A stretch of DNA of 64,000 nt from an uncultured Bacteroidales bacterium (GCA_905233685.1 CAJOEZ010000006.1:62001-126000); one strand, 5' to 3'. Numbered from the stretch's first letter, positions 1-64,000 are shown. Numbers and translations: made by a program. The notes: generated from the sequence alone by a model not told the origin.

Positions 1-1
1 T

Positions 2-346
2 CCTGCCGAACTGAAAACTCATGGTGGCGTGAGCAGTACTTTGGTTTCCCCCAATTGGCTGATTAGCACCTATCTCGTCTTGACCTTCGCCGAACTTTTG
101 TTAAGTCCTATCGGCATCTCTTTCGTCACCAAAGTGGCACCGCCCAAGTACAAGGGCATGATGATGGGCATGTGGTTCTGCGTGACCGCCATCGGTAACT
201 ACCTCACTAGTGTCATCGCTCGCATTTGGGGCACAGGAATGCCGCTCTGGATGGTCTGGGGCGTGCTCGTCGTGCTCTGCCTGCTCTCCGCCGTGTTCAT
301 CTTCTCTATCATGAAGCGGTTGGAAAGAGCTACACAGGGATGCTAG
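2..346 (+). CDS. POT-family peptide MFS transporter, C-terminal part (5' end outside window)
   Basis: Open from the window edge; TM-rich 'VAPPKYKGMMMGMWF...AIGNYLTSVIA' typical of the POT/PTR C-terminus. Confidence 0.75.
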   Translation, partial: PAELKTHGGVSSTLVSPNWLISTYLVLTFAELLLSPIGISFVTKVAPPKYKGMMMGMWFCVTAIGNYLTSVIARIWGTGMPLWMVWGVLVVLCLLSAVFIFSIMKRLERATQGC

Positions 347-416
347 TTATAGTATGCCCTAAAGGGCAGAAATCGTTCAAAAATCTGATTTAAAATCATT
401 CAAAATCAGAATGAAG

Positions 417-455
417 AAATGTTGGAGTGCATTTGAAGTGCTCCAACATTTTTTT
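417..455 (+). terminator. Rho-independent terminator
   Basis: AAATGTTGGAG...CTCCAACATTT 11-bp stem followed by T-run. Confidence 0.7.
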
Positions 456-828
456 GAAGATTTGTGCCGAAGTTGTTCATCCTTTGAAAATTTTTGTACA
501 TTTGCCGCTGATTGTTCGGGGAAAAATCCGAACGGTTGAAGGCAATTTGTGCTTGTATCTCGAAGTACGAAATCTGGATAATTTGGTAATGAGATAAATG
601 CACGAGTTAGCCAGCCTCTATTGTATTCAACTCTATTTGATACGAAACAGGCTAGGTTACCGTGTGCTGTTTTATTACCAAGGTTATTCCAGAGCCTGTA
701 CTTCAAGAATAGACACAAATAAGTTTCCTAGCCTTCTTATACATAAACCTGCCGAATCGGGGAAACTATAGGCAAAGGAGTGTCCGAAAAGCCTTGAAGT
801 GAGTAGGAAAGATTCAAATTCATTGTTT

Positions 829-2112
829 ATGAAACACTGTCATTTTTATTTGTTCTTTGCCCTAATCCTCTGCGTTTCAATTGCTTCTTGTTCGCAGAAC
901 ATCACTAATCAGATGGAGAAAGCGGCTCCGTATTTCGAGAATCTGAAAAAGGTTTCCGATGCAGACAACGGCAAATTGTGGGGCAAAACGCTTTACGGCC
1001 CGACGATGTATGTCGATGTGCAAACGAGGAATCTTGTTGCCAATCAGCAAAACAAGGAAAACTCTCTTGTGCAAAAAGGAAACCTATATTTTGGGCAACT
1101 TCCTGAAGACATCATTATCGCCAACACATTGATTACTTATTGTGGCGAGAATTGGACCTGTGTGATATGGGACGGCAACCGCGATTTGCTGACCGAAACG
1201 CATATTCTGATTCACGAGAGTTGGCACCGCATCCAAGATGAAATCGGTTTGCCTGGCTGTGGGTCTTCAAACCAACATCTTGACGAAACGGAAGGCGAAC
1301 TGTTGCTGAAACTTGAATTGAGCATTTTGAAGGAGCTGCTGCAAAACGATTCCAAAGACCTAACGGAAGGCTTGCGCGATGTCATGACGGTGCGCAAATA
1401 TCGTCAATGTATGTACCCTAATAACAACGAAAACCAATTCGAATGTCACGAAGGCATGGCAGAGTATACGGCTTTCAAATTGTTGCCCTTGGACAATGAT
1501 AATGAGGCTGTTAGGAAAGGATTGGCTGCGGCTGCCATTATGAAAGAAATGGACAATAGCGGCTTCGGCAATTCGTTCGCTTATCTTACAGGTCCTGCTT
1601 ACGGACTCCTTTTGGATGAGATAGTTCTTGATTGGAGAAACAGCGTCCGTTCAGGCAAGACTATTCCTGATGTAATTTCTACGGTGGTTGCCATACCAGA
1701 TATGGTTGATAATGTTGAAATAGATAGAATATCAGCGCGTTATGATGTAACAGATTATCTCAACAAAGAAAGAATCCGCCTTGAAGCCCGCGACGAGGAA
1801 GATGCCGAATTGAGGGCTCGTTTCTCCGAATCAACATGGTTGGTGATTCCCAACGACAGTGTCAATTTCGGTTTCAATCCTGGTGAGCGGCTTGTTGCTT
1901 ACGATACCATTGGCGTGATTTACAATACAATGCTATTAAAGGGAGATTTCGGCACCATCGAGGTTGGAAACGGCATCATTCGCGCCAACAATTGGTCATA
2001 CTTCATCATCCCTTATTCAGAAGACCATTGCGATGCCAAAATCTCATTAAATACAGGCTATGTCATTGAATTGCAGAGTGATGGCAATTACAGAATTGTC
2101 AAAGGCTCATAA
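829..2112 (+). CDS. Putative lipoprotein with HExxH metallopeptidase-like motif
   Basis: Lipobox-like LCVSIASC; '[13 protein letters not shown]' (HExxH) plus downstream Glu-rich helix and '[10 protein letters not shown]'; the ORF track starts at 799 but the Met at 829 fits the signal peptide better. Confidence 0.6.
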
Positions 2113-2151
2113 TGACAAAGCGAATGGTCTATTTGAGACCAACAAAAGCGG

Positions 2152-2179
2152 AAAAGCCGGCAGCAATGTCGGCTTTTTT
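2152..2179 (+). terminator. Rho-independent terminator
   Basis: AAAAGCCG...CGGCTTTTTT. Confidence 0.6.
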
Positions 2180-2202
2180 CGTGCTGATTGCAAACAATTT
2201 GC

Positions 2203-2211
2203 TAATTTTGC
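2203..2211 (+). promoter_or_regulatory. Bacteroidetes-type -7 element TAATTTTGC upstream of queF
   Basis: TAnnTTTGC match 17 nt before the queF ATG at 2228. Confidence 0.5.
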
Positions 2212-2227
2212 GGCCAAATTTCAGAAT

Positions 2228-2698
2228 ATGTCAAGGAACGAACAAGAACTGAAAGGTGTCACGCTATTAGGCAACCAAAACACGCATTACAGCTATGATT
2301 ATACGCCCGAAGTGTTGGAGGTGTTTGAGAATAAACATCCTGAAAACGAATATCTTGTGACTTTGGACTGCCCCGAGTTTACCTCGCTTTGCCCCAAGAC
2401 GGGTCAGCCCGACTTCGGACACCTTATTATAAATTACATCCCGCGCACGCTAATGGTGGAGAGCAAGAGCCTGAAACTCTACCTCTTCAGTTTCCGCAAC
2501 CACGGCGACTTCCATGAGGACTGCGTGAATATGATTATGAAGGACTTGGTCAAGCTGATGGATCCTAAGTATTTGGAAGTCATCGGTTTGTTCAATCCGC
2601 GTGGCGGTATCTCCATCAAGCCCTTCGCCAACTATGGAGATGCTGAACATCAGGATATTGTCAAACAACGTCTTTTAGCCAACTTCCACAACGCTTAA
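2228..2698 (+). CDS. queF: NADPH-dependent 7-cyano-7-deazaguanine reductase
   Basis: '[20 protein letters not shown]' and '[11 protein letters not shown]' QueF motifs; start chosen at 2228 (the 2060 ORF start is an upstream extension). Confidence 0.93.
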
Positions 2699-2738
2699 CA
2701 ACACACTCCTAACTATATACTCCTAACTCCCAACTAAA

Positions 2739-3392
2739 ATGAAGGACGCAGTAATCATCATCTCCGGCGGCATGGACTCGACCACCATGCTCTACGAATA
2801 CAAGGACGAAATCGCCCTCGCTATCACTTTCGACTACGGCTCCACCCAAAACGGGCGTGAGCGCGTTTGTGCCGTGACGCATTGCCAACGCCTTGGCATT
2901 AAGCATATTATCGTTCCTTTGGAGTTTATGCATCGCTATTTCAAGAGCACCCTACTGATGACCGCCGCCGACATCCCCGAGGGCAGCTATAACGATGAAA
3001 ACATGAAATCAACGGTAGTGCCCTTCCGCAACGGCATCATGCTAGCCATTGCTTGCGGCATTGCGGAAAGCAACGGCCTGAAGCGGGTGATGATCGCCAA
3101 TCATGCCGGAGACCATTGCCTTTATCCCGACTGTCGGCCGGGTTTCGTCAATGCCATGTCAGAAGCCACGTCTGCGGGAACGTATGAGCATATCACGGTC
3201 TTTGCGCCTTATACCCAATTGAGCAAGAAGGAGATAGCCGAGCATGGCAAGGCCTTGGGACTTGACTACAGCGAGACCTATTCCTGCTACAAAGGCGGCG
3301 AGAAACACTGCGGCAAATGCGGTACATGCCGCGAGCGTATCCAAGCCTTACTCGATGCTGGAATTGATGACAAAACCGAATATGAATCATAA
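2739..3392 (+). CDS. queC: 7-cyano-7-deazaguanine synthase
   Basis: 'IISGGMDSTTMLYEY' PP-loop and C-terminal 'CYKGGEKHCGKCGTCRER' zinc site. Confidence 0.95.
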   Translation: MKDAVIIISGGMDSTTMLYEYKDEIALAITFDYGSTQNGRERVCAVTHCQRLGIKHIIVPLEFMHRYFKSTLLMTAADIPEGSYNDENMKSTVVPFRNGIMLAIACGIAESNGLKRVMIANHAGDHCLYPDCRPGFVNAMSEATSAGTYEHITVFAPYTQLSKKEIAEHGKALGLDYSETYSCYKGGEKHCGKCGTCRERIQALLDAGIDDKTEYES

Positions 3393-3398
3393 AGCTAA

Positions 3399-3460
3399 GG
3401 TCCCTGAGCCTGTCGAAGGGCCGACCGATTTAAGACGGCGTTTCGACAAGCTCAACGACC
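3399..3460. repeat. REP-like imperfect inverted repeat
   Basis: ggtccctgagcctgtcgaa (3399-3417) versus ttcgacaagctcaacgacc (3442-3460); arms are reverse complements with a few mismatches. Confidence 0.7.
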
Positions 3461-3517
3461 TGCAATAACTGATAACTAAACAACTGCAAACTGCTAACTG
3501 ATAACTGCCAACTGAAT

Positions 3518-3871
3518 ATGTATTACGTCAGAAAAACCTTAGAAATATCCTCTTGTCATCAACTCTACCTTGACTATGAGAGCAAGTGCGAGAACCTGCA
3601 TGGCCACAACTGGAAAATCAACGTCTATTGCCGTGCCGAGAAGCTCGACAGCAACGGCATGGTGTGTGACTTTACTGAAATCAAGCGCTTGATACACGGT
3701 AAGATAGACCATACTAACCTGAACGAAGTCCTCGATTTCAACCCGACGGCGGAGAATGTCGCCCGCTGGATTGTCGATACCGTTCCGAACTGCTACCGCG
3801 CCGATGTGTGGGAGTCACGCGACAACAAGGCTTCCTATATCAAGGACGATGCGCCACAGAATTTTGATTAA
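3518..3871 (+). CDS. queD: 6-carboxytetrahydropterin synthase
   Basis: 'SCHQLYLDYESKCENLHGHNWKI' QueD/PTPS zinc histidines; 'DHTNLNE'. Confidence 0.93.
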   Translation: MYYVRKTLEISSCHQLYLDYESKCENLHGHNWKINVYCRAEKLDSNGMVCDFTEIKRLIHGKIDHTNLNEVLDFNPTAENVARWIVDTVPNCYRADVWESRDNKASYIKDDAPQNFD

Positions 3872-3878
3872 TTTTATG

Positions 3879-4005
3879 GTCACAAAACCGACAAAACAGT
3901 CAAAACCTTATTGTGTGGGAAGCACGCCAACCGGCTGCTTCCCGGCGGCAAGCGGTTGCGAGCCGCCACAAGTTTTTGTTTTGTAAGTTTTGAAGGTTTT
4001 GTGAT
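3879..4005. repeat. Large nested palindromic intergenic element with two internal hairpins
   Basis: About 40-nt imperfect inverted arms (3879-3918 / 3966-4005) enclosing GGGAAGCA/TGCTTCCC (3917-3924/3936-3943) and GGCGGC/GCCGCC (3944-3949/3962-3967) hairpins. Confidence 0.65.
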
Positions 4006-4017
4006 AAAAAGAAAACC

Positions 4018-4608
4018 ATGTATCGTATCAACGAAATATTCTACTCCCTCCAAGGTGAAGGCTTTCACACGGGAACGCCCGCCGTTTTTGTGCGCTTCAG
4101 TGGCTGCAATTTGCGTTGCCATTTTTGCGACACACAGCACCAAACAGGGGAGATGTTTTCTTTGCAAGAGATTGTTGATGAGATAAATAAATATCCAATT
4201 GCGCCATTGGTCGTGCTGACAGGTGGCGAACCGTCCTTGTTCATCGACGAGTCTTTTGTGGCCGAACTGAAGCAAAAAACGGGCAAAATAATCGCCATCG
4301 AGACCAACGGCACACGAATTTTGCCGAAGAATTTGGATTGGGTGACGTTTTCGCCCAAAACCGCTTTCGAAGGCGGCGACTTAGAGCCTTGTTTTTTAAC
4401 GTATTGCGATGAATTAAAGGTAGTCTATCTCGGTCAGGATTTGACGCAATACGATGGAATCAGGGCTCAGCACCGTTTCTTGCAGCCTTGTTTTTGTGAA
4501 GATGAAATCCAACGGAAGGCCAACATGAAAGCCTGCGTGGAGGCGGTAATGCAAAACAAAGATTGGCGGCTTTCTTTGCAAGTGCATAGAGTATTGGGGA
4601 TTATGTGA
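4018..4608 (+). CDS. queE: 7-carboxy-7-deazaguanine synthase (radical SAM)
   Basis: 'FVRFSGCNLRCHFCDT' CxxxCxxC-type radical SAM motif; 'VLTGGEPSL'; N-terminal 'IFYSLQGEGFHTG'. Confidence 0.94.
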   Translation: MYRINEIFYSLQGEGFHTGTPAVFVRFSGCNLRCHFCDTQHQTGEMFSLQEIVDEINKYPIAPLVVLTGGEPSLFIDESFVAELKQKTGKIIAIETNGTRILPKNLDWVTFSPKTAFEGGDLEPCFLTYCDELKVVYLGQDLTQYDGIRAQHRFLQPCFCEDEIQRKANMKACVEAVMQNKDWRLSLQVHRVLGIM

Positions 4609-4662
4609 AACGCTATCCAGTAAGGGGTTGGCTGTCGGACAACGCCTTGATGAACCATGAAA

Positions 4663-4691
4663 AAAGGAAGAACCTCAAGGGTTCTTCCTTT
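4663..4691. terminator. Bidirectional terminator between convergent queE and M20 peptidase genes
   Basis: AAAGGAAGAACC...GGTTCTTCCTTT perfect inverted repeat. Confidence 0.75.
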
Positions 4692-4714
4692 GCAATTCTG
4701 TGTGATACAATACT

Positions 4715-6091
4715 TTAAGCCACGTTGTTGTCACCAGCATAATGCTGATAGAAAGCGATAATCGTCTCGATGCCCTTGTAGAAGTGGTCGAGGCGGTAGC
4801 TCTCGTTGGGCGAGTGGATGGCGTCTTCGCCGAGGCCGAAGCCCATGAGGATGGACTTGATGCCCAGCACCTTCTCGAAGGTCGAGATAATCGGTATGCT
4901 GCCGCCCGAGCGCATCGGGATGGGTTGCTTGCCGTAGGTGTTCATGTAGGCGGATTCGGCGGCCTTATACTCCGGCAGGTCGATAGGGCAGACGTAGGCT
5001 TCGCCGCCATGCAGAGGCGTGACCTTCACGGTGACATAATCCGGGGCGTTTTTCTCGAAATAGTTCTTCACTAACTTGGCAATCTTCTCGTGGTCTTGGT
5101 TCGGAACTAAGCGGCAAGAGAGTTTGGCATAAGCCTTTGAAGGCAGCACGGTCTTGGAACCTTCGCCCGTGTAGCCGCCCCACATTCCGCAAAGGTCGAA
5201 GGAAGGACGGATGCCCACTTGTTCGATTTTGGTGTAGCCTTCCTCGCCGCGCAAAGCCTTCACACCGAGGCTCTTCTTGTAGTCATCCTCACTGTAAGGT
5301 GCCATGTTGAGCAGTTCGCGCTCGCGGGCGGAACATTCGATGACGTCGTCGTAGAAATGCGGGATGGTGATGTGGTTGTTCTCGTCGGTACACTTGGCAA
5401 TCATCTCGCACAAGGTGTTGAGCGGGTTGGCCACACTGCCGCCAAAGAGACCCGAATGTAGGTCGGCGTTGGGGCCGGTGACCTCGATTTCCCAATAGGC
5501 CAAGCCGCGCAAGCCCGTGGTGATGCTCGGAACGTCGGTGGCAATCATTGAGGTGTCGGAAACGAGGATGACATCGGCCTTGACGAGGTCTTTGTACTCC
5601 TCAATCCACTTGGAGAGGCTGCCCGAGCCGATTTCCTCTTCGCCTTCGAGCATAAACTTCACGTTGCAGGGCAAAGTGTTGGTTTTCACCATCGTTTCAA
5701 AGGCTTTGGCTTGCATGAACGACTGTCCTTTGTCGTCGTCGGCGCCGCGAGCCCAGATTTTGCCGTCCTTGACGACAGGCTCAAACGGGTCGGTGTGCCA
5801 CAGGTCGATGGGATCGACGGGCATCACGTCGTAGTGGCCGTAAACCAGCACGGTGGGCAGTTTCGGGTCGATGATTTTCTCGCCATAGACGATGGGATTG
5901 CCCTCGGTGGGCATCACTTCGGCCTTGTCGGCACCGGCTTTCAAAAGATGGTCGCGCCAGCACTCGGCACAGCGGATCATGTCAGGCTTGTGCGCCGATT
6001 CCGAGCTGATGGACGGAATACGAATGAGTTCAAACAATTCCTCAAGGAAACGATCCTTGTTGGCTTCGATGTAGTTGTTGGTGATTTGCAT
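4715..6091 (-). CDS. M20 family dipeptidase
   Basis: 'VLVYGHYDVMPV', 'WARGADDDKGQ', 'LEGEEEIGS' M20 metal ligands. Confidence 0.93.
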   Translation of the reverse strand: MQITNNYIEANKDRFLEELFELIRIPSISSESAHKPDMIRCAECWRDHLLKAGADKAEVMPTEGNPIVYGEKIIDPKLPTVLVYGHYDVMPVDPIDLWHTDPFEPVVKDGKIWARGADDDKGQSFMQAKAFETMVKTNTLPCNVKFMLEGEEEIGSGSLSKWIEEYKDLVKADVILVSDTSMIATDVPSITTGLRGLAYWEIEVTGPNADLHSGLFGGSVANPLNTLCEMIAKCTDENNHITIPHFYDDVIECSARERELLNMAPYSEDDYKKSLGVKALRGEEGYTKIEQVGIRPSFDLCGMWGGYTGEGSKTVLPSKAYAKLSCRLVPNQDHEKIAKLVKNYFEKNAPDYVTVKVTPLHGGEAYVCPIDLPEYKAAESAYMNTYGKQPIPMRSGGSIPIISTFEKVLGIKSILMGFGLGEDAIHSPNESYRLDHFYKGIETIIAFYQHYAGDNNVA

Positions 6092-6103
6092 GATATTATG
6101 TGT

Positions 6104-6871
6104 TTAGTTGCTATTATATTGGTTTTCAAAGTATTTTAGTTCGATCTTCTCCCCATCAAAAACCGCATAAGAAAAATCATAAATCCAATTCCCCACAATG
6201 GTAGTCAATGCATGGCTGCCGGTGGGGTATTGCATGGGCTTGTGTTGGTGGCCGAAGACGAAGAAGTCGATGCTCGGGTCGAGGGCGGATTGCTCTTGGG
6301 CGTATTGGTAAAGGCGGGTGTTCGGGATGTCGTCGTAATAGCCGCGCTCCACCTCGTTCTTGAGTTTCTTCAGGCGATGCTTGTGCGACCATTTCAAGGC
6401 CAAACCGATGCCAATGTCAGGATGCAACCACTTGAACAAGAACTGGTTGAACTTGCACTCAAACACCTTTTTCAGGAATTTGTAGCCCTTGTCGCCTGGG
6501 CCGCGTCCGTCGCCGTGGACGAGGAAGAATTTCTTGCCTTTGATGGTCTTGATTACCGGTTCGCGATGCATCTCAAGGCCAAGTTCGTCGTGCAGGTAGC
6601 CGAAACTCCAAAGGTCGTGGTTGCCGATGAACAAATGCACGGGAATGGCAGCGTCGGTGAACTCAGCCAACTTGCCTTGCAGCCTAACGAAGCCCTTGGG
6701 AATCACGGTTTTGTATTCAAACCAAAAGTCGAAAAGGTCGCCCATGAGGTAAAGTTCCTCGCAGTCGGGACGAATCTGGTCGAGGAAGCGCAGCAACTTG
6801 CGCTCGCTCATTTGGCTGTCGGCAAGTGTGGGAATGCCCAAATGGAAATCGGTGACGAAATAGACGGCCAT
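6104..6871 (-). CDS. lpxH: UDP-2,3-diacylglucosamine diphosphatase-like metallophosphoesterase
   Basis: 'DFHLG', 'GDLFDFWFEY', 'GNHDLW', 'HGDGRGPGDKGYK', 'GHQHKP'. Confidence 0.8.
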   Translation of the reverse strand: MAVYFVTDFHLGIPTLADSQMSERKLLRFLDQIRPDCEELYLMGDLFDFWFEYKTVIPKGFVRLQGKLAEFTDAAIPVHLFIGNHDLWSFGYLHDELGLEMHREPVIKTIKGKKFFLVHGDGRGPGDKGYKFLKKVFECKFNQFLFKWLHPDIGIGLALKWSHKHRLKKLKNEVERGYYDDIPNTRLYQYAQEQSALDPSIDFFVFGHQHKPMQYPTGSHALTTIVGNWIYDFSYAVFDGEKIELKYFENQYNSN

Positions 6872-7707
6872 CAGAACTTGATTTCGGCGCTGCGGCGGAT
6901 GAGTTCGGTGATAAGCGTGATGAGCTTGGGTTCGACGGCGTTCACAGCCTTGATGACTTCCTCGTGCGTGATGGTGACGGGATGGTCCTCGCCGTAAATG
7001 TTGCCCATGTCGGAGATGATAGACAGGCCGAAAACAGGCAGTTTGCCTTGCCGTGCCACGATGACCTCGGGCGTGGTGGACATTCCGATAGCATCAGAAC
7101 CGATGATGCGGAAGTAACGGCACTCGGCGGGCGTTTCATAGGTCGGACCGGTGGTGGCGGTGTACACACCATGCTGAACCTCAATGCCTTTCTCTTGCGC
7201 GATGGCATTGGCAAGGTGGATGAGGCGCTTGTCATAAGGCTCGCTCATGTCGGGGAAACGGTCGCCGAAACGGTCGTCGTGCGGCCCGATGAGCGGGTTG
7301 GGCATGGCATGGATTTGGTCGGTGATAATCATGATGTCGCCCACCTTGAAATTGGGGTTGAGGCCGCCCGCTGCATTGCTGAGAATGAGAAACTTAATGC
7401 CTAACTGCATCAGCACGCGAATGGGGAAGGTGACGGTTTCTATCGGGTAGCCTTCATAAAAGTGGAAACGGCCCTGCATGGCCACCACACGCCGACCGGC
7501 AATGGTGCCAAACAGCAGTTGTCCCTTGTGGCCTTGCACGGTGGAGACGGGAAAGTTCGGGATGTCTGAGTAGGGGATGGCGTGTTGAATGGTGATACCA
7601 TCGGCCAGGCCGCCCAAGCCGGAGCCTAAAACGATACCGATTTCAGGACGGAAATTTTTCGTCTTCAGGTTGATATACTCAATAGTGGTGAGAATCTTGT
7701 TGAACAT
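6871..7707 (-). CDS. Purine nucleoside phosphorylase
   Basis: 'GIVLGSGLGGLAD', 'QGRFHFYEGYP', 'SNAAGGLNP' PNP family motifs. Confidence 0.93.
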   Translation of the reverse strand: MFNKILTTIEYINLKTKNFRPEIGIVLGSGLGGLADGITIQHAIPYSDIPNFPVSTVQGHKGQLLFGTIAGRRVVAMQGRFHFYEGYPIETVTFPIRVLMQLGIKFLILSNAAGGLNPNFKVGDIMIITDQIHAMPNPLIGPHDDRFGDRFPDMSEPYDKRLIHLANAIAQEKGIEVQHGVYTATTGPTYETPAECRYFRIIGSDAIGMSTTPEVIVARQGKLPVFGLSIISDMGNIYGEDHPVTITHEEVIKAVNAVEPKLITLITELIRRSAEIKF

Positions 7708-8728
7708 AATTCAAAATTTCTTCGTTAAACTTTTCTTCTTCGTGAAAACGCACCGCAACAGGCAAAACGTATGTGGGTGCGTTTTCAAACTGACAAAGAT
7801 AAGGAGAATTTGTCAATCGCGCGGCATCTTTTTCGGTGGTGACGATGATTTTCTTCTCACCGCCGAGTTTTTTGAAGCGTTCGAGAAGGGTTTTCAAATC
7901 GTCTTCCGAATAGGCGTGATGGTCGGCAAAATGCAGAAAATCAACGGTTTTATAGCGTTTTTTCAGCTCTTTGACAAAAGGTTTCGGGTTGGCGATGCCG
8001 CAAAATGCCAACACCGAATCGGTAGTCTCGGCGGAAACCGTTTTTGCCGTTTCGTTTAAAGGAAGCAAAGGCGCATATTCCAAATAGGAGAAAAACACTT
8101 TTTGCTTATTTGTTGGTTTCAACTTCTTGATAATCTGTTGCTTTTCGGTTTCGTCCAATGCTTTCGGCGACTTGCTGACTACAATGACTTGGGCACGTTT
8201 GGCGGCAGACCTGACATCGCGCAAATTGCCAGCCGGAATCAAAAAATCATCGCAATAAAGATTCTGATAATCAGTTAGTAAGATGTTCAGTCCCGCTATA
8301 ATGTGCCGATGTTGGAAAGCATCGTCCAAGAGGACAACTTCAGCATTATTTGGGCTGTAGAGCAACCTTTGTGTACCCTCTACGCGGTCTTCGTCCACGG
8401 CGACTGAAATCCCAGAAAACTTGTTGAAATATTGCAGTGGCTCGTCGCCAATGGTTTCGTAAGTACTCTGATGATCAGCCATTTGGAAGCCTTTGGTCAT
8501 TCGCCCATAGCCTCGACTCAAAGTCGCTACTTTATACTTTTCGCACAATATATTAATAAGGTATTCCACAGTCGGGGTTTTCCCTGTTCCGCCGAGGCAA
8601 AGATTGCCAACGCAAATTACGGGCTTTTCAAAACGCGTCTTTTTCAGAATGCGCCAATCGTATAGTTTGTGCCTGATAGTCAGCACAATGTGGTACAAAA
8701 GCGATATGGGCAAAAGTAAAATTCTCAT
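7679..8728 (-). CDS. lpxK: Tetraacyldisaccharide 4'-kinase
   Basis: 'VICVGNLCLGGTGKTPTVEYL' Walker A of LpxK; start chosen at internal Met 8728. Confidence 0.92.
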   Translation of the reverse strand: MRILLLPISLLYHIVLTIRHKLYDWRILKKTRFEKPVICVGNLCLGGTGKTPTVEYLINILCEKYKVATLSRGYGRMTKGFQMADHQSTYETIGDEPLQYFNKFSGISVAVDEDRVEGTQRLLYSPNNAEVVLLDDAFQHRHIIAGLNILLTDYQNLYCDDFLIPAGNLRDVRSAAKRAQVIVVSKSPKALDETEKQQIIKKLKPTNKQKVFFSYLEYAPLLPLNETAKTVSAETTDSVLAFCGIANPKPFVKELKKRYKTVDFLHFADHHAYSEDDLKTLLERFKKLGGEKKIIVTTEKDAARLTNSPYLCQFENAPTYVLPVAVRFHEEEKFNEEILNYVQQDSHHY

Positions 8729-8782
8729 TATTGGGGTCAAAATTAGGCAAAATTCTCTAATTTTGAGCCAAATTTTGAAAAT

Positions 8783-9580
8783 ATGACCGTAAAAGACATT
8801 TTGGACTGCATTACCGAGATTGCGCCTTTGCAGTGGCAGGAAAGTTACGACAATGCCGGCCTGCAAGTTGGCGATCTGAGCGCTGAAGCACGTAAAACCT
8901 TGATTTGCTTAGACATTACTGAAGAAATCGTGGATGAGGCTATCGCCAAGAACTGTAACCTCATCATCAGCCATCATCCGTTGATTTTCAAGGGTTTGAA
9001 ACATTTGACACCTCAAACCTACATCGAACGTGCTGTGATGAAGGCCATCAAGCATGACATCGTTATGATTTCGATGCATACCAATTTGGATAACAGTTAC
9101 TTGGGTGTGAGCCGTGTTTTGGCGGATAAGTTGGGGTTGAAGAACCTGCATATTTTGCAACCTTCTGAATGTGAACCTGAACTTTGTGGCGCAGGAATGG
9201 TCGGTGAGTTTGAGAAGCCGATGGAAGAAGCTGATTTCCTGCAACTTGTGTCAGAAGCCATCGGTTCGCCTTGTTTGCGGCATTCCGCTTTGACGGGCCG
9301 GAAAATCCAGAAAGTGGCCTTGTGTGGTGGTTCGGGGAGCCCGTTTTTCGCCGATGCCTTGCGCCAAAAGGTGGATGTTTACCTCACCGCCGACATCAAA
9401 TACCACGATTTTTTCCTTCCCGAAGGCCGCATTTTGCTGGTCGATGGCGGACATTTTGAGACCGAACAATACACGAAAGAATTAATTAGTGACTTGATTC
9501 AGAAAAAATTTCCTACCTTTGCAGCCGTTATTGCTGAAACCAATACGAATTCAGTGCATTATTTTGTCAGTAAGAAATAA
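8783..9580 (+). CDS. Nif3-like dinuclear metal centre protein
   Basis: 'QESYDNAGLQVGD', 'ISHHPLIFKGLK', 'HTNLD', C-terminal 'GHFETEQY'. Confidence 0.9.
   Translation: MTVKDILDCITEIAPLQWQESYDNAGLQVGDLSAEARKTLICLDITEEIVDEAIAKNCNLIISHHPLIFKGLKHLTPQTYIERAVMKAIKHDIVMISMHTNLDNSYLGVSRVLADKLGLKNLHILQPSECEPELCGAGMVGEFEKPMEEADFLQLVSEAIGSPCLRHSALTGRKIQKVALCGGSGSPFFADALRQKVDVYLTADIKYHDFFLPEGRILLVDGGHFETEQYTKELISDLIQKKFPTFAAVIAETNTNSVHYFVSKK
9514..9522 (+). promoter_or_regulatory. -7 element TACCTTTGC inside the 3' end of the Nif3 gene, likely driving the downstream zinc-ribbon gene
   Basis: TAnnTTTGC match with an upstream TTG at 9494. Confidence 0.4.
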
Positions 9581-9589
9581 TCAAAGAAT

Positions 9590-10801
9590 ATGGCTAAGAA
9601 AGAGAATAATGAAGTCGCCAAGGTGGAAGAACCCGCCGAGGTGAAAGAGGTCAAAAAGACCAAGAAGGCAACCCCAAAAGCTAAGGAAACGACTGAACCT
9701 CAGAATGATGAAGAATCCAAAGAGGCGAAGAAAACCACAAAAAAGGTGAAGGAAGAGAAAGAGGAGACTCCAGTTGTCGCTGAGGCTAAAGAAGTGAAAA
9801 AGCCTGCGAAGAAAGCCAAAGAGGTTCAAGAAACCGTTGAGCCTAAAGAGCCTAAAAAGGCCTCCAAAAAAGCCAAGGAAGAAAAGGAACCCGAAGAAGT
9901 TGTTGAACCTAAAGAGACCAAGAAAGCCGTTAAAAAGCCTGAAGCGGAGGTGAAAGAAGAGGAAGTTCCAGCTCTCGTGGAGGAAAAGGTCGAAGTCAAG
10001 GTGGAGGAGCCTGTCAAGGTGAAGGAAGTGCATGAAAAGCCGGTTGTTGAGGAACAACCCATTGAGGTGAGCGTTGAGCAGAAGCTCGTCGCCCTCTACA
10101 CCTTGCAGCAGGTGGATTCCAAGGTTGACGAAATCCGTGCTTATCGTGGCAACCTTCCGCTTGAAATCCAGGACTTGGAGGACGAAATCGTTGGTTTGGA
10201 AACCCGTATCTCCAACTTCAAGATGGAAAGCAAAAAGTACCTAAAGGAAGTTTCGGATTACAAAATCAAAATCAAAGAAACGCAGGCTTTGGTCAAGAAA
10301 TATGAGGATCAGCAGAACAATGTCCGCAATAACCGCGAATATGACTCGCTTACCAAAGAGATTGAGTATCAGAACCTTGATATCCAGCTTTCTGAGAAAC
10401 GGATCCGTGAGGCGACAGCAAAAATCAGCGACATCGACGCCAAAGAGAACGAAGCACAACTGCATTTGGCGGAGCTGAGGTCTTCGCTGAACGAGAAAAA
10501 GGATGAGCTAAGTTCGTTGGTTGAGGGTACTGAAATCGAGGAGGAGCAACTGCTGAAGCGTTCGGCTGAATGCGAGAAACTCGTGGAAGACCGTCTGCTG
10601 GTTGCCTACAAGCGTATCCGCAAGAATGCCCGCAACGGCTTGGCTGTGGTCGGCATCTTCAACGAGGCTTGTGGTGGCTGCTTCAACAGAATCCCGCCTC
10701 AACACCAGCTCGATATTTGCACGCACAAGAAAATCATCGTCTGCGAATATTGCGGACGCATCTTGGTCGATAAGGGCATTATCGCACAATACAAAGCATA
10801 A
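9590..10801 (+). CDS. C4-type zinc-ribbon coiled-coil protein with long Lys/Glu-rich N-terminal extension
   Basis: C-terminal 'ACGGCFNRIPPQ...CEYCGRIL'; first ~150 aa are K/E/A/P/V low complexity. Confidence 0.85.
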   Translation: MAKKENNEVAKVEEPAEVKEVKKTKKATPKAKETTEPQNDEESKEAKKTTKKVKEEKEETPVVAEAKEVKKPAKKAKEVQETVEPKEPKKASKKAKEEKEPEEVVEPKETKKAVKKPEAEVKEEEVPALVEEKVEVKVEEPVKVKEVHEKPVVEEQPIEVSVEQKLVALYTLQQVDSKVDEIRAYRGNLPLEIQDLEDEIVGLETRISNFKMESKKYLKEVSDYKIKIKETQALVKKYEDQQNNVRNNREYDSLTKEIEYQNLDIQLSEKRIREATAKISDIDAKENEAQLHLAELRSSLNEKKDELSSLVEGTEIEEEQLLKRSAECEKLVEDRLLVAYKRIRKNARNGLAVVGIFNEACGGCFNRIPPQHQLDICTHKKIIVCEYCGRILVDKGIIAQYKA

Positions 10802-10829
10802 AGAAATTTTGATAGAGTTATAGGTTGTT

Positions 10830-10858
10830 AGAGCTGCTTTCGGGCAGCTCTTTTTTTC
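10830..10858 (+). terminator. Rho-independent terminator
   Basis: AGAGCTGCTTTCGGGCAGCTCTTTTTTT. Confidence 0.85.
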
Positions 10859-10860
10859 GC

Positions 10861-12318
10861 TTAAAACCGTATTTTCAGGGTGACGGCGAAGTTGCTTTTG
10901 AACTGCCGTTGTGTGACAGGCTCAATGCCAAGGTCTCCAGCGTCATAGAGGGTGAATTGGTTTTTGCCGTAGGTCAGCTCGTAGGCAAAGTCGAAGGAGG
11001 TGTGTTGTGAAACAGGCAATCCGATGCCCACCGAGGCTTTCTTGACGCTGCCCGCGGTTTTTCCGATACCGTAGGGGCTGCCATAGTAGGCTCCACCGGC
11101 ACGCAAAAAGAGGGTGTTCATCCTCCACTCAGTGCCGATACGGAAATTGAGCGTCCGGTCGTAAGTGTCCTTGATTTCCTGATTGATAGCGCTGTAGTCG
11201 TAATCCTCGGCACGGAAACTTGCTGCTCCATAGTTGGTGTATTCGGCATCCAAGCTGACGAGCCCCTGATTTCCAATGATGAATGCCAAGCTCCCCGTCC
11301 ACTTCAGCGGGCTGATTAAGGTGTATTCGTAATGCGACTCGGGGCTGATGTATTTGTAAGTGATCCAGTTGATTTGGGATTCGGTTTCGGTTTGCCACGA
11401 TTCGTCGAGCGCGTAAAAGGTCGGGGAGTGGAATGAGGCACCAAGTCGCAACCAATGGTTGACGTGATAGATGAAACCGATTTTTGCGTTCAAGCCAATG
11501 CCTCTCGTGGAGATGCTTTCAGTGTAGTTCCATCGGTTGAAGTCGGTCACAATGGTGGAATGTTCGGGCATGGATTCCTCGAAGGCCTTGGTGCCTTCGC
11601 GTCTGACGTTTTGGAGTCCTACGCTGGCGCCAATGAAAAAGCGGTCCAAGAAATTCATGCTGCCGGCAAAGGTCCATTCGTCAGAACGGCCTTTAAAGGT
11701 GTTTTCTTGGCTTTGTCGGATGCCGCCTTGTGGAACGGGACTGCCATAATAGTCGCCGATGGAGTCTTGATAAATATCGATGAGGTAGGTCTCCCAAGCG
11801 GGAAAGATGTCCATCGGGAACTCGTTTTTGATGTCGGTGGGCGTCATGCCGTCAATCTGATAGAGGTAGTTGTCGATTTTGGAACTGGTGGGATTGAGGC
11901 CTTCGGCGTAAGTGTGGATGTTGAAATCGTTGGTGCGCGTGAGGCCGACGCCGAATTGGGTGAAACGCAGCCTGCGGTAGTTGCTCCTTTCCTTCGTGCC
12001 GACATAGCCAACGTTGGGTATGATGAGGCGAAAATTGTCGGCAGTGGTGGTCTCGCCGTAATAGTTGGAACGGTGAAAATCGTTGAGCAGGTCAAGGGAG
12101 AAGGTCAGTTCGTTGCTGCGGTAAAGGCCCAGTCCTGCCGGGTTGATGCACACAGCGGTCATGTCGCCGCCCACGGCACCGAGGGCGTTGCCCATGCTCA
12201 ATGCCTTGGACGTGCCGTGATAGAAAGTTTGCGAAAAACAGTATGCGTCGCTGCTGCCTTGCGCAAAAGCCGTGACGGCAAGCAGGAGGACGATGGCGGT
12301 GGTGATGATTCTTCTCAT
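10861..12318 (-). CDS. Outer-membrane beta-barrel protein (FadL/OmpP1/PorV-like)
   Basis: Signal peptide; 'SMGNALGAVGGDMTAVCINPAGLGLYRSNELTFSL'; C-terminal aromatic 'KIRF'. Confidence 0.8.
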   Translation of the reverse strand: MRRIITTAIVLLLAVTAFAQGSSDAYCFSQTFYHGTSKALSMGNALGAVGGDMTAVCINPAGLGLYRSNELTFSLDLLNDFHRSNYYGETTTADNFRLIIPNVGYVGTKERSNYRRLRFTQFGVGLTRTNDFNIHTYAEGLNPTSSKIDNYLYQIDGMTPTDIKNEFPMDIFPAWETYLIDIYQDSIGDYYGSPVPQGGIRQSQENTFKGRSDEWTFAGSMNFLDRFFIGASVGLQNVRREGTKAFEESMPEHSTIVTDFNRWNYTESISTRGIGLNAKIGFIYHVNHWLRLGASFHSPTFYALDESWQTETESQINWITYKYISPESHYEYTLISPLKWTGSLAFIIGNQGLVSLDAEYTNYGAASFRAEDYDYSAINQEIKDTYDRTLNFRIGTEWRMNTLFLRAGGAYYGSPYGIGKTAGSVKKASVGIGLPVSQHTSFDFAYELTYGKNQFTLYDAGDLGIEPVTQRQFKSNFAVTLKIRF

Positions 12319-12325
12319 GGCGATA

Positions 12326-12368
12326 AAAAAAGACTACCTTGCGATTAGACTGCAAAGGTAGTCTTTTT
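12326..12368 (-). terminator. Rho-independent terminator for the upstream minus-strand lipoprotein gene
   Basis: AAAAAGACTACCTT...AAGGTAGTCTTTTT. Confidence 0.75.
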
Positions 12369-12398
12369 CTTTGATTTGTTTGCGGATTTCCTAAAATC

Positions 12399-13751
12399 TT
12401 ATCTTCTTCCGCCGCCTGCATGGCCTCCGCCTCCTCCGCCTGAGCGTCCGCCACCGCCTGAACTATGGCTGCCTGCGCTTGAGCTTCTGCTGCCTCCGCC
12501 GTAGCTACTGCTCGAACTGCGGCTCGGGGTCGACGAGGAACTTCTTGAAGGCGAGCTGCTTCTGTTATAGTTGCCGCTGTTGGACGAGCCGCTCCTGTTG
12601 CTGCTCGATGAGGAAGAAGGTCTGGCAGTGGTGGTACTTGAGGACGACGGACGTGAGCTTGAAGAGCTTTGCTGCGGGCGGACGTACTCCGAGCTGGAGC
12701 GCGACGGGCGCGAGTTAGTGGGCGAGGTGTAGGTTTGGCGCGTGCCGCTTTGTCCACTTTGTCCGCTCGGGCGAGCTGTAGTGCTTTGGCTGCTCGGGTT
12801 GCTCGGGCGGTCGCTGACCGTGGGACGGCTTGCCGTGGCAGAGCCGGTGCGGCCGCTTGTGCCGGCAGTAGGTCTCGATGTGCTGCTCGGTCTGGCTGTT
12901 GCGCTGGCGGAACCTGTTCTGCCTGAGGCGCTTCCCGACATGCTGCCCGTAGGACGGTCGGTGGTCGTTCTGCCGCTCATCGAGCCGCCTGTGCCGTTGC
13001 CTGTGCGACCATCGGAGGGCAGACGACCGCTCATCGAGCCGCCCGTGCCAGTCAAGCCGTGTCTCACGCTGGCAACGTAGTTGCCCATGCCTCCGCCATT
13101 AGGACCTCCCGGGTGGTGAGGACCGTGGTCATGCCAGTCAGGATGGGGAGCGGGGTAATAGGGTTGGTACGGGCGATACCAGTAGTCGTAATAGCCCCAG
13201 CCGGAAGCCCAGTAAGGATTCCAGCCCCAGTAGGGATAACCCCAGTAAAAGCCCCAGTTCCAATAGGGACGGAATCCCCAGTTCCAGCCGATATACACGC
13301 TCGGATAATAGTTCCAGTAGTAGGGGTAGGGGTCGTAGCAGTCGGTGTAAATGTAATAGGTGTCGCCGCCGGTGTAATAGTCGTCATAATAGCTCCTTGA
13401 ACTTGACGACTCGCTGCCGAAACGCTTGATGCGAGCCGCATAGTCGGCGTCGTAATAGGTCTCGGTGGTGGTGTAAACAACGCCGTTCGTGTCGGTCACC
13501 GTTTCGGTGGTTTGGTACACGGGTTCGGCGTTGTTGGTGTAGTTTTTGCTGTTGGAATAGTAGGCTTGGTAGTCGTATTCCGAACTGTTAGTGACGGTAG
13601 GACTGACGTAGGAGCCGTTGCCGGCCGAAACGTGTCCGCCTGAGTTGCCATAAGGCGAGTAGTAAACGTCGTCTTTGGCCATTTGACTGTTCGACTTGCA
13701 GCCCACGAAGGCAAGCAAGGCAATAATCGGTATGATTCTGAAAGTCTTCAT
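12399..13751 (-). CDS. Putative lipoprotein with Tyr/Trp/Gly-rich and Ser/Arg/Thr-rich low-complexity halves
   Basis: Lipobox LLAFVGC; 'YWNWGFYWGYPYWGWNPYW' and C-terminal serine-arginine-rich then Gly-rich tail. Confidence 0.7.
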   Translation of the reverse strand: MKTFRIIPIIALLAFVGCKSNSQMAKDDVYYSPYGNSGGHVSAGNGSYVSPTVTNSSEYDYQAYYSNSKNYTNNAEPVYQTTETVTDTNGVVYTTTETYYDADYAARIKRFGSESSSSRSYYDDYYTGGDTYYIYTDCYDPYPYYWNYYPSVYIGWNWGFRPYWNWGFYWGYPYWGWNPYWASGWGYYDYWYRPYQPYYPAPHPDWHDHGPHHPGGPNGGGMGNYVASVRHGLTGTGGSMSGRLPSDGRTGNGTGGSMSGRTTTDRPTGSMSGSASGRTGSASATARPSSTSRPTAGTSGRTGSATASRPTVSDRPSNPSSQSTTARPSGQSGQSGTRQTYTSPTNSRPSRSSSEYVRPQQSSSSSRPSSSSTTTARPSSSSSSNRSGSSNSGNYNRSSSPSRSSSSTPSRSSSSSYGGGSRSSSAGSHSSGGGGRSGGGGGGHAGGGRR

Positions 13752-13839
13752 TTTATTGGAATTTTGTTGTTTGTTTTACGTGTTTTAAGTGCTTGAAATA
13801 ATGCAAAAATTGTACCAAAACTCTGTTTTCGGGAAAAAA

Positions 13840-14643
13840 TTACAATGGAATCAGCCGGCCATCACTGGTGCAGGCTTGAATTGTGATGGCTGGGTCGCCT
13901 TTGTAATAAATGTTGCCGATGCTGAAAAGCTGGACTTCAAGCTGGCTTTGCGCCCAAACGTATACATCGTTGGTTGAACTGGATTCCACTTGAACGAGGT
14001 TTGAGTTCAGTTCAAGGGCGTCTATTCTTCCGTAGCTTTGCGTAATATGTTCGCTGTAACCAGTTGTTCCTTTGAGTGTTATGTTTGATGTGCCGTTTCC
14101 GAACTTGTTTTTGAGCACATCGCAGTCCAAGGTCAGGTTGATGTCGCCCGAGCCTTCGTTGATGTTGAGAAAAAAGGCTCTGTCGACGCTTTCAGGAGTA
14201 ATAATTGTGTCGTTTCCGTTGATGATGGTGTCCAAAAAAGTGTAAGGGGATCCTGTCAGCGGGTCGGTGCAACTCAGGTCACCAATGGCGGCATAGTTGA
14301 TTTCGTGTAGGTTGGTGTAGTAAACGGTCAGGTCTATGCTGTATTCGAAACTGCGGAGCCAGTTGAAAGGGTTCTCGTTTTTGATGATGAGCGTGTCGCC
14401 CGTGGCCGAAAGTTTGGTGACGATTTTTTCGATGAGGTTTTCGGGACAGGTGAGCTCCAAATGCGGATAGTCGCTATGCACTAACTTGACATTCACATTG
14501 TTATACATGCAAATGGAGGTAAAATTCCCCTCAACACTCCGGCTTTCAGTGACCGGCGCACCATTGGAAAAGATGGACTTGCTGCACGAGGTGGCCATCA
14601 AACTAACGAGGAAAAACAGGATTGCGATGAGATTTCTTTTCAT
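13840..14643 (-). CDS. GIN/DUF2807-type head-domain lipoprotein
   Basis: 'SRSVEGNFTSICMYNNVNVKLVHSDYPHLELTCPENLIEKI' pattern; lipobox MATSC. Confidence 0.75.
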   Translation of the reverse strand: MKRNLIAILFFLVSLMATSCSKSIFSNGAPVTESRSVEGNFTSICMYNNVNVKLVHSDYPHLELTCPENLIEKIVTKLSATGDTLIIKNENPFNWLRSFEYSIDLTVYYTNLHEINYAAIGDLSCTDPLTGSPYTFLDTIINGNDTIITPESVDRAFFLNINEGSGDINLTLDCDVLKNKFGNGTSNITLKGTTGYSEHITQSYGRIDALELNSNLVQVESSSTNDVYVWAQSQLEVQLFSIGNIYYKGDPAITIQACTSDGRLIPL

Positions 14644-15805
14644 GTTTTGGTAGATAATACTTGTGTTGGAAATGATAGCCTATGCCGATGCTGATGAAGT
14701 CGGCCTTGATGTCGTAGGTGGTGAATGATAACGTGGTGAACAGGCCGTCGCTGATGTAATAGCGCAGACCCACCTTTTGATAGAATAAGAAAGCCATCTT
14801 CGACCCAGGAGCGTTTTTCCTGATGCCGACGTTGAACATAAAACTCACGCGGTCGAGCATCATCTCGTAGGCGATGAGGCCCGCCGGTTTGAGGAAGGCT
14901 TTGTAATAAGGGGGCTTCACACGGTCCGAGTTGTCCCAAACCACCTCAACACCAACGCCCAATCGGTCGCGTTCAGTGATTTGGAACATAAAATTGGCGG
15001 CGAGGTCGTGGACGAGATAGAAGTTGTTCGTGCCGTATTGTTGCGAGACATCCTTATAGCCTATTGTGTATTGCACATCCGTGATGAAGTGCTGTCTTCC
15101 ATCGAACTCAAAGCTGAAAGGAACGGGACGTAATCGTTTGTCGGAGAATGCTTTGGGTTTTTCCAAATACCACGAAAGTCCTGTGGCCACGCTGAAGATG
15201 TTGATGCCCATGTTGGGTGATTTCGTAGCGCCGTTGGAAAAGTGTGTCAGGCCGAGGGAACTCACCCATGTCAATCGCTCGACGATGCGCTGCCGATATT
15301 CGAATGACAGGTTGATGGCCGCGTTAAGATGAGAACCTATGGCGTAGTTGTGGTAGTTTTCCTTTGGGTCAAACTTGTTGGTCAGGTAACCAAGGCCTAC
15401 TCCCAACTTGAAGGTTCCCCTGCTGCGCTCGTTTGAATTGAAGGGAAAATTGATGAAAGGGTAGAGGGCAAACACTTGTCCCAGTTCCTTGGCTGCCTCG
15501 TCGTTGCGGAAGGCGAGGGGCGAGTAATAAAAGGTGAGGCCTATTGAAGGATAATTGTGTAATACTTCCCAGCGATGTTGTCCGTAAGTGTTGCGGTGCA
15601 GCGAAAGCTCAAAGGCTGGCGCGTGGCGGCTGTATCGGCCAAGGGCCGAGTGGAACTCGTCGTTTTGGAAATATAGATAGCCGAAACGCATCTGAGCCTC
15701 AATCTCGTAGTTCTTGTTTCTTGTCTGCGCAAAGGCCGATTTTACACCTATTAATATAAAGGTGCAGAGCAAAACGGACACGATATGCCTTTTTCGGTTT
15801 CCCAT
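14603..15805 (-). CDS. PagL-like acyloxyacyl hydrolase / outer-membrane protein
   Basis: Signal peptide; 'GLTHFSNGATKSPNMGIN' PagL-like His/Ser motif. Confidence 0.7.
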   Translation of the reverse strand: MGNRKRHIVSVLLCTFILIGVKSAFAQTRNKNYEIEAQMRFGYLYFQNDEFHSALGRYSRHAPAFELSLHRNTYGQHRWEVLHNYPSIGLTFYYSPLAFRNDEAAKELGQVFALYPFINFPFNSNERSRGTFKLGVGLGYLTNKFDPKENYHNYAIGSHLNAAINLSFEYRQRIVERLTWVSSLGLTHFSNGATKSPNMGINIFSVATGLSWYLEKPKAFSDKRLRPVPFSFEFDGRQHFITDVQYTIGYKDVSQQYGTNNFYLVHDLAANFMFQITERDRLGVGVEVVWDNSDRVKPPYYKAFLKPAGLIAYEMMLDRVSFMFNVGIRKNAPGSKMAFLFYQKVGLRYYISDGLFTTLSFTTYDIKADFISIGIGYHFQHKYYLPKHEKKSHRNPVFPR

Positions 15806-15831
15806 TTGGTCGGCAAAATTACAAAAATCCT

Positions 15832-15840
15832 TATTTTTGC
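15832..15840 (+). promoter_or_regulatory. -7 element TATTTTTGC upstream of mazG
   Basis: TAnnTTTGC 20 nt upstream of ATG 15860. Confidence 0.5.
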
Positions 15841-15859
15841 GCCAAATTTCTATTGAACC

Positions 15860-16636
15860 ATGGACGAAAGATTAATTGCCTTCAAGCGCCTTTTGGACAT
15901 CATGGATGCGGTTCGCAAGGGTTGCCCTTGGGACAGCACCCAAACCCTCCAAAGCTTACGCCACCTTACCATCGAGGAAACCTATGAATTGAGCCAAGCC
16001 ATTCTGAATGAGAACCTTGACGAAATCAAGAAGGAACTTGGCGACCTCATGCTTCACATTATTTTTTATGCCAAGATAGGGCAGGAGAAAGGTGCTTTCG
16101 ACATTGCAGACGTGCTCAACGGTATTTGCGAGAAGATGATTGTGCGCCACCCGCATATTTTCGGCAACGAGAAGGTGGAGAACGCCGAGCAGATAGAGCA
16201 TAACTGGGAACGTATTAAGCTGGAGCGGGAGCACAACCGCAGTGTTTTGGGCGGCGTTCCCGAAGGATTGCCATCGTTGCTGAAAGCCTACCGAATGCAC
16301 CAAAAAACCGCTGGCGTGGGCTTCCGTTGGCCTAATGCAGAAGAGGCTTGGCAAAAGGTGGAAGAGGAGAAGAAGGAACTCTTTGCCGAGCTGCAAAAAC
16401 CTGACAATCAAGAAAGAATCGAGGCAGAATATGGTGATTTGCTCTTTGCTCTCGTCGCATACGGCATTTATATCAACGTGAACCCCGACGATGCCCTCGA
16501 AAAGACTGACGGGAAATTCCGTCAGCGTTTCGGTTTCGTTGAGCAAAAAGCACGCGAGATTGGCAAAGGCGTGCAGAATCTTTCCATCGACGAGATGATT
16601 GCCTTTTGGAAAGAGGCGAAGGAAATCGTTGACTGA
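15860..16636 (+). CDS. mazG: Nucleoside triphosphate pyrophosphohydrolase
   Basis: 'GCPWDSTQTLQSLRHLTIEETYEL' and second MazG motif 'EYGDLLFALV'. Confidence 0.95.
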   Translation: MDERLIAFKRLLDIMDAVRKGCPWDSTQTLQSLRHLTIEETYELSQAILNENLDEIKKELGDLMLHIIFYAKIGQEKGAFDIADVLNGICEKMIVRHPHIFGNEKVENAEQIEHNWERIKLEREHNRSVLGGVPEGLPSLLKAYRMHQKTAGVGFRWPNAEEAWQKVEEEKKELFAELQKPDNQERIEAEYGDLLFALVAYGIYINVNPDDALEKTDGKFRQRFGFVEQKAREIGKGVQNLSIDEMIAFWKEAKEIVD

Positions 16637-16776
16637 TCTCGACATCGGCCATCGGCTTGAAATGGCAATCGCTTCTTTTGGGGATAGTGCTGATGTTAGT
16701 TTGTTGTAACACAAAGGATTCATTGGCGCTATCCGTTTCTTTTTAAGATTTTTTTGTAAAACAGTATGGATTTTCC

Positions 16777-16785
16777 TAATTTTGC
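16777..16785 (+). promoter_or_regulatory. -7 element TAATTTTGC
   Basis: Lies inside the extended ORF start (16766), supporting translation start at 16820. Confidence 0.45.
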
Positions 16786-16819
16786 AGCCAGAATTGAAAA
16801 CCACATAAATGAATACGAT

Positions 16820-18310
16820 ATGAATGATTATTTCAAGAGTATGCTTCCTGCCGACGAGCTTGCGCAGTTGAAGTTCATCCCGACCTTTCCCGAATTTGTC
16901 ACCTGGATAGAACAGAAATGGGCTGATTTGCCATGTTTATCTGACACAGTAAACACTTTGAATTACAAGCAAGTATGTGATATTGTCGCACGCAAGCGCG
17001 CACTGCTTAATGATATGGGCCTGCAAAAGGGCGATAAAGTCGCTATCCTTGACAACACCACAATGGAGGCTGTTGAGATGTTTCTCGCCGTCACTTCGGC
17101 GGGCTATGTGGCCATCAACTTGCCTGCCCAGCTGCCGCCCCAAGCCATTGTGGGTTGCTGCATGAAGTTCGGCGTGAAGGTTTTGGCTTACGGCAAGGAT
17201 TTTGCCGAGGCTGTGCAAGGGGCTCCCTGCAAAACCATTGCCATCACTGATTGTGCCGACCATACCGCTCCTGTGGCCGTTGTTGACAAGAATGACGCTG
17301 CCGCCATCTTTTTCACTGGTGGCACGACAGGAGCTCCCAAGGGCGCAGTCTTGCCCCATCGCGCCCTCATGCGCGGTGCGTTGAATGGCGTTTATGCTCC
17401 TGGCAGCCAACTCGGCCATCACCGCTATGCCTGTGTGCTGCCGCTGAGCCATGTGTTTGGCCTAATCCGCAGCACCTTGTCTGTCCTGATGGAAGGTGGT
17501 GCTTGGTTCTCTGCTGGCAACACTAAGGAAACCATAACCAAATTTCCTGTCATCCGCCCCACCTGCCTTGTGGCTGTCCCAGGCATCTGCGAGATTCTTC
17601 TCGGCCTCGTCAAGATGTACGGCAAGCCTTTCCTTGGCGGCCAGTTGGGATTCATCATCTCTGGTGCTGCCAACGTGCCTCCGAAACTTATTGCCGAGTT
17701 CGATGAGCTTGGTATCCAGCTTTTTGAGGGCTATGGCATGACAGAAGGTGCCAATCTCACCACAGGCAATATCGATGTGCTGACTCATCCCACCTCAGTT
17801 GGCAAGCTCTATCCTGAGCAGGAAGCCAAAGTGGTAGATGGCGAGTTGTGGTATCGTGGCGACAACGTGTTCCTCGGCTATTACGGCGATCCCGAAAAGA
17901 CCGCTGAGACGCTGACCGAAGACGGTTGGGTGAAGACGGGCGACCTTGTGCGCTTCGACGAAGATGGCTATATGTACATCGTGGGCCGTATCAAGAACCT
18001 GATCATCCTCGGCAATGGCGAAAACGTCAGCCCCGAGAGCATTGAGGAACCGTTCTACAAAGACCCGAAGCTTCGCGACTGCCTCGTCAAGGAAGATGAA
18101 ATGGATGGTCGTCCCGTCATCGCCATCGAAATCCTGCCTCGAATGGAAGAGTTTGGCAACGGACCATGGGAAGAGGTGGAAGCTTACTTCAAGGACTTGG
18201 TCGGTAAGGTCAACGCCGAGTTGCCTTCGACTCACCAAGTAATCAAGATGACTGTGCGCAAGGAAGACTTCAAACGTACTGGTGCACTTAAAGTTTCGAG
18301 AAACCAATAA
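16820..18310 (+). CDS. AMP-dependent acyl-CoA/acyl-ACP synthetase
   Basis: 'AAIFFTGGTTGAPKGAVLPHRAL', 'EGYGMTEGANLT', 'VKTGDLVRFDEDGY'. Confidence 0.92.
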   Translation: MNDYFKSMLPADELAQLKFIPTFPEFVTWIEQKWADLPCLSDTVNTLNYKQVCDIVARKRALLNDMGLQKGDKVAILDNTTMEAVEMFLAVTSAGYVAINLPAQLPPQAIVGCCMKFGVKVLAYGKDFAEAVQGAPCKTIAITDCADHTAPVAVVDKNDAAAIFFTGGTTGAPKGAVLPHRALMRGALNGVYAPGSQLGHHRYACVLPLSHVFGLIRSTLSVLMEGGAWFSAGNTKETITKFPVIRPTCLVAVPGICEILLGLVKMYGKPFLGGQLGFIISGAANVPPKLIAEFDELGIQLFEGYGMTEGANLTTGNIDVLTHPTSVGKLYPEQEAKVVDGELWYRGDNVFLGYYGDPEKTAETLTEDGWVKTGDLVRFDEDGYMYIVGRIKNLIILGNGENVSPESIEEPFYKDPKLRDCLVKEDEMDGRPVIAIEILPRMEEFGNGPWEEVEAYFKDLVGKVNAELPSTHQVIKMTVRKEDFKRTGALKVSRNQ

Positions 18311-18313
18311 GTT

Positions 18314-18556
18314 ATGGATAGAGAAAAGATTTTTGACGAAATGAAGGAAATCTTGAAGGTCATCAAACCTTCTGCCGATTTCACACATATCACCGAAGAT
18401 TCGCAGTTAGTGCGCGACGTGGGCTTGGACTCATTGACCATCCTGCTTATGAGCCTCGCTCTGGAAAACAAGTTCGGCTTCAAGTTTGAGGGCAACCCCA
18501 AGTTCACTACAGTGGGAGAAGTGATTGATTTTATCAACTCAAACACAACACTTTAG
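18314..18556 (+). CDS. Acyl carrier protein
   Basis: 80 aa; 'LVRDVGLDSLTILLMSLALENKFGF' phosphopantetheine Ser. Confidence 0.9.
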   Translation: MDREKIFDEMKEILKVIKPSADFTHITEDSQLVRDVGLDSLTILLMSLALENKFGFKFEGNPKFTTVGEVIDFINSNTTL

Positions 18557-18559
18557 CCT

Positions 18560-19675
18560 ATGTCTATCTCTGTTGTCAAAGTGGAAAGCCACAAGCAAAT
18601 GAAAGCGTTTGTGGCTTTTCCACTTAAGCTTTATAAAGATTGCGAGAATTGGGTGCCTGCCTTGGAAGGCGACGAATACGACACCTTCAACCCCAAGAAA
18701 AACGGTGCCTATGACTTCTGCGAGGCAGACTGCTTCCTTGCCTATCGAGGCGGTGAAATCGTCGGACGCGTGGCTGCCATCATCAACCACAAGGCCAACA
18801 AGGAAGTCAAGAAAGTGCGTTTTGGCTGGCTCGACTTCATCGAAGACGAGACGGTGCTGAAAGCGTTGCTTGACACTGTTACAGCATGGGGCAAGGAGCG
18901 CGGTTGCACCGAAATCGTCGGACCATGGGGCTTTACCGACATGGACAAGGAAGGACTTTTGGTGGAAGGCTACGAGAACCTTAGTCCCTTCACTTGCCTC
19001 TACAACTTCCCGTATTACGACACGATGATTCAAAAGCTGGGCTTTGTAAAGGACGTGGACTGGACGCAAAGCGTACTTCTGCTTGATGGCCCCATGCCAA
19101 CCACCTACCAATTCGCCCATCTCATAGAAGATCGTTATGGTGTGCATGTGGTACAACCCAAGAGCATGAAGCAAATGAGCAAGCAATACGGCATGGCAAT
19201 CTTCCATATGTATAATGATGCCTTTGCTCCGCTAATGGGCTTTTCACCCTTGACTGACAAGCAGATAGCGAACTATTTGGACACCTACGTTCCCATTTTG
19301 GACAAGGATTTTGTGGCCGTTGCCGTCGACAAGGACGACCAACCTGTCGGGTTCCTGTTTTGCGTTCCTTCACTCTCCAAGGCAGTGAAGAAAGCCAAAG
19401 GACGACTGTTCCCCTTTGGTTTCATCCAAATTCTTAAAGCATTGAAGAAGAACGACACTTTGGAAGCACTCATCATCGGTGTGGCACCTAAGTATCAGGG
19501 ATGTGGTGTGCCTTTGCTGCTTTTCAAATACTTGCATGAGAATTGCGCCAAAAGAGGTGTCGATAAGATAATCCTTAACCCACAGTTGGAAGAAAACTAC
19601 AAGGTGCAATCGCTTTACGGCGACTACCACACTGAGCCGTTCATGCGGCGGCGGGCCTATAAGAAAGCGATTTGA
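18560..19675 (+). CDS. GNAT-superfamily-like acyltransferase
   Basis: 'VGRVAAIINHKANKE', 'GPWGFTDMDKEGLLVEG', 'IGVAPKYQGCGVPLLLFKYLHE'. Confidence 0.75.
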   Translation: MSISVVKVESHKQMKAFVAFPLKLYKDCENWVPALEGDEYDTFNPKKNGAYDFCEADCFLAYRGGEIVGRVAAIINHKANKEVKKVRFGWLDFIEDETVLKALLDTVTAWGKERGCTEIVGPWGFTDMDKEGLLVEGYENLSPFTCLYNFPYYDTMIQKLGFVKDVDWTQSVLLLDGPMPTTYQFAHLIEDRYGVHVVQPKSMKQMSKQYGMAIFHMYNDAFAPLMGFSPLTDKQIANYLDTYVPILDKDFVAVAVDKDDQPVGFLFCVPSLSKAVKKAKGRLFPFGFIQILKALKKNDTLEALIIGVAPKYQGCGVPLLLFKYLHENCAKRGVDKIILNPQLEENYKVQSLYGDYHTEPFMRRRAYKKAI

Positions 19676-19680
19676 ACGCT

Positions 19681-22353
19681 TTATTTCACTATAATCTCAT
19701 CCATAAAAATCCAGGAATCAAAGCCGCTGCCTGGCAGTCCCTCTGGAATCAGACCTGGGTTTTTCACTATGATTTTCAGGTATCGCGTTGAAAGCGTGGG
19801 TGTTTCAAAACGCTCCCGGAAAGTGAAGTTGCCGTTTTCCGTGACTTCGGTTTTGAGGGTGAAGGTATTGGCAAGTCGGTAGCTTTTTCCATCACTTGAA
19901 GTGTAGACCTCTACAGTGTCAGGACGCAGAATCCAATCATGCGCATTGACCAAGAAGCCGATATTCAACGCTTCCACTTTTGTCCATTTGCCCAAGTCGA
20001 TTTCAAGGTCGGCATCGATGCCGTAGAAGCCCTGCCAGTGACCGTCTGTGTAGTTGTTGCTACCGAGTGTGCCGTCAAGGAGGGCGCCGTCGCCACCGCC
20101 GGAGTATTCGGGGCGGTAGTTGCCCGCCGGGCTGTTTAGCTGCTTCAGCCGGCCCATGCCTTTGTGATAGCAGAAATAACGCTCGCTGCGCACGTCCTTG
20201 CCCACTTCATCGAAACAAGCCGCTTTGACGAGGCAAGGTCGCTCCAAAACGATGGGATTATGATAGATGGAGTCGCTTATTGTAACTTCCTTTCCATCAA
20301 GGGTATAGTGGATGGCCTTGTTGCCGAAAATGGTTTTCAAAGCAACGGCGGCATGGCCTTTCTCGTTGGTTGCGGTTTCGATAAACGGAAGATACTCAAG
20401 TTGCTGCAATTCTCGGGCAATGTCATCGTATTTCTTCATATTGACATCCAACCAATACGGACGGCTCTCGAAATTCCACACTTTGACGTACTCGTTTTTC
20501 AGGTCATGCAGCGAGGCTATCAGATTGTGAATCATCTTTTTGCTTTCGGCAATGTTAGCCTCGGTGGGGTCGTTGTATGTCTTGTAAAAATGCCGACGAG
20601 CAATGTCGCGTTCGGCGCACCATTTCATTCGATTGGCAGCATAGATGGCATTCTCAAAAATGTCGGTATGCCATCTGACTTGCTTTTGGGCGTTTCTGAA
20701 ACATTGTTCTGACAGGCCGTATATGCTCGCTTCTGGACCATACAGCTCAAGAAACAAGCTGTCATTCCAATTTCCTGATGAATCCGCTACTTGGCTAGGG
20801 TAGAATGGGGTTATTCCTTCCGTTAGAGAGGAGAATTTCCCGAATGAGATGTTTTCGGCAATGGAAACTTGGTCTAATACTTCTAAAACATCTAAGGAAG
20901 TACATCCCAAGAAGTGGATGGAGAAATTGCTGCGAACTTCACGTTCTGCGGATTCCATGAATGCATCAATTAAGTCGATGTTTTTGATAGGATGCCAACT
21001 CATCTCGGCACCTAAAGCCAATCCAAATAGCGCGGTGTTGATTAGTGATTCACCAAAATCGTCCCAGCAAGTGTTGATGACGCCAACGGCACCATTAGCA
21101 TAGCCATCACGACATAGATTGGTAATATTTGCAGTAAATTCCTCTGTTTTTGGCCACACTCTTTCCGAAAGGCTCACCCCTGGAGCAACAAAGAACTTAT
21201 GCCCTGATTTCACATAAGGTTTTAGGAAGTCGTTGAAATCGCTTTTATTCACATAACTCCATGCGATGAGGAAAATGTCGTCGTCCAAATTGGCAAGGAT
21301 TTCGGGGTGCTGGTCGGCAATGTCACCCCACATCATCACACGTTTGCGGTAGGGGCGAAGCATCCGATTGACGCGGTTGATGTGCTGGTAATAGGCGGTC
21401 GTTTGGCCTATGGAGTCCACATACGCCTTGGCATAGCCTTGGCCGAGGCTCTCAGTTTCGTCGCAGTTGATGTTGAAATAGGGTGATTTATAGGCTTTTG
21501 CGACTTCTTTCAGGTGGTCTTCAAGGAAGGTGTAGGTCTCTTCCTTGGCAGGGTTGAGGTTCCATTTCGTGTCGGCCAAATGGCTGTAGAAGGGATTGCA
21601 TAAGATTTCTTCGAAATGCCCGAAACATTGCTGGTTTCCAATGATTTGGATATGATAGGGCCTGCAAAAGTCCTCCAACTCCTTGATTTCCTCGGCAGTG
21701 AAAGCATCGACGGGGGCGATGTCGGGGTGGCACGCTGTCTTGAAAGTGTGCTCGGTGTAAAGAGAGAACGCATTGAGCTTGCATTCCGCGAGTTGCGGGA
21801 TGAGCGACTTCAAATACTCCATTTTGACGATGGGACCTCGGCTGATGTCGTCCTGCCACGCGCGTAGCTTGAAGTTAGGCCAGTCAATGATGGTCATGCA
21901 GGGCAGCGTGATTTCGCCGCCGTTGCTTTTCAGGGAAGCATAGCGGTAGAGCTGTTTCAGGCTTTGCGTGGCGTAGAAAAGTCCCGTCGAGGTGGTGGCC
22001 TCCATACGGATGGAGTTGCCGTTGATGGTCAGTTTGTAGGCTTGGTCTTCATTTTCGCTCACGCCGAGGTGGTCGGTTTTCAGTAGTTCGATGAAGTGTT
22101 TTCCTTTGATGACGCTTCTGGAGAACAGGGTTTTGTTCGGACTGATTTGACTCAAGTCATCGCGGAGCATGGTCACGATTTGGCTGATTTCGGCATCGGA
22201 GGCGTCGTAATTGAGCACGACGTGGTCGTCCCAATGGAACTGACCTTCAGCGGTTTTCACTTGCTGCGGCGTGGGCAAGATGTGGACATTTTGCCCGAAG
22301 GTACTCAGTGTGATGAAACATAATATAAATAGGAGTTTGGCTTTCATATTCAT
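19681..22353 (-). CDS. Secreted GH20 beta-N-acetylhexosaminidase with C-terminal F5/8-like domain
   Basis: Signal peptide; 'FNINCDETESLGQGYAKAY' catalytic D-E; 'LEIDLGKWTKVEALNIGF' carbohydrate-binding-like tail. Confidence 0.88.
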   Translation of the reverse strand: MNMKAKLLFILCFITLSTFGQNVHILPTPQQVKTAEGQFHWDDHVVLNYDASDAEISQIVTMLRDDLSQISPNKTLFSRSVIKGKHFIELLKTDHLGVSENEDQAYKLTINGNSIRMEATTSTGLFYATQSLKQLYRYASLKSNGGEITLPCMTIIDWPNFKLRAWQDDISRGPIVKMEYLKSLIPQLAECKLNAFSLYTEHTFKTACHPDIAPVDAFTAEEIKELEDFCRPYHIQIIGNQQCFGHFEEILCNPFYSHLADTKWNLNPAKEETYTFLEDHLKEVAKAYKSPYFNINCDETESLGQGYAKAYVDSIGQTTAYYQHINRVNRMLRPYRKRVMMWGDIADQHPEILANLDDDIFLIAWSYVNKSDFNDFLKPYVKSGHKFFVAPGVSLSERVWPKTEEFTANITNLCRDGYANGAVGVINTCWDDFGESLINTALFGLALGAEMSWHPIKNIDLIDAFMESAEREVRSNFSIHFLGCTSLDVLEVLDQVSIAENISFGKFSSLTEGITPFYPSQVADSSGNWNDSLFLELYGPEASIYGLSEQCFRNAQKQVRWHTDIFENAIYAANRMKWCAERDIARRHFYKTYNDPTEANIAESKKMIHNLIASLHDLKNEYVKVWNFESRPYWLDVNMKKYDDIARELQQLEYLPFIETATNEKGHAAVALKTIFGNKAIHYTLDGKEVTISDSIYHNPIVLERPCLVKAACFDEVGKDVRSERYFCYHKGMGRLKQLNSPAGNYRPEYSGGGDGALLDGTLGSNNYTDGHWQGFYGIDADLEIDLGKWTKVEALNIGFLVNAHDWILRPDTVEVYTSSDGKSYRLANTFTLKTEVTENGNFTFRERFETPTLSTRYLKIIVKNPGLIPEGLPGSGFDSWIFMDEIIVK

Positions 22354-23027
22354 CTCCTACTGCTCCCTAACCCAATATAATACAGCAGCGAAGCCAACGA
22401 CGACAAAGCGGCCACCACATAAGTGCTGGCGGCCCAACCGAGGGCTTCCTTGGCTTGTGCGAGTTCGGTTTCGCTCAGTGAATTGGACGACTCCAACCAG
22501 GCTAAAGCACGGCGCGAGGCGTTGAACTCGACGGGCAAGGTCACGACGCTGAACATGAACACCATGGCGAACATGGCGATGCCGACCCAAAATAGGGCAG
22601 GGAAGGTGTTGATAATCAGCAAGCCAATGATGATGACAATCATCGAGAGCTTCGACGAGATGTTGACAGCGGGCACCAAGGCCGAGCGCAGGCGCAAGGG
22701 CGCGTAGCCCACCTTGTGCTGTACGGCGTGACCACATTCGTGGGCGGCAACGGCAGCGGCGGAGACGCTGTTCATGCGATAGACATCCTCGCTGAGGTTG
22801 ACGGTCTTCTTCGTCGGGTCGTAATGGTCAGTGAGTTGACCTTTGATGCAGGTGACCGAAACGTCATAGATGCCGTTGTCGTTCAGCATTTTCTGTGCGA
22901 TTTGTGCGCCAGTCAAGCCGCCCGGCGAGAGCACTTTCGAGTACTTGGCAAATACGCTTTTCAACTTCAGCTGCACCAGCCATCCAACGATGCCGATGAC
23001 GATAATGAGAATCCAGCCTATGTTCAT
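22350..23027 (-). CDS. YugP-like membrane zinc metallopeptidase
   Basis: 'NSVSAAAVAAHECGHAVQHKVGYAPLRLRSALVP' HExxH; start chosen at internal Met. Confidence 0.93.
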   Translation of the reverse strand: MNIGWILIIVIGIVGWLVQLKLKSVFAKYSKVLSPGGLTGAQIAQKMLNDNGIYDVSVTCIKGQLTDHYDPTKKTVNLSEDVYRMNSVSAAAVAAHECGHAVQHKVGYAPLRLRSALVPAVNISSKLSMIVIIIGLLIINTFPALFWVGIAMFAMVFMFSVVTLPVEFNASRRALAWLESSNSLSETELAQAKEALGWAASTYVVAALSSLASLLYYIGLGSSRR

Positions 23028-23190
23028 GATTTTAGGATTTAGGGTTTTGATTTTGGCGCAAAAATACGCATTTCTTTTTGTTTTAACGATGGACAACGGC
23101 TCTAAAACAGATAGTTTTTTTGTCTTTTGAGTGAAAAACAGGGCTTGCAATGGGATTTTTCCCTACTTTTGACCCTTATTTTGAAAAGAA

Positions 23191-23958
23191 ATGACCGAAT
23201 ACCAATTCAACTTGTTCCTCATCGCTATGGCTTTCATCGCCGTGGTGGTGTTTGTTTCACTTTTCTTCGTCGACGCTGGCTACGGCAAGTTTTACGACCG
23301 CAAATGGGGCCCTGCCGTCAACAACAAGCTCGGTTGGGTGCTCATGGAATCGCCGGTGTTTTTTGCCATGTTGCTGCTATGGTACTTTTCCGACCGGCGC
23401 AGCGACTTGGTTCGCTTGGCTTTCCTGTTTTTGTTTGAATTGCACTATATCCAACGTTCCTTCGTGTTCCCGTTCCGAATGCGGGGCAACAGCGTGATGC
23501 CACTTTCGATTGTCGCTATGGGTGTGACATTCAACCTGTTGAATGCACTGATGCAAGGCGGATGGATTTTCTACATCTCTCCTGTGGACTATTATCCTGC
23601 CGATTGGTTGACCGACCCGAGATTCATTATCGGCTTCCTGATTTTCATCATTGGAATGTACATCAACATTCAGTCGGACGACATCATCCGCAACCTGCGC
23701 AAGGACGGCGACACACGGCATTACCTTCCGAAAGGTGGCATGTTCAACTACGTGACTTCGGCCAACTATTTCGGTGAGTTCGTGGAATGGGCTGGTTTTG
23801 CGATACTTACATGGTCATGGGCGGGCGCGGTGTTCGCCTTGTGGACTTTCGCCAACCTTTGCCCGCGCGCGGCTCGCATTTACGACAAATATAAATTGGA
23901 GTTCGGCGACGAGTTGGACACGAAAAAAGTCAAGAGAATCATACCTTTTATCTATTGA
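23191..23958 (+). CDS. 3-oxo-5-alpha-steroid 4-dehydrogenase (5-alpha-reductase) family membrane enzyme
   Basis: 'QSDDIIRNLRKDGDTRHYLPKGGMFNYVTSANYFGEFVEWAGFAILTWSW...PRAARIYDKYK...IPFIY'. Confidence 0.9.
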   Translation: MTEYQFNLFLIAMAFIAVVVFVSLFFVDAGYGKFYDRKWGPAVNNKLGWVLMESPVFFAMLLLWYFSDRRSDLVRLAFLFLFELHYIQRSFVFPFRMRGNSVMPLSIVAMGVTFNLLNALMQGGWIFYISPVDYYPADWLTDPRFIIGFLIFIIGMYINIQSDDIIRNLRKDGDTRHYLPKGGMFNYVTSANYFGEFVEWAGFAILTWSWAGAVFALWTFANLCPRAARIYDKYKLEFGDELDTKKVKRIIPFIY

Positions 23959-23961
23959 ATT

Positions 23962-25230
23962 ATGGAAAAATCAACGATATTTACGCCTTGCGAGATTGGC
24001 CCTATCACCTTGCGTAACAGGGTGATACGCTCGGCAGCTTTTGAGAATATGGCTTACGGCAACCGTCCTTCCGATGACCTGTACAACTATCATGTGGCAG
24101 TGGCGCGAGGCGGTGTCGGCATGACGACGGTGGCCTACGCTGCCGTCAATCGGTCGGGGCTGTCCTTCAACGGCCAGCTTTGGATGCGAGAGGAGATTGT
24201 GCCCACCTTGAAAAATCTCACCGACGCCGTTCACAGCTATGGCGCCAAGGCCTCCATCCAATTGGGGCATTGCGGCAACATGACGCACCGTTCCACTTGT
24301 GGCAGTATGCCCGTTGGGGCTTCGGGTGGGTTTAATATGTATTCGCCAACCTTTGTCAGAAAGCTAAGAAAGTCAGAGATTTACGAACTTGTACTTGATT
24401 TCGGAAAAGCCGTCGACTTGGCGCGCAAGGCCGGCTTCGACTGCGTGGAAATCCATGCAGGACACGGCTACCTTATCAGCCAGTTCTTGTCGCCTTACAC
24501 CAATCATCGTCACGACGAATTCGGTGGCAGCCTCGAAAACCGGATGCGTTTCATGCGTTTGGTCATCGAGGAGGTGATGCGCGCAGCGGGCAACGACATG
24601 GCCGTGGTGGTCAAGGTGAATATGCACGACGGCTTCAGGAAAGGGATGCAGCAAGAGGTATGCCTTGAGGTGGCGAAGGAACTGGAACGCCTTGGCGTTC
24701 ATGCACTTGTGCTTTCTGCGGGCTTCGTCAGCAAGGCCCCGATGGAGGTGATGCGTGGCGCGATGCCGCTCAAGACCCTACGCTATTACATGGACGCGAA
24801 GAAGTTCTGGTGGCTCAAGGCGACACTCGCACTCATCGGGCGGAAATTGATTCCCACGGTGCCTTTCAGAGAAGGTTATTTCTTGGACGATGCCAAGGTG
24901 TTTCGCCAAAACTTGAAAATGCCTTTGATTTACGTGGGCGGCATGGTTTCACGCGAAAAAATGGAGGAAGTGCTTGATTCGGGCTTCGTGGCATTGCAAA
25001 TGGCACGCGCTTTGATAAATGACACGGATTTCGTCAACAAACTACATAGCGGCGAGCTGACCCGCAGCGAGTGCAAGCATTCCAATTATTGCATCGGGCG
25101 CATGTACACCTTGGAGATGAAGTGCCACCATTGCGTCGACGAGGAATTGCCCAAAGAAATCCTAAAAGAGATCAAGAAGAGCGAAAAAGAAATAGAAAGA
25201 GCTGAAAAACAGGCGGAAAAGGAAAGATGA
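23962..25230 (+). CDS. NADH:flavin oxidoreductase (Old Yellow Enzyme family)
   Basis: 'EIHAGHGYLISQFLSPYTNHRHDEFGGSLENRMRF' OYE motif; single OYE domain with C-terminal Cys cluster. Confidence 0.92.
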   Translation: MEKSTIFTPCEIGPITLRNRVIRSAAFENMAYGNRPSDDLYNYHVAVARGGVGMTTVAYAAVNRSGLSFNGQLWMREEIVPTLKNLTDAVHSYGAKASIQLGHCGNMTHRSTCGSMPVGASGGFNMYSPTFVRKLRKSEIYELVLDFGKAVDLARKAGFDCVEIHAGHGYLISQFLSPYTNHRHDEFGGSLENRMRFMRLVIEEVMRAAGNDMAVVVKVNMHDGFRKGMQQEVCLEVAKELERLGVHALVLSAGFVSKAPMEVMRGAMPLKTLRYYMDAKKFWWLKATLALIGRKLIPTVPFREGYFLDDAKVFRQNLKMPLIYVGGMVSREKMEEVLDSGFVALQMARALINDTDFVNKLHSGELTRSECKHSNYCIGRMYTLEMKCHHCVDEELPKEILKEIKKSEKEIERAEKQAEKER

Positions 25231-26042
25231 ACGCAAAAAAATGGTTGAATCGATTTCAGGAAGCGCACGGGCATCGGCCTTGGGCTTTGGTGACGGGCGG
25301 CAGCTCGGGCATGGGCTTGGAGTATGCGCGTCAGTTGGCTGAAATTGGTTGCAATTTGTTGTTAGTCAGCAATCAAAAGGTAGAACTTGAAAAGGTTGCC
25401 GAGGACTTGAAGCGCGACAAAACCCTCCAAGTCATTCCGCATTACCAGGATTTGGCCACCGAGACTGCTGCTGAGGAATTGTTCGCCTTTTGCCAAAACG
25501 AAAGCCTGCAAATTGACATTCTCATCAACAACGCTGGCATGTTCTTTTTCGAAGAACTGACCAAAGAAAACCAAGCCAAAGCCTTGACAATGTTGCGTTT
25601 GCATACCTTCACCCCCACGCGGCTTTGCATCCTTTTTGGTGAGGAGATGAAAAAACGCGGCTACGGATACATTATTAATATGTCGTCGATGGCGGCCAAG
25701 TTGCCTTGTCCGGGCATCACGGTGTATTCGGCCACCAAAGCCTATCTGAAAAGTTTCGGCAAGTCGCTTTATTTCGAGATGCGGCCTCATGGTGTGGGCG
25801 TGACGACGGTTTGTCCCGGAGCTATTGCTACGCCACTTTACAGGCTGAAACCCAGTTTATTGCGCCTTGGCGTGAGGATCGGGCTGGTTGGCACACCGCA
25901 ATGGTTGGTTCGTAAGGCACTGAATGGCATGATGAGAAAGCAAAGAGTGGTGAAACCGGGCTTCATGAACTATTACCTGCCACCGCTGATTGCTTTGTTA
26001 CCCAAAAGATTAGTCGATAAGTTATGGCGAAAATTAAAGTGA
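25227..26042 (+). CDS. Short-chain dehydrogenase/reductase
   Basis: 'VTGGSSGMGLEYARQLA', 'NNAGMFFFE', 'YSATKAYLKSF'. Confidence 0.93.
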   Translation: MNAKKWLNRFQEAHGHRPWALVTGGSSGMGLEYARQLAEIGCNLLLVSNQKVELEKVAEDLKRDKTLQVIPHYQDLATETAAEELFAFCQNESLQIDILINNAGMFFFEELTKENQAKALTMLRLHTFTPTRLCILFGEEMKKRGYGYIINMSSMAAKLPCPGITVYSATKAYLKSFGKSLYFEMRPHGVGVTTVCPGAIATPLYRLKPSLLRLGVRIGLVGTPQWLVRKALNGMMRKQRVVKPGFMNYYLPPLIALLPKRLVDKLWRKLK

Positions 26043-26971
26043 CCATATTATGCCTGTTGGCTTGTCTGACGGTCTCAGCCCAACGCTATGAAAAAGTGCC
26101 TTTTGGTGACTTCAACCAGTGGGCCGTGCGTTATATTACTGAGTCTAAGGTGATTGGCGGTCAGGAGAAAGTTGTGTATATGCTTGGCCCAACCGATACC
26201 ATTCGGGGCAACGTTCCTTATTCTTACAAAAACACTATTTGGTCGTCGTCGAATGTCTTTGCCAAGGTGGTGGGCGTGGTGAAGACCAACACCAACGTCA
26301 TGCCTGATTACGGCCCTACTGGAAAATGCGCCAAACTTGTTTCTAAAATGGTATCCTGCAAGGTGGCGGGTCTTATCAATGTCAAGGTGATGGCTGCTGG
26401 GTCCATTTATTGGGGACAGACGCAAGAACCTGTGTCGGGAATCAACAATCCCTACGCCGTCATGACTTGGGGCATTCCGTTTACAAAACGCCCCAAGGCG
26501 TTGGTTTTCAATTATAAAGCGATAATTCCAAACACAGGCAAACTGATAAGGAGCACCACATTTCGCGCCACCGAATTTGACGGCTACGACCCTGCCGAAG
26601 TCGTTCTCATATTGCAAAACCGCTGGGAAGACGAAGATGGCAACATCCACGCCAAGCGGGTGGGAACGGCCATGTGTCAAGTTGAAAAAACGACGGAGGG
26701 TTGGGTGATGGATTCAAGATTGCCGGTCATTTACGGCGATGCGAGGAAAGACAAGGACTACAAGCCTTATATGGATTTGATTACGGGCTACAAGAACATG
26801 TATGCCTTCAATAGCAAAGGCAAGAAAAAGCCCATCCTCGAAGAAGGCTGGGCAGATGCGGATTGTCCTGTCACCCATGCGATTATGTGGTTCGCCTCGG
26901 GTAGCTGCGGTGCTTTCATCGGGGCTTTGGACAACACGCTATGGGTGGATGAGATTAGGTTGGAGTATTGA
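26024..26971 (+). CDS. PCMD-like (putative carbohydrate metabolism domain) secreted protein
   Basis: Signal peptide; 'GSIYWGQTQEPV...TWGIPFTKRPKALVFNYK'. Confidence 0.7.
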   Translation: MAKIKVTILCLLACLTVSAQRYEKVPFGDFNQWAVRYITESKVIGGQEKVVYMLGPTDTIRGNVPYSYKNTIWSSSNVFAKVVGVVKTNTNVMPDYGPTGKCAKLVSKMVSCKVAGLINVKVMAAGSIYWGQTQEPVSGINNPYAVMTWGIPFTKRPKALVFNYKAIIPNTGKLIRSTTFRATEFDGYDPAEVVLILQNRWEDEDGNIHAKRVGTAMCQVEKTTEGWVMDSRLPVIYGDARKDKDYKPYMDLITGYKNMYAFNSKGKKKPILEEGWADADCPVTHAIMWFASGSCGAFIGALDNTLWVDEIRLEY

Positions 26972-26974
26972 GGG

Positions 26975-29900
26975 TTATTCCAAATAATACATCCTCCGCT
27001 CCTCAGCTGTGAGCGGGCGGTCTTTTAAACGCTCGCGGGTTTGGTCGACGAGGTCTTGGAGGGGTGGGAAGGAAACTAAGCCGATAATTCCATCTGGATT
27101 TTGGCTTATCAATATTTGATTATTGTCTGGACTAAAAACCGCGTAATATGCTTTTGTTGGATATTTTTGTATGATTTGCCTCGTTTTAGCATCCCAAATT
27201 ATCATTTTTTGGCTTTGATCTGTAGAGATTATGTATTTCCCGTCTGAACTATAGGTTGCAGCATTAACATAATTTGAGTGCCCTTTAAAAGTAAATATGC
27301 AAGAATCATATTCAGCATCCCAGAGTTTAATAGTTTTATCGAAGGAAGAAGAAATGAATTGTTTTCCGTTTGGGTTAAAAGCAATAAACGAGACGACATT
27401 GGTATGACCTATAAATGTTCTGATTAATTCTCCTGTTTTGACATTCCACATTTTTATTGTACAATCATCAGAGGCAGATAATAACCATTTCCCATTAGGG
27501 CTAAAAATTACATAATTGATGCTTTTGTCATGTCCTGGGATTTTTTGTATCTCTTGACCCGTATAGGCATCCCAGATTATTATCATCTTGTCCCAAGAAG
27601 CTGAAGCAATATACTTTCCATTTGGGCTATATGATACTGATGATACATAATCGGAGTGCCCTATCAAAGTGTCAATTATTTGGCCAGCTGTATCCCATAT
27701 TCTGACAGTTTTATCTCTAGAAGCCGTCGCGATACGTTTTCCATCAGGACTAAAGGAAGCAGAACAAATCTGATCGGAATGGTCTATGAGAATATGTGTT
27801 GTTTTTTTGGTTTCGACATTCCATATTTTTAATGTTTTGTCTATTGATGGTGCAATGACTAATTTGCCATCAGGACTGAAAATAACATTCCTTACAAAAT
27901 AAGTATGTCCTTCTAATTGTATTATTTTTTCAGCGTTGTCTAACCCCCAAATTCTAACGGTATGGTCATTTGATGCGGAAACAATGTGGTTTCCTTTGGG
28001 AGAAAAAATCGCCGAGTTTACTACATCAGAATGCCCAATAAGTGTATCTATTGTTTTGCCTGTTTTAGAATCCCAAATTCTAATTGTCTTATCTTTTGAG
28101 GCTGTGACGATATGTTTTCCATCAGGACTAAACGCTACCGATGTAACACAATCCGTGTGTCCTATCAAAGTATCAGTTACTTTTCCTGTTATATCCCAAA
28201 TTCTAACCGTATTATCTCTAGATGCTGTTGCAATTCGTTTTCCATCTGGACTGAACACAACAGAAATTACATTACCTGAATGTCCTGTAAAGGTTTGAAT
28301 TGCATTTTTGTTTTCCTCAATATCTTCCCAAATCTTAACTGTATTGTCTCTCGATGCCGATGCGATTTGTTTTCCGTCTGGACTGAACACTGCAGATACC
28401 ACACTGCCAGAATGTCCATATAAGGTAATGGTTTCATGTTCTCTCATAACATCCCATATTTTAATGGTTCTGTCTGTTGATGCAGAAACAAGACGTTTAC
28501 CGTCAGGACTAAAGGAAATAGAATTCACATAATCAGTATGACCTATTAAGGTATCAAGAACACAGCCTGACTTAACATCCCAAATCCTTATTGTTTTATC
28601 AAAAGAGGCGGATGCAACTAGCTTTCCATTGGGGCTAAAAACTATAGAATTGATATAGCCATTATGACCATTAAGCGTATGAATAATTTTGCCCGTTTTA
28701 AAATCTATTATTTTAATCGTTTTATCCCATGATGCGGATGCTATGTGTTTTTCCATAATATCTATAGCAACGGATTTGACGAAACTAGTATGGTTGTGTA
28801 GTACTAATGGGTTGTGATTGGTCAGGTATCTTAATGCTTTTTCTGCCTCAATAGTATAGGGCTTTTGGGGATGCTTTGAATTAATATTTTCAGGTAAAAC
28901 TTCAGTAACTAATAGTTGAGCTAAATAGGTGTCCTCGTCTGCTAAAGAAACAGCCCTCTCTGACACAAACCTCGCTTGGTTTTCCATCATCTTCCACCGC
29001 TGTTGCTTCAATTTGTGGTTTTGGAAAAGGAATATTCCTGCAATAGTCAATGCAATTATACTAACTATTATAAAAATATTTCTCCTCCTCTTTGCTTCAA
29101 ACGTCTTCCTCTCCTCATAAACCGCCATTCCCAGTTGGTCATGCAGCAATTCCACTTGCCCTTTGTCGCCAATGGCAAAAAGACGGTTCTTGCTCTGGGT
29201 GAGTTGGCGGTAGGTGGTTTCACCAAGAGCGGCTTTCACTTCGGCTACATTTACACGCCTACGGCTACCGTCTTCACGGATAAGGTGCTGTTGGATGTAA
29301 CGTATTTGCGTTGCGGTCAAACCTTTCACAGCATCCTGGTAATACACTTCCATAGGGTTGTTTTTCCACACGGTTAGGTCGGTGGAGGCAATCTTCTCGC
29401 CCACTTTTTTGTCGTATGTGCCAGAACAGACTATGGAGAGCAGTAGAGTGTCGATATCCTCGCTCTGTGGACGTTTGGCCAAGGTAATGATGCACTCGGC
29501 AATAGTTTCTTTTTCGCTTTCCTCAAAGCAATCCTTCCCTGGCACTAAAACCACCTGTCGCGCTTGTTCAGGCTTCATCGGACGTAGGCGGTAGCGGTTG
29601 TTCTTATAAAGGTCCAAGGAGTTTTCGTCAATACTGTCCTCCAACACAAAGAGAAAGTCCTCGCGGATAGAGGATACAAAGCGGTAGTTAGTATCGGAAG
29701 AATAGCTTGCCTCATCGGGCATTTCCAACTCGTCGTTCAGCAAGAGATAGATTTGCTTCAATAGCAGTTCAGCCTTGGCCTTGTCGCCCTCACGAAACAC
29801 CTCCTCAAACTGGTCGAGGATGATGACGGGATAAACTTCTCGATCTTCGTTAAAGAAATGAGTAATGGCAAAATAATTCCAGAGATAGAGGCGGTCGTCG

Positions 29901-30241
29901 CCGTCGGGGTGTTTCGTCACGGCATCGTTTTCTATTGTCAGGCCACTGCTTTGCAGCTTGCGCACGATGGCCTCGGCGTAAGAGATTTCCTTCGGCTCTT
30001 GCGAGAGGCGCACATAGAGCGGAAAATAGTCTTTTCGCCTTAAAATGGGAATAACACCTGCCCGCAATAAGGAGGTCTTTCCAACACCCGAACTGCCGTA
30101 AAGCGTGATAAACAGGTTGTTGTCAATAAGACGCACCACATCAAGGGCCTCTTCATCGCGACCACAAAACAGGTAGTCGTTGCCGTCGTTTTTCGGCTCT
30201 TCGTAGGAGGCTAATCCAAGCCAAGGGTTTTTCTTTGTCAT
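26975..30241 (-). CDS. nSTAND-type NTPase with TM helix and C-terminal WD40 repeats
   Basis: 'LFCGRDEEALDVVRLI', Walker A 'GSSGVGKTS', Walker B 'VIILDQFEEVF', TM 'IFIIVSIIALTIAGIFLF', about 14 WD40 units, C-terminal 'LTAEERRMYY' tail. Confidence 0.93.
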   Translation of the reverse strand: MTKKNPWLGLASYEEPKNDGNDYLFCGRDEEALDVVRLIDNNLFITLYGSSGVGKTSLLRAGVIPILRRKDYFPLYVRLSQEPKEISYAEAIVRKLQSSGLTIENDAVTKHPDGDDRLYLWNYFAITHFFNEDREVYPVIILDQFEEVFREGDKAKAELLLKQIYLLLNDELEMPDEASYSSDTNYRFVSSIREDFLFVLEDSIDENSLDLYKNNRYRLRPMKPEQARQVVLVPGKDCFEESEKETIAECIITLAKRPQSEDIDTLLLSIVCSGTYDKKVGEKIASTDLTVWKNNPMEVYYQDAVKGLTATQIRYIQQHLIREDGSRRRVNVAEVKAALGETTYRQLTQSKNRLFAIGDKGQVELLHDQLGMAVYEERKTFEAKRRRNIFIIVSIIALTIAGIFLFQNHKLKQQRWKMMENQARFVSERAVSLADEDTYLAQLLVTEVLPENINSKHPQKPYTIEAEKALRYLTNHNPLVLHNHTSFVKSVAIDIMEKHIASASWDKTIKIIDFKTGKIIHTLNGHNGYINSIVFSPNGKLVASASFDKTIRIWDVKSGCVLDTLIGHTDYVNSISFSPDGKRLVSASTDRTIKIWDVMREHETITLYGHSGSVVSAVFSPDGKQIASASRDNTVKIWEDIEENKNAIQTFTGHSGNVISVVFSPDGKRIATASRDNTVRIWDITGKVTDTLIGHTDCVTSVAFSPDGKHIVTASKDKTIRIWDSKTGKTIDTLIGHSDVVNSAIFSPKGNHIVSASNDHTVRIWGLDNAEKIIQLEGHTYFVRNVIFSPDGKLVIAPSIDKTLKIWNVETKKTTHILIDHSDQICSASFSPDGKRIATASRDKTVRIWDTAGQIIDTLIGHSDYVSSVSYSPNGKYIASASWDKMIIIWDAYTGQEIQKIPGHDKSINYVIFSPNGKWLLSASDDCTIKMWNVKTGELIRTFIGHTNVVSFIAFNPNGKQFISSSFDKTIKLWDAEYDSCIFTFKGHSNYVNAATYSSDGKYIISTDQSQKMIIWDAKTRQIIQKYPTKAYYAVFSPDNNQILISQNPDGIIGLVSFPPLQDLVDQTRERLKDRPLTAEERRMYYLE
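27065..28795 (-). repeat. WD40 repeat array, about 14 units of ~42 aa (126 bp)
   Basis: Recurrent 'GHxxxVxSxxFSPDGKxIxSASxDxTIxIWD'. Confidence 0.9.
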
Positions 30242-30253
30242 GGCGGTTCGGTT

Positions 30254-31645
30254 CTATGCGTTGGTGAGTTTAACAAGATGTTCAAAAGTATCCTTGGCCG
30301 TTTCAAACGCTGTGGCCTTGACCATGCAAGGGGGTAATTGCTGGTGATAGGACTCGCCAAAACGATAATCGCCAACGACAACAGGAATAACCGTGAAATT
30401 GGCCAAGCCATTTTCATTCAGGGTGCATTCGTCATTATGCCGGCTTTGCGCCCAATCCCATTCCTGATGGTACCATCGATTGGCGATGTTGTTGGAAACC
30501 AAGTCGCTTTTCACCTGTGAACTCAGAATGGGCATGAAAACACGGCAATTGTTGATGGCGTTGCGGATACGCCGCTCATATTCCGCGCCGCCTTCCAGCT
30601 TTTCCTCATCGAGCCAAACATTGACGCCAACTGCATGAAGCCTCTCAAACAGCGGCAATGCGATATAACGGTCTTCGTGGGCGTAAGAGATGAACACCCC
30701 GTTTTCCTGACGCGGAAGAAGGTTTACATCTGTGGCAGTTTTGATGTGATTGACAGCATCTTGCATGAAGGAACGCGCATCGGCAAACACCTTCACTTTC
30801 TCGTGCTCAAGATAATGCTTTAACGTGTCGTCGTTCTTGATTTCCACTGCCACTTGCTGCCCTCCAGAGGCGTTCCCGAATTTGTCGCGCAAGAGATACC
30901 AGAAGAACCGGAACATCCAGTCGTCGAACTTGTTGCCAACCGAAAACAATTGGAAATGCTTCAGGTAGCTCAAGAAGTTGTTGGAATCGTGGCTCTTGAA
31001 CCATGAGGCCACTTTTTCCATGGCATCGTTTTCGGTAAGGACGAATTTGTTATAAGGATTTTCAAGGTCAGCTTTGCCGAACACATAGCATAATACAGGT
31101 CGGGCAACACCAAATTCGCTATACGAAACCTGTTTGAAGGTCTTTTGAGCATTCTCAATTTGCACCACATCAAAGTTGCTTTTGCCCCACACCTTTTCCA
31201 TGGCAATTTCAACGTATGGATCGATGGTGGTTGAAAGCACGATACGGAAACAGCGCGTTTGGAGCAGTTGCATCAGCGAAGGCTCAATTTCCTCATCAAA
31301 TAACGGTAGGAAATCGTTGTTTCTCAACGCTTTTAGAACATAATCCTTTACCGTCTCATTATTACGGTCTCGAATCAATTCGGTGAAGTTTTGAAACTCA
31401 CTCTTTAATTCGAGATACTTGTGTTCGTTGAACTCTTCTTTGGTTGCCATTTGGCGCAAAGTGAGGTCAAATAGCAGTTTCAGGCTGTTGCCTTCCGCTT
31501 CAGGATTGACATCACGGTTAAGGACGGCTTCACTGCCGACCACGAGGGCGTATTTGTTGAGCAGGCAGTCCTTGGCGAATTGCTGCCAGGTGAAGTCGCT
31601 ATCGCGGCGGATACGTTGTTCGTTGGGTTTGGTTGTTACTGGCAT
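30254..31645 (-). CDS. Degenerate SIR2-like domain fused to C-terminal TIR domain
   Basis: 'KYALVVGSEAVL', 'IVLSTTIDPYVEIAM', 'CYVFGKADLENP' SIR2-like; 'GVFISYAHEDRYIALPLFERL...VWLDEEKLEGGAEYERRI...RWYHQEW' TIR. Start set to Met 31645. Confidence 0.75.
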   Translation of the reverse strand: MPVTTKPNEQRIRRDSDFTWQQFAKDCLLNKYALVVGSEAVLNRDVNPEAEGNSLKLLFDLTLRQMATKEEFNEHKYLELKSEFQNFTELIRDRNNETVKDYVLKALRNNDFLPLFDEEIEPSLMQLLQTRCFRIVLSTTIDPYVEIAMEKVWGKSNFDVVQIENAQKTFKQVSYSEFGVARPVLCYVFGKADLENPYNKFVLTENDAMEKVASWFKSHDSNNFLSYLKHFQLFSVGNKFDDWMFRFFWYLLRDKFGNASGGQQVAVEIKNDDTLKHYLEHEKVKVFADARSFMQDAVNHIKTATDVNLLPRQENGVFISYAHEDRYIALPLFERLHAVGVNVWLDEEKLEGGAEYERRIRNAINNCRVFMPILSSQVKSDLVSNNIANRWYHQEWDWAQSRHNDECTLNENGLANFTVIPVVVGDYRFGESYHQQLPPCMVKATAFETAKDTFEHLVKLTNA

Positions 31646-31715
31646 GGAATTATCAGATAGAATGAATACAGTGGCAAAGATATTGTTTTGCAACTTCAAA
31701 ATAGTTTCAATGCAC

Positions 31716-32966
31716 TCATGGCTTCCCGCCTCCATTAGGCATATTTCCGCTTCCGGAACTACTGCCGCCAAAACTACCGCTGCTCATACTGCCACTTCCA
31801 GCACCGTTAATCCAGTCCCACTGCTTAATAGCCGTTGTCGTTGCTGTCTGTAAGGAACAGCGCAAAAGTGAGGTGCCTTGCTGTATGCAGTATTCTTTCG
31901 CAGCAGGCCAGAACGGTTGCTTCTTTTTCATGCTTTTGATGTGGCGGTAGTCCTCCTTCCAGTTGTCTTGGAGTTGCTTTGTTATAGCACAATTTTCGGC
32001 AACAGTCACCTTTACATTGTATTCTCCCGTGCCCCAATGGGGTGCGCCTCCCGTGAGTGGCATATAGGAACGCGGAACGATGAAACAGCTTCCAGCGATT
32101 CTCATCAGCGTGTCGTTCGGGGTTCTTTTGTAGACAAACACACTGTCGGTTAGGTGGTTCGGGTCAATGGGGATCATAACACTGAAAGTACCCAGATCAA
32201 CATCTTTCGCCAGCATGATGGCTTGATTATACCATGACGAAGTGATGGTGAAGTCAATACTAACCGTCAGATTCTCGCGCTCCTCGAAATTGAAGGAAAC
32301 GCTTCGTTCGTATGTCTTGCCACGCTCAGGGTGGATGTGATTGGCCGAAAGGTTAGGCAGATGGCAACGATAGGGATAGAAGTACATAGAATCCAGCACT
32401 AAGCGGAACTTGCTGTGGTTGACGATTTCGTTGAGTCCAGCCTCCTCGGTGTCGACATGGCTATAGAACAGAAGGACATCCTTGCCATCACGTTGGGCAT
32501 GGAGTGTGAAGCCGTTGAAGTTGAAGTCGGAGGGGTCGAGGGCACCATTTAACGAGCCTTTGGAATAGAAGTCGGTCAAGTTGTTGAGGTAGGTGAGACT
32601 TTCTTCGTATCTACATTCGTTTTGAATCATCTGTTTCCATTCAGATTCCTGCTTCTTGGGAGTTTCTATCAGGTTCATCACTTCCGAAACGGCAATGCTT
32701 GAAGATTGGACGATAAGCGTGTTGAGAACGGCCAAACCGATGGCGCCAATAACCGACCTATTGTGCCTTTGGTCGTCAATGAAATTGTTGATTTTTTGGG
32801 ATTCTAAAGGCCCTAAAGTGTTAATGTCCAGCTGAATCGAGTTTGTGGCTTCGGATTTTAACTGGTCAGTTTGGGAAGGATTGATGTCTCGTTGCGATTG
32901 AGGCGGTTGGGCATTGGTGAAAAGCACCGTTGCCAAAAGGGTAAATGTAAAGAATAATCTTTTCAT
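31716..32966 (-). CDS. Secreted protein of unknown family with Gly/Ser-rich C-terminus
   Basis: Signal peptide MKRLFFTFTLLATVLFTNAQ; C-terminal 'GSGSMSSGSFGGSSSGSGNMPNGGG'. Confidence 0.6.
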   Translation of the reverse strand: MKRLFFTFTLLATVLFTNAQPPQSQRDINPSQTDQLKSEATNSIQLDINTLGPLESQKINNFIDDQRHNRSVIGAIGLAVLNTLIVQSSSIAVSEVMNLIETPKKQESEWKQMIQNECRYEESLTYLNNLTDFYSKGSLNGALDPSDFNFNGFTLHAQRDGKDVLLFYSHVDTEEAGLNEIVNHSKFRLVLDSMYFYPYRCHLPNLSANHIHPERGKTYERSVSFNFEERENLTVSIDFTITSSWYNQAIMLAKDVDLGTFSVMIPIDPNHLTDSVFVYKRTPNDTLMRIAGSCFIVPRSYMPLTGGAPHWGTGEYNVKVTVAENCAITKQLQDNWKEDYRHIKSMKKKQPFWPAAKEYCIQQGTSLLRCSLQTATTTAIKQWDWINGAGSGSMSSGSFGGSSSGSGNMPNGGGKP

Positions 32967-32996
32967 GGCAATTAGTTTTTATTTTGTTGATTTTGT

Positions 32997-35222
32997 TTAT
33001 TTTACATCAATTAGAATAAAGGCATTGTAATATTCGGGCAAGCCGTAGTTCGGCTCTGTCATCTCGGGAACGAGCAATACAGGGTCAAATTGTTCGGTAG
33101 GTTCTCGGTAGGTGTTGATTAGTTCCTCGCGTGCATGGAGGAAGGCGGTATGAATGTCTTCTGATTGAAGATACTTGTAAAAGGTTTGCATCAACAAGGA
33201 AGTGGCATCGTCATCCACGCTCCATAAACTGAGTATCATGCCTTTGACACCGGCATTCTTTAGGCTACGCTGCAAGCCATAGATGCCATCATCAGTCATG
33301 TAGCCTTGTGCGGTTTGGCAGGCGGAAAGCACGATGAGGTCAACGCCGGAGAAATCCATTTGAGCAATCTCGCGGGCCGAAAGAATACCGTCGTGCTGTG
33401 TTGCGTCAAAGTCATTGCTGTATAAAGCGGAAGTGGTACCCGCAAAGACGATTCCGCTTTGCGAAAGCGACTCGTCGTAACTGGCTGGCAGTAGGTCGGT
33501 GCCTTCCGGCGTTTCGCCAAGATAAAAACCGTGGGTAGCCAAATGAACAATTGCGTATTGTCCTATCATACAGGCAGCTCGTGTTTCGGTGGCAAGAGTA
33601 TCGGTCAGAAGGACGATGATAGAACTGTCGTATTCGTTACGAATGCCCTCGATTTCAGTTTTGGTACCGGGCAAGTTGCCAAACCTGAATTCCATGGTTT
33701 TCAGATGCCGGTAAGCCTGATCGTCGTTGGTGAATTGGGCTTCGTTGCCGTCATCAGCTGCTTGCGATGCTTTGAAGAAATCTATTCCGCCGCAAAGAAG
33801 CACCTTGCCACTGCGTTTTTTGTTTGGCTTGACGAGCAATTGTCGTGTGCTGGTCAAACGGTATAGGTTCTCGGTTTTTAATGAGGTCAAAGCTGGCAAC
33901 TTAGGCAACATGTATTCGATGGCCAATTCGTGGAAAAGGCCATCAGCGGCAAAATAGAGGCGTTGGGCGTCTTTGCCAATCGCGGTCAACAGTTCTGGAG
34001 TCCAGATGAGGCTGAAGTTGGTGGAATCGTTATAGAGTTCGTTTTTCATGTCCGAGCAGTCCGTGGTGACGGCATCGTACAAGTAATCGCCGTCGGTCAG
34101 CGTCAGGTTTTCAAGATCTTCTACGCTACGAATTTTAATAAATTGAGGCTCGCCTTTTTTCCTAAGTACCAAAGCTCCCATTTGTTTCTTGCCATATTTT
34201 TCGTATTGGATGAACTCCACGGCGCAGTCGGTGGGTTGCAGTTTTTTCTGTACTCGCTTCCACGTGAACGACTGCGGCTTGCCCGATTGGGCATATTCGA
34301 GCAACAGACTCTTGCCAAACAGTGTCACATCGTATAGGAAAGCGGGGTCGGTATCTTCTAACCTATAACAATCCACCACAAAGGGGCGGACACGCATCCA
34401 ATACTGTTCGCGGTCTTCGGGACTCATATCGCCAAGATGTAGCATGGCATCGGCTTTCTTCAAGGCGAAGTATTCTTTATAGCATTTCAAAGCCTCTTCT
34501 TTAGGGTTGGCCATGCCGGTGCCACCGCTTTCCTGTTGTAACATCAGTATCTTGGCCTTCTTTCGGAGGGCTTCTCCATAAGGTTCGCATTTCTTGTTAG
34601 GATAGCTGTTAATCACCAAATCAATGTCATTAAGGGCTTCCTTGAATTGACCGACGCGGGCTTTGCACATAGCCAATTGGGAGACGAAATCGAGGATGTC
34701 GTTTTCGGAACTGAGGGCCGAATGCATCCATTTCTCAGCCTCTTTCATCTCCGCATAAGCTTCCGTATAACGGCCTTGCTTGTAATAAAGTTGCGCCAAC
34801 TCTTCGTGCATGACGAAACGATAATAAAAAATGTCCTTACCCCAGGTTTCATGTCCAGGGTCTTCGACGAAAGCCACGGCTTCCTTGAAACACTTTTCGG
34901 CCAAGGCATACGAGCGCGAATCTTCGTCAGAGTTGAGGTAATGGTAGTCGCCATAGAGCTTGTAACATTTGACAAACAACAGAAGGCTGTCCTTGTCCTG
35001 TTGGGTGAGTATTCCCTCTTTGTCACTTTGGCTGATGGCAGCTTCGTAGGCGTCGATGATACGCTTGATTTGCGCCTTGTTGCCCACTTCAACATAGCTT
35101 TTTCGTCCTTCTTCGAGGAGCATTTCAAGGTGGGCAATGGTTGTGTTCTTGTAGGATTGCGCAATCAAGGGACTGACTGCCAAGCTGAGCAGAAATAATA
35201 ATGTTATAGATCTGGTTTTCAT
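32997..35222 (-). CDS. Secreted TPR-CHAT protease-like protein
   Basis: Signal peptide; TPR-like helices; CHAT core 'IVHLATHGFYLGE' (His) and 'DLIVLSACQTAQG...LQRSLKNAGVKGMILSLWSVDDDAT' (Cys). Confidence 0.88.
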   Translation of the reverse strand: MKTRSITLLFLLSLAVSPLIAQSYKNTTIAHLEMLLEEGRKSYVEVGNKAQIKRIIDAYEAAISQSDKEGILTQQDKDSLLLFVKCYKLYGDYHYLNSDEDSRSYALAEKCFKEAVAFVEDPGHETWGKDIFYYRFVMHEELAQLYYKQGRYTEAYAEMKEAEKWMHSALSSENDILDFVSQLAMCKARVGQFKEALNDIDLVINSYPNKKCEPYGEALRKKAKILMLQQESGGTGMANPKEEALKCYKEYFALKKADAMLHLGDMSPEDREQYWMRVRPFVVDCYRLEDTDPAFLYDVTLFGKSLLLEYAQSGKPQSFTWKRVQKKLQPTDCAVEFIQYEKYGKKQMGALVLRKKGEPQFIKIRSVEDLENLTLTDGDYLYDAVTTDCSDMKNELYNDSTNFSLIWTPELLTAIGKDAQRLYFAADGLFHELAIEYMLPKLPALTSLKTENLYRLTSTRQLLVKPNKKRSGKVLLCGGIDFFKASQAADDGNEAQFTNDDQAYRHLKTMEFRFGNLPGTKTEIEGIRNEYDSSIIVLLTDTLATETRAACMIGQYAIVHLATHGFYLGETPEGTDLLPASYDESLSQSGIVFAGTTSALYSNDFDATQHDGILSAREIAQMDFSGVDLIVLSACQTAQGYMTDDGIYGLQRSLKNAGVKGMILSLWSVDDDATSLLMQTFYKYLQSEDIHTAFLHAREELINTYREPTEQFDPVLLVPEMTEPNYGLPEYYNAFILIDVK

Positions 35223-35226
35223 ATAC

Positions 35227-36387
35227 TTAGTGTTTAATTAATAATACATCGTTAGGACCGCAGGGCATATATATGATATTACTTTCAAAGTCGACTATTG
35301 GAGATGTAACATTATATGCAACTCTTTGTTGTTGCAATGGAATGTTAATTTCAAAGAAGCCGTTGGAGTCTGTTAGTCCACGAACTATTTCGCGGTAATC
35401 ATGATTCTCGTCTTGGTCGGAAATGATGATTTCACAATTTGGAACAAGTGATTCGTTTTCGGTGTCCCATAGACTGAAACAAATGCGGCCGTAAATTTCA
35501 GGATTTCGTTTGATATTGAGCGATGTTGTCTCGGAAAGCGGCATGATAGTGTCTATGTCAAAAAAGCTTTTGAATGAGACCTTGATGCCTACATCTTGAC
35601 CAAGTCGATGGCGTGGGATTCTTTTAAAAAATGCTTTTCCCCTTTGTAGGCAGATAGTGTCAGTTAAGACTTCACTATCAAGGTATAAAGTGACTACACC
35701 ATCATCAGAAGGCAAGTTCTTGTTTTCAGTAATGTCATTTACCTTAATTTCAGCCGTTATTGGGACAAATTGTCTAATAGTGTAAGTCCATATGGTAACC
35801 ATAGCCAAACCTCCTAATGTCCAAACTGAAGTTTTTCTGACCAGCATTCGCTTGTGCCGCTGCCAAATGGTGTCGAACTCGACATTGAGCAGTTTAGAGA
35901 TGAGCTGTACATAGGCCCGTTCTTTGTTGAGCCACGGCTGGCGGTAAATCTTCTCATGAATATTGGCTCCAAGGATTTCGGGCAATCCGAGTTGATCAAT
36001 GACTGGGTTGAAACATTCCGTGTCGGGATTGCCACTGTGGGGCGTGCCTTCCACGATGAAGAAATGGATGTTTTTAGTGCGTCCGAGGCTATGGAAAAAC
36101 TCGATTTCCTTGCCCACCCATTCGGATTGCGCCGAGTTGGGCGAACAGATGACGATAAGGTTTTTCGAGGCTCTCAGCCTTTCCTGCAATTCTTCGGTAA
36201 GCCCGCCTGGCTGAATATCGGTTGGGGCAAAAAACACGGGCTTGATGGGCGTCCGTTTCCATCCATGCTCACTACACAATGTGGCGGGCATCCGGTAATG
36301 TTCCAGCTTCTTTTGCAGCTTCTTACCCCAAGCAGTGTCCTTCGAGCTGTAGCTGATGAAGGCGAAGTATTTAAAGGAGTTAGTCAT
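35227..36387 (-). CDS. Membrane TIR protein (TIR-TM-extracytoplasmic beta-rich domain), paralogue 1
   Basis: 'FAFISYSSKDTAWGKKLQKKLE...LIVICSPNSAQSEWVGKEI' TIR; TM 'VWTLGGLAMVTIWTYTI'; CarboxypepD_reg-like C-terminus. Confidence 0.83.
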   Translation of the reverse strand: MTNSFKYFAFISYSSKDTAWGKKLQKKLEHYRMPATLCSEHGWKRTPIKPVFFAPTDIQPGGLTEELQERLRASKNLIVICSPNSAQSEWVGKEIEFFHSLGRTKNIHFFIVEGTPHSGNPDTECFNPVIDQLGLPEILGANIHEKIYRQPWLNKERAYVQLISKLLNVEFDTIWQRHKRMLVRKTSVWTLGGLAMVTIWTYTIRQFVPITAEIKVNDITENKNLPSDDGVVTLYLDSEVLTDTICLQRGKAFFKRIPRHRLGQDVGIKVSFKSFFDIDTIMPLSETTSLNIKRNPEIYGRICFSLWDTENESLVPNCEIIISDQDENHDYREIVRGLTDSNGFFEINIPLQQQRVAYNVTSPIVDFESNIIYMPCGPNDVLLIKH

Positions 36388-39300
36388 TTTCTTTAGGTTT
36401 TATTTTACTTTCGATTTCAGCTATTTTTTGTTTGGTCTTGAGGGTGCTTTGACCTTCAGCTCCAAATAATTGTACTTTGATTTGATAAGATTTGTTGAAA
36501 CATTCAAGAGCTTTTTCGTAATTGACCAGTTTGTTGTATGTGTTTCCAAGGTTTTCGTATTCTATGGCAACCTCGGAATGGTTTTCTCCATAAATGGATT
36601 TCTTAATGCTCAAGGATTTTCTAAATGATTCCAAAGCATCCTCGTAATTGTCCAACCTGTAATAAGCTATTCCAATTTTGTTGTACCTTAATGCAACGTC
36701 GGTATGGCTTTCTCCTAAATTGGTGATTTGGAGGGGAAGGGCTTTATTATAGTATTCTAAAGCCATGCCGTAGTTGCCTTGACTGCTATACGAATCTCCG
36801 ACATTATTGTAATATGTGGCCATCTTGTAATGATTTTCTCCATAGACAGATTTGTATATTTCCAAAGCTTTCTTGAAAGATTCCAATGCCTTGTCGTAGT
36901 TTTTCATCCTATAATATATTATTCCAATTTTGTTATGTATAAAAGCGACATCAATATGATTTTCGCCTAAATTGGCAGTCTTAATCAGAAGTGTTTTGCT
37001 GTAGTATTCCAAAGCCTTTTCGTAATTGCCTTGTCTTAAGAATGTTTCTGCCACATTGCTATATGCGATGCCGATATCGGAATGATTCTCGTCGTATAAG
37101 GATTTGTATATTTCCAAGGCTTTGATAAAAGGCTCTAATGCTTGGTCGTTTTTTCCCAAATTCAAGTATGCTATTCCAATCTTGTTATACCTTAGAGCGA
37201 CATCAACATGGTTTTCACCTAAGTTGGCAATCTCAATAGGTAGTGCTTTATTATGGTATTCCAAAGCTTTATTGTAGTCGTTAAGGTTTTCATATACAGA
37301 TGCGATGTTGTCGTATTCGAAAGCAACATGGGGATGAATCGTATCTAATACGGATTTGTAAATTAATAAAGCTTTATTATAAAACTTTAATGCGTTTTCG
37401 TTATTGTTCTGATGGTAATATACAGAGCCAATATTGTTATAACTTAGAGCAACAGCCGTATGGTTTTCTCCAAAAAAGGATAGTTGGATAGACAAGGCTT
37501 TGTTGAAATAGAAGAGTGCTTGGTCATAATTACATTGCTTCAAATAAATGTTTCCGATATTATTGTATGCTAAAGCAACAGCGCTGTGTTGCTCTCCGAA
37601 AGAGATTTGGTCGATTTTTAATGCTTTGTCATAATACTCCAACGCTGAGTCATAGTTGCCTTGTTCGAAATAAATCTTCCCAATATTGTTATATGTAGTA
37701 GCGACATCGGGGTGATTCTCTCCAAGGTTGGCAGTTTTGATATTTAGAGCTTTATTGTTGTATTCCTGAGCTTTTTCATATAGCCCTTGATTTTCGTAAA
37801 CTAATGCGATGTTGTTGTATGCTTTCGCGACATTTGGGTGGTATTCTCCAAGAGTTAAGTTCCAAATCTTCGCTGCTTTTTCACAATACTCCAATGCTTT
37901 TTCATAATCTCCATTACTTAAGTAAGTTGACCCAATATTGTTGTAGCTTAAGCCAATGCTAGAATGTTTCTCGCCATAAATGTTTTTTTGTATTTCTAAT
38001 GCTTTGTTATAATAATACAAAGCTTTGTCATAATCGTTTAGTTGACTATAAACTGTTCCAATATTACTGAGTGTGGTAGCAGTCATTGGGTGGTTTTCTC
38101 CTACACTTGATTTCAAAGTACCTAAAGCTTTATTATAGTTTTTAAGAGCTTCCTCATAATTATCTATTGCACTATAGATTGCTCCAATGTTATTATATTC
38201 GAATGCTACTTTAGGATAGCTTTCTCCTAAATCAGCTATTAGCGAGGGTAGGGAATTGTTGTAGATCTGTAAAGCCCTTTCATAATCACCTTGATGGCAA
38301 TACGCTGCTCCGATATTGTTATCAATGAGATGGATTAAAGGTTTGTTGACTTGTTCTTTACCATAACAAGCGTTTTGAGCCATGTTGAAGAACTCAAGAG
38401 CTTTTACATAGTCTCCAAGGTGCAAGTAAATCATCCCAATATTGTTGTAACTGTATGCAATGGTGGAATGGTCTTCCCCGAAAATGGATTTTATCATTCT
38501 CAAAGATTCTTCCAAATTCTCCATGGCTTTATCATAATTGCCTGTATAAATGAGCGTTATTCCAATATTGTTGCGACATAGGGCTGCCCACTCGCTATTT
38601 TCCCCATATTGGGAAAGTGCTTGTTTCAATGCTTCTTGATAATAGTTTAAGGATTTCGAATAGTCGGCGAGATAATCGCAGATAAACATACCCGCCTCAT
38701 ATCGCCACTGTACATTGGTGGTGTCCAATCTTGCCCTCAATTCCAAATAATGAGCTGCAGAATCATTTTGATATTGCGCCGCAAAGGTCTCGTAATAGCT
38801 GTAGCAACGTCTGGCCAGTTCCTCCTTGTCAACGGCATGAACCGCCTTTGCTTTGCCTAATTGTTCTTCCTGTTCTTGGATGGCTTGTTCTTCACGCAGG
38901 TATTCCTTCACTTGCTCGTTAGGGTTACCACGGCTTTTCAAAAGCGAGTCGGCTTTCACCAATTCGCCGTTCTCAATGCAATAGGAAACTTGTCGGTAAA
39001 ACTCGTCCAATTGGTCGTAGTCCAATTCGGAATAGCGTTTCGCCATGTCGGAGATCAGCTTTTCGTTGTTTTCCTGGTCTTGGTAGAGTTTCTGTAACGA
39101 CTGTCGGTATTCTTCATCAGAGATTTTCCGCTGTTCTTTCAAAGCTTCAATCTCGTCCTCTCGTTCATGAAGCTGTTTTTCAAGGTTCCTTCTTATTTTT
39201 CGTTCAGCTACCAACTTGTCTTGCTCCTGCTTTTCTGGTGTCTCCATCACCAAATAAATAGGGTTTGAGGAGTGTTTGTAAGTCCTCGGGCAGGCATCCA

Positions 39301-39565
39301 TATCCACCAATTGGTAGCCTTTCTTTCTTACCGAATCGAGGTGGAATTGTGTTTCAGGCATGGGAAAAGAAAAGGCGCCATCGTCGGTTTTTACTAATAC
39401 GGTGGTTCGCCCTCGTATGGAAACAGTAGCTCCTTTCAATCCTTGGCCAGGCACGTGTTTGCCGTCCACCATACGGCCTTTGGTCTTCACATAGCCTTGC
39501 TGGGTCTGGGCGAAACTCATTGTTGCAATGAGCAAAACCAATAATAAACACAACAACTTTTTCAA
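36380..39565 (-). CDS. Secreted CarboxypepD_reg-like / long TPR protein (copy 1, 1061 aa)
   Basis: Signal peptide then 'QTQQGYVKTKGRM..PGQGLKGATVSIRGRTTVLVKTDDGAFSFP' followed by about 17-18 42-aa kinesin-light-chain-like TPR units. Confidence 0.88.
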   Translation of the reverse strand: MKKLLCLLLVLLIATMSFAQTQQGYVKTKGRMVDGKHVPGQGLKGATVSIRGRTTVLVKTDDGAFSFPMPETQFHLDSVRKKGYQLVDMDACPRTYKHSSNPIYLVMETPEKQEQDKLVAERKIRRNLEKQLHEREDEIEALKEQRKISDEEYRQSLQKLYQDQENNEKLISDMAKRYSELDYDQLDEFYRQVSYCIENGELVKADSLLKSRGNPNEQVKEYLREEQAIQEQEEQLGKAKAVHAVDKEELARRCYSYYETFAAQYQNDSAAHYLELRARLDTTNVQWRYEAGMFICDYLADYSKSLNYYQEALKQALSQYGENSEWAALCRNNIGITLIYTGNYDKAMENLEESLRMIKSIFGEDHSTIAYSYNNIGMIYLHLGDYVKALEFFNMAQNACYGKEQVNKPLIHLIDNNIGAAYCHQGDYERALQIYNNSLPSLIADLGESYPKVAFEYNNIGAIYSAIDNYEEALKNYNKALGTLKSSVGENHPMTATTLSNIGTVYSQLNDYDKALYYYNKALEIQKNIYGEKHSSIGLSYNNIGSTYLSNGDYEKALEYCEKAAKIWNLTLGEYHPNVAKAYNNIALVYENQGLYEKAQEYNNKALNIKTANLGENHPDVATTYNNIGKIYFEQGNYDSALEYYDKALKIDQISFGEQHSAVALAYNNIGNIYLKQCNYDQALFYFNKALSIQLSFFGENHTAVALSYNNIGSVYYHQNNNENALKFYNKALLIYKSVLDTIHPHVAFEYDNIASVYENLNDYNKALEYHNKALPIEIANLGENHVDVALRYNKIGIAYLNLGKNDQALEPFIKALEIYKSLYDENHSDIGIAYSNVAETFLRQGNYEKALEYYSKTLLIKTANLGENHIDVAFIHNKIGIIYYRMKNYDKALESFKKALEIYKSVYGENHYKMATYYNNVGDSYSSQGNYGMALEYYNKALPLQITNLGESHTDVALRYNKIGIAYYRLDNYEDALESFRKSLSIKKSIYGENHSEVAIEYENLGNTYNKLVNYEKALECFNKSYQIKVQLFGAEGQSTLKTKQKIAEIESKIKPKEND
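36383..38650 (-). repeat. 126-bp-period TPR repeat array
   Basis: 'ALEYYNKALxIxKSxxGENHPxVAxxYNNIGxxYxxxGNYDK' repeated about 17-18 times. Confidence 0.88.
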
Positions 39566-39592
39566 GACGAATAGTTCTTAATGATAGTGGCT

Positions 39593-39601
39593 GCAAAAAT
39601 A
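39593..39601 (-). promoter_or_regulatory. -7 element TATTTTTGC upstream of TPR copy 1
   Basis: Minus strand TAnnTTTGC 28 nt upstream of the ATG at 39565. Confidence 0.5.
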
Positions 39602-39625
39602 ATAGAAAAAAAGGAAACAATCAAG

Positions 39626-39654
39626 AAAAACGGGCAGGCAAACATATCTGCCCG
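39626..39654 (-). terminator. Terminator between PPC gene and TPR copy 1
   Basis: Minus strand CGGGCAGATATGTTTGCCTGCCCG followed by TTTTTC. Confidence 0.7.
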
Positions 39655-39684
39655 CCCATTAAGTGTAAGATGAAAAAGCTTGGG

Positions 39685-40362
39685 TTAGTTGGTGATTAAT
39701 GAATAGTAGTTGCAAACGATCCCACGATTCTTGATTTTTACACAGAAATAACCAGTTCGTCTGGGGGTGAAGCTGCAAGTACAATGGTCAGAATAATTGG
39801 TGTCCGATGTAATCAGGTTGCCGTTTTCGTCAAAGATGTAAAGATCCAAGTCCGTGTCTCCGTCACCACTAACGACAACATATGCAGCTTCCCCGCCACG
39901 GAATCTGATTCTCCAGATGTCTGTGGATTTGGCACGGACACGGGCATAGTGAGAAACTGGGCCTTCTGCTGCTCCGCGTGTTGTGCCTTTGCAGTCTTTG
40001 ATGAGGGCAAGCAAGATCTTGTTCCCATCAGCGTAGGTTGTGGCATCGGCGAGCAGTTGTTCTTCGCTTAAAATGGGACGTTCGGTTTTGCTGATTCGGT
40101 CGGAAACAGGGGCGTCTTGGGTTTCGGTCTTCTCTCCGTCTAAAGCGGGTTGCACATTCAACTGCTGGTAAATTTGAACGGCTTGGATGAGAGGAAGGGC
40201 AGTTTGGGTTTCATAACCATACTTCACCAAATATCCAGCAAGAGCCAGTTGCTCGGCTTGACGTGGTATTGTTTTGGCTTCTTCCGCAGCAGGATTGGTT
40301 TGTGCGAATGTGCTAGCACTGATGAGCAATGCAGCTCCAAATAATAATAACTTTTTAAACAT
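39685..40362 (-). CDS. Secreted PPC (pre-peptidase C-terminal-like) domain protein B
   Basis: 'FRGGEAAYVVVSGDGDTDLDLYIFDENGNLI...TGYFCVKIKNRG' PPC signature. Confidence 0.75.
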   Translation of the reverse strand: MFKKLLLFGAALLISASTFAQTNPAAEEAKTIPRQAEQLALAGYLVKYGYETQTALPLIQAVQIYQQLNVQPALDGEKTETQDAPVSDRISKTERPILSEEQLLADATTYADGNKILLALIKDCKGTTRGAAEGPVSHYARVRAKSTDIWRIRFRGGEAAYVVVSGDGDTDLDLYIFDENGNLITSDTNYSDHCTCSFTPRRTGYFCVKIKNRGIVCNYYSLITN

Positions 40363-40402
40363 AATGATACATCTTGGGAATTATGTGATTAAATGATAAT
40401 GA

Positions 40403-40495
40403 TTAAGTCGAACTCTTGGATAAGGCGAAGTATTTGAAGGGGCTATTCATTTCCTTGTTCTTTTAGTTTGGTTTGGATTTCTTCAATACTCTTTT
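40403..40495 (-). pseudogene. Relic of a TPR gene 3' end overlapping a relic of a membrane-TIR gene 5' end
   Basis: Minus strand, frame-shifted from the ORF above: 'KKSIEEIQTKLKEQGNE*' (matches TPR copy C-termini) overlapping 'MNSPFKYFALSKSST*' (matches MTNSFKYFAFISYSS); same ATG-stop geometry as the intact 36380/36387 pair. Confidence 0.7.
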
Positions 40496-41383
40496 TTAGT
40501 TTAAATTTTCTTGCCACTCCGCATTAGTAGTATCCAAACTCGCCCTCAATTCTAAATAATGTGCTGCAGAATCATTTTGATATTGCGAAGCAAAAGTCTC
40601 GTAATAGCTGTAGCAACGTCTGGCCAGTTCCTCCTTGTCAGCGGCATGAACTGCTTTTGCTTTGCCTAATTGTTCTTCTTGTTCTTGGATGACTTGCTCT
40701 TCCTGCAGGTGTTCCTTCACTTGCTCGTTAGGGTTGCCACGGATTCTCAAAAGCGAGTCGGCTTTCACCAATTCGCCGTTCTCAATGCAATAGGAAACTT
40801 GTCGGTAAAACTCGTCCAATTGTTCATAGTCCAATTCGGAATAGCGTTTCGCCATGTCGGAAATTAGCTTCTCGTTGTTGTCCTGGTCGGCATAGATTTT
40901 CTGCATGGCTTTTTGGTATTCTTCCAAAGTGATTTTATGGGATTCCTTGAGGGCTTCCAACTCTTTCTCTCGTTGAAGGAGCTGGTTGGTGAGAGTGCGC
41001 CGGATTTTTTGTTGGGAATCTAATAGGTCCTGAAGCTGTTTTTCAGGTGTTTCCATTATGATATATAATGGGTTAGAGGAATGTTTATAAGTCCTATAAC
41101 AGGCATCCATATCCACCAATTGGTAACCTTTCTTTCTAACGGAATCGATGCGAAATTGCGGTTCAGGCACGGGAAAGGAAAACGCACCGTCGTCAGTTTT
41201 TACTAACATGGTGGTTCGTCCTTGTATGGAAACAGTGGCTCCCTTTAAGCCTTGGCCAGGCACGTGTTTGCCGTCTATCATGCGGCCTTTGGTTTTTACA
41301 TAGCCTTGCTGGGTTTGGGCAAAACTCACCATGGCAACAAGTGAGCAGACGAATAATAGCAGTCCTTTCTTCATAATTAACAT
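40496..41383 (-). CDS. Truncated CarboxypepD_reg-like/TPR paralogue (copy 2) lacking the TPR array
   Basis: Signal peptide and QTQQGYVKTKGRM module nearly identical to copy 1; ends before the TPR array. Confidence 0.8.
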   Translation of the reverse strand: MLIMKKGLLLFVCSLVAMVSFAQTQQGYVKTKGRMIDGKHVPGQGLKGATVSIQGRTTMLVKTDDGAFSFPVPEPQFRIDSVRKKGYQLVDMDACYRTYKHSSNPLYIIMETPEKQLQDLLDSQQKIRRTLTNQLLQREKELEALKESHKITLEEYQKAMQKIYADQDNNEKLISDMAKRYSELDYEQLDEFYRQVSYCIENGELVKADSLLRIRGNPNEQVKEHLQEEQVIQEQEEQLGKAKAVHAADKEELARRCYSYYETFASQYQNDSAAHYLELRASLDTTNAEWQENLN

Positions 41384-41394
41384 GATTCAAATGG

Positions 41395-42063
41395 TTAATA
41401 TACCGTCAAACTATAGTTATTAGTCACAGAGCCTCGGTTCACAATCTTGACAACGATGGTGGAGAGTTCTTCAAAGACGGTCAGGCCGCATTGGTCGCTG
41501 GCGGAAGTGTTTTTGTCAATCTCGCGGCCTTCCAGGTCGTAGAGATAGAGGTCGAGGTCGGAGCTGCCGTCACCGCTCAGGTGGACGAAGGAGTGCTTGC
41601 CTCCGCTGAGGGGCACCGTCCATATATGCGTTTTATGCGGAGCGATGTAGTCGTAATGGGAGTAAAAGGTCTTCATAGGCTTTCGGCTCGTTTTTCGGCA
41701 GCCGTTAATCAGGCTTGTCAATGCCGGGTCGCCTTTGGCGAATTGGGTGGCATCGGCCAGCAATTGTTCTTGGGTGCGGGCGGGATGATTGGCTATGGTT
41801 TCTTCCTCCTCGCCTTCGCCTTCAATAACGGGTTTCAAGCCGTCCGTGGCAGGTTGCAGGTTTAGCTCCTGGTAGATTTTCACCGCCTGGATGAGTGGCA
41901 GGGCATCCTCTGTCTCGTAGCCATAGTTCACCAAAAGACCCGCTAAAGTGAGCCTTTCCATGATTTTTGAGGTCGTTTCATCCTTCGCCGCAGGGATGGT
42001 GTCTTGCGCGAAAGAGTTTGCGCTGATGAGCAAGAATGCTCCTAAAATGATTCTTTTGAACAT
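41395..42063 (-). CDS. Secreted PPC-like domain protein A (paralogue of 39685-40362)
   Basis: 'LSGGKHSFVHLSGDGSSDLDLYLYDLEGREI...STIVVKIVNRGSVTNNYSLTVY'. Confidence 0.75.
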   Translation of the reverse strand: MFKRIILGAFLLISANSFAQDTIPAAKDETTSKIMERLTLAGLLVNYGYETEDALPLIQAVKIYQELNLQPATDGLKPVIEGEGEEEETIANHPARTQEQLLADATQFAKGDPALTSLINGCRKTSRKPMKTFYSHYDYIAPHKTHIWTVPLSGGKHSFVHLSGDGSSDLDLYLYDLEGREIDKNTSASDQCGLTVFEELSTIVVKIVNRGSVTNNYSLTVY

Positions 42064-42075
42064 GCTATTGAGATT

Positions 42076-42702
42076 TTAATATTTCCTCGAATTATGATTA
42101 ATAATCACCACAGGTATGTCCTCGTTGCCACGGTTGGTGATGACGAGGCGGATGGTGTCGCTTTTGATGACGTTGGCGTTGATGCTCAGCACAATGTCGC
42201 CATTGTCAATGCTGGTTTCTCCAACAGGCTTGTCGTTAAGATAGGCTTTCACTTCCAATTGCGCTGTTTTGGGATTATAGGGCATGACAACAAAAGTCTG
42301 TCGCCCTTCGCGGTAACTCAACTCATAGCTGACACTGCATTGCCTCTTGATGCCACGCTCGGTCAGCGAGTAGTTGTAATGCGGGTCATTGCCATTCAGG
42401 AAATCGCCGCGCACCATTTTTTTGTCATAGTTGTTGCATCGGTTGAGGATGGCGTTGAGCTTGAACTGGTTATTGCCAAGCAGCCAACACTCGTTTTCGT
42501 CTCTGGCTACTTCGTCCATGGTAGTCCAAAGGCTGTCGTGACCAAAGGCATCAAGGGCTTTGTTCCATGTTTTTTCATCGGCGTTTCGAAGGGTGGCGAC
42601 GGTCTTGGTCAGTTTTTGTAGTTCGGGGTCAGTTTTTGTTTGTGTAAAGGCTTGTCCGAACAGGATAACATTGATGATGAGTAAAAGAAATGCTTTTTTC
42701 AT
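42076..42702 (-). CDS. Secreted protein of unknown family
   Basis: Signal peptide MKKAFLLLIINVILFGQAFTQ; 4-bp overlap with upstream kinase-like gene. Confidence 0.6.
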   Translation of the reverse strand: MKKAFLLLIINVILFGQAFTQTKTDPELQKLTKTVATLRNADEKTWNKALDAFGHDSLWTTMDEVARDENECWLLGNNQFKLNAILNRCNNYDKKMVRGDFLNGNDPHYNYSLTERGIKRQCSVSYELSYREGRQTFVVMPYNPKTAQLEVKAYLNDKPVGETSIDNGDIVLSINANVIKSDTIRLVITNRGNEDIPVVIINHNSRKY

Positions 42703-43301
42703 AATGATTTGTCTTTGTATGGATTAGACATCGGTTTTTGCATGATTTCCGGCCAGAAGGCAAGGTCTTGCCTTGCGAGGTCGGTTTCGGTTTGGGAAAC
42801 TTTTCCCATGGTTTTGAATTTTGGGCCTTTTCGGATTTCGTCCATGCAACGCTGGTATTGTTGCAATGCTTTGTCGTGGACTTGCTGTAGGGTAGGCCGT
42901 CGGGTGGGATGAAATTGGAGGCATTGTTGTACGAGTTCGCTCAGTTCAGGCCATTCGCTGCGCATATAGGGCAGTTTGGAACTTGCCTTTTGGCCTTTTC
43001 CTCCCTTGCCGTTCATCACTTGACAGCCCATGATTACGAAAAACACAGTAGCGCAAAGTGACCAAGTTGTTCCCGCTTCATTGAGTTGGTTTTCAATTGT
43101 TTCTGGTGCATTAAAGTCATCATGATTAGCTGTTGTTGTTGCCAATGAGAAATGCCCGTTGTCATCGATTTCAATGCAGTACGGGTCGATGGAGCGCAAT
43201 CCTTTTTGGATAAGGGTCTCGCTTACTTCCTTGAGGATTTGCCATGCCATCATTTCGTTGCAATGGCCTGCCAATTCTGAAACATAAATCTTTTCTTCCA
43301 T
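42699..43301 (-). CDS. Predicted pseudokinase: protein-kinase C-lobe without N-lobe or canonical HRD/DFG
   Basis: 'AWQILKEVSETLIQKGLRSIDPYCIEIDDNGHFSLATT..FNAPETIE..EAGTTWSLCATVFFVIMG...LSELVQQCLQFHPTRRPTLQQVHDKA' aligns to kinase subdomains VI-XI. Confidence 0.72.
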   Translation of the reverse strand: MEEKIYVSELAGHCNEMMAWQILKEVSETLIQKGLRSIDPYCIEIDDNGHFSLATTTANHDDFNAPETIENQLNEAGTTWSLCATVFFVIMGCQVMNGKGGKGQKASSKLPYMRSEWPELSELVQQCLQFHPTRRPTLQQVHDKALQQYQRCMDEIRKGPKFKTMGKVSQTETDLARQDLAFWPEIMQKPMSNPYKDKSL

Positions 43302-43302
43302 G

Positions 43303-44664
43303 TCAGTTCTTGTTTTTCATTCTTTCAATTTCGCTGACGGGTACCGAGTAATACCAGTTGTCGTTTTCATTGTCTATTACAGAAACCGCTCCAATGGCGC
43401 ACCACCTGGAGAGGCCCTTTCGCGTCAGCACGGGACCGCCCGAAAAGCCGTGGTTGATATTGCCATCGTGGGCAATCATAGTATTGGGATAACCGTCAAT
43501 GCAATGTGAATCTGTGAGTTGCAACTTCAGGCTTGCTTTCGGCGATTGTATCTGCTTGTCTTCAGCTTTATTTCCCATCCTTCCCAAAATAATGAGAGAA
43601 CGGTTGGGGTTGTGACATAGACTGCGCACTTCCTCCTTCGTGGCCAAGTGGATGTTACCTTTCTGATGGTGAAGTTTGCTTGAGGTATCGGGAATGAATG
43701 CAATGTCGCCCAGCATCATGTCGGTGCGGTGGGGACGCACTTTGATGCTTCGCCAGAAATACTGGTGATTATAATCGCCACATTCCACGATATGGTCACG
43801 TGAATCGTCGAAAATGAAATCTTCCGAAGTTACGTGAAACCAAACGGAATCATTGATTTCAGGCTTTAGCAATGAGCAATAACTGACCATCTTCCATTTT
43901 GCGCTGTCGACACGAGTGATATTGTTTGTTACAGCTTCCAAGGCCATCATAACATGTTCGGGTGTACTGGCATCTATTATGTATTTTGTGGTTTCCTTAG
44001 GAAAGTCTAACCATGGCTCAATGCAATGCCTTGCTGTAACCAATTGGCCGTCGGTTGTCAGGAAGGCAGTGCCAAACTCATCACGAATAGGGGCGCTTCC
44101 CAATACTAGGGTGCTGTCACCTCGGCAAACCAGCAGTTTTACAGAATCTACTTGGATTTGGAAAACTGATTCCTTGGAGCTTTCAATCATGGCGTTGGAC
44201 ATGGAAGGTGTATAGAACTGTTGTAATCCGATGCACAGCACTACAGCAGATACTATGGCAATCCACACGGTCATCAGACGGCTCTTTTTCCCCATCGTGA
44301 CAATGCCCGAAGAAGTGTATAGCTCATCCTCGCGGATGTTGAAGACTAATTCTTGCTGCTGTCCTTCAAAAGCAATGTGGTCGCCGTCGCTGAGGAAGTG
44401 TATATGATTAATAGGTGTGCCGTTCACGCGCACTTCATGTTCCTTGTAAGGGGAAGTCCTGATGAGCTTCCAGCCTTTGTCATTAGGTCGTTTTTCAATT
44501 ACAGCGATAAAGGCATCTTCGAATTGGCTGCCATTGGCAAGCCTGATGTCGCACGATTCAGTCTGCCCGATGCGTAGCGTGTTTTGGTCGTTAAACACTT
44601 GATCGCCAGCTTTATGAAAAGCATCGTCGCGCTCAAATCGCAAGGTGTAGTATTTCTTAATCAT
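43303..44664 (-). CDS. FHA domain - TM - trypsin-like serine protease
   Basis: N-terminal 'LRIGQTESCDIRLANGSQ..' FHA; TM 'LMTVWIAIVSAVVLCIGL'; triad candidates 'TARHC', 'GDIAFI', 'GFSGGPVL'. Confidence 0.85.
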   Translation of the reverse strand: MIKKYYTLRFERDDAFHKAGDQVFNDQNTLRIGQTESCDIRLANGSQFEDAFIAVIEKRPNDKGWKLIRTSPYKEHEVRVNGTPINHIHFLSDGDHIAFEGQQQELVFNIREDELYTSSGIVTMGKKSRLMTVWIAIVSAVVLCIGLQQFYTPSMSNAMIESSKESVFQIQVDSVKLLVCRGDSTLVLGSAPIRDEFGTAFLTTDGQLVTARHCIEPWLDFPKETTKYIIDASTPEHVMMALEAVTNNITRVDSAKWKMVSYCSLLKPEINDSVWFHVTSEDFIFDDSRDHIVECGDYNHQYFWRSIKVRPHRTDMMLGDIAFIPDTSSKLHHQKGNIHLATKEEVRSLCHNPNRSLIILGRMGNKAEDKQIQSPKASLKLQLTDSHCIDGYPNTMIAHDGNINHGFSGGPVLTRKGLSRWCAIGAVSVIDNENDNWYYSVPVSEIERMKNKN

Positions 44665-46223
44665 GGCTGGGATTCTTTAAAGGACTGTGCAATTAGTGGG
44701 ATGCAGGCGGTAAGGTCGTAGTCGTAGAGGCGGACGTTCTGTCCAGTCTTGTCCTCGCGAAGCTCGCGGTAGGAACAGAGGTCGTAATGGATTTTCTTCT
44801 TCTTGTAGACATTCTTCAGGTCTTGCTCGGGTTTCTCTTTCCCAGTTTCCTTAGCCGTGATGAAAGCCTCGATATTCTCGCGAATTTCCTCACGCTCTGT
44901 GTCAGTGGGTGGACGGAAGCCCAAAACTAGGCGTTCCACGCTCCAACGGTTGTGTTCCACTGCGGAGAGTGTCTCGATTTCTTCCTGCGTCAGTGCGAAG
45001 AACTTGTCCCAATCCTTTTCCTCGTGCCCTAACGAGCGCATCTTGGTAGCTATGGTCATTACGTTGTAAATGTTAGAGTAGCGCATGCTGAAGGTCTGCA
45101 CGTTGCGCCACGCCGCCTCGACTTTCTCTAATGGCATGTCTGTGGGTGTGCCTTCCTGACCATAACTGCAAATGTAGAAATAATTGAGTCGTTTGGCCAT
45201 CTGCAAAAGGGGCAGACGCACATCGTAGCCGCAATCATCCATGCCGATAGGGTAGAGGTTGTGGTAGCCTTCGGTCTCGCGCACCTTTTCCAGCATCCCC
45301 GACCGCTTGGCATAAACAAGAACCGTGATGTCATTCAGATAAAAGTTCTTAGGCAAAGCGAAAGCACGGTCGAAATTGCTGTCGAAGTCGTTGTCGCAGA
45401 GAGCAAGGGTCAGCAGTTGTTCCTTGTCGTTAGACCATAGTTGCAGCTTACGTTGCAGTAAAGGATCATAAAAATCTCCGTCTACGAACTCCCATTCCAC
45501 GTCCACAAAGTCTTCCCGCGTGGAATGATAGATAGGCTCATGATACAGTGTCATACTGCGTTGTTTGAGGTCTATGCAACGGTAATAACTGTTTTCAAAG
45601 AGGTTGGCGTAGCGTTGGACGAATGCATCTTTCTGCGCCGACAGTCCTTCGTCGATGATGGTAATTCGTGTTCGAAGCGCTTGGTTGCGCACATAGTTGG
45701 GGAAGTGTGCAATTAGGGCGGCATGAAGGGCCAGACTCTCGCCAAGGTCGCTGAAGCCAGCAATGACCAAATGCACGGTCTTGTTGGAGGCTGCGTCAAT
45801 CTTTTCCCTGTCCAAAGTAGGGTAGAAGCCGCTGCTTTTTCCAAGGCCGCAGAAAACGTTCTTTGCCCATTGGTCTTCCATGGTGAAGACGTAAAGCTCA
45901 AACTTCTTATGGATTTCGGGATAGAGGTCGAGCGTTTGCAGCAGCCAAAGCGTCACTTTGTCGTGCAGCAGCAGGTGGCACACGGGCTTCGACTGCCCTT
46001 CCGCCGTGGCGGGACAGGTTGTGGCGAAGTCTTCCAAGGCTTGCAGCGTGTCGTGGTCGGCGGTGCCTTTCTCAGGCAGGACACACAACTCGTGGCAGGG
46101 CTTCCCTGTTGGTACTGAGGCGAAGTCGGAGTAGATTTCGACCTCGCATCCCAAGGCCTTGAATTGCCCGATGATGCTCTCGCGAATGGGGTGGTTGCCG
46201 ATGATTAGGACTGTATTATTCAT
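44661..46223 (-). CDS. Rossmann/TrkA-N-like protein with C-terminal RyR-type domain (RyR protein 1)
   Basis: 'VLIIGNHPIRESIIGQFKALGCEVEIYSD', 'VHLVIAGFSDLGESLALHAA..RITIIDEG', C-terminal 'LSAVEHNRWSVERLVLGFRPP...HYDLCSYRELRE..RLYDYDLTACIPLIAQS'. Confidence 0.75.
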   Translation of the reverse strand: MNNTVLIIGNHPIRESIIGQFKALGCEVEIYSDFASVPTGKPCHELCVLPEKGTADHDTLQALEDFATTCPATAEGQSKPVCHLLLHDKVTLWLLQTLDLYPEIHKKFELYVFTMEDQWAKNVFCGLGKSSGFYPTLDREKIDAASNKTVHLVIAGFSDLGESLALHAALIAHFPNYVRNQALRTRITIIDEGLSAQKDAFVQRYANLFENSYYRCIDLKQRSMTLYHEPIYHSTREDFVDVEWEFVDGDFYDPLLQRKLQLWSNDKEQLLTLALCDNDFDSNFDRAFALPKNFYLNDITVLVYAKRSGMLEKVRETEGYHNLYPIGMDDCGYDVRLPLLQMAKRLNYFYICSYGQEGTPTDMPLEKVEAAWRNVQTFSMRYSNIYNVMTIATKMRSLGHEEKDWDKFFALTQEEIETLSAVEHNRWSVERLVLGFRPPTDTEREEIRENIEAFITAKETGKEKPEQDLKNVYKKKKIHYDLCSYRELREDKTGQNVRLYDYDLTACIPLIAQSFKESQP

Positions 46224-48297
46224 TGGGCTGGTTTTCTTGTTCTTTTAGTTTGGACTGGATTTCGGAGAGTTTTTCTTTGGCATTTTTTGTTCTTTCATCT
46301 TCTTTGCCGTAAATGCTTTCTCTAAGTGTCAAAACCTTGTTGGCGTATTCTAGTGCCGACTGGTAATTTTCAAGTTTTAAATATGTATAAACAATATTGG
46401 TGTGAAGAGCTTCAACATACAAGTGCTTTTCGCCGTATATAGATTGCAGGATCGGTAAACATTTTAAACGGTATTCCAAAGCCATATTATAATTCCCCAT
46501 GTCATAGTATATATCGCCCATTGAATAATATACATTCGCTACGCTTGGATGGTTTTCGCCAAAATAAACTAGAAATGTACTTAAGGCATTGTTAGAATAC
46601 TCTATGGCTTTGTCATAGTTGTTTAATTTCGAAAAAAAAGCAGCAATATTATTATAACAATAAGCGGTTTCGGGATGATTTTCCCCAAAAACTAATCTAA
46701 TAATGTCTATCGATTTGTTATAGTATTCTAATGCACGGTTGTAATCACCTTGGTTAGAACATATAACAGCAATATCATTATAACTTTGTGCTATGGTGAG
46801 ATGGTTTTTCCCAAGGATAGATTGTCGTATAGTCAGAGCTTTAGTTAGATACTCTTTTGCTTTGTCCAAATTATCTTGTTGATAATAAACAGAACCGATG
46901 TTGGTATAGCTTTGAGCCACATCGGGATGGTTTTCTCCATAAACTAGTTTTCTGATATCCAATGCTTTATTGTGATAATCCAAGGCTTTCTCATATTCTC
47001 CTAAATTCGAATGGATAAAACCGATATTATTATAGCTTAACGCAATATCGGGATGATTTTTGTCAAGAATGATTTCCTGAATATTCAAAGCTTTTTTGAA
47101 TAACTCAAATGCCTTACCGAAGTTCCCTTGATTTGCATATACAAAGCCAAGATTATTGTATATCATCGCCACATCTGGATGGATTTCCTCGAATTTGGAT
47201 AGGCAAATGGTCAGTGATTTATTTATGTGTTCTAGTGCTGACTCGTAATCACATTGAAAAGCATATACCCCCCCAATACTGTTATAAATACGACCTAGGT
47301 CTGGATGATTTTCTCCATGCTGAAGCTTTAAGATAACTAAGACTTTGTCGTAGTATTCCATTGATTTTGTAAAGTCCCCGATGTATTCTTTTGTAAAGTC
47401 CCCTAATTCTTCAAGCCATATATAATTAGTCGTATCCAGCCCCGCCCTCAATTCGATGTAATACGCTGCCGAGTCGTTCTCGTGCTGCATCTTGAAGATT
47501 TCGAACTTTCTGTAGCAGTCGTTGGCAAGGTCTTCAAGCTCTTTTTGAGCCAACAACTCACTTTGTTCCAACTGCTCTTGTCGCTGCGATAGTTCTTCTT
47601 TTTCCTTCGCATTGATGGCTTTATGTTTCTGATACGCTTTTGCTCGTTGATTAATGTCGCCCTTGGATCGGAGCATGGAATCGGCCTTGGTCAACTCGCC
47701 GTTGAGGATGAGTTCACTGATTTTTTGGTCGAACTCGTTCAACTGGTCGTAGTCGATGGTGGAGTAGCGTTCCACCATGTCCTTCACCAGTTGTTCGTTT
47801 TGGTCGGTCTCCTCGTAGAGTTTCTGCAAAGCCTGTCGATATTCTTCTTCCGAGATTTTTTGTTGTTCCTTCAAGGCTTCAATCTCATCCTCGCGTTGGT
47901 GGAGTTGGCGGGTGAGGGTACGACGAATCTTGCGTTCGGCTGCCAGTTGGTCTTGCAATTGCTGTTCAGGTGTCTCCATCACCAAATAAATCGGGTTGGC
48001 GGAGTGTTTGTAGGTCTTGGAGAGTGCGTCCATGTCTACCAATTGGTAGCCTTTTTTTCGCACCGAGTCCACGCGGAACTGCGCCTCGGGGATGGGGAAG
48101 GAGAACGCTCCGTCGTCGCTTTGCACGAGCACGGCGGTGCGCCCTTTGATGGAGACCGAGGCCCCTTTCAGGCCTTGGCCTGGGACGTGTTGGCCGTTCA
48201 CCATGCGGCCTTTGGTTTTCACATAGCCTTGCTGGGTTTGGGCGGAGGCTGAAAGGATAATCATAATTGCGGTGATGAGTAATGTGGCTTTCTTCAT
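46216..48297 (-). CDS. Secreted CarboxypepD_reg-like / TPR protein (copy 3)
   Basis: QTQQGYVKTKGRM module, coiled coil, KLC-like TPR units; start at internal Met 48297. Confidence 0.88.
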   Translation of the reverse strand: MKKATLLITAIMIILSASAQTQQGYVKTKGRMVNGQHVPGQGLKGASVSIKGRTAVLVQSDDGAFSFPIPEAQFRVDSVRKKGYQLVDMDALSKTYKHSANPIYLVMETPEQQLQDQLAAERKIRRTLTRQLHQREDEIEALKEQQKISEEEYRQALQKLYEETDQNEQLVKDMVERYSTIDYDQLNEFDQKISELILNGELTKADSMLRSKGDINQRAKAYQKHKAINAKEKEELSQRQEQLEQSELLAQKELEDLANDCYRKFEIFKMQHENDSAAYYIELRAGLDTTNYIWLEELGDFTKEYIGDFTKSMEYYDKVLVILKLQHGENHPDLGRIYNSIGGVYAFQCDYESALEHINKSLTICLSKFEEIHPDVAMIYNNLGFVYANQGNFGKAFELFKKALNIQEIILDKNHPDIALSYNNIGFIHSNLGEYEKALDYHNKALDIRKLVYGENHPDVAQSYTNIGSVYYQQDNLDKAKEYLTKALTIRQSILGKNHLTIAQSYNDIAVICSNQGDYNRALEYYNKSIDIIRLVFGENHPETAYCYNNIAAFFSKLNNYDKAIEYSNNALSTFLVYFGENHPSVANVYYSMGDIYYDMGNYNMALEYRLKCLPILQSIYGEKHLYVEALHTNIVYTYLKLENYQSALEYANKVLTLRESIYGKEDERTKNAKEKLSEIQSKLKEQENQPNE

Positions 48298-48353
48298 GAT
48301 AGTATTGTTTGTATTACTTTTGAATGGTGAGAACATTGTGCATCAGACTCTAG

Positions 48354-50291
48354 TCATTGGTCGGCTGCTTTTTTCATTTCGTCAATTTTGTCTTGCATGG
48401 TTTTTATTACGGGATGGTCTTGGGAAACGAGTTTCGAATATATCTTTTTCCCTTTTTCTGCGTACTCGATGGCTAACTTCAGGTCGCCCTGTTTCATGTA
48501 TAGGACACCGATGTTGAAGTTTGCAATGGCAATGGTGGTATGCTCCTTGCCGTAGATGCTTTCAAGGATGGGAATCGTTCGGTCCAAGTAATTGGCGGAT
48601 TGGCCGTAATCGCCCATCTTTTGGTAAATGTTGGCGATGTTGTTGTAGGAATACGCTATGGCAAGGTTGTCGTCGCTGCCAAAAACCACCCTGTCGATTT
48701 CCATGGCATTTTGGGCGTTTTCCAATGCCAAAGGATAGTCTCCCTTTTCGACATAATCTTGACCCAAGTTGTTGTAACATGTGGAGACCGCCATGTGATT
48801 ACGTCCATAGTTCTTTAGGTAGATGCTTAAGGCCTCTTGATGATAGGAGATGGCTCCATCATAGTTTTTTTGGCTGAAACAAACCTGCCCCTTGTTGTTG
48901 TAGATGCTTGCCATGTGGGGACTGTCGTTGTCACACGATTTGGAATAAACGTCAAGCGCCTTGTTGAACCATTCAAGGGCTGCGTCATACTCTCCCATTT
49001 TCTTGTATAGCAACCCGATATTGTTATAGGATTGGCCTAAGCGTTGGTCTGTGGAATCCAAGACGGTTTTCCTTATCGTCAGCGCTTTCTGGTAATGGTT
49101 AAGGGCTTCCTCGTAGTTGTCCAAATCGTCATACAACGAACCGAGGTCGTTGTATAGGTCAGCGATGTCCTCATGGCTCTCTCCAAAAAGTAGCGATTCC
49201 AAGGCAAAGGCATCGTTGTAACACCGAAATGCTTGGTCATATTCTCCAATGATCCTGTAAATATGGCCCATGTTGTTGTAAATCTGTCCAATCCATGCGC
49301 AATTCTCCCCGAATTGTTGGATGGTTTGCCTTAAGGCTCTCCGATAATACGACAAGGCTTTATCATAGTCTGAGACGTATTCGTAGATGAATGCGCTTGC
49401 TTCTGTAGTCCAACTTACATTGGTGGTGTCGAGCTCAGCCCTCATTTCTATATAATATGCTGCCGAGTCATTCTCGTGCCGCATCTTGCAAATCTCGAAC
49501 TTGCGGTAACAGTCGTTGGCGAGGTCGTCAAGTTCTTTTTCTAATAAGGTATTGCTTTGGTTCAGATATTCTTTCCTTCTCGTTAGCTTTTTCCGTTCTT
49601 GTGCATTGGAAGCTTCGTGTTGGTGAAGTTTCGCTATCCTGCCGTGTATGTCGCCTTTTGCGTTGAGCATCGAGTCGGCTTTGACGAGGTCGCCCGTAAG
49701 GATTAGGTTGCTGATTTCTCTATCGGACTCATTCATCTGGTCGTAATCCAACTCCGAATAGCGTTTGGCCATGTCGGAGATCAGCTTGTCGTTGTTTTCT
49801 TGGTCAGCGTAAAGCTTTTGCAGCGATTTCCGGTATTCTTCGATGGAAATCTTTTGCTGTTCTTTCAACGATTCAATCTCATCTTCGCGTTGTTGAAGCT
49901 GGTCGGACAATGTGCGTCTGAGTTTCTTTTCGGCTTCTATTCTGTCTTGGAGTTGTTGGCCCGGCGTCTCCATTACGAGGTAAATCGGGTTGGCGGAAAG
50001 TTTGTAGGTCTTGGAGAGCGCGTCCATGTCTACCAATTGGTAGCCTTTCTTCCTTACCGAGTCCACGCGGAACTGCGCTTCGGGGATGGGGAAGGAGAAC
50101 GCCCCGTCGTCGCTTTGCACGAGCACGGCGGTGCGCCCTTTGATGGAGACTGTAGCCCCTTTAAGGCCTTGGCCAGGGACGTGTTGGCCGTTCACCATGC
50201 GGCCTTTGGTCTTCACATAGCCCTGTTGCGTCTGGGCAAAAGCGAAGAGACTTGATGATAATAAAATACAAATGAGAAATATTCTTTTCAT
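48354..50291 (-). CDS. Secreted CarboxypepD_reg-like / TPR protein (copy 4)
   Basis: Same N-terminal module, diverged TPR array. Confidence 0.88.
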   Translation of the reverse strand: MKRIFLICILLSSSLFAFAQTQQGYVKTKGRMVNGQHVPGQGLKGATVSIKGRTAVLVQSDDGAFSFPIPEAQFRVDSVRKKGYQLVDMDALSKTYKLSANPIYLVMETPGQQLQDRIEAEKKLRRTLSDQLQQREDEIESLKEQQKISIEEYRKSLQKLYADQENNDKLISDMAKRYSELDYDQMNESDREISNLILTGDLVKADSMLNAKGDIHGRIAKLHQHEASNAQERKKLTRRKEYLNQSNTLLEKELDDLANDCYRKFEICKMRHENDSAAYYIEMRAELDTTNVSWTTEASAFIYEYVSDYDKALSYYRRALRQTIQQFGENCAWIGQIYNNMGHIYRIIGEYDQAFRCYNDAFALESLLFGESHEDIADLYNDLGSLYDDLDNYEEALNHYQKALTIRKTVLDSTDQRLGQSYNNIGLLYKKMGEYDAALEWFNKALDVYSKSCDNDSPHMASIYNNKGQVCFSQKNYDGAISYHQEALSIYLKNYGRNHMAVSTCYNNLGQDYVEKGDYPLALENAQNAMEIDRVVFGSDDNLAIAYSYNNIANIYQKMGDYGQSANYLDRTIPILESIYGKEHTTIAIANFNIGVLYMKQGDLKLAIEYAEKGKKIYSKLVSQDHPVIKTMQDKIDEMKKAADQ

Positions 50292-50379
50292 GGTCTCTTA
50301 ATATTAGGAGTGTTAATTATACTCTTGGTGTCAGAAATGCGAAATGTCGACTTGGATGGTGATGAAAGCTCTCATATCT

Positions 50380-52452
50380 CTATTTGTTAACAGAATCTTT
50401 GAGTTTTTGTAGAGCGACTTCAATGTTGTGCTTGGTTTTAATTGTTCTTGGATGGTCCTCACCAAAAGTCGCTTTATTTAGGTCGTAGGCCATTTGATAG
50501 TATTCAAGTGCCTTTGAGGCCTCTCCTTTTTTGTTGTAGACATAGCCTATATTGTTATAACTAATGGCTAAATCTACATTGTCTTCACCCAACACTGCTT
50601 TTTTTATGTTTAGTGATTTCTGGTAATATTCTAAAGCTGTGTCGTAATCTCCCGAGTCTCTATAAAGGGATCCAATATTGTTCAAGTTTATCGAAACGTC
50701 ATGATGGTTTTCCCCATATACTGCTACCCAGATCTTGTATGCCAACAGATAACATTCTAGTGCTTTTTCACTATTGCCCATTTTTTTGTTAACGAAGCCT
50801 ATGTTGTTATAACCATTTGCCACATAAGGATGGCTGGCGCCAAAAATGGATTTGAAGATGCCAACGGATTCTTCATAGTAATTCAAGGCTTTGGCATAGT
50901 CTTGCATGTTGTCGTATACGACACCAATATTGTTGTATAACGTTGCAACTGATGGGTGGTTTTTGCCCAAATTGTCTTCAAAGATTGTCAATGCCTTCTC
51001 ATAATATTCTAATGCTTTTGGATAATCTTCCAAATAATTGTATACATATCCTATATTGTTGTAGCTTGAAGCTACATCTATATTGTTTTCGCCCAATAAC
51101 GCTTGTCTTATTTTTAATGATTTTTCGTAGTAATTCAAAGATGATGCATAGTCACTATACGTGTCATAGACAACACCTAGATTTTGGTAAGATAAAGCCA
51201 CGGAAAGATTATCCTCGCCAAAAATGTGTTTCTTGATGTCCAACGATTTTATGTAATACTCGTACGCTTTGTCTTGGTCTCCTATTTCGATGTAGACAAG
51301 CCCAATATTATTGTAACAGTCAGCTACATTCGTATGACACTCACCAAACAATGACTTCCTAATATTCAAAGATTTTTCATGATATAGTAAGGATTGGCTA
51401 TAATCGCTTAAATCATAATATGTTGTCCCTAGGCAATAATAACTCATCGCAACATCCTCGGATGCATCTCCGTATAATGCCAACGATCGCCTTAATGCTG
51501 TATTGAATATGTCAAGAGTTCTTTTATAATCTGCAAGATATTCTTTAATGAAGATACCAGTGTTGAACAGCCACTCCATATTTGTTGTATCCAATTCGGC
51601 CCTTAATTCCAAATAGTGCGCCGCCGAATCATTCAAATGTCGCATTTTGAAAATCTCAAATTTCCGATAGCAGTCGTTAGCAAGGTCGTCTCGTTCTTTT
51701 AGGGTGAGCGCCTCGCTTTGCTCCAAGGCAGCACCTCGACGGGTGAGTTCCTTATTTTCCTTTGCATAAATGGCTTTGTGCTGTTTGTAAAGAGCCACGC
51801 GTTGATTAATGTCGCCCTTGGATCGGAGCATGGAATCGGCCTTGACGAGTTCTCCATTGAGGATGAGTTCGCTGATTTTTTGGTCGAACTCGTTCAATTG
51901 ATCGTAGTCGATGGTGGAATAGCGTTCCACCATGTCCTTCACCAGCTGTTCATTTTGGTCGGTCTCCTCGTAGAGTTTCTGCAAAGCCTGTCGGTATTCC
52001 TCCTCCGAGATTTTCTGTTGCTCCTTCAAGGCTTCAATCTCATCCTCGCGCTGGTGGAGTTGGTTGGTCAGAGTGCGGCGAATCTTGCGTTCGGCGGCCA
52101 GTTGGTCTTGCAGTTGCTGCTCAGGCGTCTCCATCACGAGATAAATCGGGTTGGCGGAGTGTTTGTAGGTCTTGGAAAGCGCGTCCATGTCTACTAATTG
52201 GTAGCCTTTCTTCCTTACCGAGTCCACGCGGAACTGCGCCTCGGGGATGGGGAAGGAGAACGCTCCGTCGTCGCTTTGCACGAGCACGGCGGTGCGCCCT
52301 TTGATGGTGACTGTAGCCCCTTTAAGGCCTTGGCCAGGGACGTGTTGGCCGTTTACCATGCGGCCTTTGGTTTTCACATAGCCCTGTTGCGTCTGGGCAG
52401 AAAGCATGATGCCGAGCATCAATGCAATGGAGAGGAGATAAAATTTCTTCAT
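50380..52452 (-). CDS. Secreted CarboxypepD_reg-like / TPR protein (copy 5)
   Basis: Same N-terminal module, very close to copy 3; diverged TPR array. Confidence 0.88.
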   Translation of the reverse strand: MKKFYLLSIALMLGIMLSAQTQQGYVKTKGRMVNGQHVPGQGLKGATVTIKGRTAVLVQSDDGAFSFPIPEAQFRVDSVRKKGYQLVDMDALSKTYKHSANPIYLVMETPEQQLQDQLAAERKIRRTLTNQLHQREDEIEALKEQQKISEEEYRQALQKLYEETDQNEQLVKDMVERYSTIDYDQLNEFDQKISELILNGELVKADSMLRSKGDINQRVALYKQHKAIYAKENKELTRRGAALEQSEALTLKERDDLANDCYRKFEIFKMRHLNDSAAHYLELRAELDTTNMEWLFNTGIFIKEYLADYKRTLDIFNTALRRSLALYGDASEDVAMSYYCLGTTYYDLSDYSQSLLYHEKSLNIRKSLFGECHTNVADCYNNIGLVYIEIGDQDKAYEYYIKSLDIKKHIFGEDNLSVALSYQNLGVVYDTYSDYASSLNYYEKSLKIRQALLGENNIDVASSYNNIGYVYNYLEDYPKALEYYEKALTIFEDNLGKNHPSVATLYNNIGVVYDNMQDYAKALNYYEESVGIFKSIFGASHPYVANGYNNIGFVNKKMGNSEKALECYLLAYKIWVAVYGENHHDVSINLNNIGSLYRDSGDYDTALEYYQKSLNIKKAVLGEDNVDLAISYNNIGYVYNKKGEASKALEYYQMAYDLNKATFGEDHPRTIKTKHNIEVALQKLKDSVNK

Positions 52453-52467
52453 ATTTCTTTTTTTTCA

Positions 52468-53604
52468 TTATTCTTTTTCGATAGCAAACCCTTCGCAACA
52501 AGGCATGGTAAGAATATCTTTTGCCAAAGGGAAGGGCGCTGTAACTTGATAGGTGGTTTTTTGGCCTTCCAAAGGTATGGTAAACGCAACACGACCGCAA
52601 GAGTCGGTAACACATGCAATTCCATCAACTTGAATCGGGGTGTTGGCAATGGGGGTCTCTGTACGCCAATCCCAAAGGATGAAGACGATGTCTCCGTATA
52701 CTATAGGGTTGCGATACAAATCTATTGTCATGGAAGGGGCAATGGTCATGGTGGTGTCGACGTTAAGGAAGTCGCTGCAACTCACCGACATCTGTACAGG
52801 TTTGCCCCAAAACTCATGTGGTATATTGCTGAAAACAACACAAGTGTCTAATGATCGGACAGTGTCAACGAAAGGTTTGGTTTCATGGTCAAGGCGCAAG
52901 GTCACTACTGCGTTTTTCAACGGCGGCAGGCTGTCGTTGTGTACCGAAGCCTCGTTGAGCCGCACCTCCACGTCGAATGGCTGACTCATGCGTCCAACGG
53001 CCACCAATGCGGCCACCACAGCCAAGCAGCCCACCGTCCATGCCACGGCCTTCTTGACGAGCTGCCTCCTATGCCGCTGCCAGATGGCGTCGTACTCCAC
53101 GCCGAGCAGCTTCGAGATGAGCTGCACATAGGCCCGCTCTTTGTTGAGCCACGGCCAGCGGTAGATTTTCTCGTGGATGTTGGCTCCAAGGATTTCGGGC
53201 AGCCCTAATTGTTCGATGATGGGATTGAAGCACTCCGTCGCGGGGTCGCCGCTGTGGGGCTTGCCTTTCACGATGAAGAAATGGATGTTCTTGGTGCGCC
53301 CGAGGCTGTGGAAATACTCGATCTCCTTGCCCACCCATGCCGACTTGGCCGAGTTGGGCGAGCAGATGACGATGAGGTGACGAGAGTTGCGCAGGTGCCC
53401 CTGAAGCTCTTCGTTGAGGTCGCCCGGCTGGATGTCGGTAGGGGCGAAGTACACGGGCTTCATCGGCTTGCGCTCCCATCCACGCTCGCTGCACAGCGTG
53501 GCGGGCATGCGGTAGTGCTCCAGCTTCTTTTGGAGCCGCTTGCCCCATATCGTGTCCTTCGAGCTGTAGCTGATGAAGGCGAAATGCTTGAACGGCGCTG
53601 TCAT
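52468..53604 (-). CDS. Membrane TIR protein, paralogue 2
   Basis: 'FAFISYSSKDTIWGKRLQKKLEHYRMPATLCSE..LIVICSPNSAKSAWVGKEI'; TM; diverged extracytoplasmic domain. Confidence 0.83.
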   Translation of the reverse strand: MTAPFKHFAFISYSSKDTIWGKRLQKKLEHYRMPATLCSERGWERKPMKPVYFAPTDIQPGDLNEELQGHLRNSRHLIVICSPNSAKSAWVGKEIEYFHSLGRTKNIHFFIVKGKPHSGDPATECFNPIIEQLGLPEILGANIHEKIYRWPWLNKERAYVQLISKLLGVEYDAIWQRHRRQLVKKAVAWTVGCLAVVAALVAVGRMSQPFDVEVRLNEASVHNDSLPPLKNAVVTLRLDHETKPFVDTVRSLDTCVVFSNIPHEFWGKPVQMSVSCSDFLNVDTTMTIAPSMTIDLYRNPIVYGDIVFILWDWRTETPIANTPIQVDGIACVTDSCGRVAFTIPLEGQKTTYQVTAPFPLAKDILTMPCCEGFAIEKE

Positions 53605-54737
53605 TGTTTCTCTGTTTTTTTGAGAATCTCAGGGATGGCGAGCACCAAGAAACTGTCGTATTTCAGGTTGTAAGGATTGATGCGCCTTAGGTCGGCGTAG
53701 GAACATAGGTCGATATGGGCTGGATTGTCCCAAGGATTCGAGTCGTCCGTGAGGTTCGACTTCCATTTCTTCAGCGCTTTCCGATACTGCCGCCTGCGCT
53801 CGCTGTCGGTGAATAGCGTCTCGTCCTTATAATGCTCCTCTTCGTTCAGCGGACGGTAGCCCATGATGAGTTTCTCCACCACCCAACGTGCGTGTTCGCT
53901 CTTCGACAGGATTTCGTTGTGCATCGCCCAAAGGTCTTTCTGTTTCTTTTTTGTGCGGCAGGCTTCAATCGCTTTTTGCTTCGGCTTGAAGCAATCGGCG
54001 CAAAAGAGGTTGGAGAGGCTCTCTTTGACGGTGTTCGGGTCGGTCCAGTCGCCTTTTTCGGTCATCTTGGTCGGTTTTGCCGACAGTTTTTTGTGTTGGT
54101 AGACGTTCAAGGCCATCGCATATCGCCTGGCGCTATGGATGTCTTCCGCCGGCAAGTTGTCGAATACGGAACCCAAATCATACATTCGGCTGGCGTATAC
54201 GGCCTTGAGGGTGTCGATCTTGAAAATGTCGTCTGGATGACTCGCGTCGCAGAATCGGTTTACGTCCTCTTCCGTGAAGGTGAACTGGCAGGGCTTGTCG
54301 TATTTGTCAACGATGTGAAGCTCAAGGTCTACGCCGACGAGGGGGATGTCCGGCGCTGCACTTTCACCACGGATGAAATCCTTGCCGTAGACGGGCAGGT
54401 TGTAGAGGTATTCCTCTTTTTTGAGTTCTTCCTTGATGGACGGACGGGTGGTTACAAGGGTGATTTCCGTCCGGTTCTTCTTGTCGTCGGTCTCGGCTTC
54501 CTCGTCGTAATTGACGTAGTGGGCCGAAAGGGCCACCTGCCTGACGACGGAGAGCATCAGGGGCGTGTCGCCTTTGACCACCACGTGCAGGTGTCCGGCT
54601 TCGTTGGGTTTGAAAACGACGTTCTCGAGTCGGTCCAAGACGTAGGCGCGGGCCTTGTACCAGTTGTCGACGGTCTCCTTCGGGAAGGGGCTGCCATCTT
54701 TTTTCCTCAAATACTCAAACGGTTGTTCTTTATCCAT
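53601..54737 (-). CDS. RyR-domain protein 2 with degenerate Rossmann-like N-terminus
   Basis: 'LSKSEHARWVVEKLIMGYRPLNEEEHYKDE...HIDLCSYADLRRINPYNLKYDSFLVLAIPEIL'; 'LHVVVKGDTPLMLSVVRQVAL..RTEITLVTT'. Confidence 0.7.
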   Translation of the reverse strand: MDKEQPFEYLRKKDGSPFPKETVDNWYKARAYVLDRLENVVFKPNEAGHLHVVVKGDTPLMLSVVRQVALSAHYVNYDEEAETDDKKNRTEITLVTTRPSIKEELKKEEYLYNLPVYGKDFIRGESAAPDIPLVGVDLELHIVDKYDKPCQFTFTEEDVNRFCDASHPDDIFKIDTLKAVYASRMYDLGSVFDNLPAEDIHSARRYAMALNVYQHKKLSAKPTKMTEKGDWTDPNTVKESLSNLFCADCFKPKQKAIEACRTKKKQKDLWAMHNEILSKSEHARWVVEKLIMGYRPLNEEEHYKDETLFTDSERRRQYRKALKKWKSNLTDDSNPWDNPAHIDLCSYADLRRINPYNLKYDSFLVLAIPEILKKTEKQ

Positions 54738-55863
54738 GATGTGCCTCCTTTCCATAGGTTGCTGGTGTTTCTGTGAGATGGACGTTCTTGTTGCGGGCGT
54801 CGTAGGCCGACGGGCTTTGGTAGAGGCGCAACCCGAACCATTCCAACGATTCGATGACGTGCTCCATGATTTGCGACTGTTCCCATTCGAAGGCCGCTAA
54901 GCTGTCGCAGATGATGAAGGCATAAATTTGAAGCGGCAAGCCTTCTTTGCTTTGCTCCCTCCAGCGCACGATGAGTCGCGGGAGCTGTGAGACGCGTGGG
55001 TGGTTCATCAGCCAATGGAACAGATACAGGCGGTACACCTGCGAGTTAAGCATGCCTTCCCCGATGTCGTTTTCCGACAGATGTAGCTTGATTCCGTGGG
55101 CTTGTTCGACGGCTTCGATGTCTTCCTTGGTGAAGAGGCGGAACCGGCTCGTGTCGAAGATAAAGGTGTTGAGCATCTGTCGGCCATAGGTCTTCCCCTC
55201 CGACATTTTCTGAAGGTTGATGAAGTGGTCTTCTTGCAGGGCGCTGATGGGTAGGGTCGACGTGGTGGTGTCCCAGTTGTAAACGGTCACGGTGGTGAGC
55301 GAGATTCTTTTCACTTCGCCGTCCACATTGTATTTGGGCACTTGAATCCAATCGTCGATGGCCAATAGATGATGGTGCCGTAGATGGATAAACGCCACCG
55401 CTCCTTTGACCCTGTCCTGAAAAATCCAAGCCAACAAGCCTCCAATGATGGCGAATGGAATGTCGTTCTTGCTTTCTTTTTGTATGTGGAAAATCAGTAT
55501 CGTTCCGATGATCCAAAGGCCGATGGCCACAAGGATGAGCAACTGGAATCTCGTGATGCCTAACTCGTCCTTTCGCAGGCTGCAGATGTCGGTCAAGGTG
55601 TTGCACACGCCGAAAACGAGGGCGAGCAGAAGCGTCTGGAAGGCGAACCAATACCAAGAGCTTCCTATGGCTTTCGAAACAAAATCATGCAGTTTTGGTA
55701 GGGATTCACATGTCTGCTGGTCTCGAAACGACATCGCCCAAAGGGTTAGCATGGCAAGAATCAGCAGCAGCGTGACGATCCGCCACCATCTTTTTGCCAT
55801 CGCTCCCAAAATCTGCGTCAACCGACAATCGGAGGACAACCATCTTTTGCTTAATTTATTCAT
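54730..55863 (-). CDS. MscS-family mechanosensitive-type channel
   Basis: Several TM helices then 'HHLLAIDDWIQVPKYNVDGEVKRISLTTVTVYNWDTTTSTLPISALQEDHFINLQKM'. Confidence 0.87.
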   Translation of the reverse strand: MNKLSKRWLSSDCRLTQILGAMAKRWWRIVTLLLILAMLTLWAMSFRDQQTCESLPKLHDFVSKAIGSSWYWFAFQTLLLALVFGVCNTLTDICSLRKDELGITRFQLLILVAIGLWIIGTILIFHIQKESKNDIPFAIIGGLLAWIFQDRVKGAVAFIHLRHHHLLAIDDWIQVPKYNVDGEVKRISLTTVTVYNWDTTTSTLPISALQEDHFINLQKMSEGKTYGRQMLNTFIFDTSRFRLFTKEDIEAVEQAHGIKLHLSENDIGEGMLNSQVYRLYLFHWLMNHPRVSQLPRLIVRWREQSKEGLPLQIYAFIICDSLAAFEWEQSQIMEHVIESLEWFGLRLYQSPSAYDARNKNVHLTETPATYGKEAHHG

Positions 55864-55928
55864 TTGTTCGTTGTGTTATAGTGTTTGTGTTCACTTTTCC
55901 ATTCTCCATCCCGGCTTGACGGCGGCTT

Positions 55929-57182
55929 TCAATTACCTAAAGCTTGGTCGATTTCCTCTCCTTTTTGAATAAGCTCGTCAATCTGTTCTTGCATGGCGTC
56001 CAACTCCGCGTCCTCAATTTCTATTATCCGTTGCTGTTTTTTAATCTCTTGGCTCGCTTTCTCCGCCGCCATGTTGGTCAATCGCTCATATTCTTTGTCC
56101 GAAAGCCCAAGCCCTGTTTGCGGCATATTGGTCCATTCGGGAGACAGTTGGTAGAATCTCTCATGGGTGCTCTCTGGAAGATGTGTGAGCGTCGAGAGGT
56201 ACTGGTAGTAATACATCTCCACACTGGCGCGGTTGACGGCTCTGTTTACCTTTGCATTATTGACCACAGGAAGGCTGTAATTCCCTTCCTCAATCACCTC
56301 GCGATAATAATTGAAGGAGTTGTTCAATTCTTCAAAGCAGCTTTCGGTATACATGTCAAACAGCAGGAGGTCGAGGGCTGGAACGCCATGAAGCGCGAAA
56401 ATGGGCAGGTGGAACTTCGATACTTCTATCTTGTTCTGCTGCATGGTTTTCAGCAAGGTGTTCGATTCCTTCTCCAACTTGGTCAATACCTTCAGGAACG
56501 TGGCGATAGCATCTTGCTGCCCTTCCTCATCAACGGCTTCCTTATAGTCGACAAGGTATTGTTCCCATTCTTGGTAGCCTTGCTGGTCGATTTCGTCAAA
56601 CTCACGCATCTCTTCGGTGCGCAGCAGGAGGCTGTCGGCCAGTTTTTGGGCTACCGGCTTGTAGGTGATATAACCTATGAGCAGGATGACGGCGATGACA
56701 GCAGCGGCGATACACAAACCTTTGACCCATCGTTTTCTTTTGCGGAAATACGCCTGACTTTTCAGGTATCCTTGCAACTTTTGGATTTGCATGTCGAAAT
56801 AGACGTCAGGCATAGGGGCCAGCGACTGGTATAGGCACAGTTCCTCCATGCCTTCGGGCATCGGGTCGGGCCACTCGAAGCCCGCCAGCATGATGGGGAT
56901 GATGTTTTTGTCGTTCTCCATGGCGCACATCACCTCACGACGTACCCAGTCGTCCGGGTTCACACAACGGTCGAGGGCACCGGGCGGCAACACCACAATG
57001 AAGTCCTTGCAGTTTTTGATCACCGCAAGCAGCTGTTCGTTAAACTTTCCCGAATTGAGGGCTTCTACATCGATGAACACACGATAACCCAAGGCTTTCA
57101 ATCTCGTGCTGATGAGGTTCGCTTGGTTGAAACTCTCGCGTCTGTAGCTAATGAAAATGTCGTATTCTGTTCTTTTGCCCAT
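55929..57182 (-). CDS. SARM1-like TIR domain protein with TM helix and C-terminal coiled coil
   Basis: 'YDIFISYRRESFNQANLISTRLKALGYRVFIDVEALNSGKFNEQLLAVIKNCKDFIVVLPPGALDRCVNPDDWVRREVMCAMENDKNIIPIMLAGFEWPDPMPEGMEEL'; TM 'GLCIAAAVIAVILLIGYI'. Confidence 0.88.
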   Translation of the reverse strand: MGKRTEYDIFISYRRESFNQANLISTRLKALGYRVFIDVEALNSGKFNEQLLAVIKNCKDFIVVLPPGALDRCVNPDDWVRREVMCAMENDKNIIPIMLAGFEWPDPMPEGMEELCLYQSLAPMPDVYFDMQIQKLQGYLKSQAYFRKRKRWVKGLCIAAAVIAVILLIGYITYKPVAQKLADSLLLRTEEMREFDEIDQQGYQEWEQYLVDYKEAVDEEGQQDAIATFLKVLTKLEKESNTLLKTMQQNKIEVSKFHLPIFALHGVPALDLLLFDMYTESCFEELNNSFNYYREVIEEGNYSLPVVNNAKVNRAVNRASVEMYYYQYLSTLTHLPESTHERFYQLSPEWTNMPQTGLGLSDKEYERLTNMAAEKASQEIKKQQRIIEIEDAELDAMQEQIDELIQKGEEIDQALGN

Positions 57183-57308
57183 AGGTGTTTCCCTTTATTC
57201 TGGCACTCTAAAAGTCTGCTCTTCCAACATCGGCATCCTTGTTTGTTAAGTGCCATTGTTTCAATGTTTTATTGTTAAATTCTTTCGATTTGACCAATGT
57301 TTATTGCG

Positions 57309-57317
57309 GCAAATTTA
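57309..57317 (-). promoter_or_regulatory. Possible -7 element TAAATTTGC upstream of the supercluster's first gene
   Basis: Minus-strand TAnnTTTGC in the divergent intergenic region. Confidence 0.3.
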
Positions 57318-57361
57318 TGAAAAATCCATTGCGGATACGAAACACCTTCCAAACTTTTTCC

Positions 57362-57370
57362 TATTTTTGC
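57362..57370 (+). promoter_or_regulatory. -7 element TATTTTTGC upstream of the DUF5606 gene
   Basis: TAnnTTTGC 28 nt before ATG 57398. Confidence 0.5.
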
Positions 57371-57397
57371 AGCCGTTTTTGAAAAAAAGATTGAACT

Positions 57398-57838
57398 ATG
57401 GACTTGAGTAAAATTGTTTCGATATCAGGCAAACCGGGGCTGTATCAGGTTAAGTCCCAAGCCGTTGGAAGAATTATCGTTGAATCTGTCGTCGACGGCA
57501 AGTGCATCCCTGCCTTCGCTCGCGACCGCATGAGCTCGCTGGAGGAAATCTCCATCTTCTCCACCGACGAAGACCGTCCGCTGAAGGATGTCTTCAAGAT
57601 GATCAACGAGAAGATGGGCGACAAGGTCGACTTCGACTACAAGAAGGCCTCTGCCGACGAGCTGCGCGAGAAGTTCGCCTTCGTCATGCCCGACTACGAC
57701 GAAGACGCGGTCTATCCTTCCGATATGAAGAAGGTCTTCGCTTGGTATCAGATGCTGATGGACAAGGGCTTGCTCGACTTCACCGAGGAGCCTGTGGCCG
57801 AGACGCAACCCGAAGAACCCGCCGAGAAAGCGGAATGA
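57398..57838 (+). CDS. DUF5606-like conserved Bacteroidetes protein
   Basis: 'MDLSKIVSISGKPGLYQVKSQAVGRIIVESV'. Confidence 0.75.
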   Translation: MDLSKIVSISGKPGLYQVKSQAVGRIIVESVVDGKCIPAFARDRMSSLEEISIFSTDEDRPLKDVFKMINEKMGDKVDFDYKKASADELREKFAFVMPDYDEDAVYPSDMKKVFAWYQMLMDKGLLDFTEEPVAETQPEEPAEKAE

Positions 57839-57858
57839 CGCTTTGAAACGACACAATG

Positions 57859-57881
57859 AAGCTGCTGCGGCAGCTTTTTTT
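57859..57881 (+). terminator. Rho-independent terminator
   Basis: GCTGCTGCGGCAGC followed by T-run. Confidence 0.65.
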
Positions 57882-57882
57882 G

Positions 57883-57891
57883 TATCTTTGC
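57883..57891 (+). promoter_or_regulatory. -7 element TATCTTTGC upstream of pyrK
   Basis: TAnnTTTGC 20 nt before ATG 57911. Confidence 0.5.
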
Positions 57892-57910
57892 CTCGCCAAA
57901 ACGATAGATT

Positions 57911-58675
57911 ATGACCAAACAAATCACAGACTTTCAGCTCGTTGCGAAGCAGGACTTCGGCAAGTCGGTGCTGCTGCAACTGCGCTCCGAAACGCCTTTG
58001 CCCGACATCCAGCCCGGACAGTTCGCGCAAGTGCGTGTCGACGGCTCGCCGACCACCTATCTCCGCCGTCCCATCTCCATCCATAATGTTGATTTTCAGC
58101 AAAATGAAATCACGCTTTTGGTGCAAAAGGTGGGCGAGGGGACGCGACATCTCGCCGCCTCCAACGTGGGCGACCTCGTTAATATGGTGCTGCCCTTGGG
58201 CAACGGCTTCACGCTCCCCGAAAAAGGCGAAAACGCCCTGCTCGTCGGAGGCGGCATCGGCATCGCGCCGCTGTATTACTTTGCCAAAGTGCTGAACGAC
58301 AAGGGCGTAAAACCGACTTTGCTCTTGGGTGGGAAAACGGAAACCGACTTGCTCCGTTTGGCGGATTACCAACAACTTGGCGCGACCTTCGTGACCACCG
58401 AAGACGGCTCTTTGGGCGAGAAAGGTATCGTGACAATGCACTCTGTCTGCCAACAGCGGCAGTTCGACAAAATCTATGTCTGCGGCCCCAAGCGGATGAT
58501 GAAGGCCGTGGCGAAATTGGCTGCCGAAAGGGGCGTTTGGTGTGAGGTCTCGCTCGAAAACCTGATGGCCTGCGGCCTCGGGGCCTGCCTTTGCTGCGTG
58601 GAGGACACCGTCGACGGCAATGTCTGTGTTTGTAAGGAAGGACCGGTATTTAACACAAGGAGGTTGAAATGGTGA
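57911..58675 (+). CDS. pyrK: Dihydroorotate dehydrogenase electron transfer subunit
   Basis: '[12 protein letters not shown]', '[16 protein letters not shown]', C-terminal Cys cluster '[21 protein letters not shown]'. Confidence 0.94.
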
Positions 58676-59583
58676 ACATGACGATTGATTTGGGTCGCGG
58701 CTTGGTGCTGCGCAACCCTGTGATGACGGCCTCGGGCACGTTTGGCTACGGCGAGGAGTACGCCGATTTCGTCGATTTGTCGCGACTTGGCGGCATCATC
58801 GTGAAAGGCACGACCCTCCATCCGCGCGAGGGCAATCCTTATCCGCGCATGGCCGAAACGCCTTCGGGGATGCTGAACTGCGTCGGACTGCAAAACAAAG
58901 GCGTACAATACTTTATCGACACGATATATCCGCGCATCAAGGGCTTCGACACGAATGTGCTGCTCAACCTTTCAGGCTCCACTTTGGAGGATTACGTGAA
59001 GGGTGCAGAGATGGTGGATGCTTTGGACAAGATTCCCGCCATTGAGCTGAATGTGTCATGTCCAAACGTGAAACAAGGCGGCATGGCTTTCGGCGTGACT
59101 TGTGCAGGTATTTCTCAGGTTGTTTCGGAAGTTAGGAAAGTGTATCATAAACACTTGATGGTCAAGCTGTCGCCGAATGTGACCAACATTGCTGAAATCG
59201 CTTTGGCAGCCGAGGCCTCTGGTGCTGATTCGGTTTCGCTTATCAACACTTTGATGGGCATGGCCATTGACGCGGAGAAACGCAAGCCGAAACTTTCCGT
59301 GATAACAGGCGGATTGTCAGGGGCTTGCGTAAAACCTGTGGCTTTGCGCATGGTATGGCAAGTGGCCAAGGCGGTGAAGATTCCCGTAGTGGGTTTGGGC
59401 GGCATTTCCAACGCCACTGATGCCGTGGAGTTCTTGCTCGCCGGTGCCTCCGCCATCGAAATCGGGACGGCCAATTTTATTAACCCAGCGGTTTCGGTGA
59501 AGGTCGCTGAGGGAATTAAAGACTATAGCGAACGGCATGGTTTTGAGCGCGTTGCTGATTTGACAGGTGTTTTGGAGTGTTAG
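58669..59583 (+). CDS. pyrD: Dihydroorotate dehydrogenase B catalytic subunit
   Basis: '[19 protein letters not shown]', '[13 protein letters not shown]', '[10 protein letters not shown]', '[29 protein letters not shown]'. Confidence 0.95.
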
Positions 59584-59620
59584 AATAATACTGTTGATTG
59601 AAATTTTTTTTCTCCATTTA

Positions 59621-59660
59621 TTAAATTTTGGGCAAAAAGTTACTATAAGTATCCTAAACC
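59621..59660 (+). promoter_or_regulatory. Shared promoter-like motif, copy A
   Basis: ttaaattttgggcaaaaagttactataagt. Confidence 0.5.
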
Positions 59661-59679
59661 ACTAAACTTAAGGATACCT

Positions 59680-61344
59680 ATGGAAAAGAAAAACGCTACC
59701 ACCAAGACCCGTAAAAAGCAAAACCTTACTCTCCTTCAGGCCATAGAGACCGTCGCCGAAAGCTCTAAGGACTCCAAGATGAGTCCCGACTTCTTGAAAG
59801 CCTCAGCTTCCGAAATCAAGTTTCTTGCCGAGAAGTACGGCATCAGCGAGCGGCAGGCCGTCATCTTTGCCATCTGCATGGACGAAGGACCCAACCGCGT
59901 GGACTACCGTGACTTGTCCCGCCATCTTGACCTCAGCAATATCGCTGTGCTGGCTTTCGCTAATGATATTGACGCTTTGGTACACCGCCGCCTGCTGCGT
60001 TTCCGTGACGTGAAGGACGAGGATGACTTCGATGTGCCTGCACCTGTGATTCGCTGCCTGAAGCACAACCTTGTATATGAACAGCCCGAGCTGAAAGGCC
60101 TCGATTGTGCCGCAATGTTTGAGGTGCTCAATCAATGGTTCGAGGACCTCAACGACGATGCCATCGGCCCCAAGGAACTAATCGAAGAGATCCACAAGCT
60201 GTTTGACGACAACCCACAGGTGGCCTTCGGGCAAAAGGTGAAACAACTCCGTCTTGATGAAACTGACGAACTCCTCCTGATTAAGTTCTGCTATTATCTC
60301 ATCTGCAACGACGACAACGACATCCGCTTCAACCAGATGGAAAACGTCTTCTACAGCACCGCCGACTTCAACAATGCCAAGGCCGCTTTGCGCAGCGACA
60401 GTCACACGCTTCAAACGGCCAAACTTGTCGAGTTCCGCTGCGAGGATGGCATTGTCAACAATACGCAATTCAAACTGACAGAGGAAGCCATGCGTGATTT
60501 GTTGGCCGAACTGAAAATTACCACAACGGAGGAACACCTCGCCGATGTGATTAAGCCTGACCAACTCACGCCCAAGACCATGTTCTACACAGAGACCGTC
60601 CAGCATCAGGTAGATGAACTCAACCGTTTCTTTGAGCCGGAGCAATATACCAAGATCCGTGAGCGCATGCAGCTGCGCGGTTTCCGACAGGGCTTCACCT
60701 GCCTGTTCCATGGCGGTCCAGGCACGGGAAAGACCGAGACCGTCTATCAGCTGGCCCGCCTTACGGGGCGTTCCATCATGACTATCGATGTGCCGAGCAT
60801 CAAGAGCAAGTGGGTGGGCGACTCCGAGAAGAACATCAAGGCCCTGTTCGACCGTTACCGCAGCCTCGTGCAGCGTGCCGAGAAAGCCCCAATACTGCTC
60901 TTCAACGAGGCCGATGCCATCATCGGCATTCGCAAGGCCGGCGCTGAAAACGCGGTGGACAAGATGGAGAACACCATCCAGAACATCATCCTGCAGGAGA
61001 TGGAGACCTTGGACGGCATCATGATTGCCACCACCAACCTCACCGAGAACCTCGACAGCGCCTTTGAGCGTCGATTCCTCTACAAAATCAGGTTCGACAA
61101 GCCCGATGCCACGGTGCGCTGCAAGATCTGGCAGCAGATGATTCCCGAACTGAACGACAGAGACGCTGCCACCTTGGCCGAGCACTTCGATTTCAGCGGC
61201 GGCCAAATCGAGAACGTGGCTCGCAAGCACGCCATCAACAGCATCCTTTACGGCCAGGGTACCGAGGTGCTGCCCGTGCTCGAGAACTATTGCCGCAGCG
61301 AACAGTTGAGCAATACTGTCACAAGAAAAAGGATTGGATTTTGA
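59680..61344 (+). CDS. AAA family ATPase
   Basis: Walker A 'FHGGPGTGKTETV', Walker B variant 'ILLFNEADAI', 'TTNLTENLDSAFERRFLYKI' Arg finger region. Confidence 0.9.
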   Translation: MEKKNATTKTRKKQNLTLLQAIETVAESSKDSKMSPDFLKASASEIKFLAEKYGISERQAVIFAICMDEGPNRVDYRDLSRHLDLSNIAVLAFANDIDALVHRRLLRFRDVKDEDDFDVPAPVIRCLKHNLVYEQPELKGLDCAAMFEVLNQWFEDLNDDAIGPKELIEEIHKLFDDNPQVAFGQKVKQLRLDETDELLLIKFCYYLICNDDNDIRFNQMENVFYSTADFNNAKAALRSDSHTLQTAKLVEFRCEDGIVNNTQFKLTEEAMRDLLAELKITTTEEHLADVIKPDQLTPKTMFYTETVQHQVDELNRFFEPEQYTKIRERMQLRGFRQGFTCLFHGGPGTGKTETVYQLARLTGRSIMTIDVPSIKSKWVGDSEKNIKALFDRYRSLVQRAEKAPILLFNEADAIIGIRKAGAENAVDKMENTIQNIILQEMETLDGIMIATTNLTENLDSAFERRFLYKIRFDKPDATVRCKIWQQMIPELNDRDAATLAEHFDFSGGQIENVARKHAINSILYGQGTEVLPVLENYCRSEQLSNTVTRKRIGF

Positions 61345-61380
61345 AATTCCCGTCAAAAGTTTCTATATTTGCAAGGTCTA
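61341..61380 (+). promoter_or_regulatory. Shared promoter-like motif, copy B
   Basis: ttgaaattcccgtcaaaagtttctatatttgcaagg. Confidence 0.6.
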
Positions 61381-61387
61381 ATATTAA

Positions 61388-63253
61388 ATGTTAATGGTTA
61401 TGAATTCTTTGTATGACGTATTGTCAAATCAAAAAGGCAAGGAAAGAGTGTTGTCGGCAGAGGAGTTGTTGACAATGTTCAATAGGAACATCTTGAATAA
61501 CGCTGAGCTATTTGGATACATTGGCAGAACTAATTTTTTTGGCATAATTGGAAAAGCAAGAAATGAAGGAGTGCACAGCCGTTTTGTTTCAGAACTTCTT
61601 TCCGGAGATTTCTTTAAGGGGGATTCTCGAGAGTCGTCTTTAATGCATTTCATGGATTTGCTTCTCTATAGGTCTGCCAAAGAGGAAAAAGGTGCTGAAG
61701 TCAATGAGCATTTGAAAAAGGGGATACTTACTCGGTCTGTCTTGTTTGAATGTGAGAAATCAGTTTGTGAATTATCCGTTAAGGACTATCAAAAAAGATA
61801 CGGAGGAGGTAATAAGGGCGTTGTGAAGAAAGACGACAGAATTGATATATATCTGAGGTATAAACTAAACCATTCTGTTGCAGGGAGAAACTCTCTTGAG
61901 GTGTTCATTGAAAATAAGGTAAATAGTTTGGAGTTTGATTCCCAGACGCTTCGCTATTATAAAGCATGTTGTAATGGTGGATTTAATCGTCCCTTCCAAC
62001 TGTTTGTTTTTCTGACGCCGCAACCCATTCGCGACATGGATAGATATTTGGAACTGGATTCGAAGATGTGCCCCGAATGTCCTCATTATATCCATATCTG
62101 TTATCAAGATATCCTTGACTATATCATAGAACCACTGATGTCTGACGAAAGCTTAGACGCCGATAAAAAGGCTATGTTGAAGGAATATGTCAGTTGTCTT
62201 GAACTTCCCGCCATGCCCGATGCCGATACCAAATTGCCCAACACTCTTTCCATTATGGCAATAAGCACCAAAGAAAAAGACTTGGTGTCTTCTTTTATGG
62301 AAGATGCTATCAACCGTAGACTCATAAACAAAGCGATTGAGGCAAAACTGGGCGAACCTCTATATTCGGTAGCAACGAAGGGGCATTTGTTCAATGCTAC
62401 TGAAGCGATGGAACAGGCACTTGTGGTCTTGGCCGATAGGATTAAACCACTGGCGTTGCTGAAAAAAGTAGCAAGTTGTGGCATAGTTGGTCCACAAAAT
62501 GGTGCTAATCCCTATTTGGTTTATTCCCCGAATGGATGGCGGGATTCGGAAAAAAGGTTTTGTAAATACCTGCCTTTCGACAATCTTTATATGTATTCAG
62601 GAAAGGTTTATGGTACGGTTGGTTCAGCACTGTCTGCTGCAATTAAGGATTTCAAGGAAAAAGGCCATAAGACCAAAGAAGATCTTGTCAAGGCTTTTAG
62701 TGGCATTTATTCTCATAAAGGAGGCGGAACTCCTTTGGTCTCGGTAAAAAAAGAGAAAGTCAACGTGAAGACAGAAATGGACGGAGTGTTCATAAGAGAA
62801 GACGTGTCAGCAGACCGTTTGCCAGACATCAACACGATTCTTGGCGAGCAGTTTATGGTCAAACCTATTGACAATGAATCGTATGAAGCTTTGATGCGTT
62901 GTAATGTGCAGATTTACTATGACGAACCTGTTGTCGAAAACGGATTGCCGGATGAGATAGAAGGTTTGATACAAGATGTCAATGGTCGTTGCAGCTACAA
63001 ACAAGTTGGCGAAACTCCTTTCTTTTTCCGAAAAGACATCCTTGACGACAGGATTCTTAAAATCAATAAAATAGAATTGTTTGAGGAGTGTAACTTGATT
63101 GAAAAGTGCAAAGATACCTCTCTATTGCTTGAGTTCTTCGACAGGAGAAAAAACCTGATTCTCTCCGTCTATAAAATATTACTTGAAGCAGAGACGGATA
63201 GAGAGGTTTATAAAGAAAAACTGGCGGTATATCGCAAGTTGCTTAAACTCTAA
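61388..63253 (+). CDS. PD-(D/E)XK nuclease-like protein
   Basis: 'KKDDRIDIYLRY...LEVFIENKVNSLEFDSQTLRYYKAC' matches D...ExK core. Confidence 0.68.
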   Translation: MLMVMNSLYDVLSNQKGKERVLSAEELLTMFNRNILNNAELFGYIGRTNFFGIIGKARNEGVHSRFVSELLSGDFFKGDSRESSLMHFMDLLLYRSAKEEKGAEVNEHLKKGILTRSVLFECEKSVCELSVKDYQKRYGGGNKGVVKKDDRIDIYLRYKLNHSVAGRNSLEVFIENKVNSLEFDSQTLRYYKACCNGGFNRPFQLFVFLTPQPIRDMDRYLELDSKMCPECPHYIHICYQDILDYIIEPLMSDESLDADKKAMLKEYVSCLELPAMPDADTKLPNTLSIMAISTKEKDLVSSFMEDAINRRLINKAIEAKLGEPLYSVATKGHLFNATEAMEQALVVLADRIKPLALLKKVASCGIVGPQNGANPYLVYSPNGWRDSEKRFCKYLPFDNLYMYSGKVYGTVGSALSAAIKDFKEKGHKTKEDLVKAFSGIYSHKGGGTPLVSVKKEKVNVKTEMDGVFIREDVSADRLPDINTILGEQFMVKPIDNESYEALMRCNVQIYYDEPVVENGLPDEIEGLIQDVNGRCSYKQVGETPFFFRKDILDDRILKINKIELFEECNLIEKCKDTSLLLEFFDRRKNLILSVYKILLEAETDREVYKEKLAVYRKLLKL

Positions 63254-63298
63254 AACTTTTAGACAAAAAGCATCATCGGATGAATAGATTAAATAGAA

Positions 63299-63327
63299 AG
63301 CGGCACATGAAGCCGCTCCACTTTTTT
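63299..63327 (+). terminator. Hairpin terminator
   Basis: AGCGGC acatgaa GCCGCT followed by T-run. Confidence 0.6.
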
Positions 63328-63337
63328 GCCTGTTTTT

Positions 63338-63376
63338 TTGAATTTTCCGACAAAAGTTACTATATTAAAACGTAAC
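63338..63376 (+). promoter_or_regulatory. Shared promoter-like motif, copy C
   Basis: ttgaattttccgacaaaagttactatattaaaacg. Confidence 0.6.
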
Positions 63377-63393
63377 TCATAAAAACAGAAACT

Positions 63394-63594
63394 ATGACAC
63401 AGATTAAGATCTTTATGAACACTAAAGAGGTGGCTAACGTTCAAGAAATCATGGAAAAGCAGGTAAACGACTTCCTCAAAGAGAACGAGGACAAAATCAT
63501 CGTCAAGGACATTAAGTACTCCGTAACTGAAGGTAATTTCGGCAATCCGATTTGGAAGAACTGGACGGTGATGGTGATTTACGAGAATCGATAA
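63394..63594 (+). CDS. Small protein of unknown function (66 aa)
   Basis: Bracketed by a promoter-like motif and a hairpin terminator; acidic/basic mixed composition. Confidence 0.55.
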   Translation: MTQIKIFMNTKEVANVQEIMEKQVNDFLKENEDKIIVKDIKYSVTEGNFGNPIWKNWTVMVIYENR

Positions 63595-63620
63595 GGGGTC
63601 TCCTTTGAACTGTATCTCAG

Positions 63621-63652
63621 GTGGAGCGGTGCGAAACCGCTCCACTTTTTAT
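63621..63652 (+). terminator. Hairpin terminator
   Basis: GTGGAGCGGT gcgaa ACCGCTCCAC followed by TTTTT; 10-bp perfect stem. Confidence 0.8.
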
Positions 63653-63662
63653 GTAACTTTTT

Positions 63663-63702
63663 TTGAATTTTCGCCAAAAAGTTTCTATATTATTTCGTAA
63701 CC
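63663..63702 (+). promoter_or_regulatory. Shared promoter-like motif, copy D
   Basis: ttgaattttcgccaaaaagtttctatattatttcg. Confidence 0.6.
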
Positions 63703-63720
63703 ATAAAATACGAAACGACA

Positions 63721-63948
63721 ATGAGAACATATTTGCAACAATTCTTTCCATGTCTGGAAAACAGACATGTCTATCTCTATCGTATTGTCTATCCGATGAT
63801 TGCCACCCATTCGCCCTTCCTGCTTGCCATACCCAGTGCAAGGATTTACGACCTCGATGCCCGCCCATCTACTGAGAGGGAATGGTATGAGTTGGATAAC
63901 AAGAAGGCTTACTATCGGTTTTTTAAGCAGTTTGAGGATCGTTTTTGA
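63721..63948 (+). CDS. Small protein of unknown function (75 aa)
   Basis: ATG shortly after promoter-like motif copy at 63663. Confidence 0.45.
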   Translation: MRTYLQQFFPCLENRHVYLYRIVYPMIATHSPFLLAIPSARIYDLDARPSTEREWYELDNKKAYYRFFKQFEDRF

Positions 63949-63985
63949 AATTATTGTCAACAATTTCTATCTTTGCAAGGCCAAA
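63945..63985 (+). promoter_or_regulatory. Shared promoter-like motif, copy E
   Basis: ttgaaattattgtcaacaatttctatctttgcaagg. Confidence 0.55.
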
Positions 63986-64000
63986 AGAATGAATAAATAG

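What the first reader, a model, noticed from the sequence alone, without database searches (positions are those of the whole stretch)
35227..39565. Secreted TPR sensor overlapping a transmembrane TIR receptor: TLR-like topology in bacteria
The TPR copy 1 stop codon overlaps the TIR1 start (8 bp shared). TIR1 reads as cytosolic N-terminal TIR with WxxxE (SEWVGKE), one TM helix, then about 200 aa ending in a CarboxypepD_reg-like beta domain. The coupled partner is a signal-peptide protein with about 17-18 TPRs. Inference: the TPR protein senses or scaffolds outside and the TIR reports inside as an NADase.
Basis: partly seen in the sequence, partly recalled or inferred. Interest (0 to 1): 0.82.

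Follow-up and report, generated by a model that had tools for sequence, protein, structure and literature searches.

The report
Transmembrane TIR receptor with secreted partner
In rumen and gut Bacteroidales, a TIR domain of the kind used in cell-death immunity is anchored in the inner membrane, carries a probable sensor outside the cytoplasm, and is encoded beside a secreted repeat protein; the same sensor-plus-partner pair also sits on five other kinds of output, which suggests an unrecognised class of bacterial receptor.

Summary
TIR1 (35227-36387, -) overlaps the stop codon of a signal-peptide TPR protein (36380-39565, -) by 8 bp; after one helix its C-terminal half is two beta-sandwich domains. 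The pairing is conserved: in 78 full-length relatives from other genomes, 58 TIR genes directly adjoin a gene for the same secreted N-terminal module ('Nmod'), against 59 of 712 other genes in those loci. Positive-inside charge (81 of 82) and signal peptides (108 of 110) support TIR inside, C-terminus and partner in the periplasm. The stronger result lies outside the window. The same periplasmic domain ('PERI') is joined through a membrane helix to EAD11, HEPN, CHAT, TIR-like and anti-sigma domains, and 17 of 18 such genes with complete context also have an Nmod gene within three genes. PERI plus Nmod therefore looks like a portable transmembrane receptor whose output is swapped. The locus sits in an insertion hotspot that is empty (80-123 bp) in at least nine relatives. 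Direct binding, ligand, NADase activity and defence are inferred, not shown. TIR1's membrane helix is the weakest of its family; TIR2's (52468-53604) is normal. No description was found in the papers searched.

The parts
35227..36387 (-). TIR1: cytosolic TIR (aa 1-~120), linker, weak TM helix (~aa 183-205, 35773-35841), two periplasmic beta domains ('PERI', aa ~206-386, 35230-35772)
36380..39565 (-). TPR1: signal peptide (TTG start), Nmod = transthyretin/CPD-like beta domain plus long helices (aa ~19-290), then 17 TPRs; stop overlaps TIR1 start by 8 bp
40496..41383 (-). Nmod-only secreted protein (295 aa, no TPR array); Nmod-only proteins of about 300 aa are a recurrent class in relatives
46216..48336 (-). 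TPR2: SP-Nmod-TPR paralogue
48354..50291 (-). TPR3: SP-Nmod-TPR paralogue
50380..52452 (-). TPR4: SP-Nmod-TPR paralogue, next to TIR2
52468..53604 (-). TIR2: second TIR-TM-PERI (57% identical to TIR1, normal TM helix), 15 bp before TPR4
32997..35222 (-). Secreted TPR-CHAT protein (CHAT E=8.7e-43) immediately downstream of TIR1; adjacent in L044/L065 and within a gene or two in L053, L054 and L057 (accessory)
30254..31771 (-). SIR2-like plus TIR protein (accessory effector)
26975..30241 (-). Large protein with N-terminal STAND-like NTPase region (assigned by eye), TM segment and WD40 propeller (accessory)
55929..57182 (-). TIR3: SARM1-like TIR (E=2e-28 to SARM1 structures) with TM and helical region (accessory)
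26972..57397 (.). Whole insert between the conserved flanks (SDR-PCMD on the left, small gene-pyrK-pyrD on the right): about 30.4 kb here, 80-123 bp in empty sites of congeners

Best explanation
The TIR-TM-PERI protein and the secreted Nmod-TPR protein form a two-part transmembrane receptor. Shown by sequence: conserved adjacency, signal peptides, charge-predicted N-in/C-out topology, an invariant catalytic-type glutamate, and reuse of the PERI+Nmod pair with at least five other cytosolic outputs. Inferred: the constant Nmod domain of the secreted protein docks on PERI, the variable TPR array detects something in the periplasm (phage, a rival's toxin or envelope damage), and binding brings TIR domains together in the cytosol so that they cleave or cyclise NAD+, causing growth arrest or death. 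The locus behaves as a defence-type cassette in a chromosomal hotspot.
For: Adjacency: 58 of 78 TIR genes touch an Nmod gene against 59 of 712 other genes in the same loci; 21 of 58 overlap it; most of the rest have it nearby or cut at a contig end. Co-occurrence within one genus. Output swapping: PERI on anti-sigma proteins beside ECF sigma factors, including in the window's own genome (G000:C10), on a TIR-like domain, EAD11 (E=1.6e-20), HEPN_STY4199 (2.5e-35) and CHAT (5.2e-9); 17 of 18 with complete context have Nmod within three genes on the same strand, distant PERI-like proteins 0 of 7. Topology: K/R 4.7 on the N side against 1.4 on the C side, N>C in 81 of 82; signal peptides in 108 of 110 Nmod proteins. 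PERI matches extracellular pilin and CNA-B folds; Nmod matches the transthyretin-like domain of carboxypeptidase D. PERI distance tracks Nmod distance with TIR distance held constant (partial r=0.24, p=0.002); TIR does not (0.05). Hotspot with empty sites.
Against: No structure or assay of a complex; no multimer prediction was possible. TIR1's own TM helix is weakly hydrophobic. L160 has PERI without Nmod, and L076, L092, L093 and L127 have TIR-TM-PERI without a detected Nmod nearby. The co-variation is modest and its permutation test ignores relatedness. Association with ECF sigma factors shows that the front end is not restricted to immunity. No phage-defence model was matched convincingly.
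Confidence: 0.6

Rival explanations
1. Envelope or nutrient sensing rather than defence: PERI+Nmod is a general Bacteroidota sensor of a periplasmic state (peptides, cell-wall damage), and the TIR is one of several outputs, possibly acting as a scaffold or NAD signal that adjusts physiology without killing.
For: PERI+Nmod also feeds anti-sigma/ECF sigma pairs, which are transcriptional; the TIR clusters include mechanosensitive-channel-like, FHA-trypsin-like and kinase-like genes.
Against: Most other outputs seen (CHAT, HEPN, EAD11) are typical of conflict systems; patchy distribution and hotspot insertion; the cluster also holds a SARM1-like TIR and a SIR2-TIR protein.
Confidence: 0.25
2. Co-located but independent cassettes: the TIR and the TPR proteins are separate defence or surface genes that share an island and an operon without physical interaction.
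For: Hotspot with variable cargo; four TIR-TM-PERI loci without detected Nmod nearby.
Against: Adjacency far above other genes of the same islands, overlapping reading frames in 21 of 58, and persistence of the pair across five non-TIR outputs in other families.
Confidence: 0.1
3. The TPR protein is the effector or adhesin exported to the surface, and the TIR-TM protein regulates its export or stability.
For: Secreted TPR arrays diverge between paralogues while Nmod is conserved.
Against: No catalytic or pore domain was recognised in the TPR proteins; one-pass proteins with CPD-like domains are not known exporters (own knowledge); the same secreted module pairs with anti-sigma proteins.
Confidence: 0.05

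Closest known systems
Animal Toll-like receptors
   Same: Single-pass protein with cytosolic TIR and a sensor region on the other side of the membrane; the TIR profile's only solved relatives at E<=0.01 are TLR1/TLR2 TIR domains, weakly (E about 0.006)
   Different: TIR is N-terminal, the outer part is two CPD/CNA-B-like beta domains rather than leucine-rich repeats, and the repeat protein is a separate secreted chain; the TIR keeps a catalytic-type glutamate
Thoeris ThsB and other bacterial TIR defence proteins
   Same: TIR domain of the ThsB_TIR/TIR_2 families over Pfam cut-offs
   Different: Membrane-anchored with a periplasmic domain; no ThsA-type protein matched in the scanned cluster proteins; paired with a secreted protein
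Transmembrane anti-sigma factors (FecR-type layout) with ECF sigma factors
   Same: Same N-in/C-out layout; anti-sigma-like homologues with the same PERI domain and an Nmod partner occur in this genome
   Different: Output is TIR instead of anti-sigma; no TonB-dependent receptor partner was seen
Modular conflict systems with effector-associated domains (PMC7159879, PMC8195603)
   Same: Swappable effectors (TIR, CHAT, EADs) on a constant core; TM helices with extracellular domains mentioned in some
   Different: The passages found in those papers do not mention a PERI/Nmod pair or a carboxypeptidase-like periplasmic domain

Membership tests
TIR domain NADase | TIR fold by profile | tested here: met
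   TIR_2 1.5e-11, ThsB_TIR 1.9e-8, both over cut-off
TIR domain NADase | Conserved catalytic glutamate after W in the alpha-C helix (WxxxE) | tested here: met
   W90 and E94 invariant in 20 relatives; W-x-G-x-E motif in 81 relatives; SARM1 has WVHKE at the place where TIR3 has WVRRE
TIR domain NADase | NAD+ cleavage or cyclisation | not testable with these tools
   needs an assay
Thoeris | ThsA (SIR2-SLOG or macro) partner | tested here: not met
   no ThsA hit among cluster proteins scanned
Toll-like receptor | Cytosolic TIR, single TM, sensor region outside | tested here: met
   as predicted layout only; TIR1 TM itself weak
Toll-like receptor | N-terminal leucine-rich-repeat ectodomain | tested here: not met
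   outer part is C-terminal beta domains; no LRR family hit
FecR-type anti-sigma | Cytosolic anti-sigma domain with ECF sigma neighbour | tested here: not met
   TIR instead, no sigma factor recognised beside it in the window; an ECF sigma neighbour is present for the homologue in G000:C10
FxSxx-COOH system | FxsC TIR-like protein over cut-off | tested here: not met
   16 bits against a cut-off of 130; the FxSxx_TPR hit of TPR1 aligns to its TPR repeats

The most novel reading that the evidence does not exclude
PERI+Nmod is a previously undescribed class of Bacteroidota transmembrane immune receptor: a constant periplasmic docking pair that links a diversifying secreted TPR sensor to interchangeable cytosolic effectors (TIR, CHAT, HEPN, EAD11, TIR-like) or to transcription (anti-sigma), analogous in layout to a Toll-like receptor with a soluble co-receptor.
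Probability: 0.42. Interest if true: 0.9.

Novelty: new variant of a known kind. Interest (0 to 1): 0.77.

Why it matters
The bacterial TIR systems I know of sense inside the cell. A conserved TIR protein with a periplasmic sensor and a secreted, diversifying partner would mean that some gut bacteria watch the space outside the inner membrane with the same effector domain used by animal Toll-like receptors. The output swapping gives a testable rule: any protein carrying PERI should need an Nmod partner, so new effectors could be found by looking for PERI, and the ligand could be sought with a transcriptional (anti-sigma) version as a harmless reporter.

Tried and rejected
FxSxx-COOH and Thoeris membership (scores below cut-off or partner absent). 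The idea that the overlap is unique to this genome (rejected: conserved). The idea that the C-terminus is cytosolic (disfavoured by charge bias, fold and homologues). An evenly drawn phylum-wide search with the PERI profile returned mostly generic CarboxypepD partial matches and a few distant proteins without Nmod. Foldseek of whole TIR1 gave low TM-scores because only the beta domains align. Seven paper searches found no description, but subscription journals and most preprints are not held.

Full report
What is there. On the - strand, a 1061-residue protein with an N-terminal signal-peptide-like segment and 17 TPRs (TPR1, 36380-39565) ends 8 bp inside the start of a 386-residue TIR protein (TIR1, 35227-36387); the shared bases are ATGACTAA. 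Pfam gives TIR_2 and ThsB_TIR over cut-off in the first 112 residues and TPR families throughout TPR1. A second TIR protein of the same build (TIR2, 52468-53604, 57% identical) lies 15 bp before another copy of the TPR protein, TPR4. Altogether there are four TPR copies and one 295-residue copy that consists of the N-terminal module alone. All four TIR_2 domains found in this assembly are in this one cluster.

Structure. AlphaFold2 with 20 relatives gives TIR1 a TIR-like first part, one continuous helix at 171-207 and two beta-sandwich domains (mean pLDDT 80.1; most blocks of the C-terminal part 77-93). Foldseek matches the outer part to Gram-positive pilins and CNA-B repeats, mostly extracellular folds, at low overall TM-score because only these domains align. 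The N-terminal module of the TPR protein ('Nmod'), modelled from the natural Nmod-only protein with 50 relatives, is predicted very confidently (92.9): a transthyretin-like beta domain (closest to that of human carboxypeptidase D) followed by long helices. The second outer domain of the TIR protein and the Nmod beta domain are related in sequence (hhalign probability 95.7%).

Topology. In 82 relatives with a clear membrane segment, lysine and arginine average 4.7 in the 15 residues before it and 1.4 in the 15 after; the N side is richer in 81. 108 of 110 Nmod proteins with an intact N-terminus look like signal-peptide proteins (the 'TPR1 False' line there reflects the TTG start being read as L in my script). 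A caution concerns TIR1 itself: its helix is the least hydrophobic of the family (1.11 against a median of 2.31), whereas TIR2's is normal (2.30). Since these are Gram-negative cells, the outer side is the periplasm.

Conservation of the pair. TIR-TM-PERI proteins occur in about a third of sampled genomes of this genus and sporadically in other Bacteroidales; the named relatives are mainly rumen and gut Prevotella-like and Muribaculaceae-like bacteria. Among 78 full-length relatives in named contigs, 58 have an Nmod gene directly next to the TIR gene on the same strand; 59 of 712 other genes in the same loci do; 21 of the 58 overlap and 44 lie within 20 bp. Of the other 20, most have Nmod one to three genes away, or a TPR array cut by the contig end; four (L076, L092, L093, L127) have none that I could see.

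The pair is portable. Searching with the periplasmic part ('PERI') found the same domain, again after a membrane helix, on different cytosolic domains: an anti-sigma-like region (assigned from its ECF sigma neighbour, not by a Pfam hit) including one in this genome at G000:C10 (L156), an unassigned TIR-like domain (L157, L158, L159, L196; assigned by eye), EAD11 (L187, L188), HEPN_STY4199 (L189, L191) and CHAT (L195, and a split form in L194). Of 21 such genes, 17 have an Nmod gene within three genes on the same strand; three of the other four lie at contig ends and one (L160) lacks it. Seven distant PERI-like proteins have none. This is the main reason to think the two proteins work together: the outside pair stays while the inside changes. 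The anti-sigma loci are related to one another, so they are not independent cases.

Variation. Between paralogues of this window the Nmod beta domain is up to 97-99% identical in protein and 92-97% in DNA, while neighbouring coiled-coil stretches drop to about 70% in some pairs and not in others, and the TPR arrays diverge further. This mosaic suggests a docking domain kept uniform by recombination and sensor arrays free to differ. Across 56 pairs from different genomes, PERI distance follows the Nmod beta domain after allowing for TIR distance (partial r 0.24, p 0.002), while TIR distance does not follow it after allowing for PERI (0.05); the test ignores relatedness and is only suggestive. 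PERI changes much faster than TIR (mean distance 0.54 against 0.21).

Genomic site. The insert lies between conserved genes (SDR and a PCMD-domain gene on the left; a small gene, pyrK and pyrD on the right). In at least nine congeners the two sides are only 80-123 bp apart; in others the gap holds 5.6-14 kb of different cargo, including smaller TIR/TPR cassettes, and here it is 30.4 kb. That is the behaviour of a defence-island hotspot, though hotspots carry other cargo too.

Interpretation. I favour a two-part transmembrane receptor: Nmod docks on PERI, the TPR array senses, and clustering of TIR inside makes it consume or cyclise NAD+. Docking, ligand, clustering, enzymatic activity and defence are inferences. 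TIR NADase activity in bacteria and plants is reported for other members (PMC10022894; NAD+ degradation in Thoeris, PMC7272460; abstracts only), and E94 fits the catalytic position. The best rival is a general envelope sensor, since the same front end also sits on anti-sigma/sigma pairs.

Literature. Papers consulted (PMC7159879, PMC8195603, PMC10907252, PMC7075850) describe swappable effectors, occasional transmembrane sensors and periplasmic antigen sensors, but the passages found do not describe this pair. Absence from an open-access library is not proof of novelty.

Noticed in passing
55929-57182 (-): TIR3 is strikingly SARM1-like (E about 2e-28 to SARM1 structures), with the WVRRE motif and a TM helix followed by a helical region.
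   Followed up: partly
L031, L032, L039, L040, L043 and others: A second class in relatives: the same TIR and TM segment fused in one chain to WD40 repeats (about 800-1050 aa), sometimes as four copies in one locus (L032). The side of the membrane on which the WD40 part lies is unclear.
   Followed up: partly
53601-55863 (-): MscS-like membrane protein followed by a gene with no Pfam hit (labelled RyR-like by eye), a pair that recurs beside TIR/TPR cassettes in several relatives (L047, L051, L053, L058, L060).
   Followed up: no
42699-46223 (-): Kinase-like fragment, a protein with N-terminal FHA-like region (by eye), TM and trypsin-like domain, and a TrkA/RyR-like protein (by eye) form a recurring set in relatives (L044, L053, L054, L057).
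   Followed up: no
39685-40362, 41395-42063, 42076-42702, 31716-32966 (-): Four further secreted proteins of unknown function inside the cluster, one with a weak PPC-domain match.
   Followed up: no
G000:C10:70172-70792 (outside the window): This genome has a second pyrK-like match (80% identical), which could be a paralogue or mixed MAG contigs.
   Followed up: no
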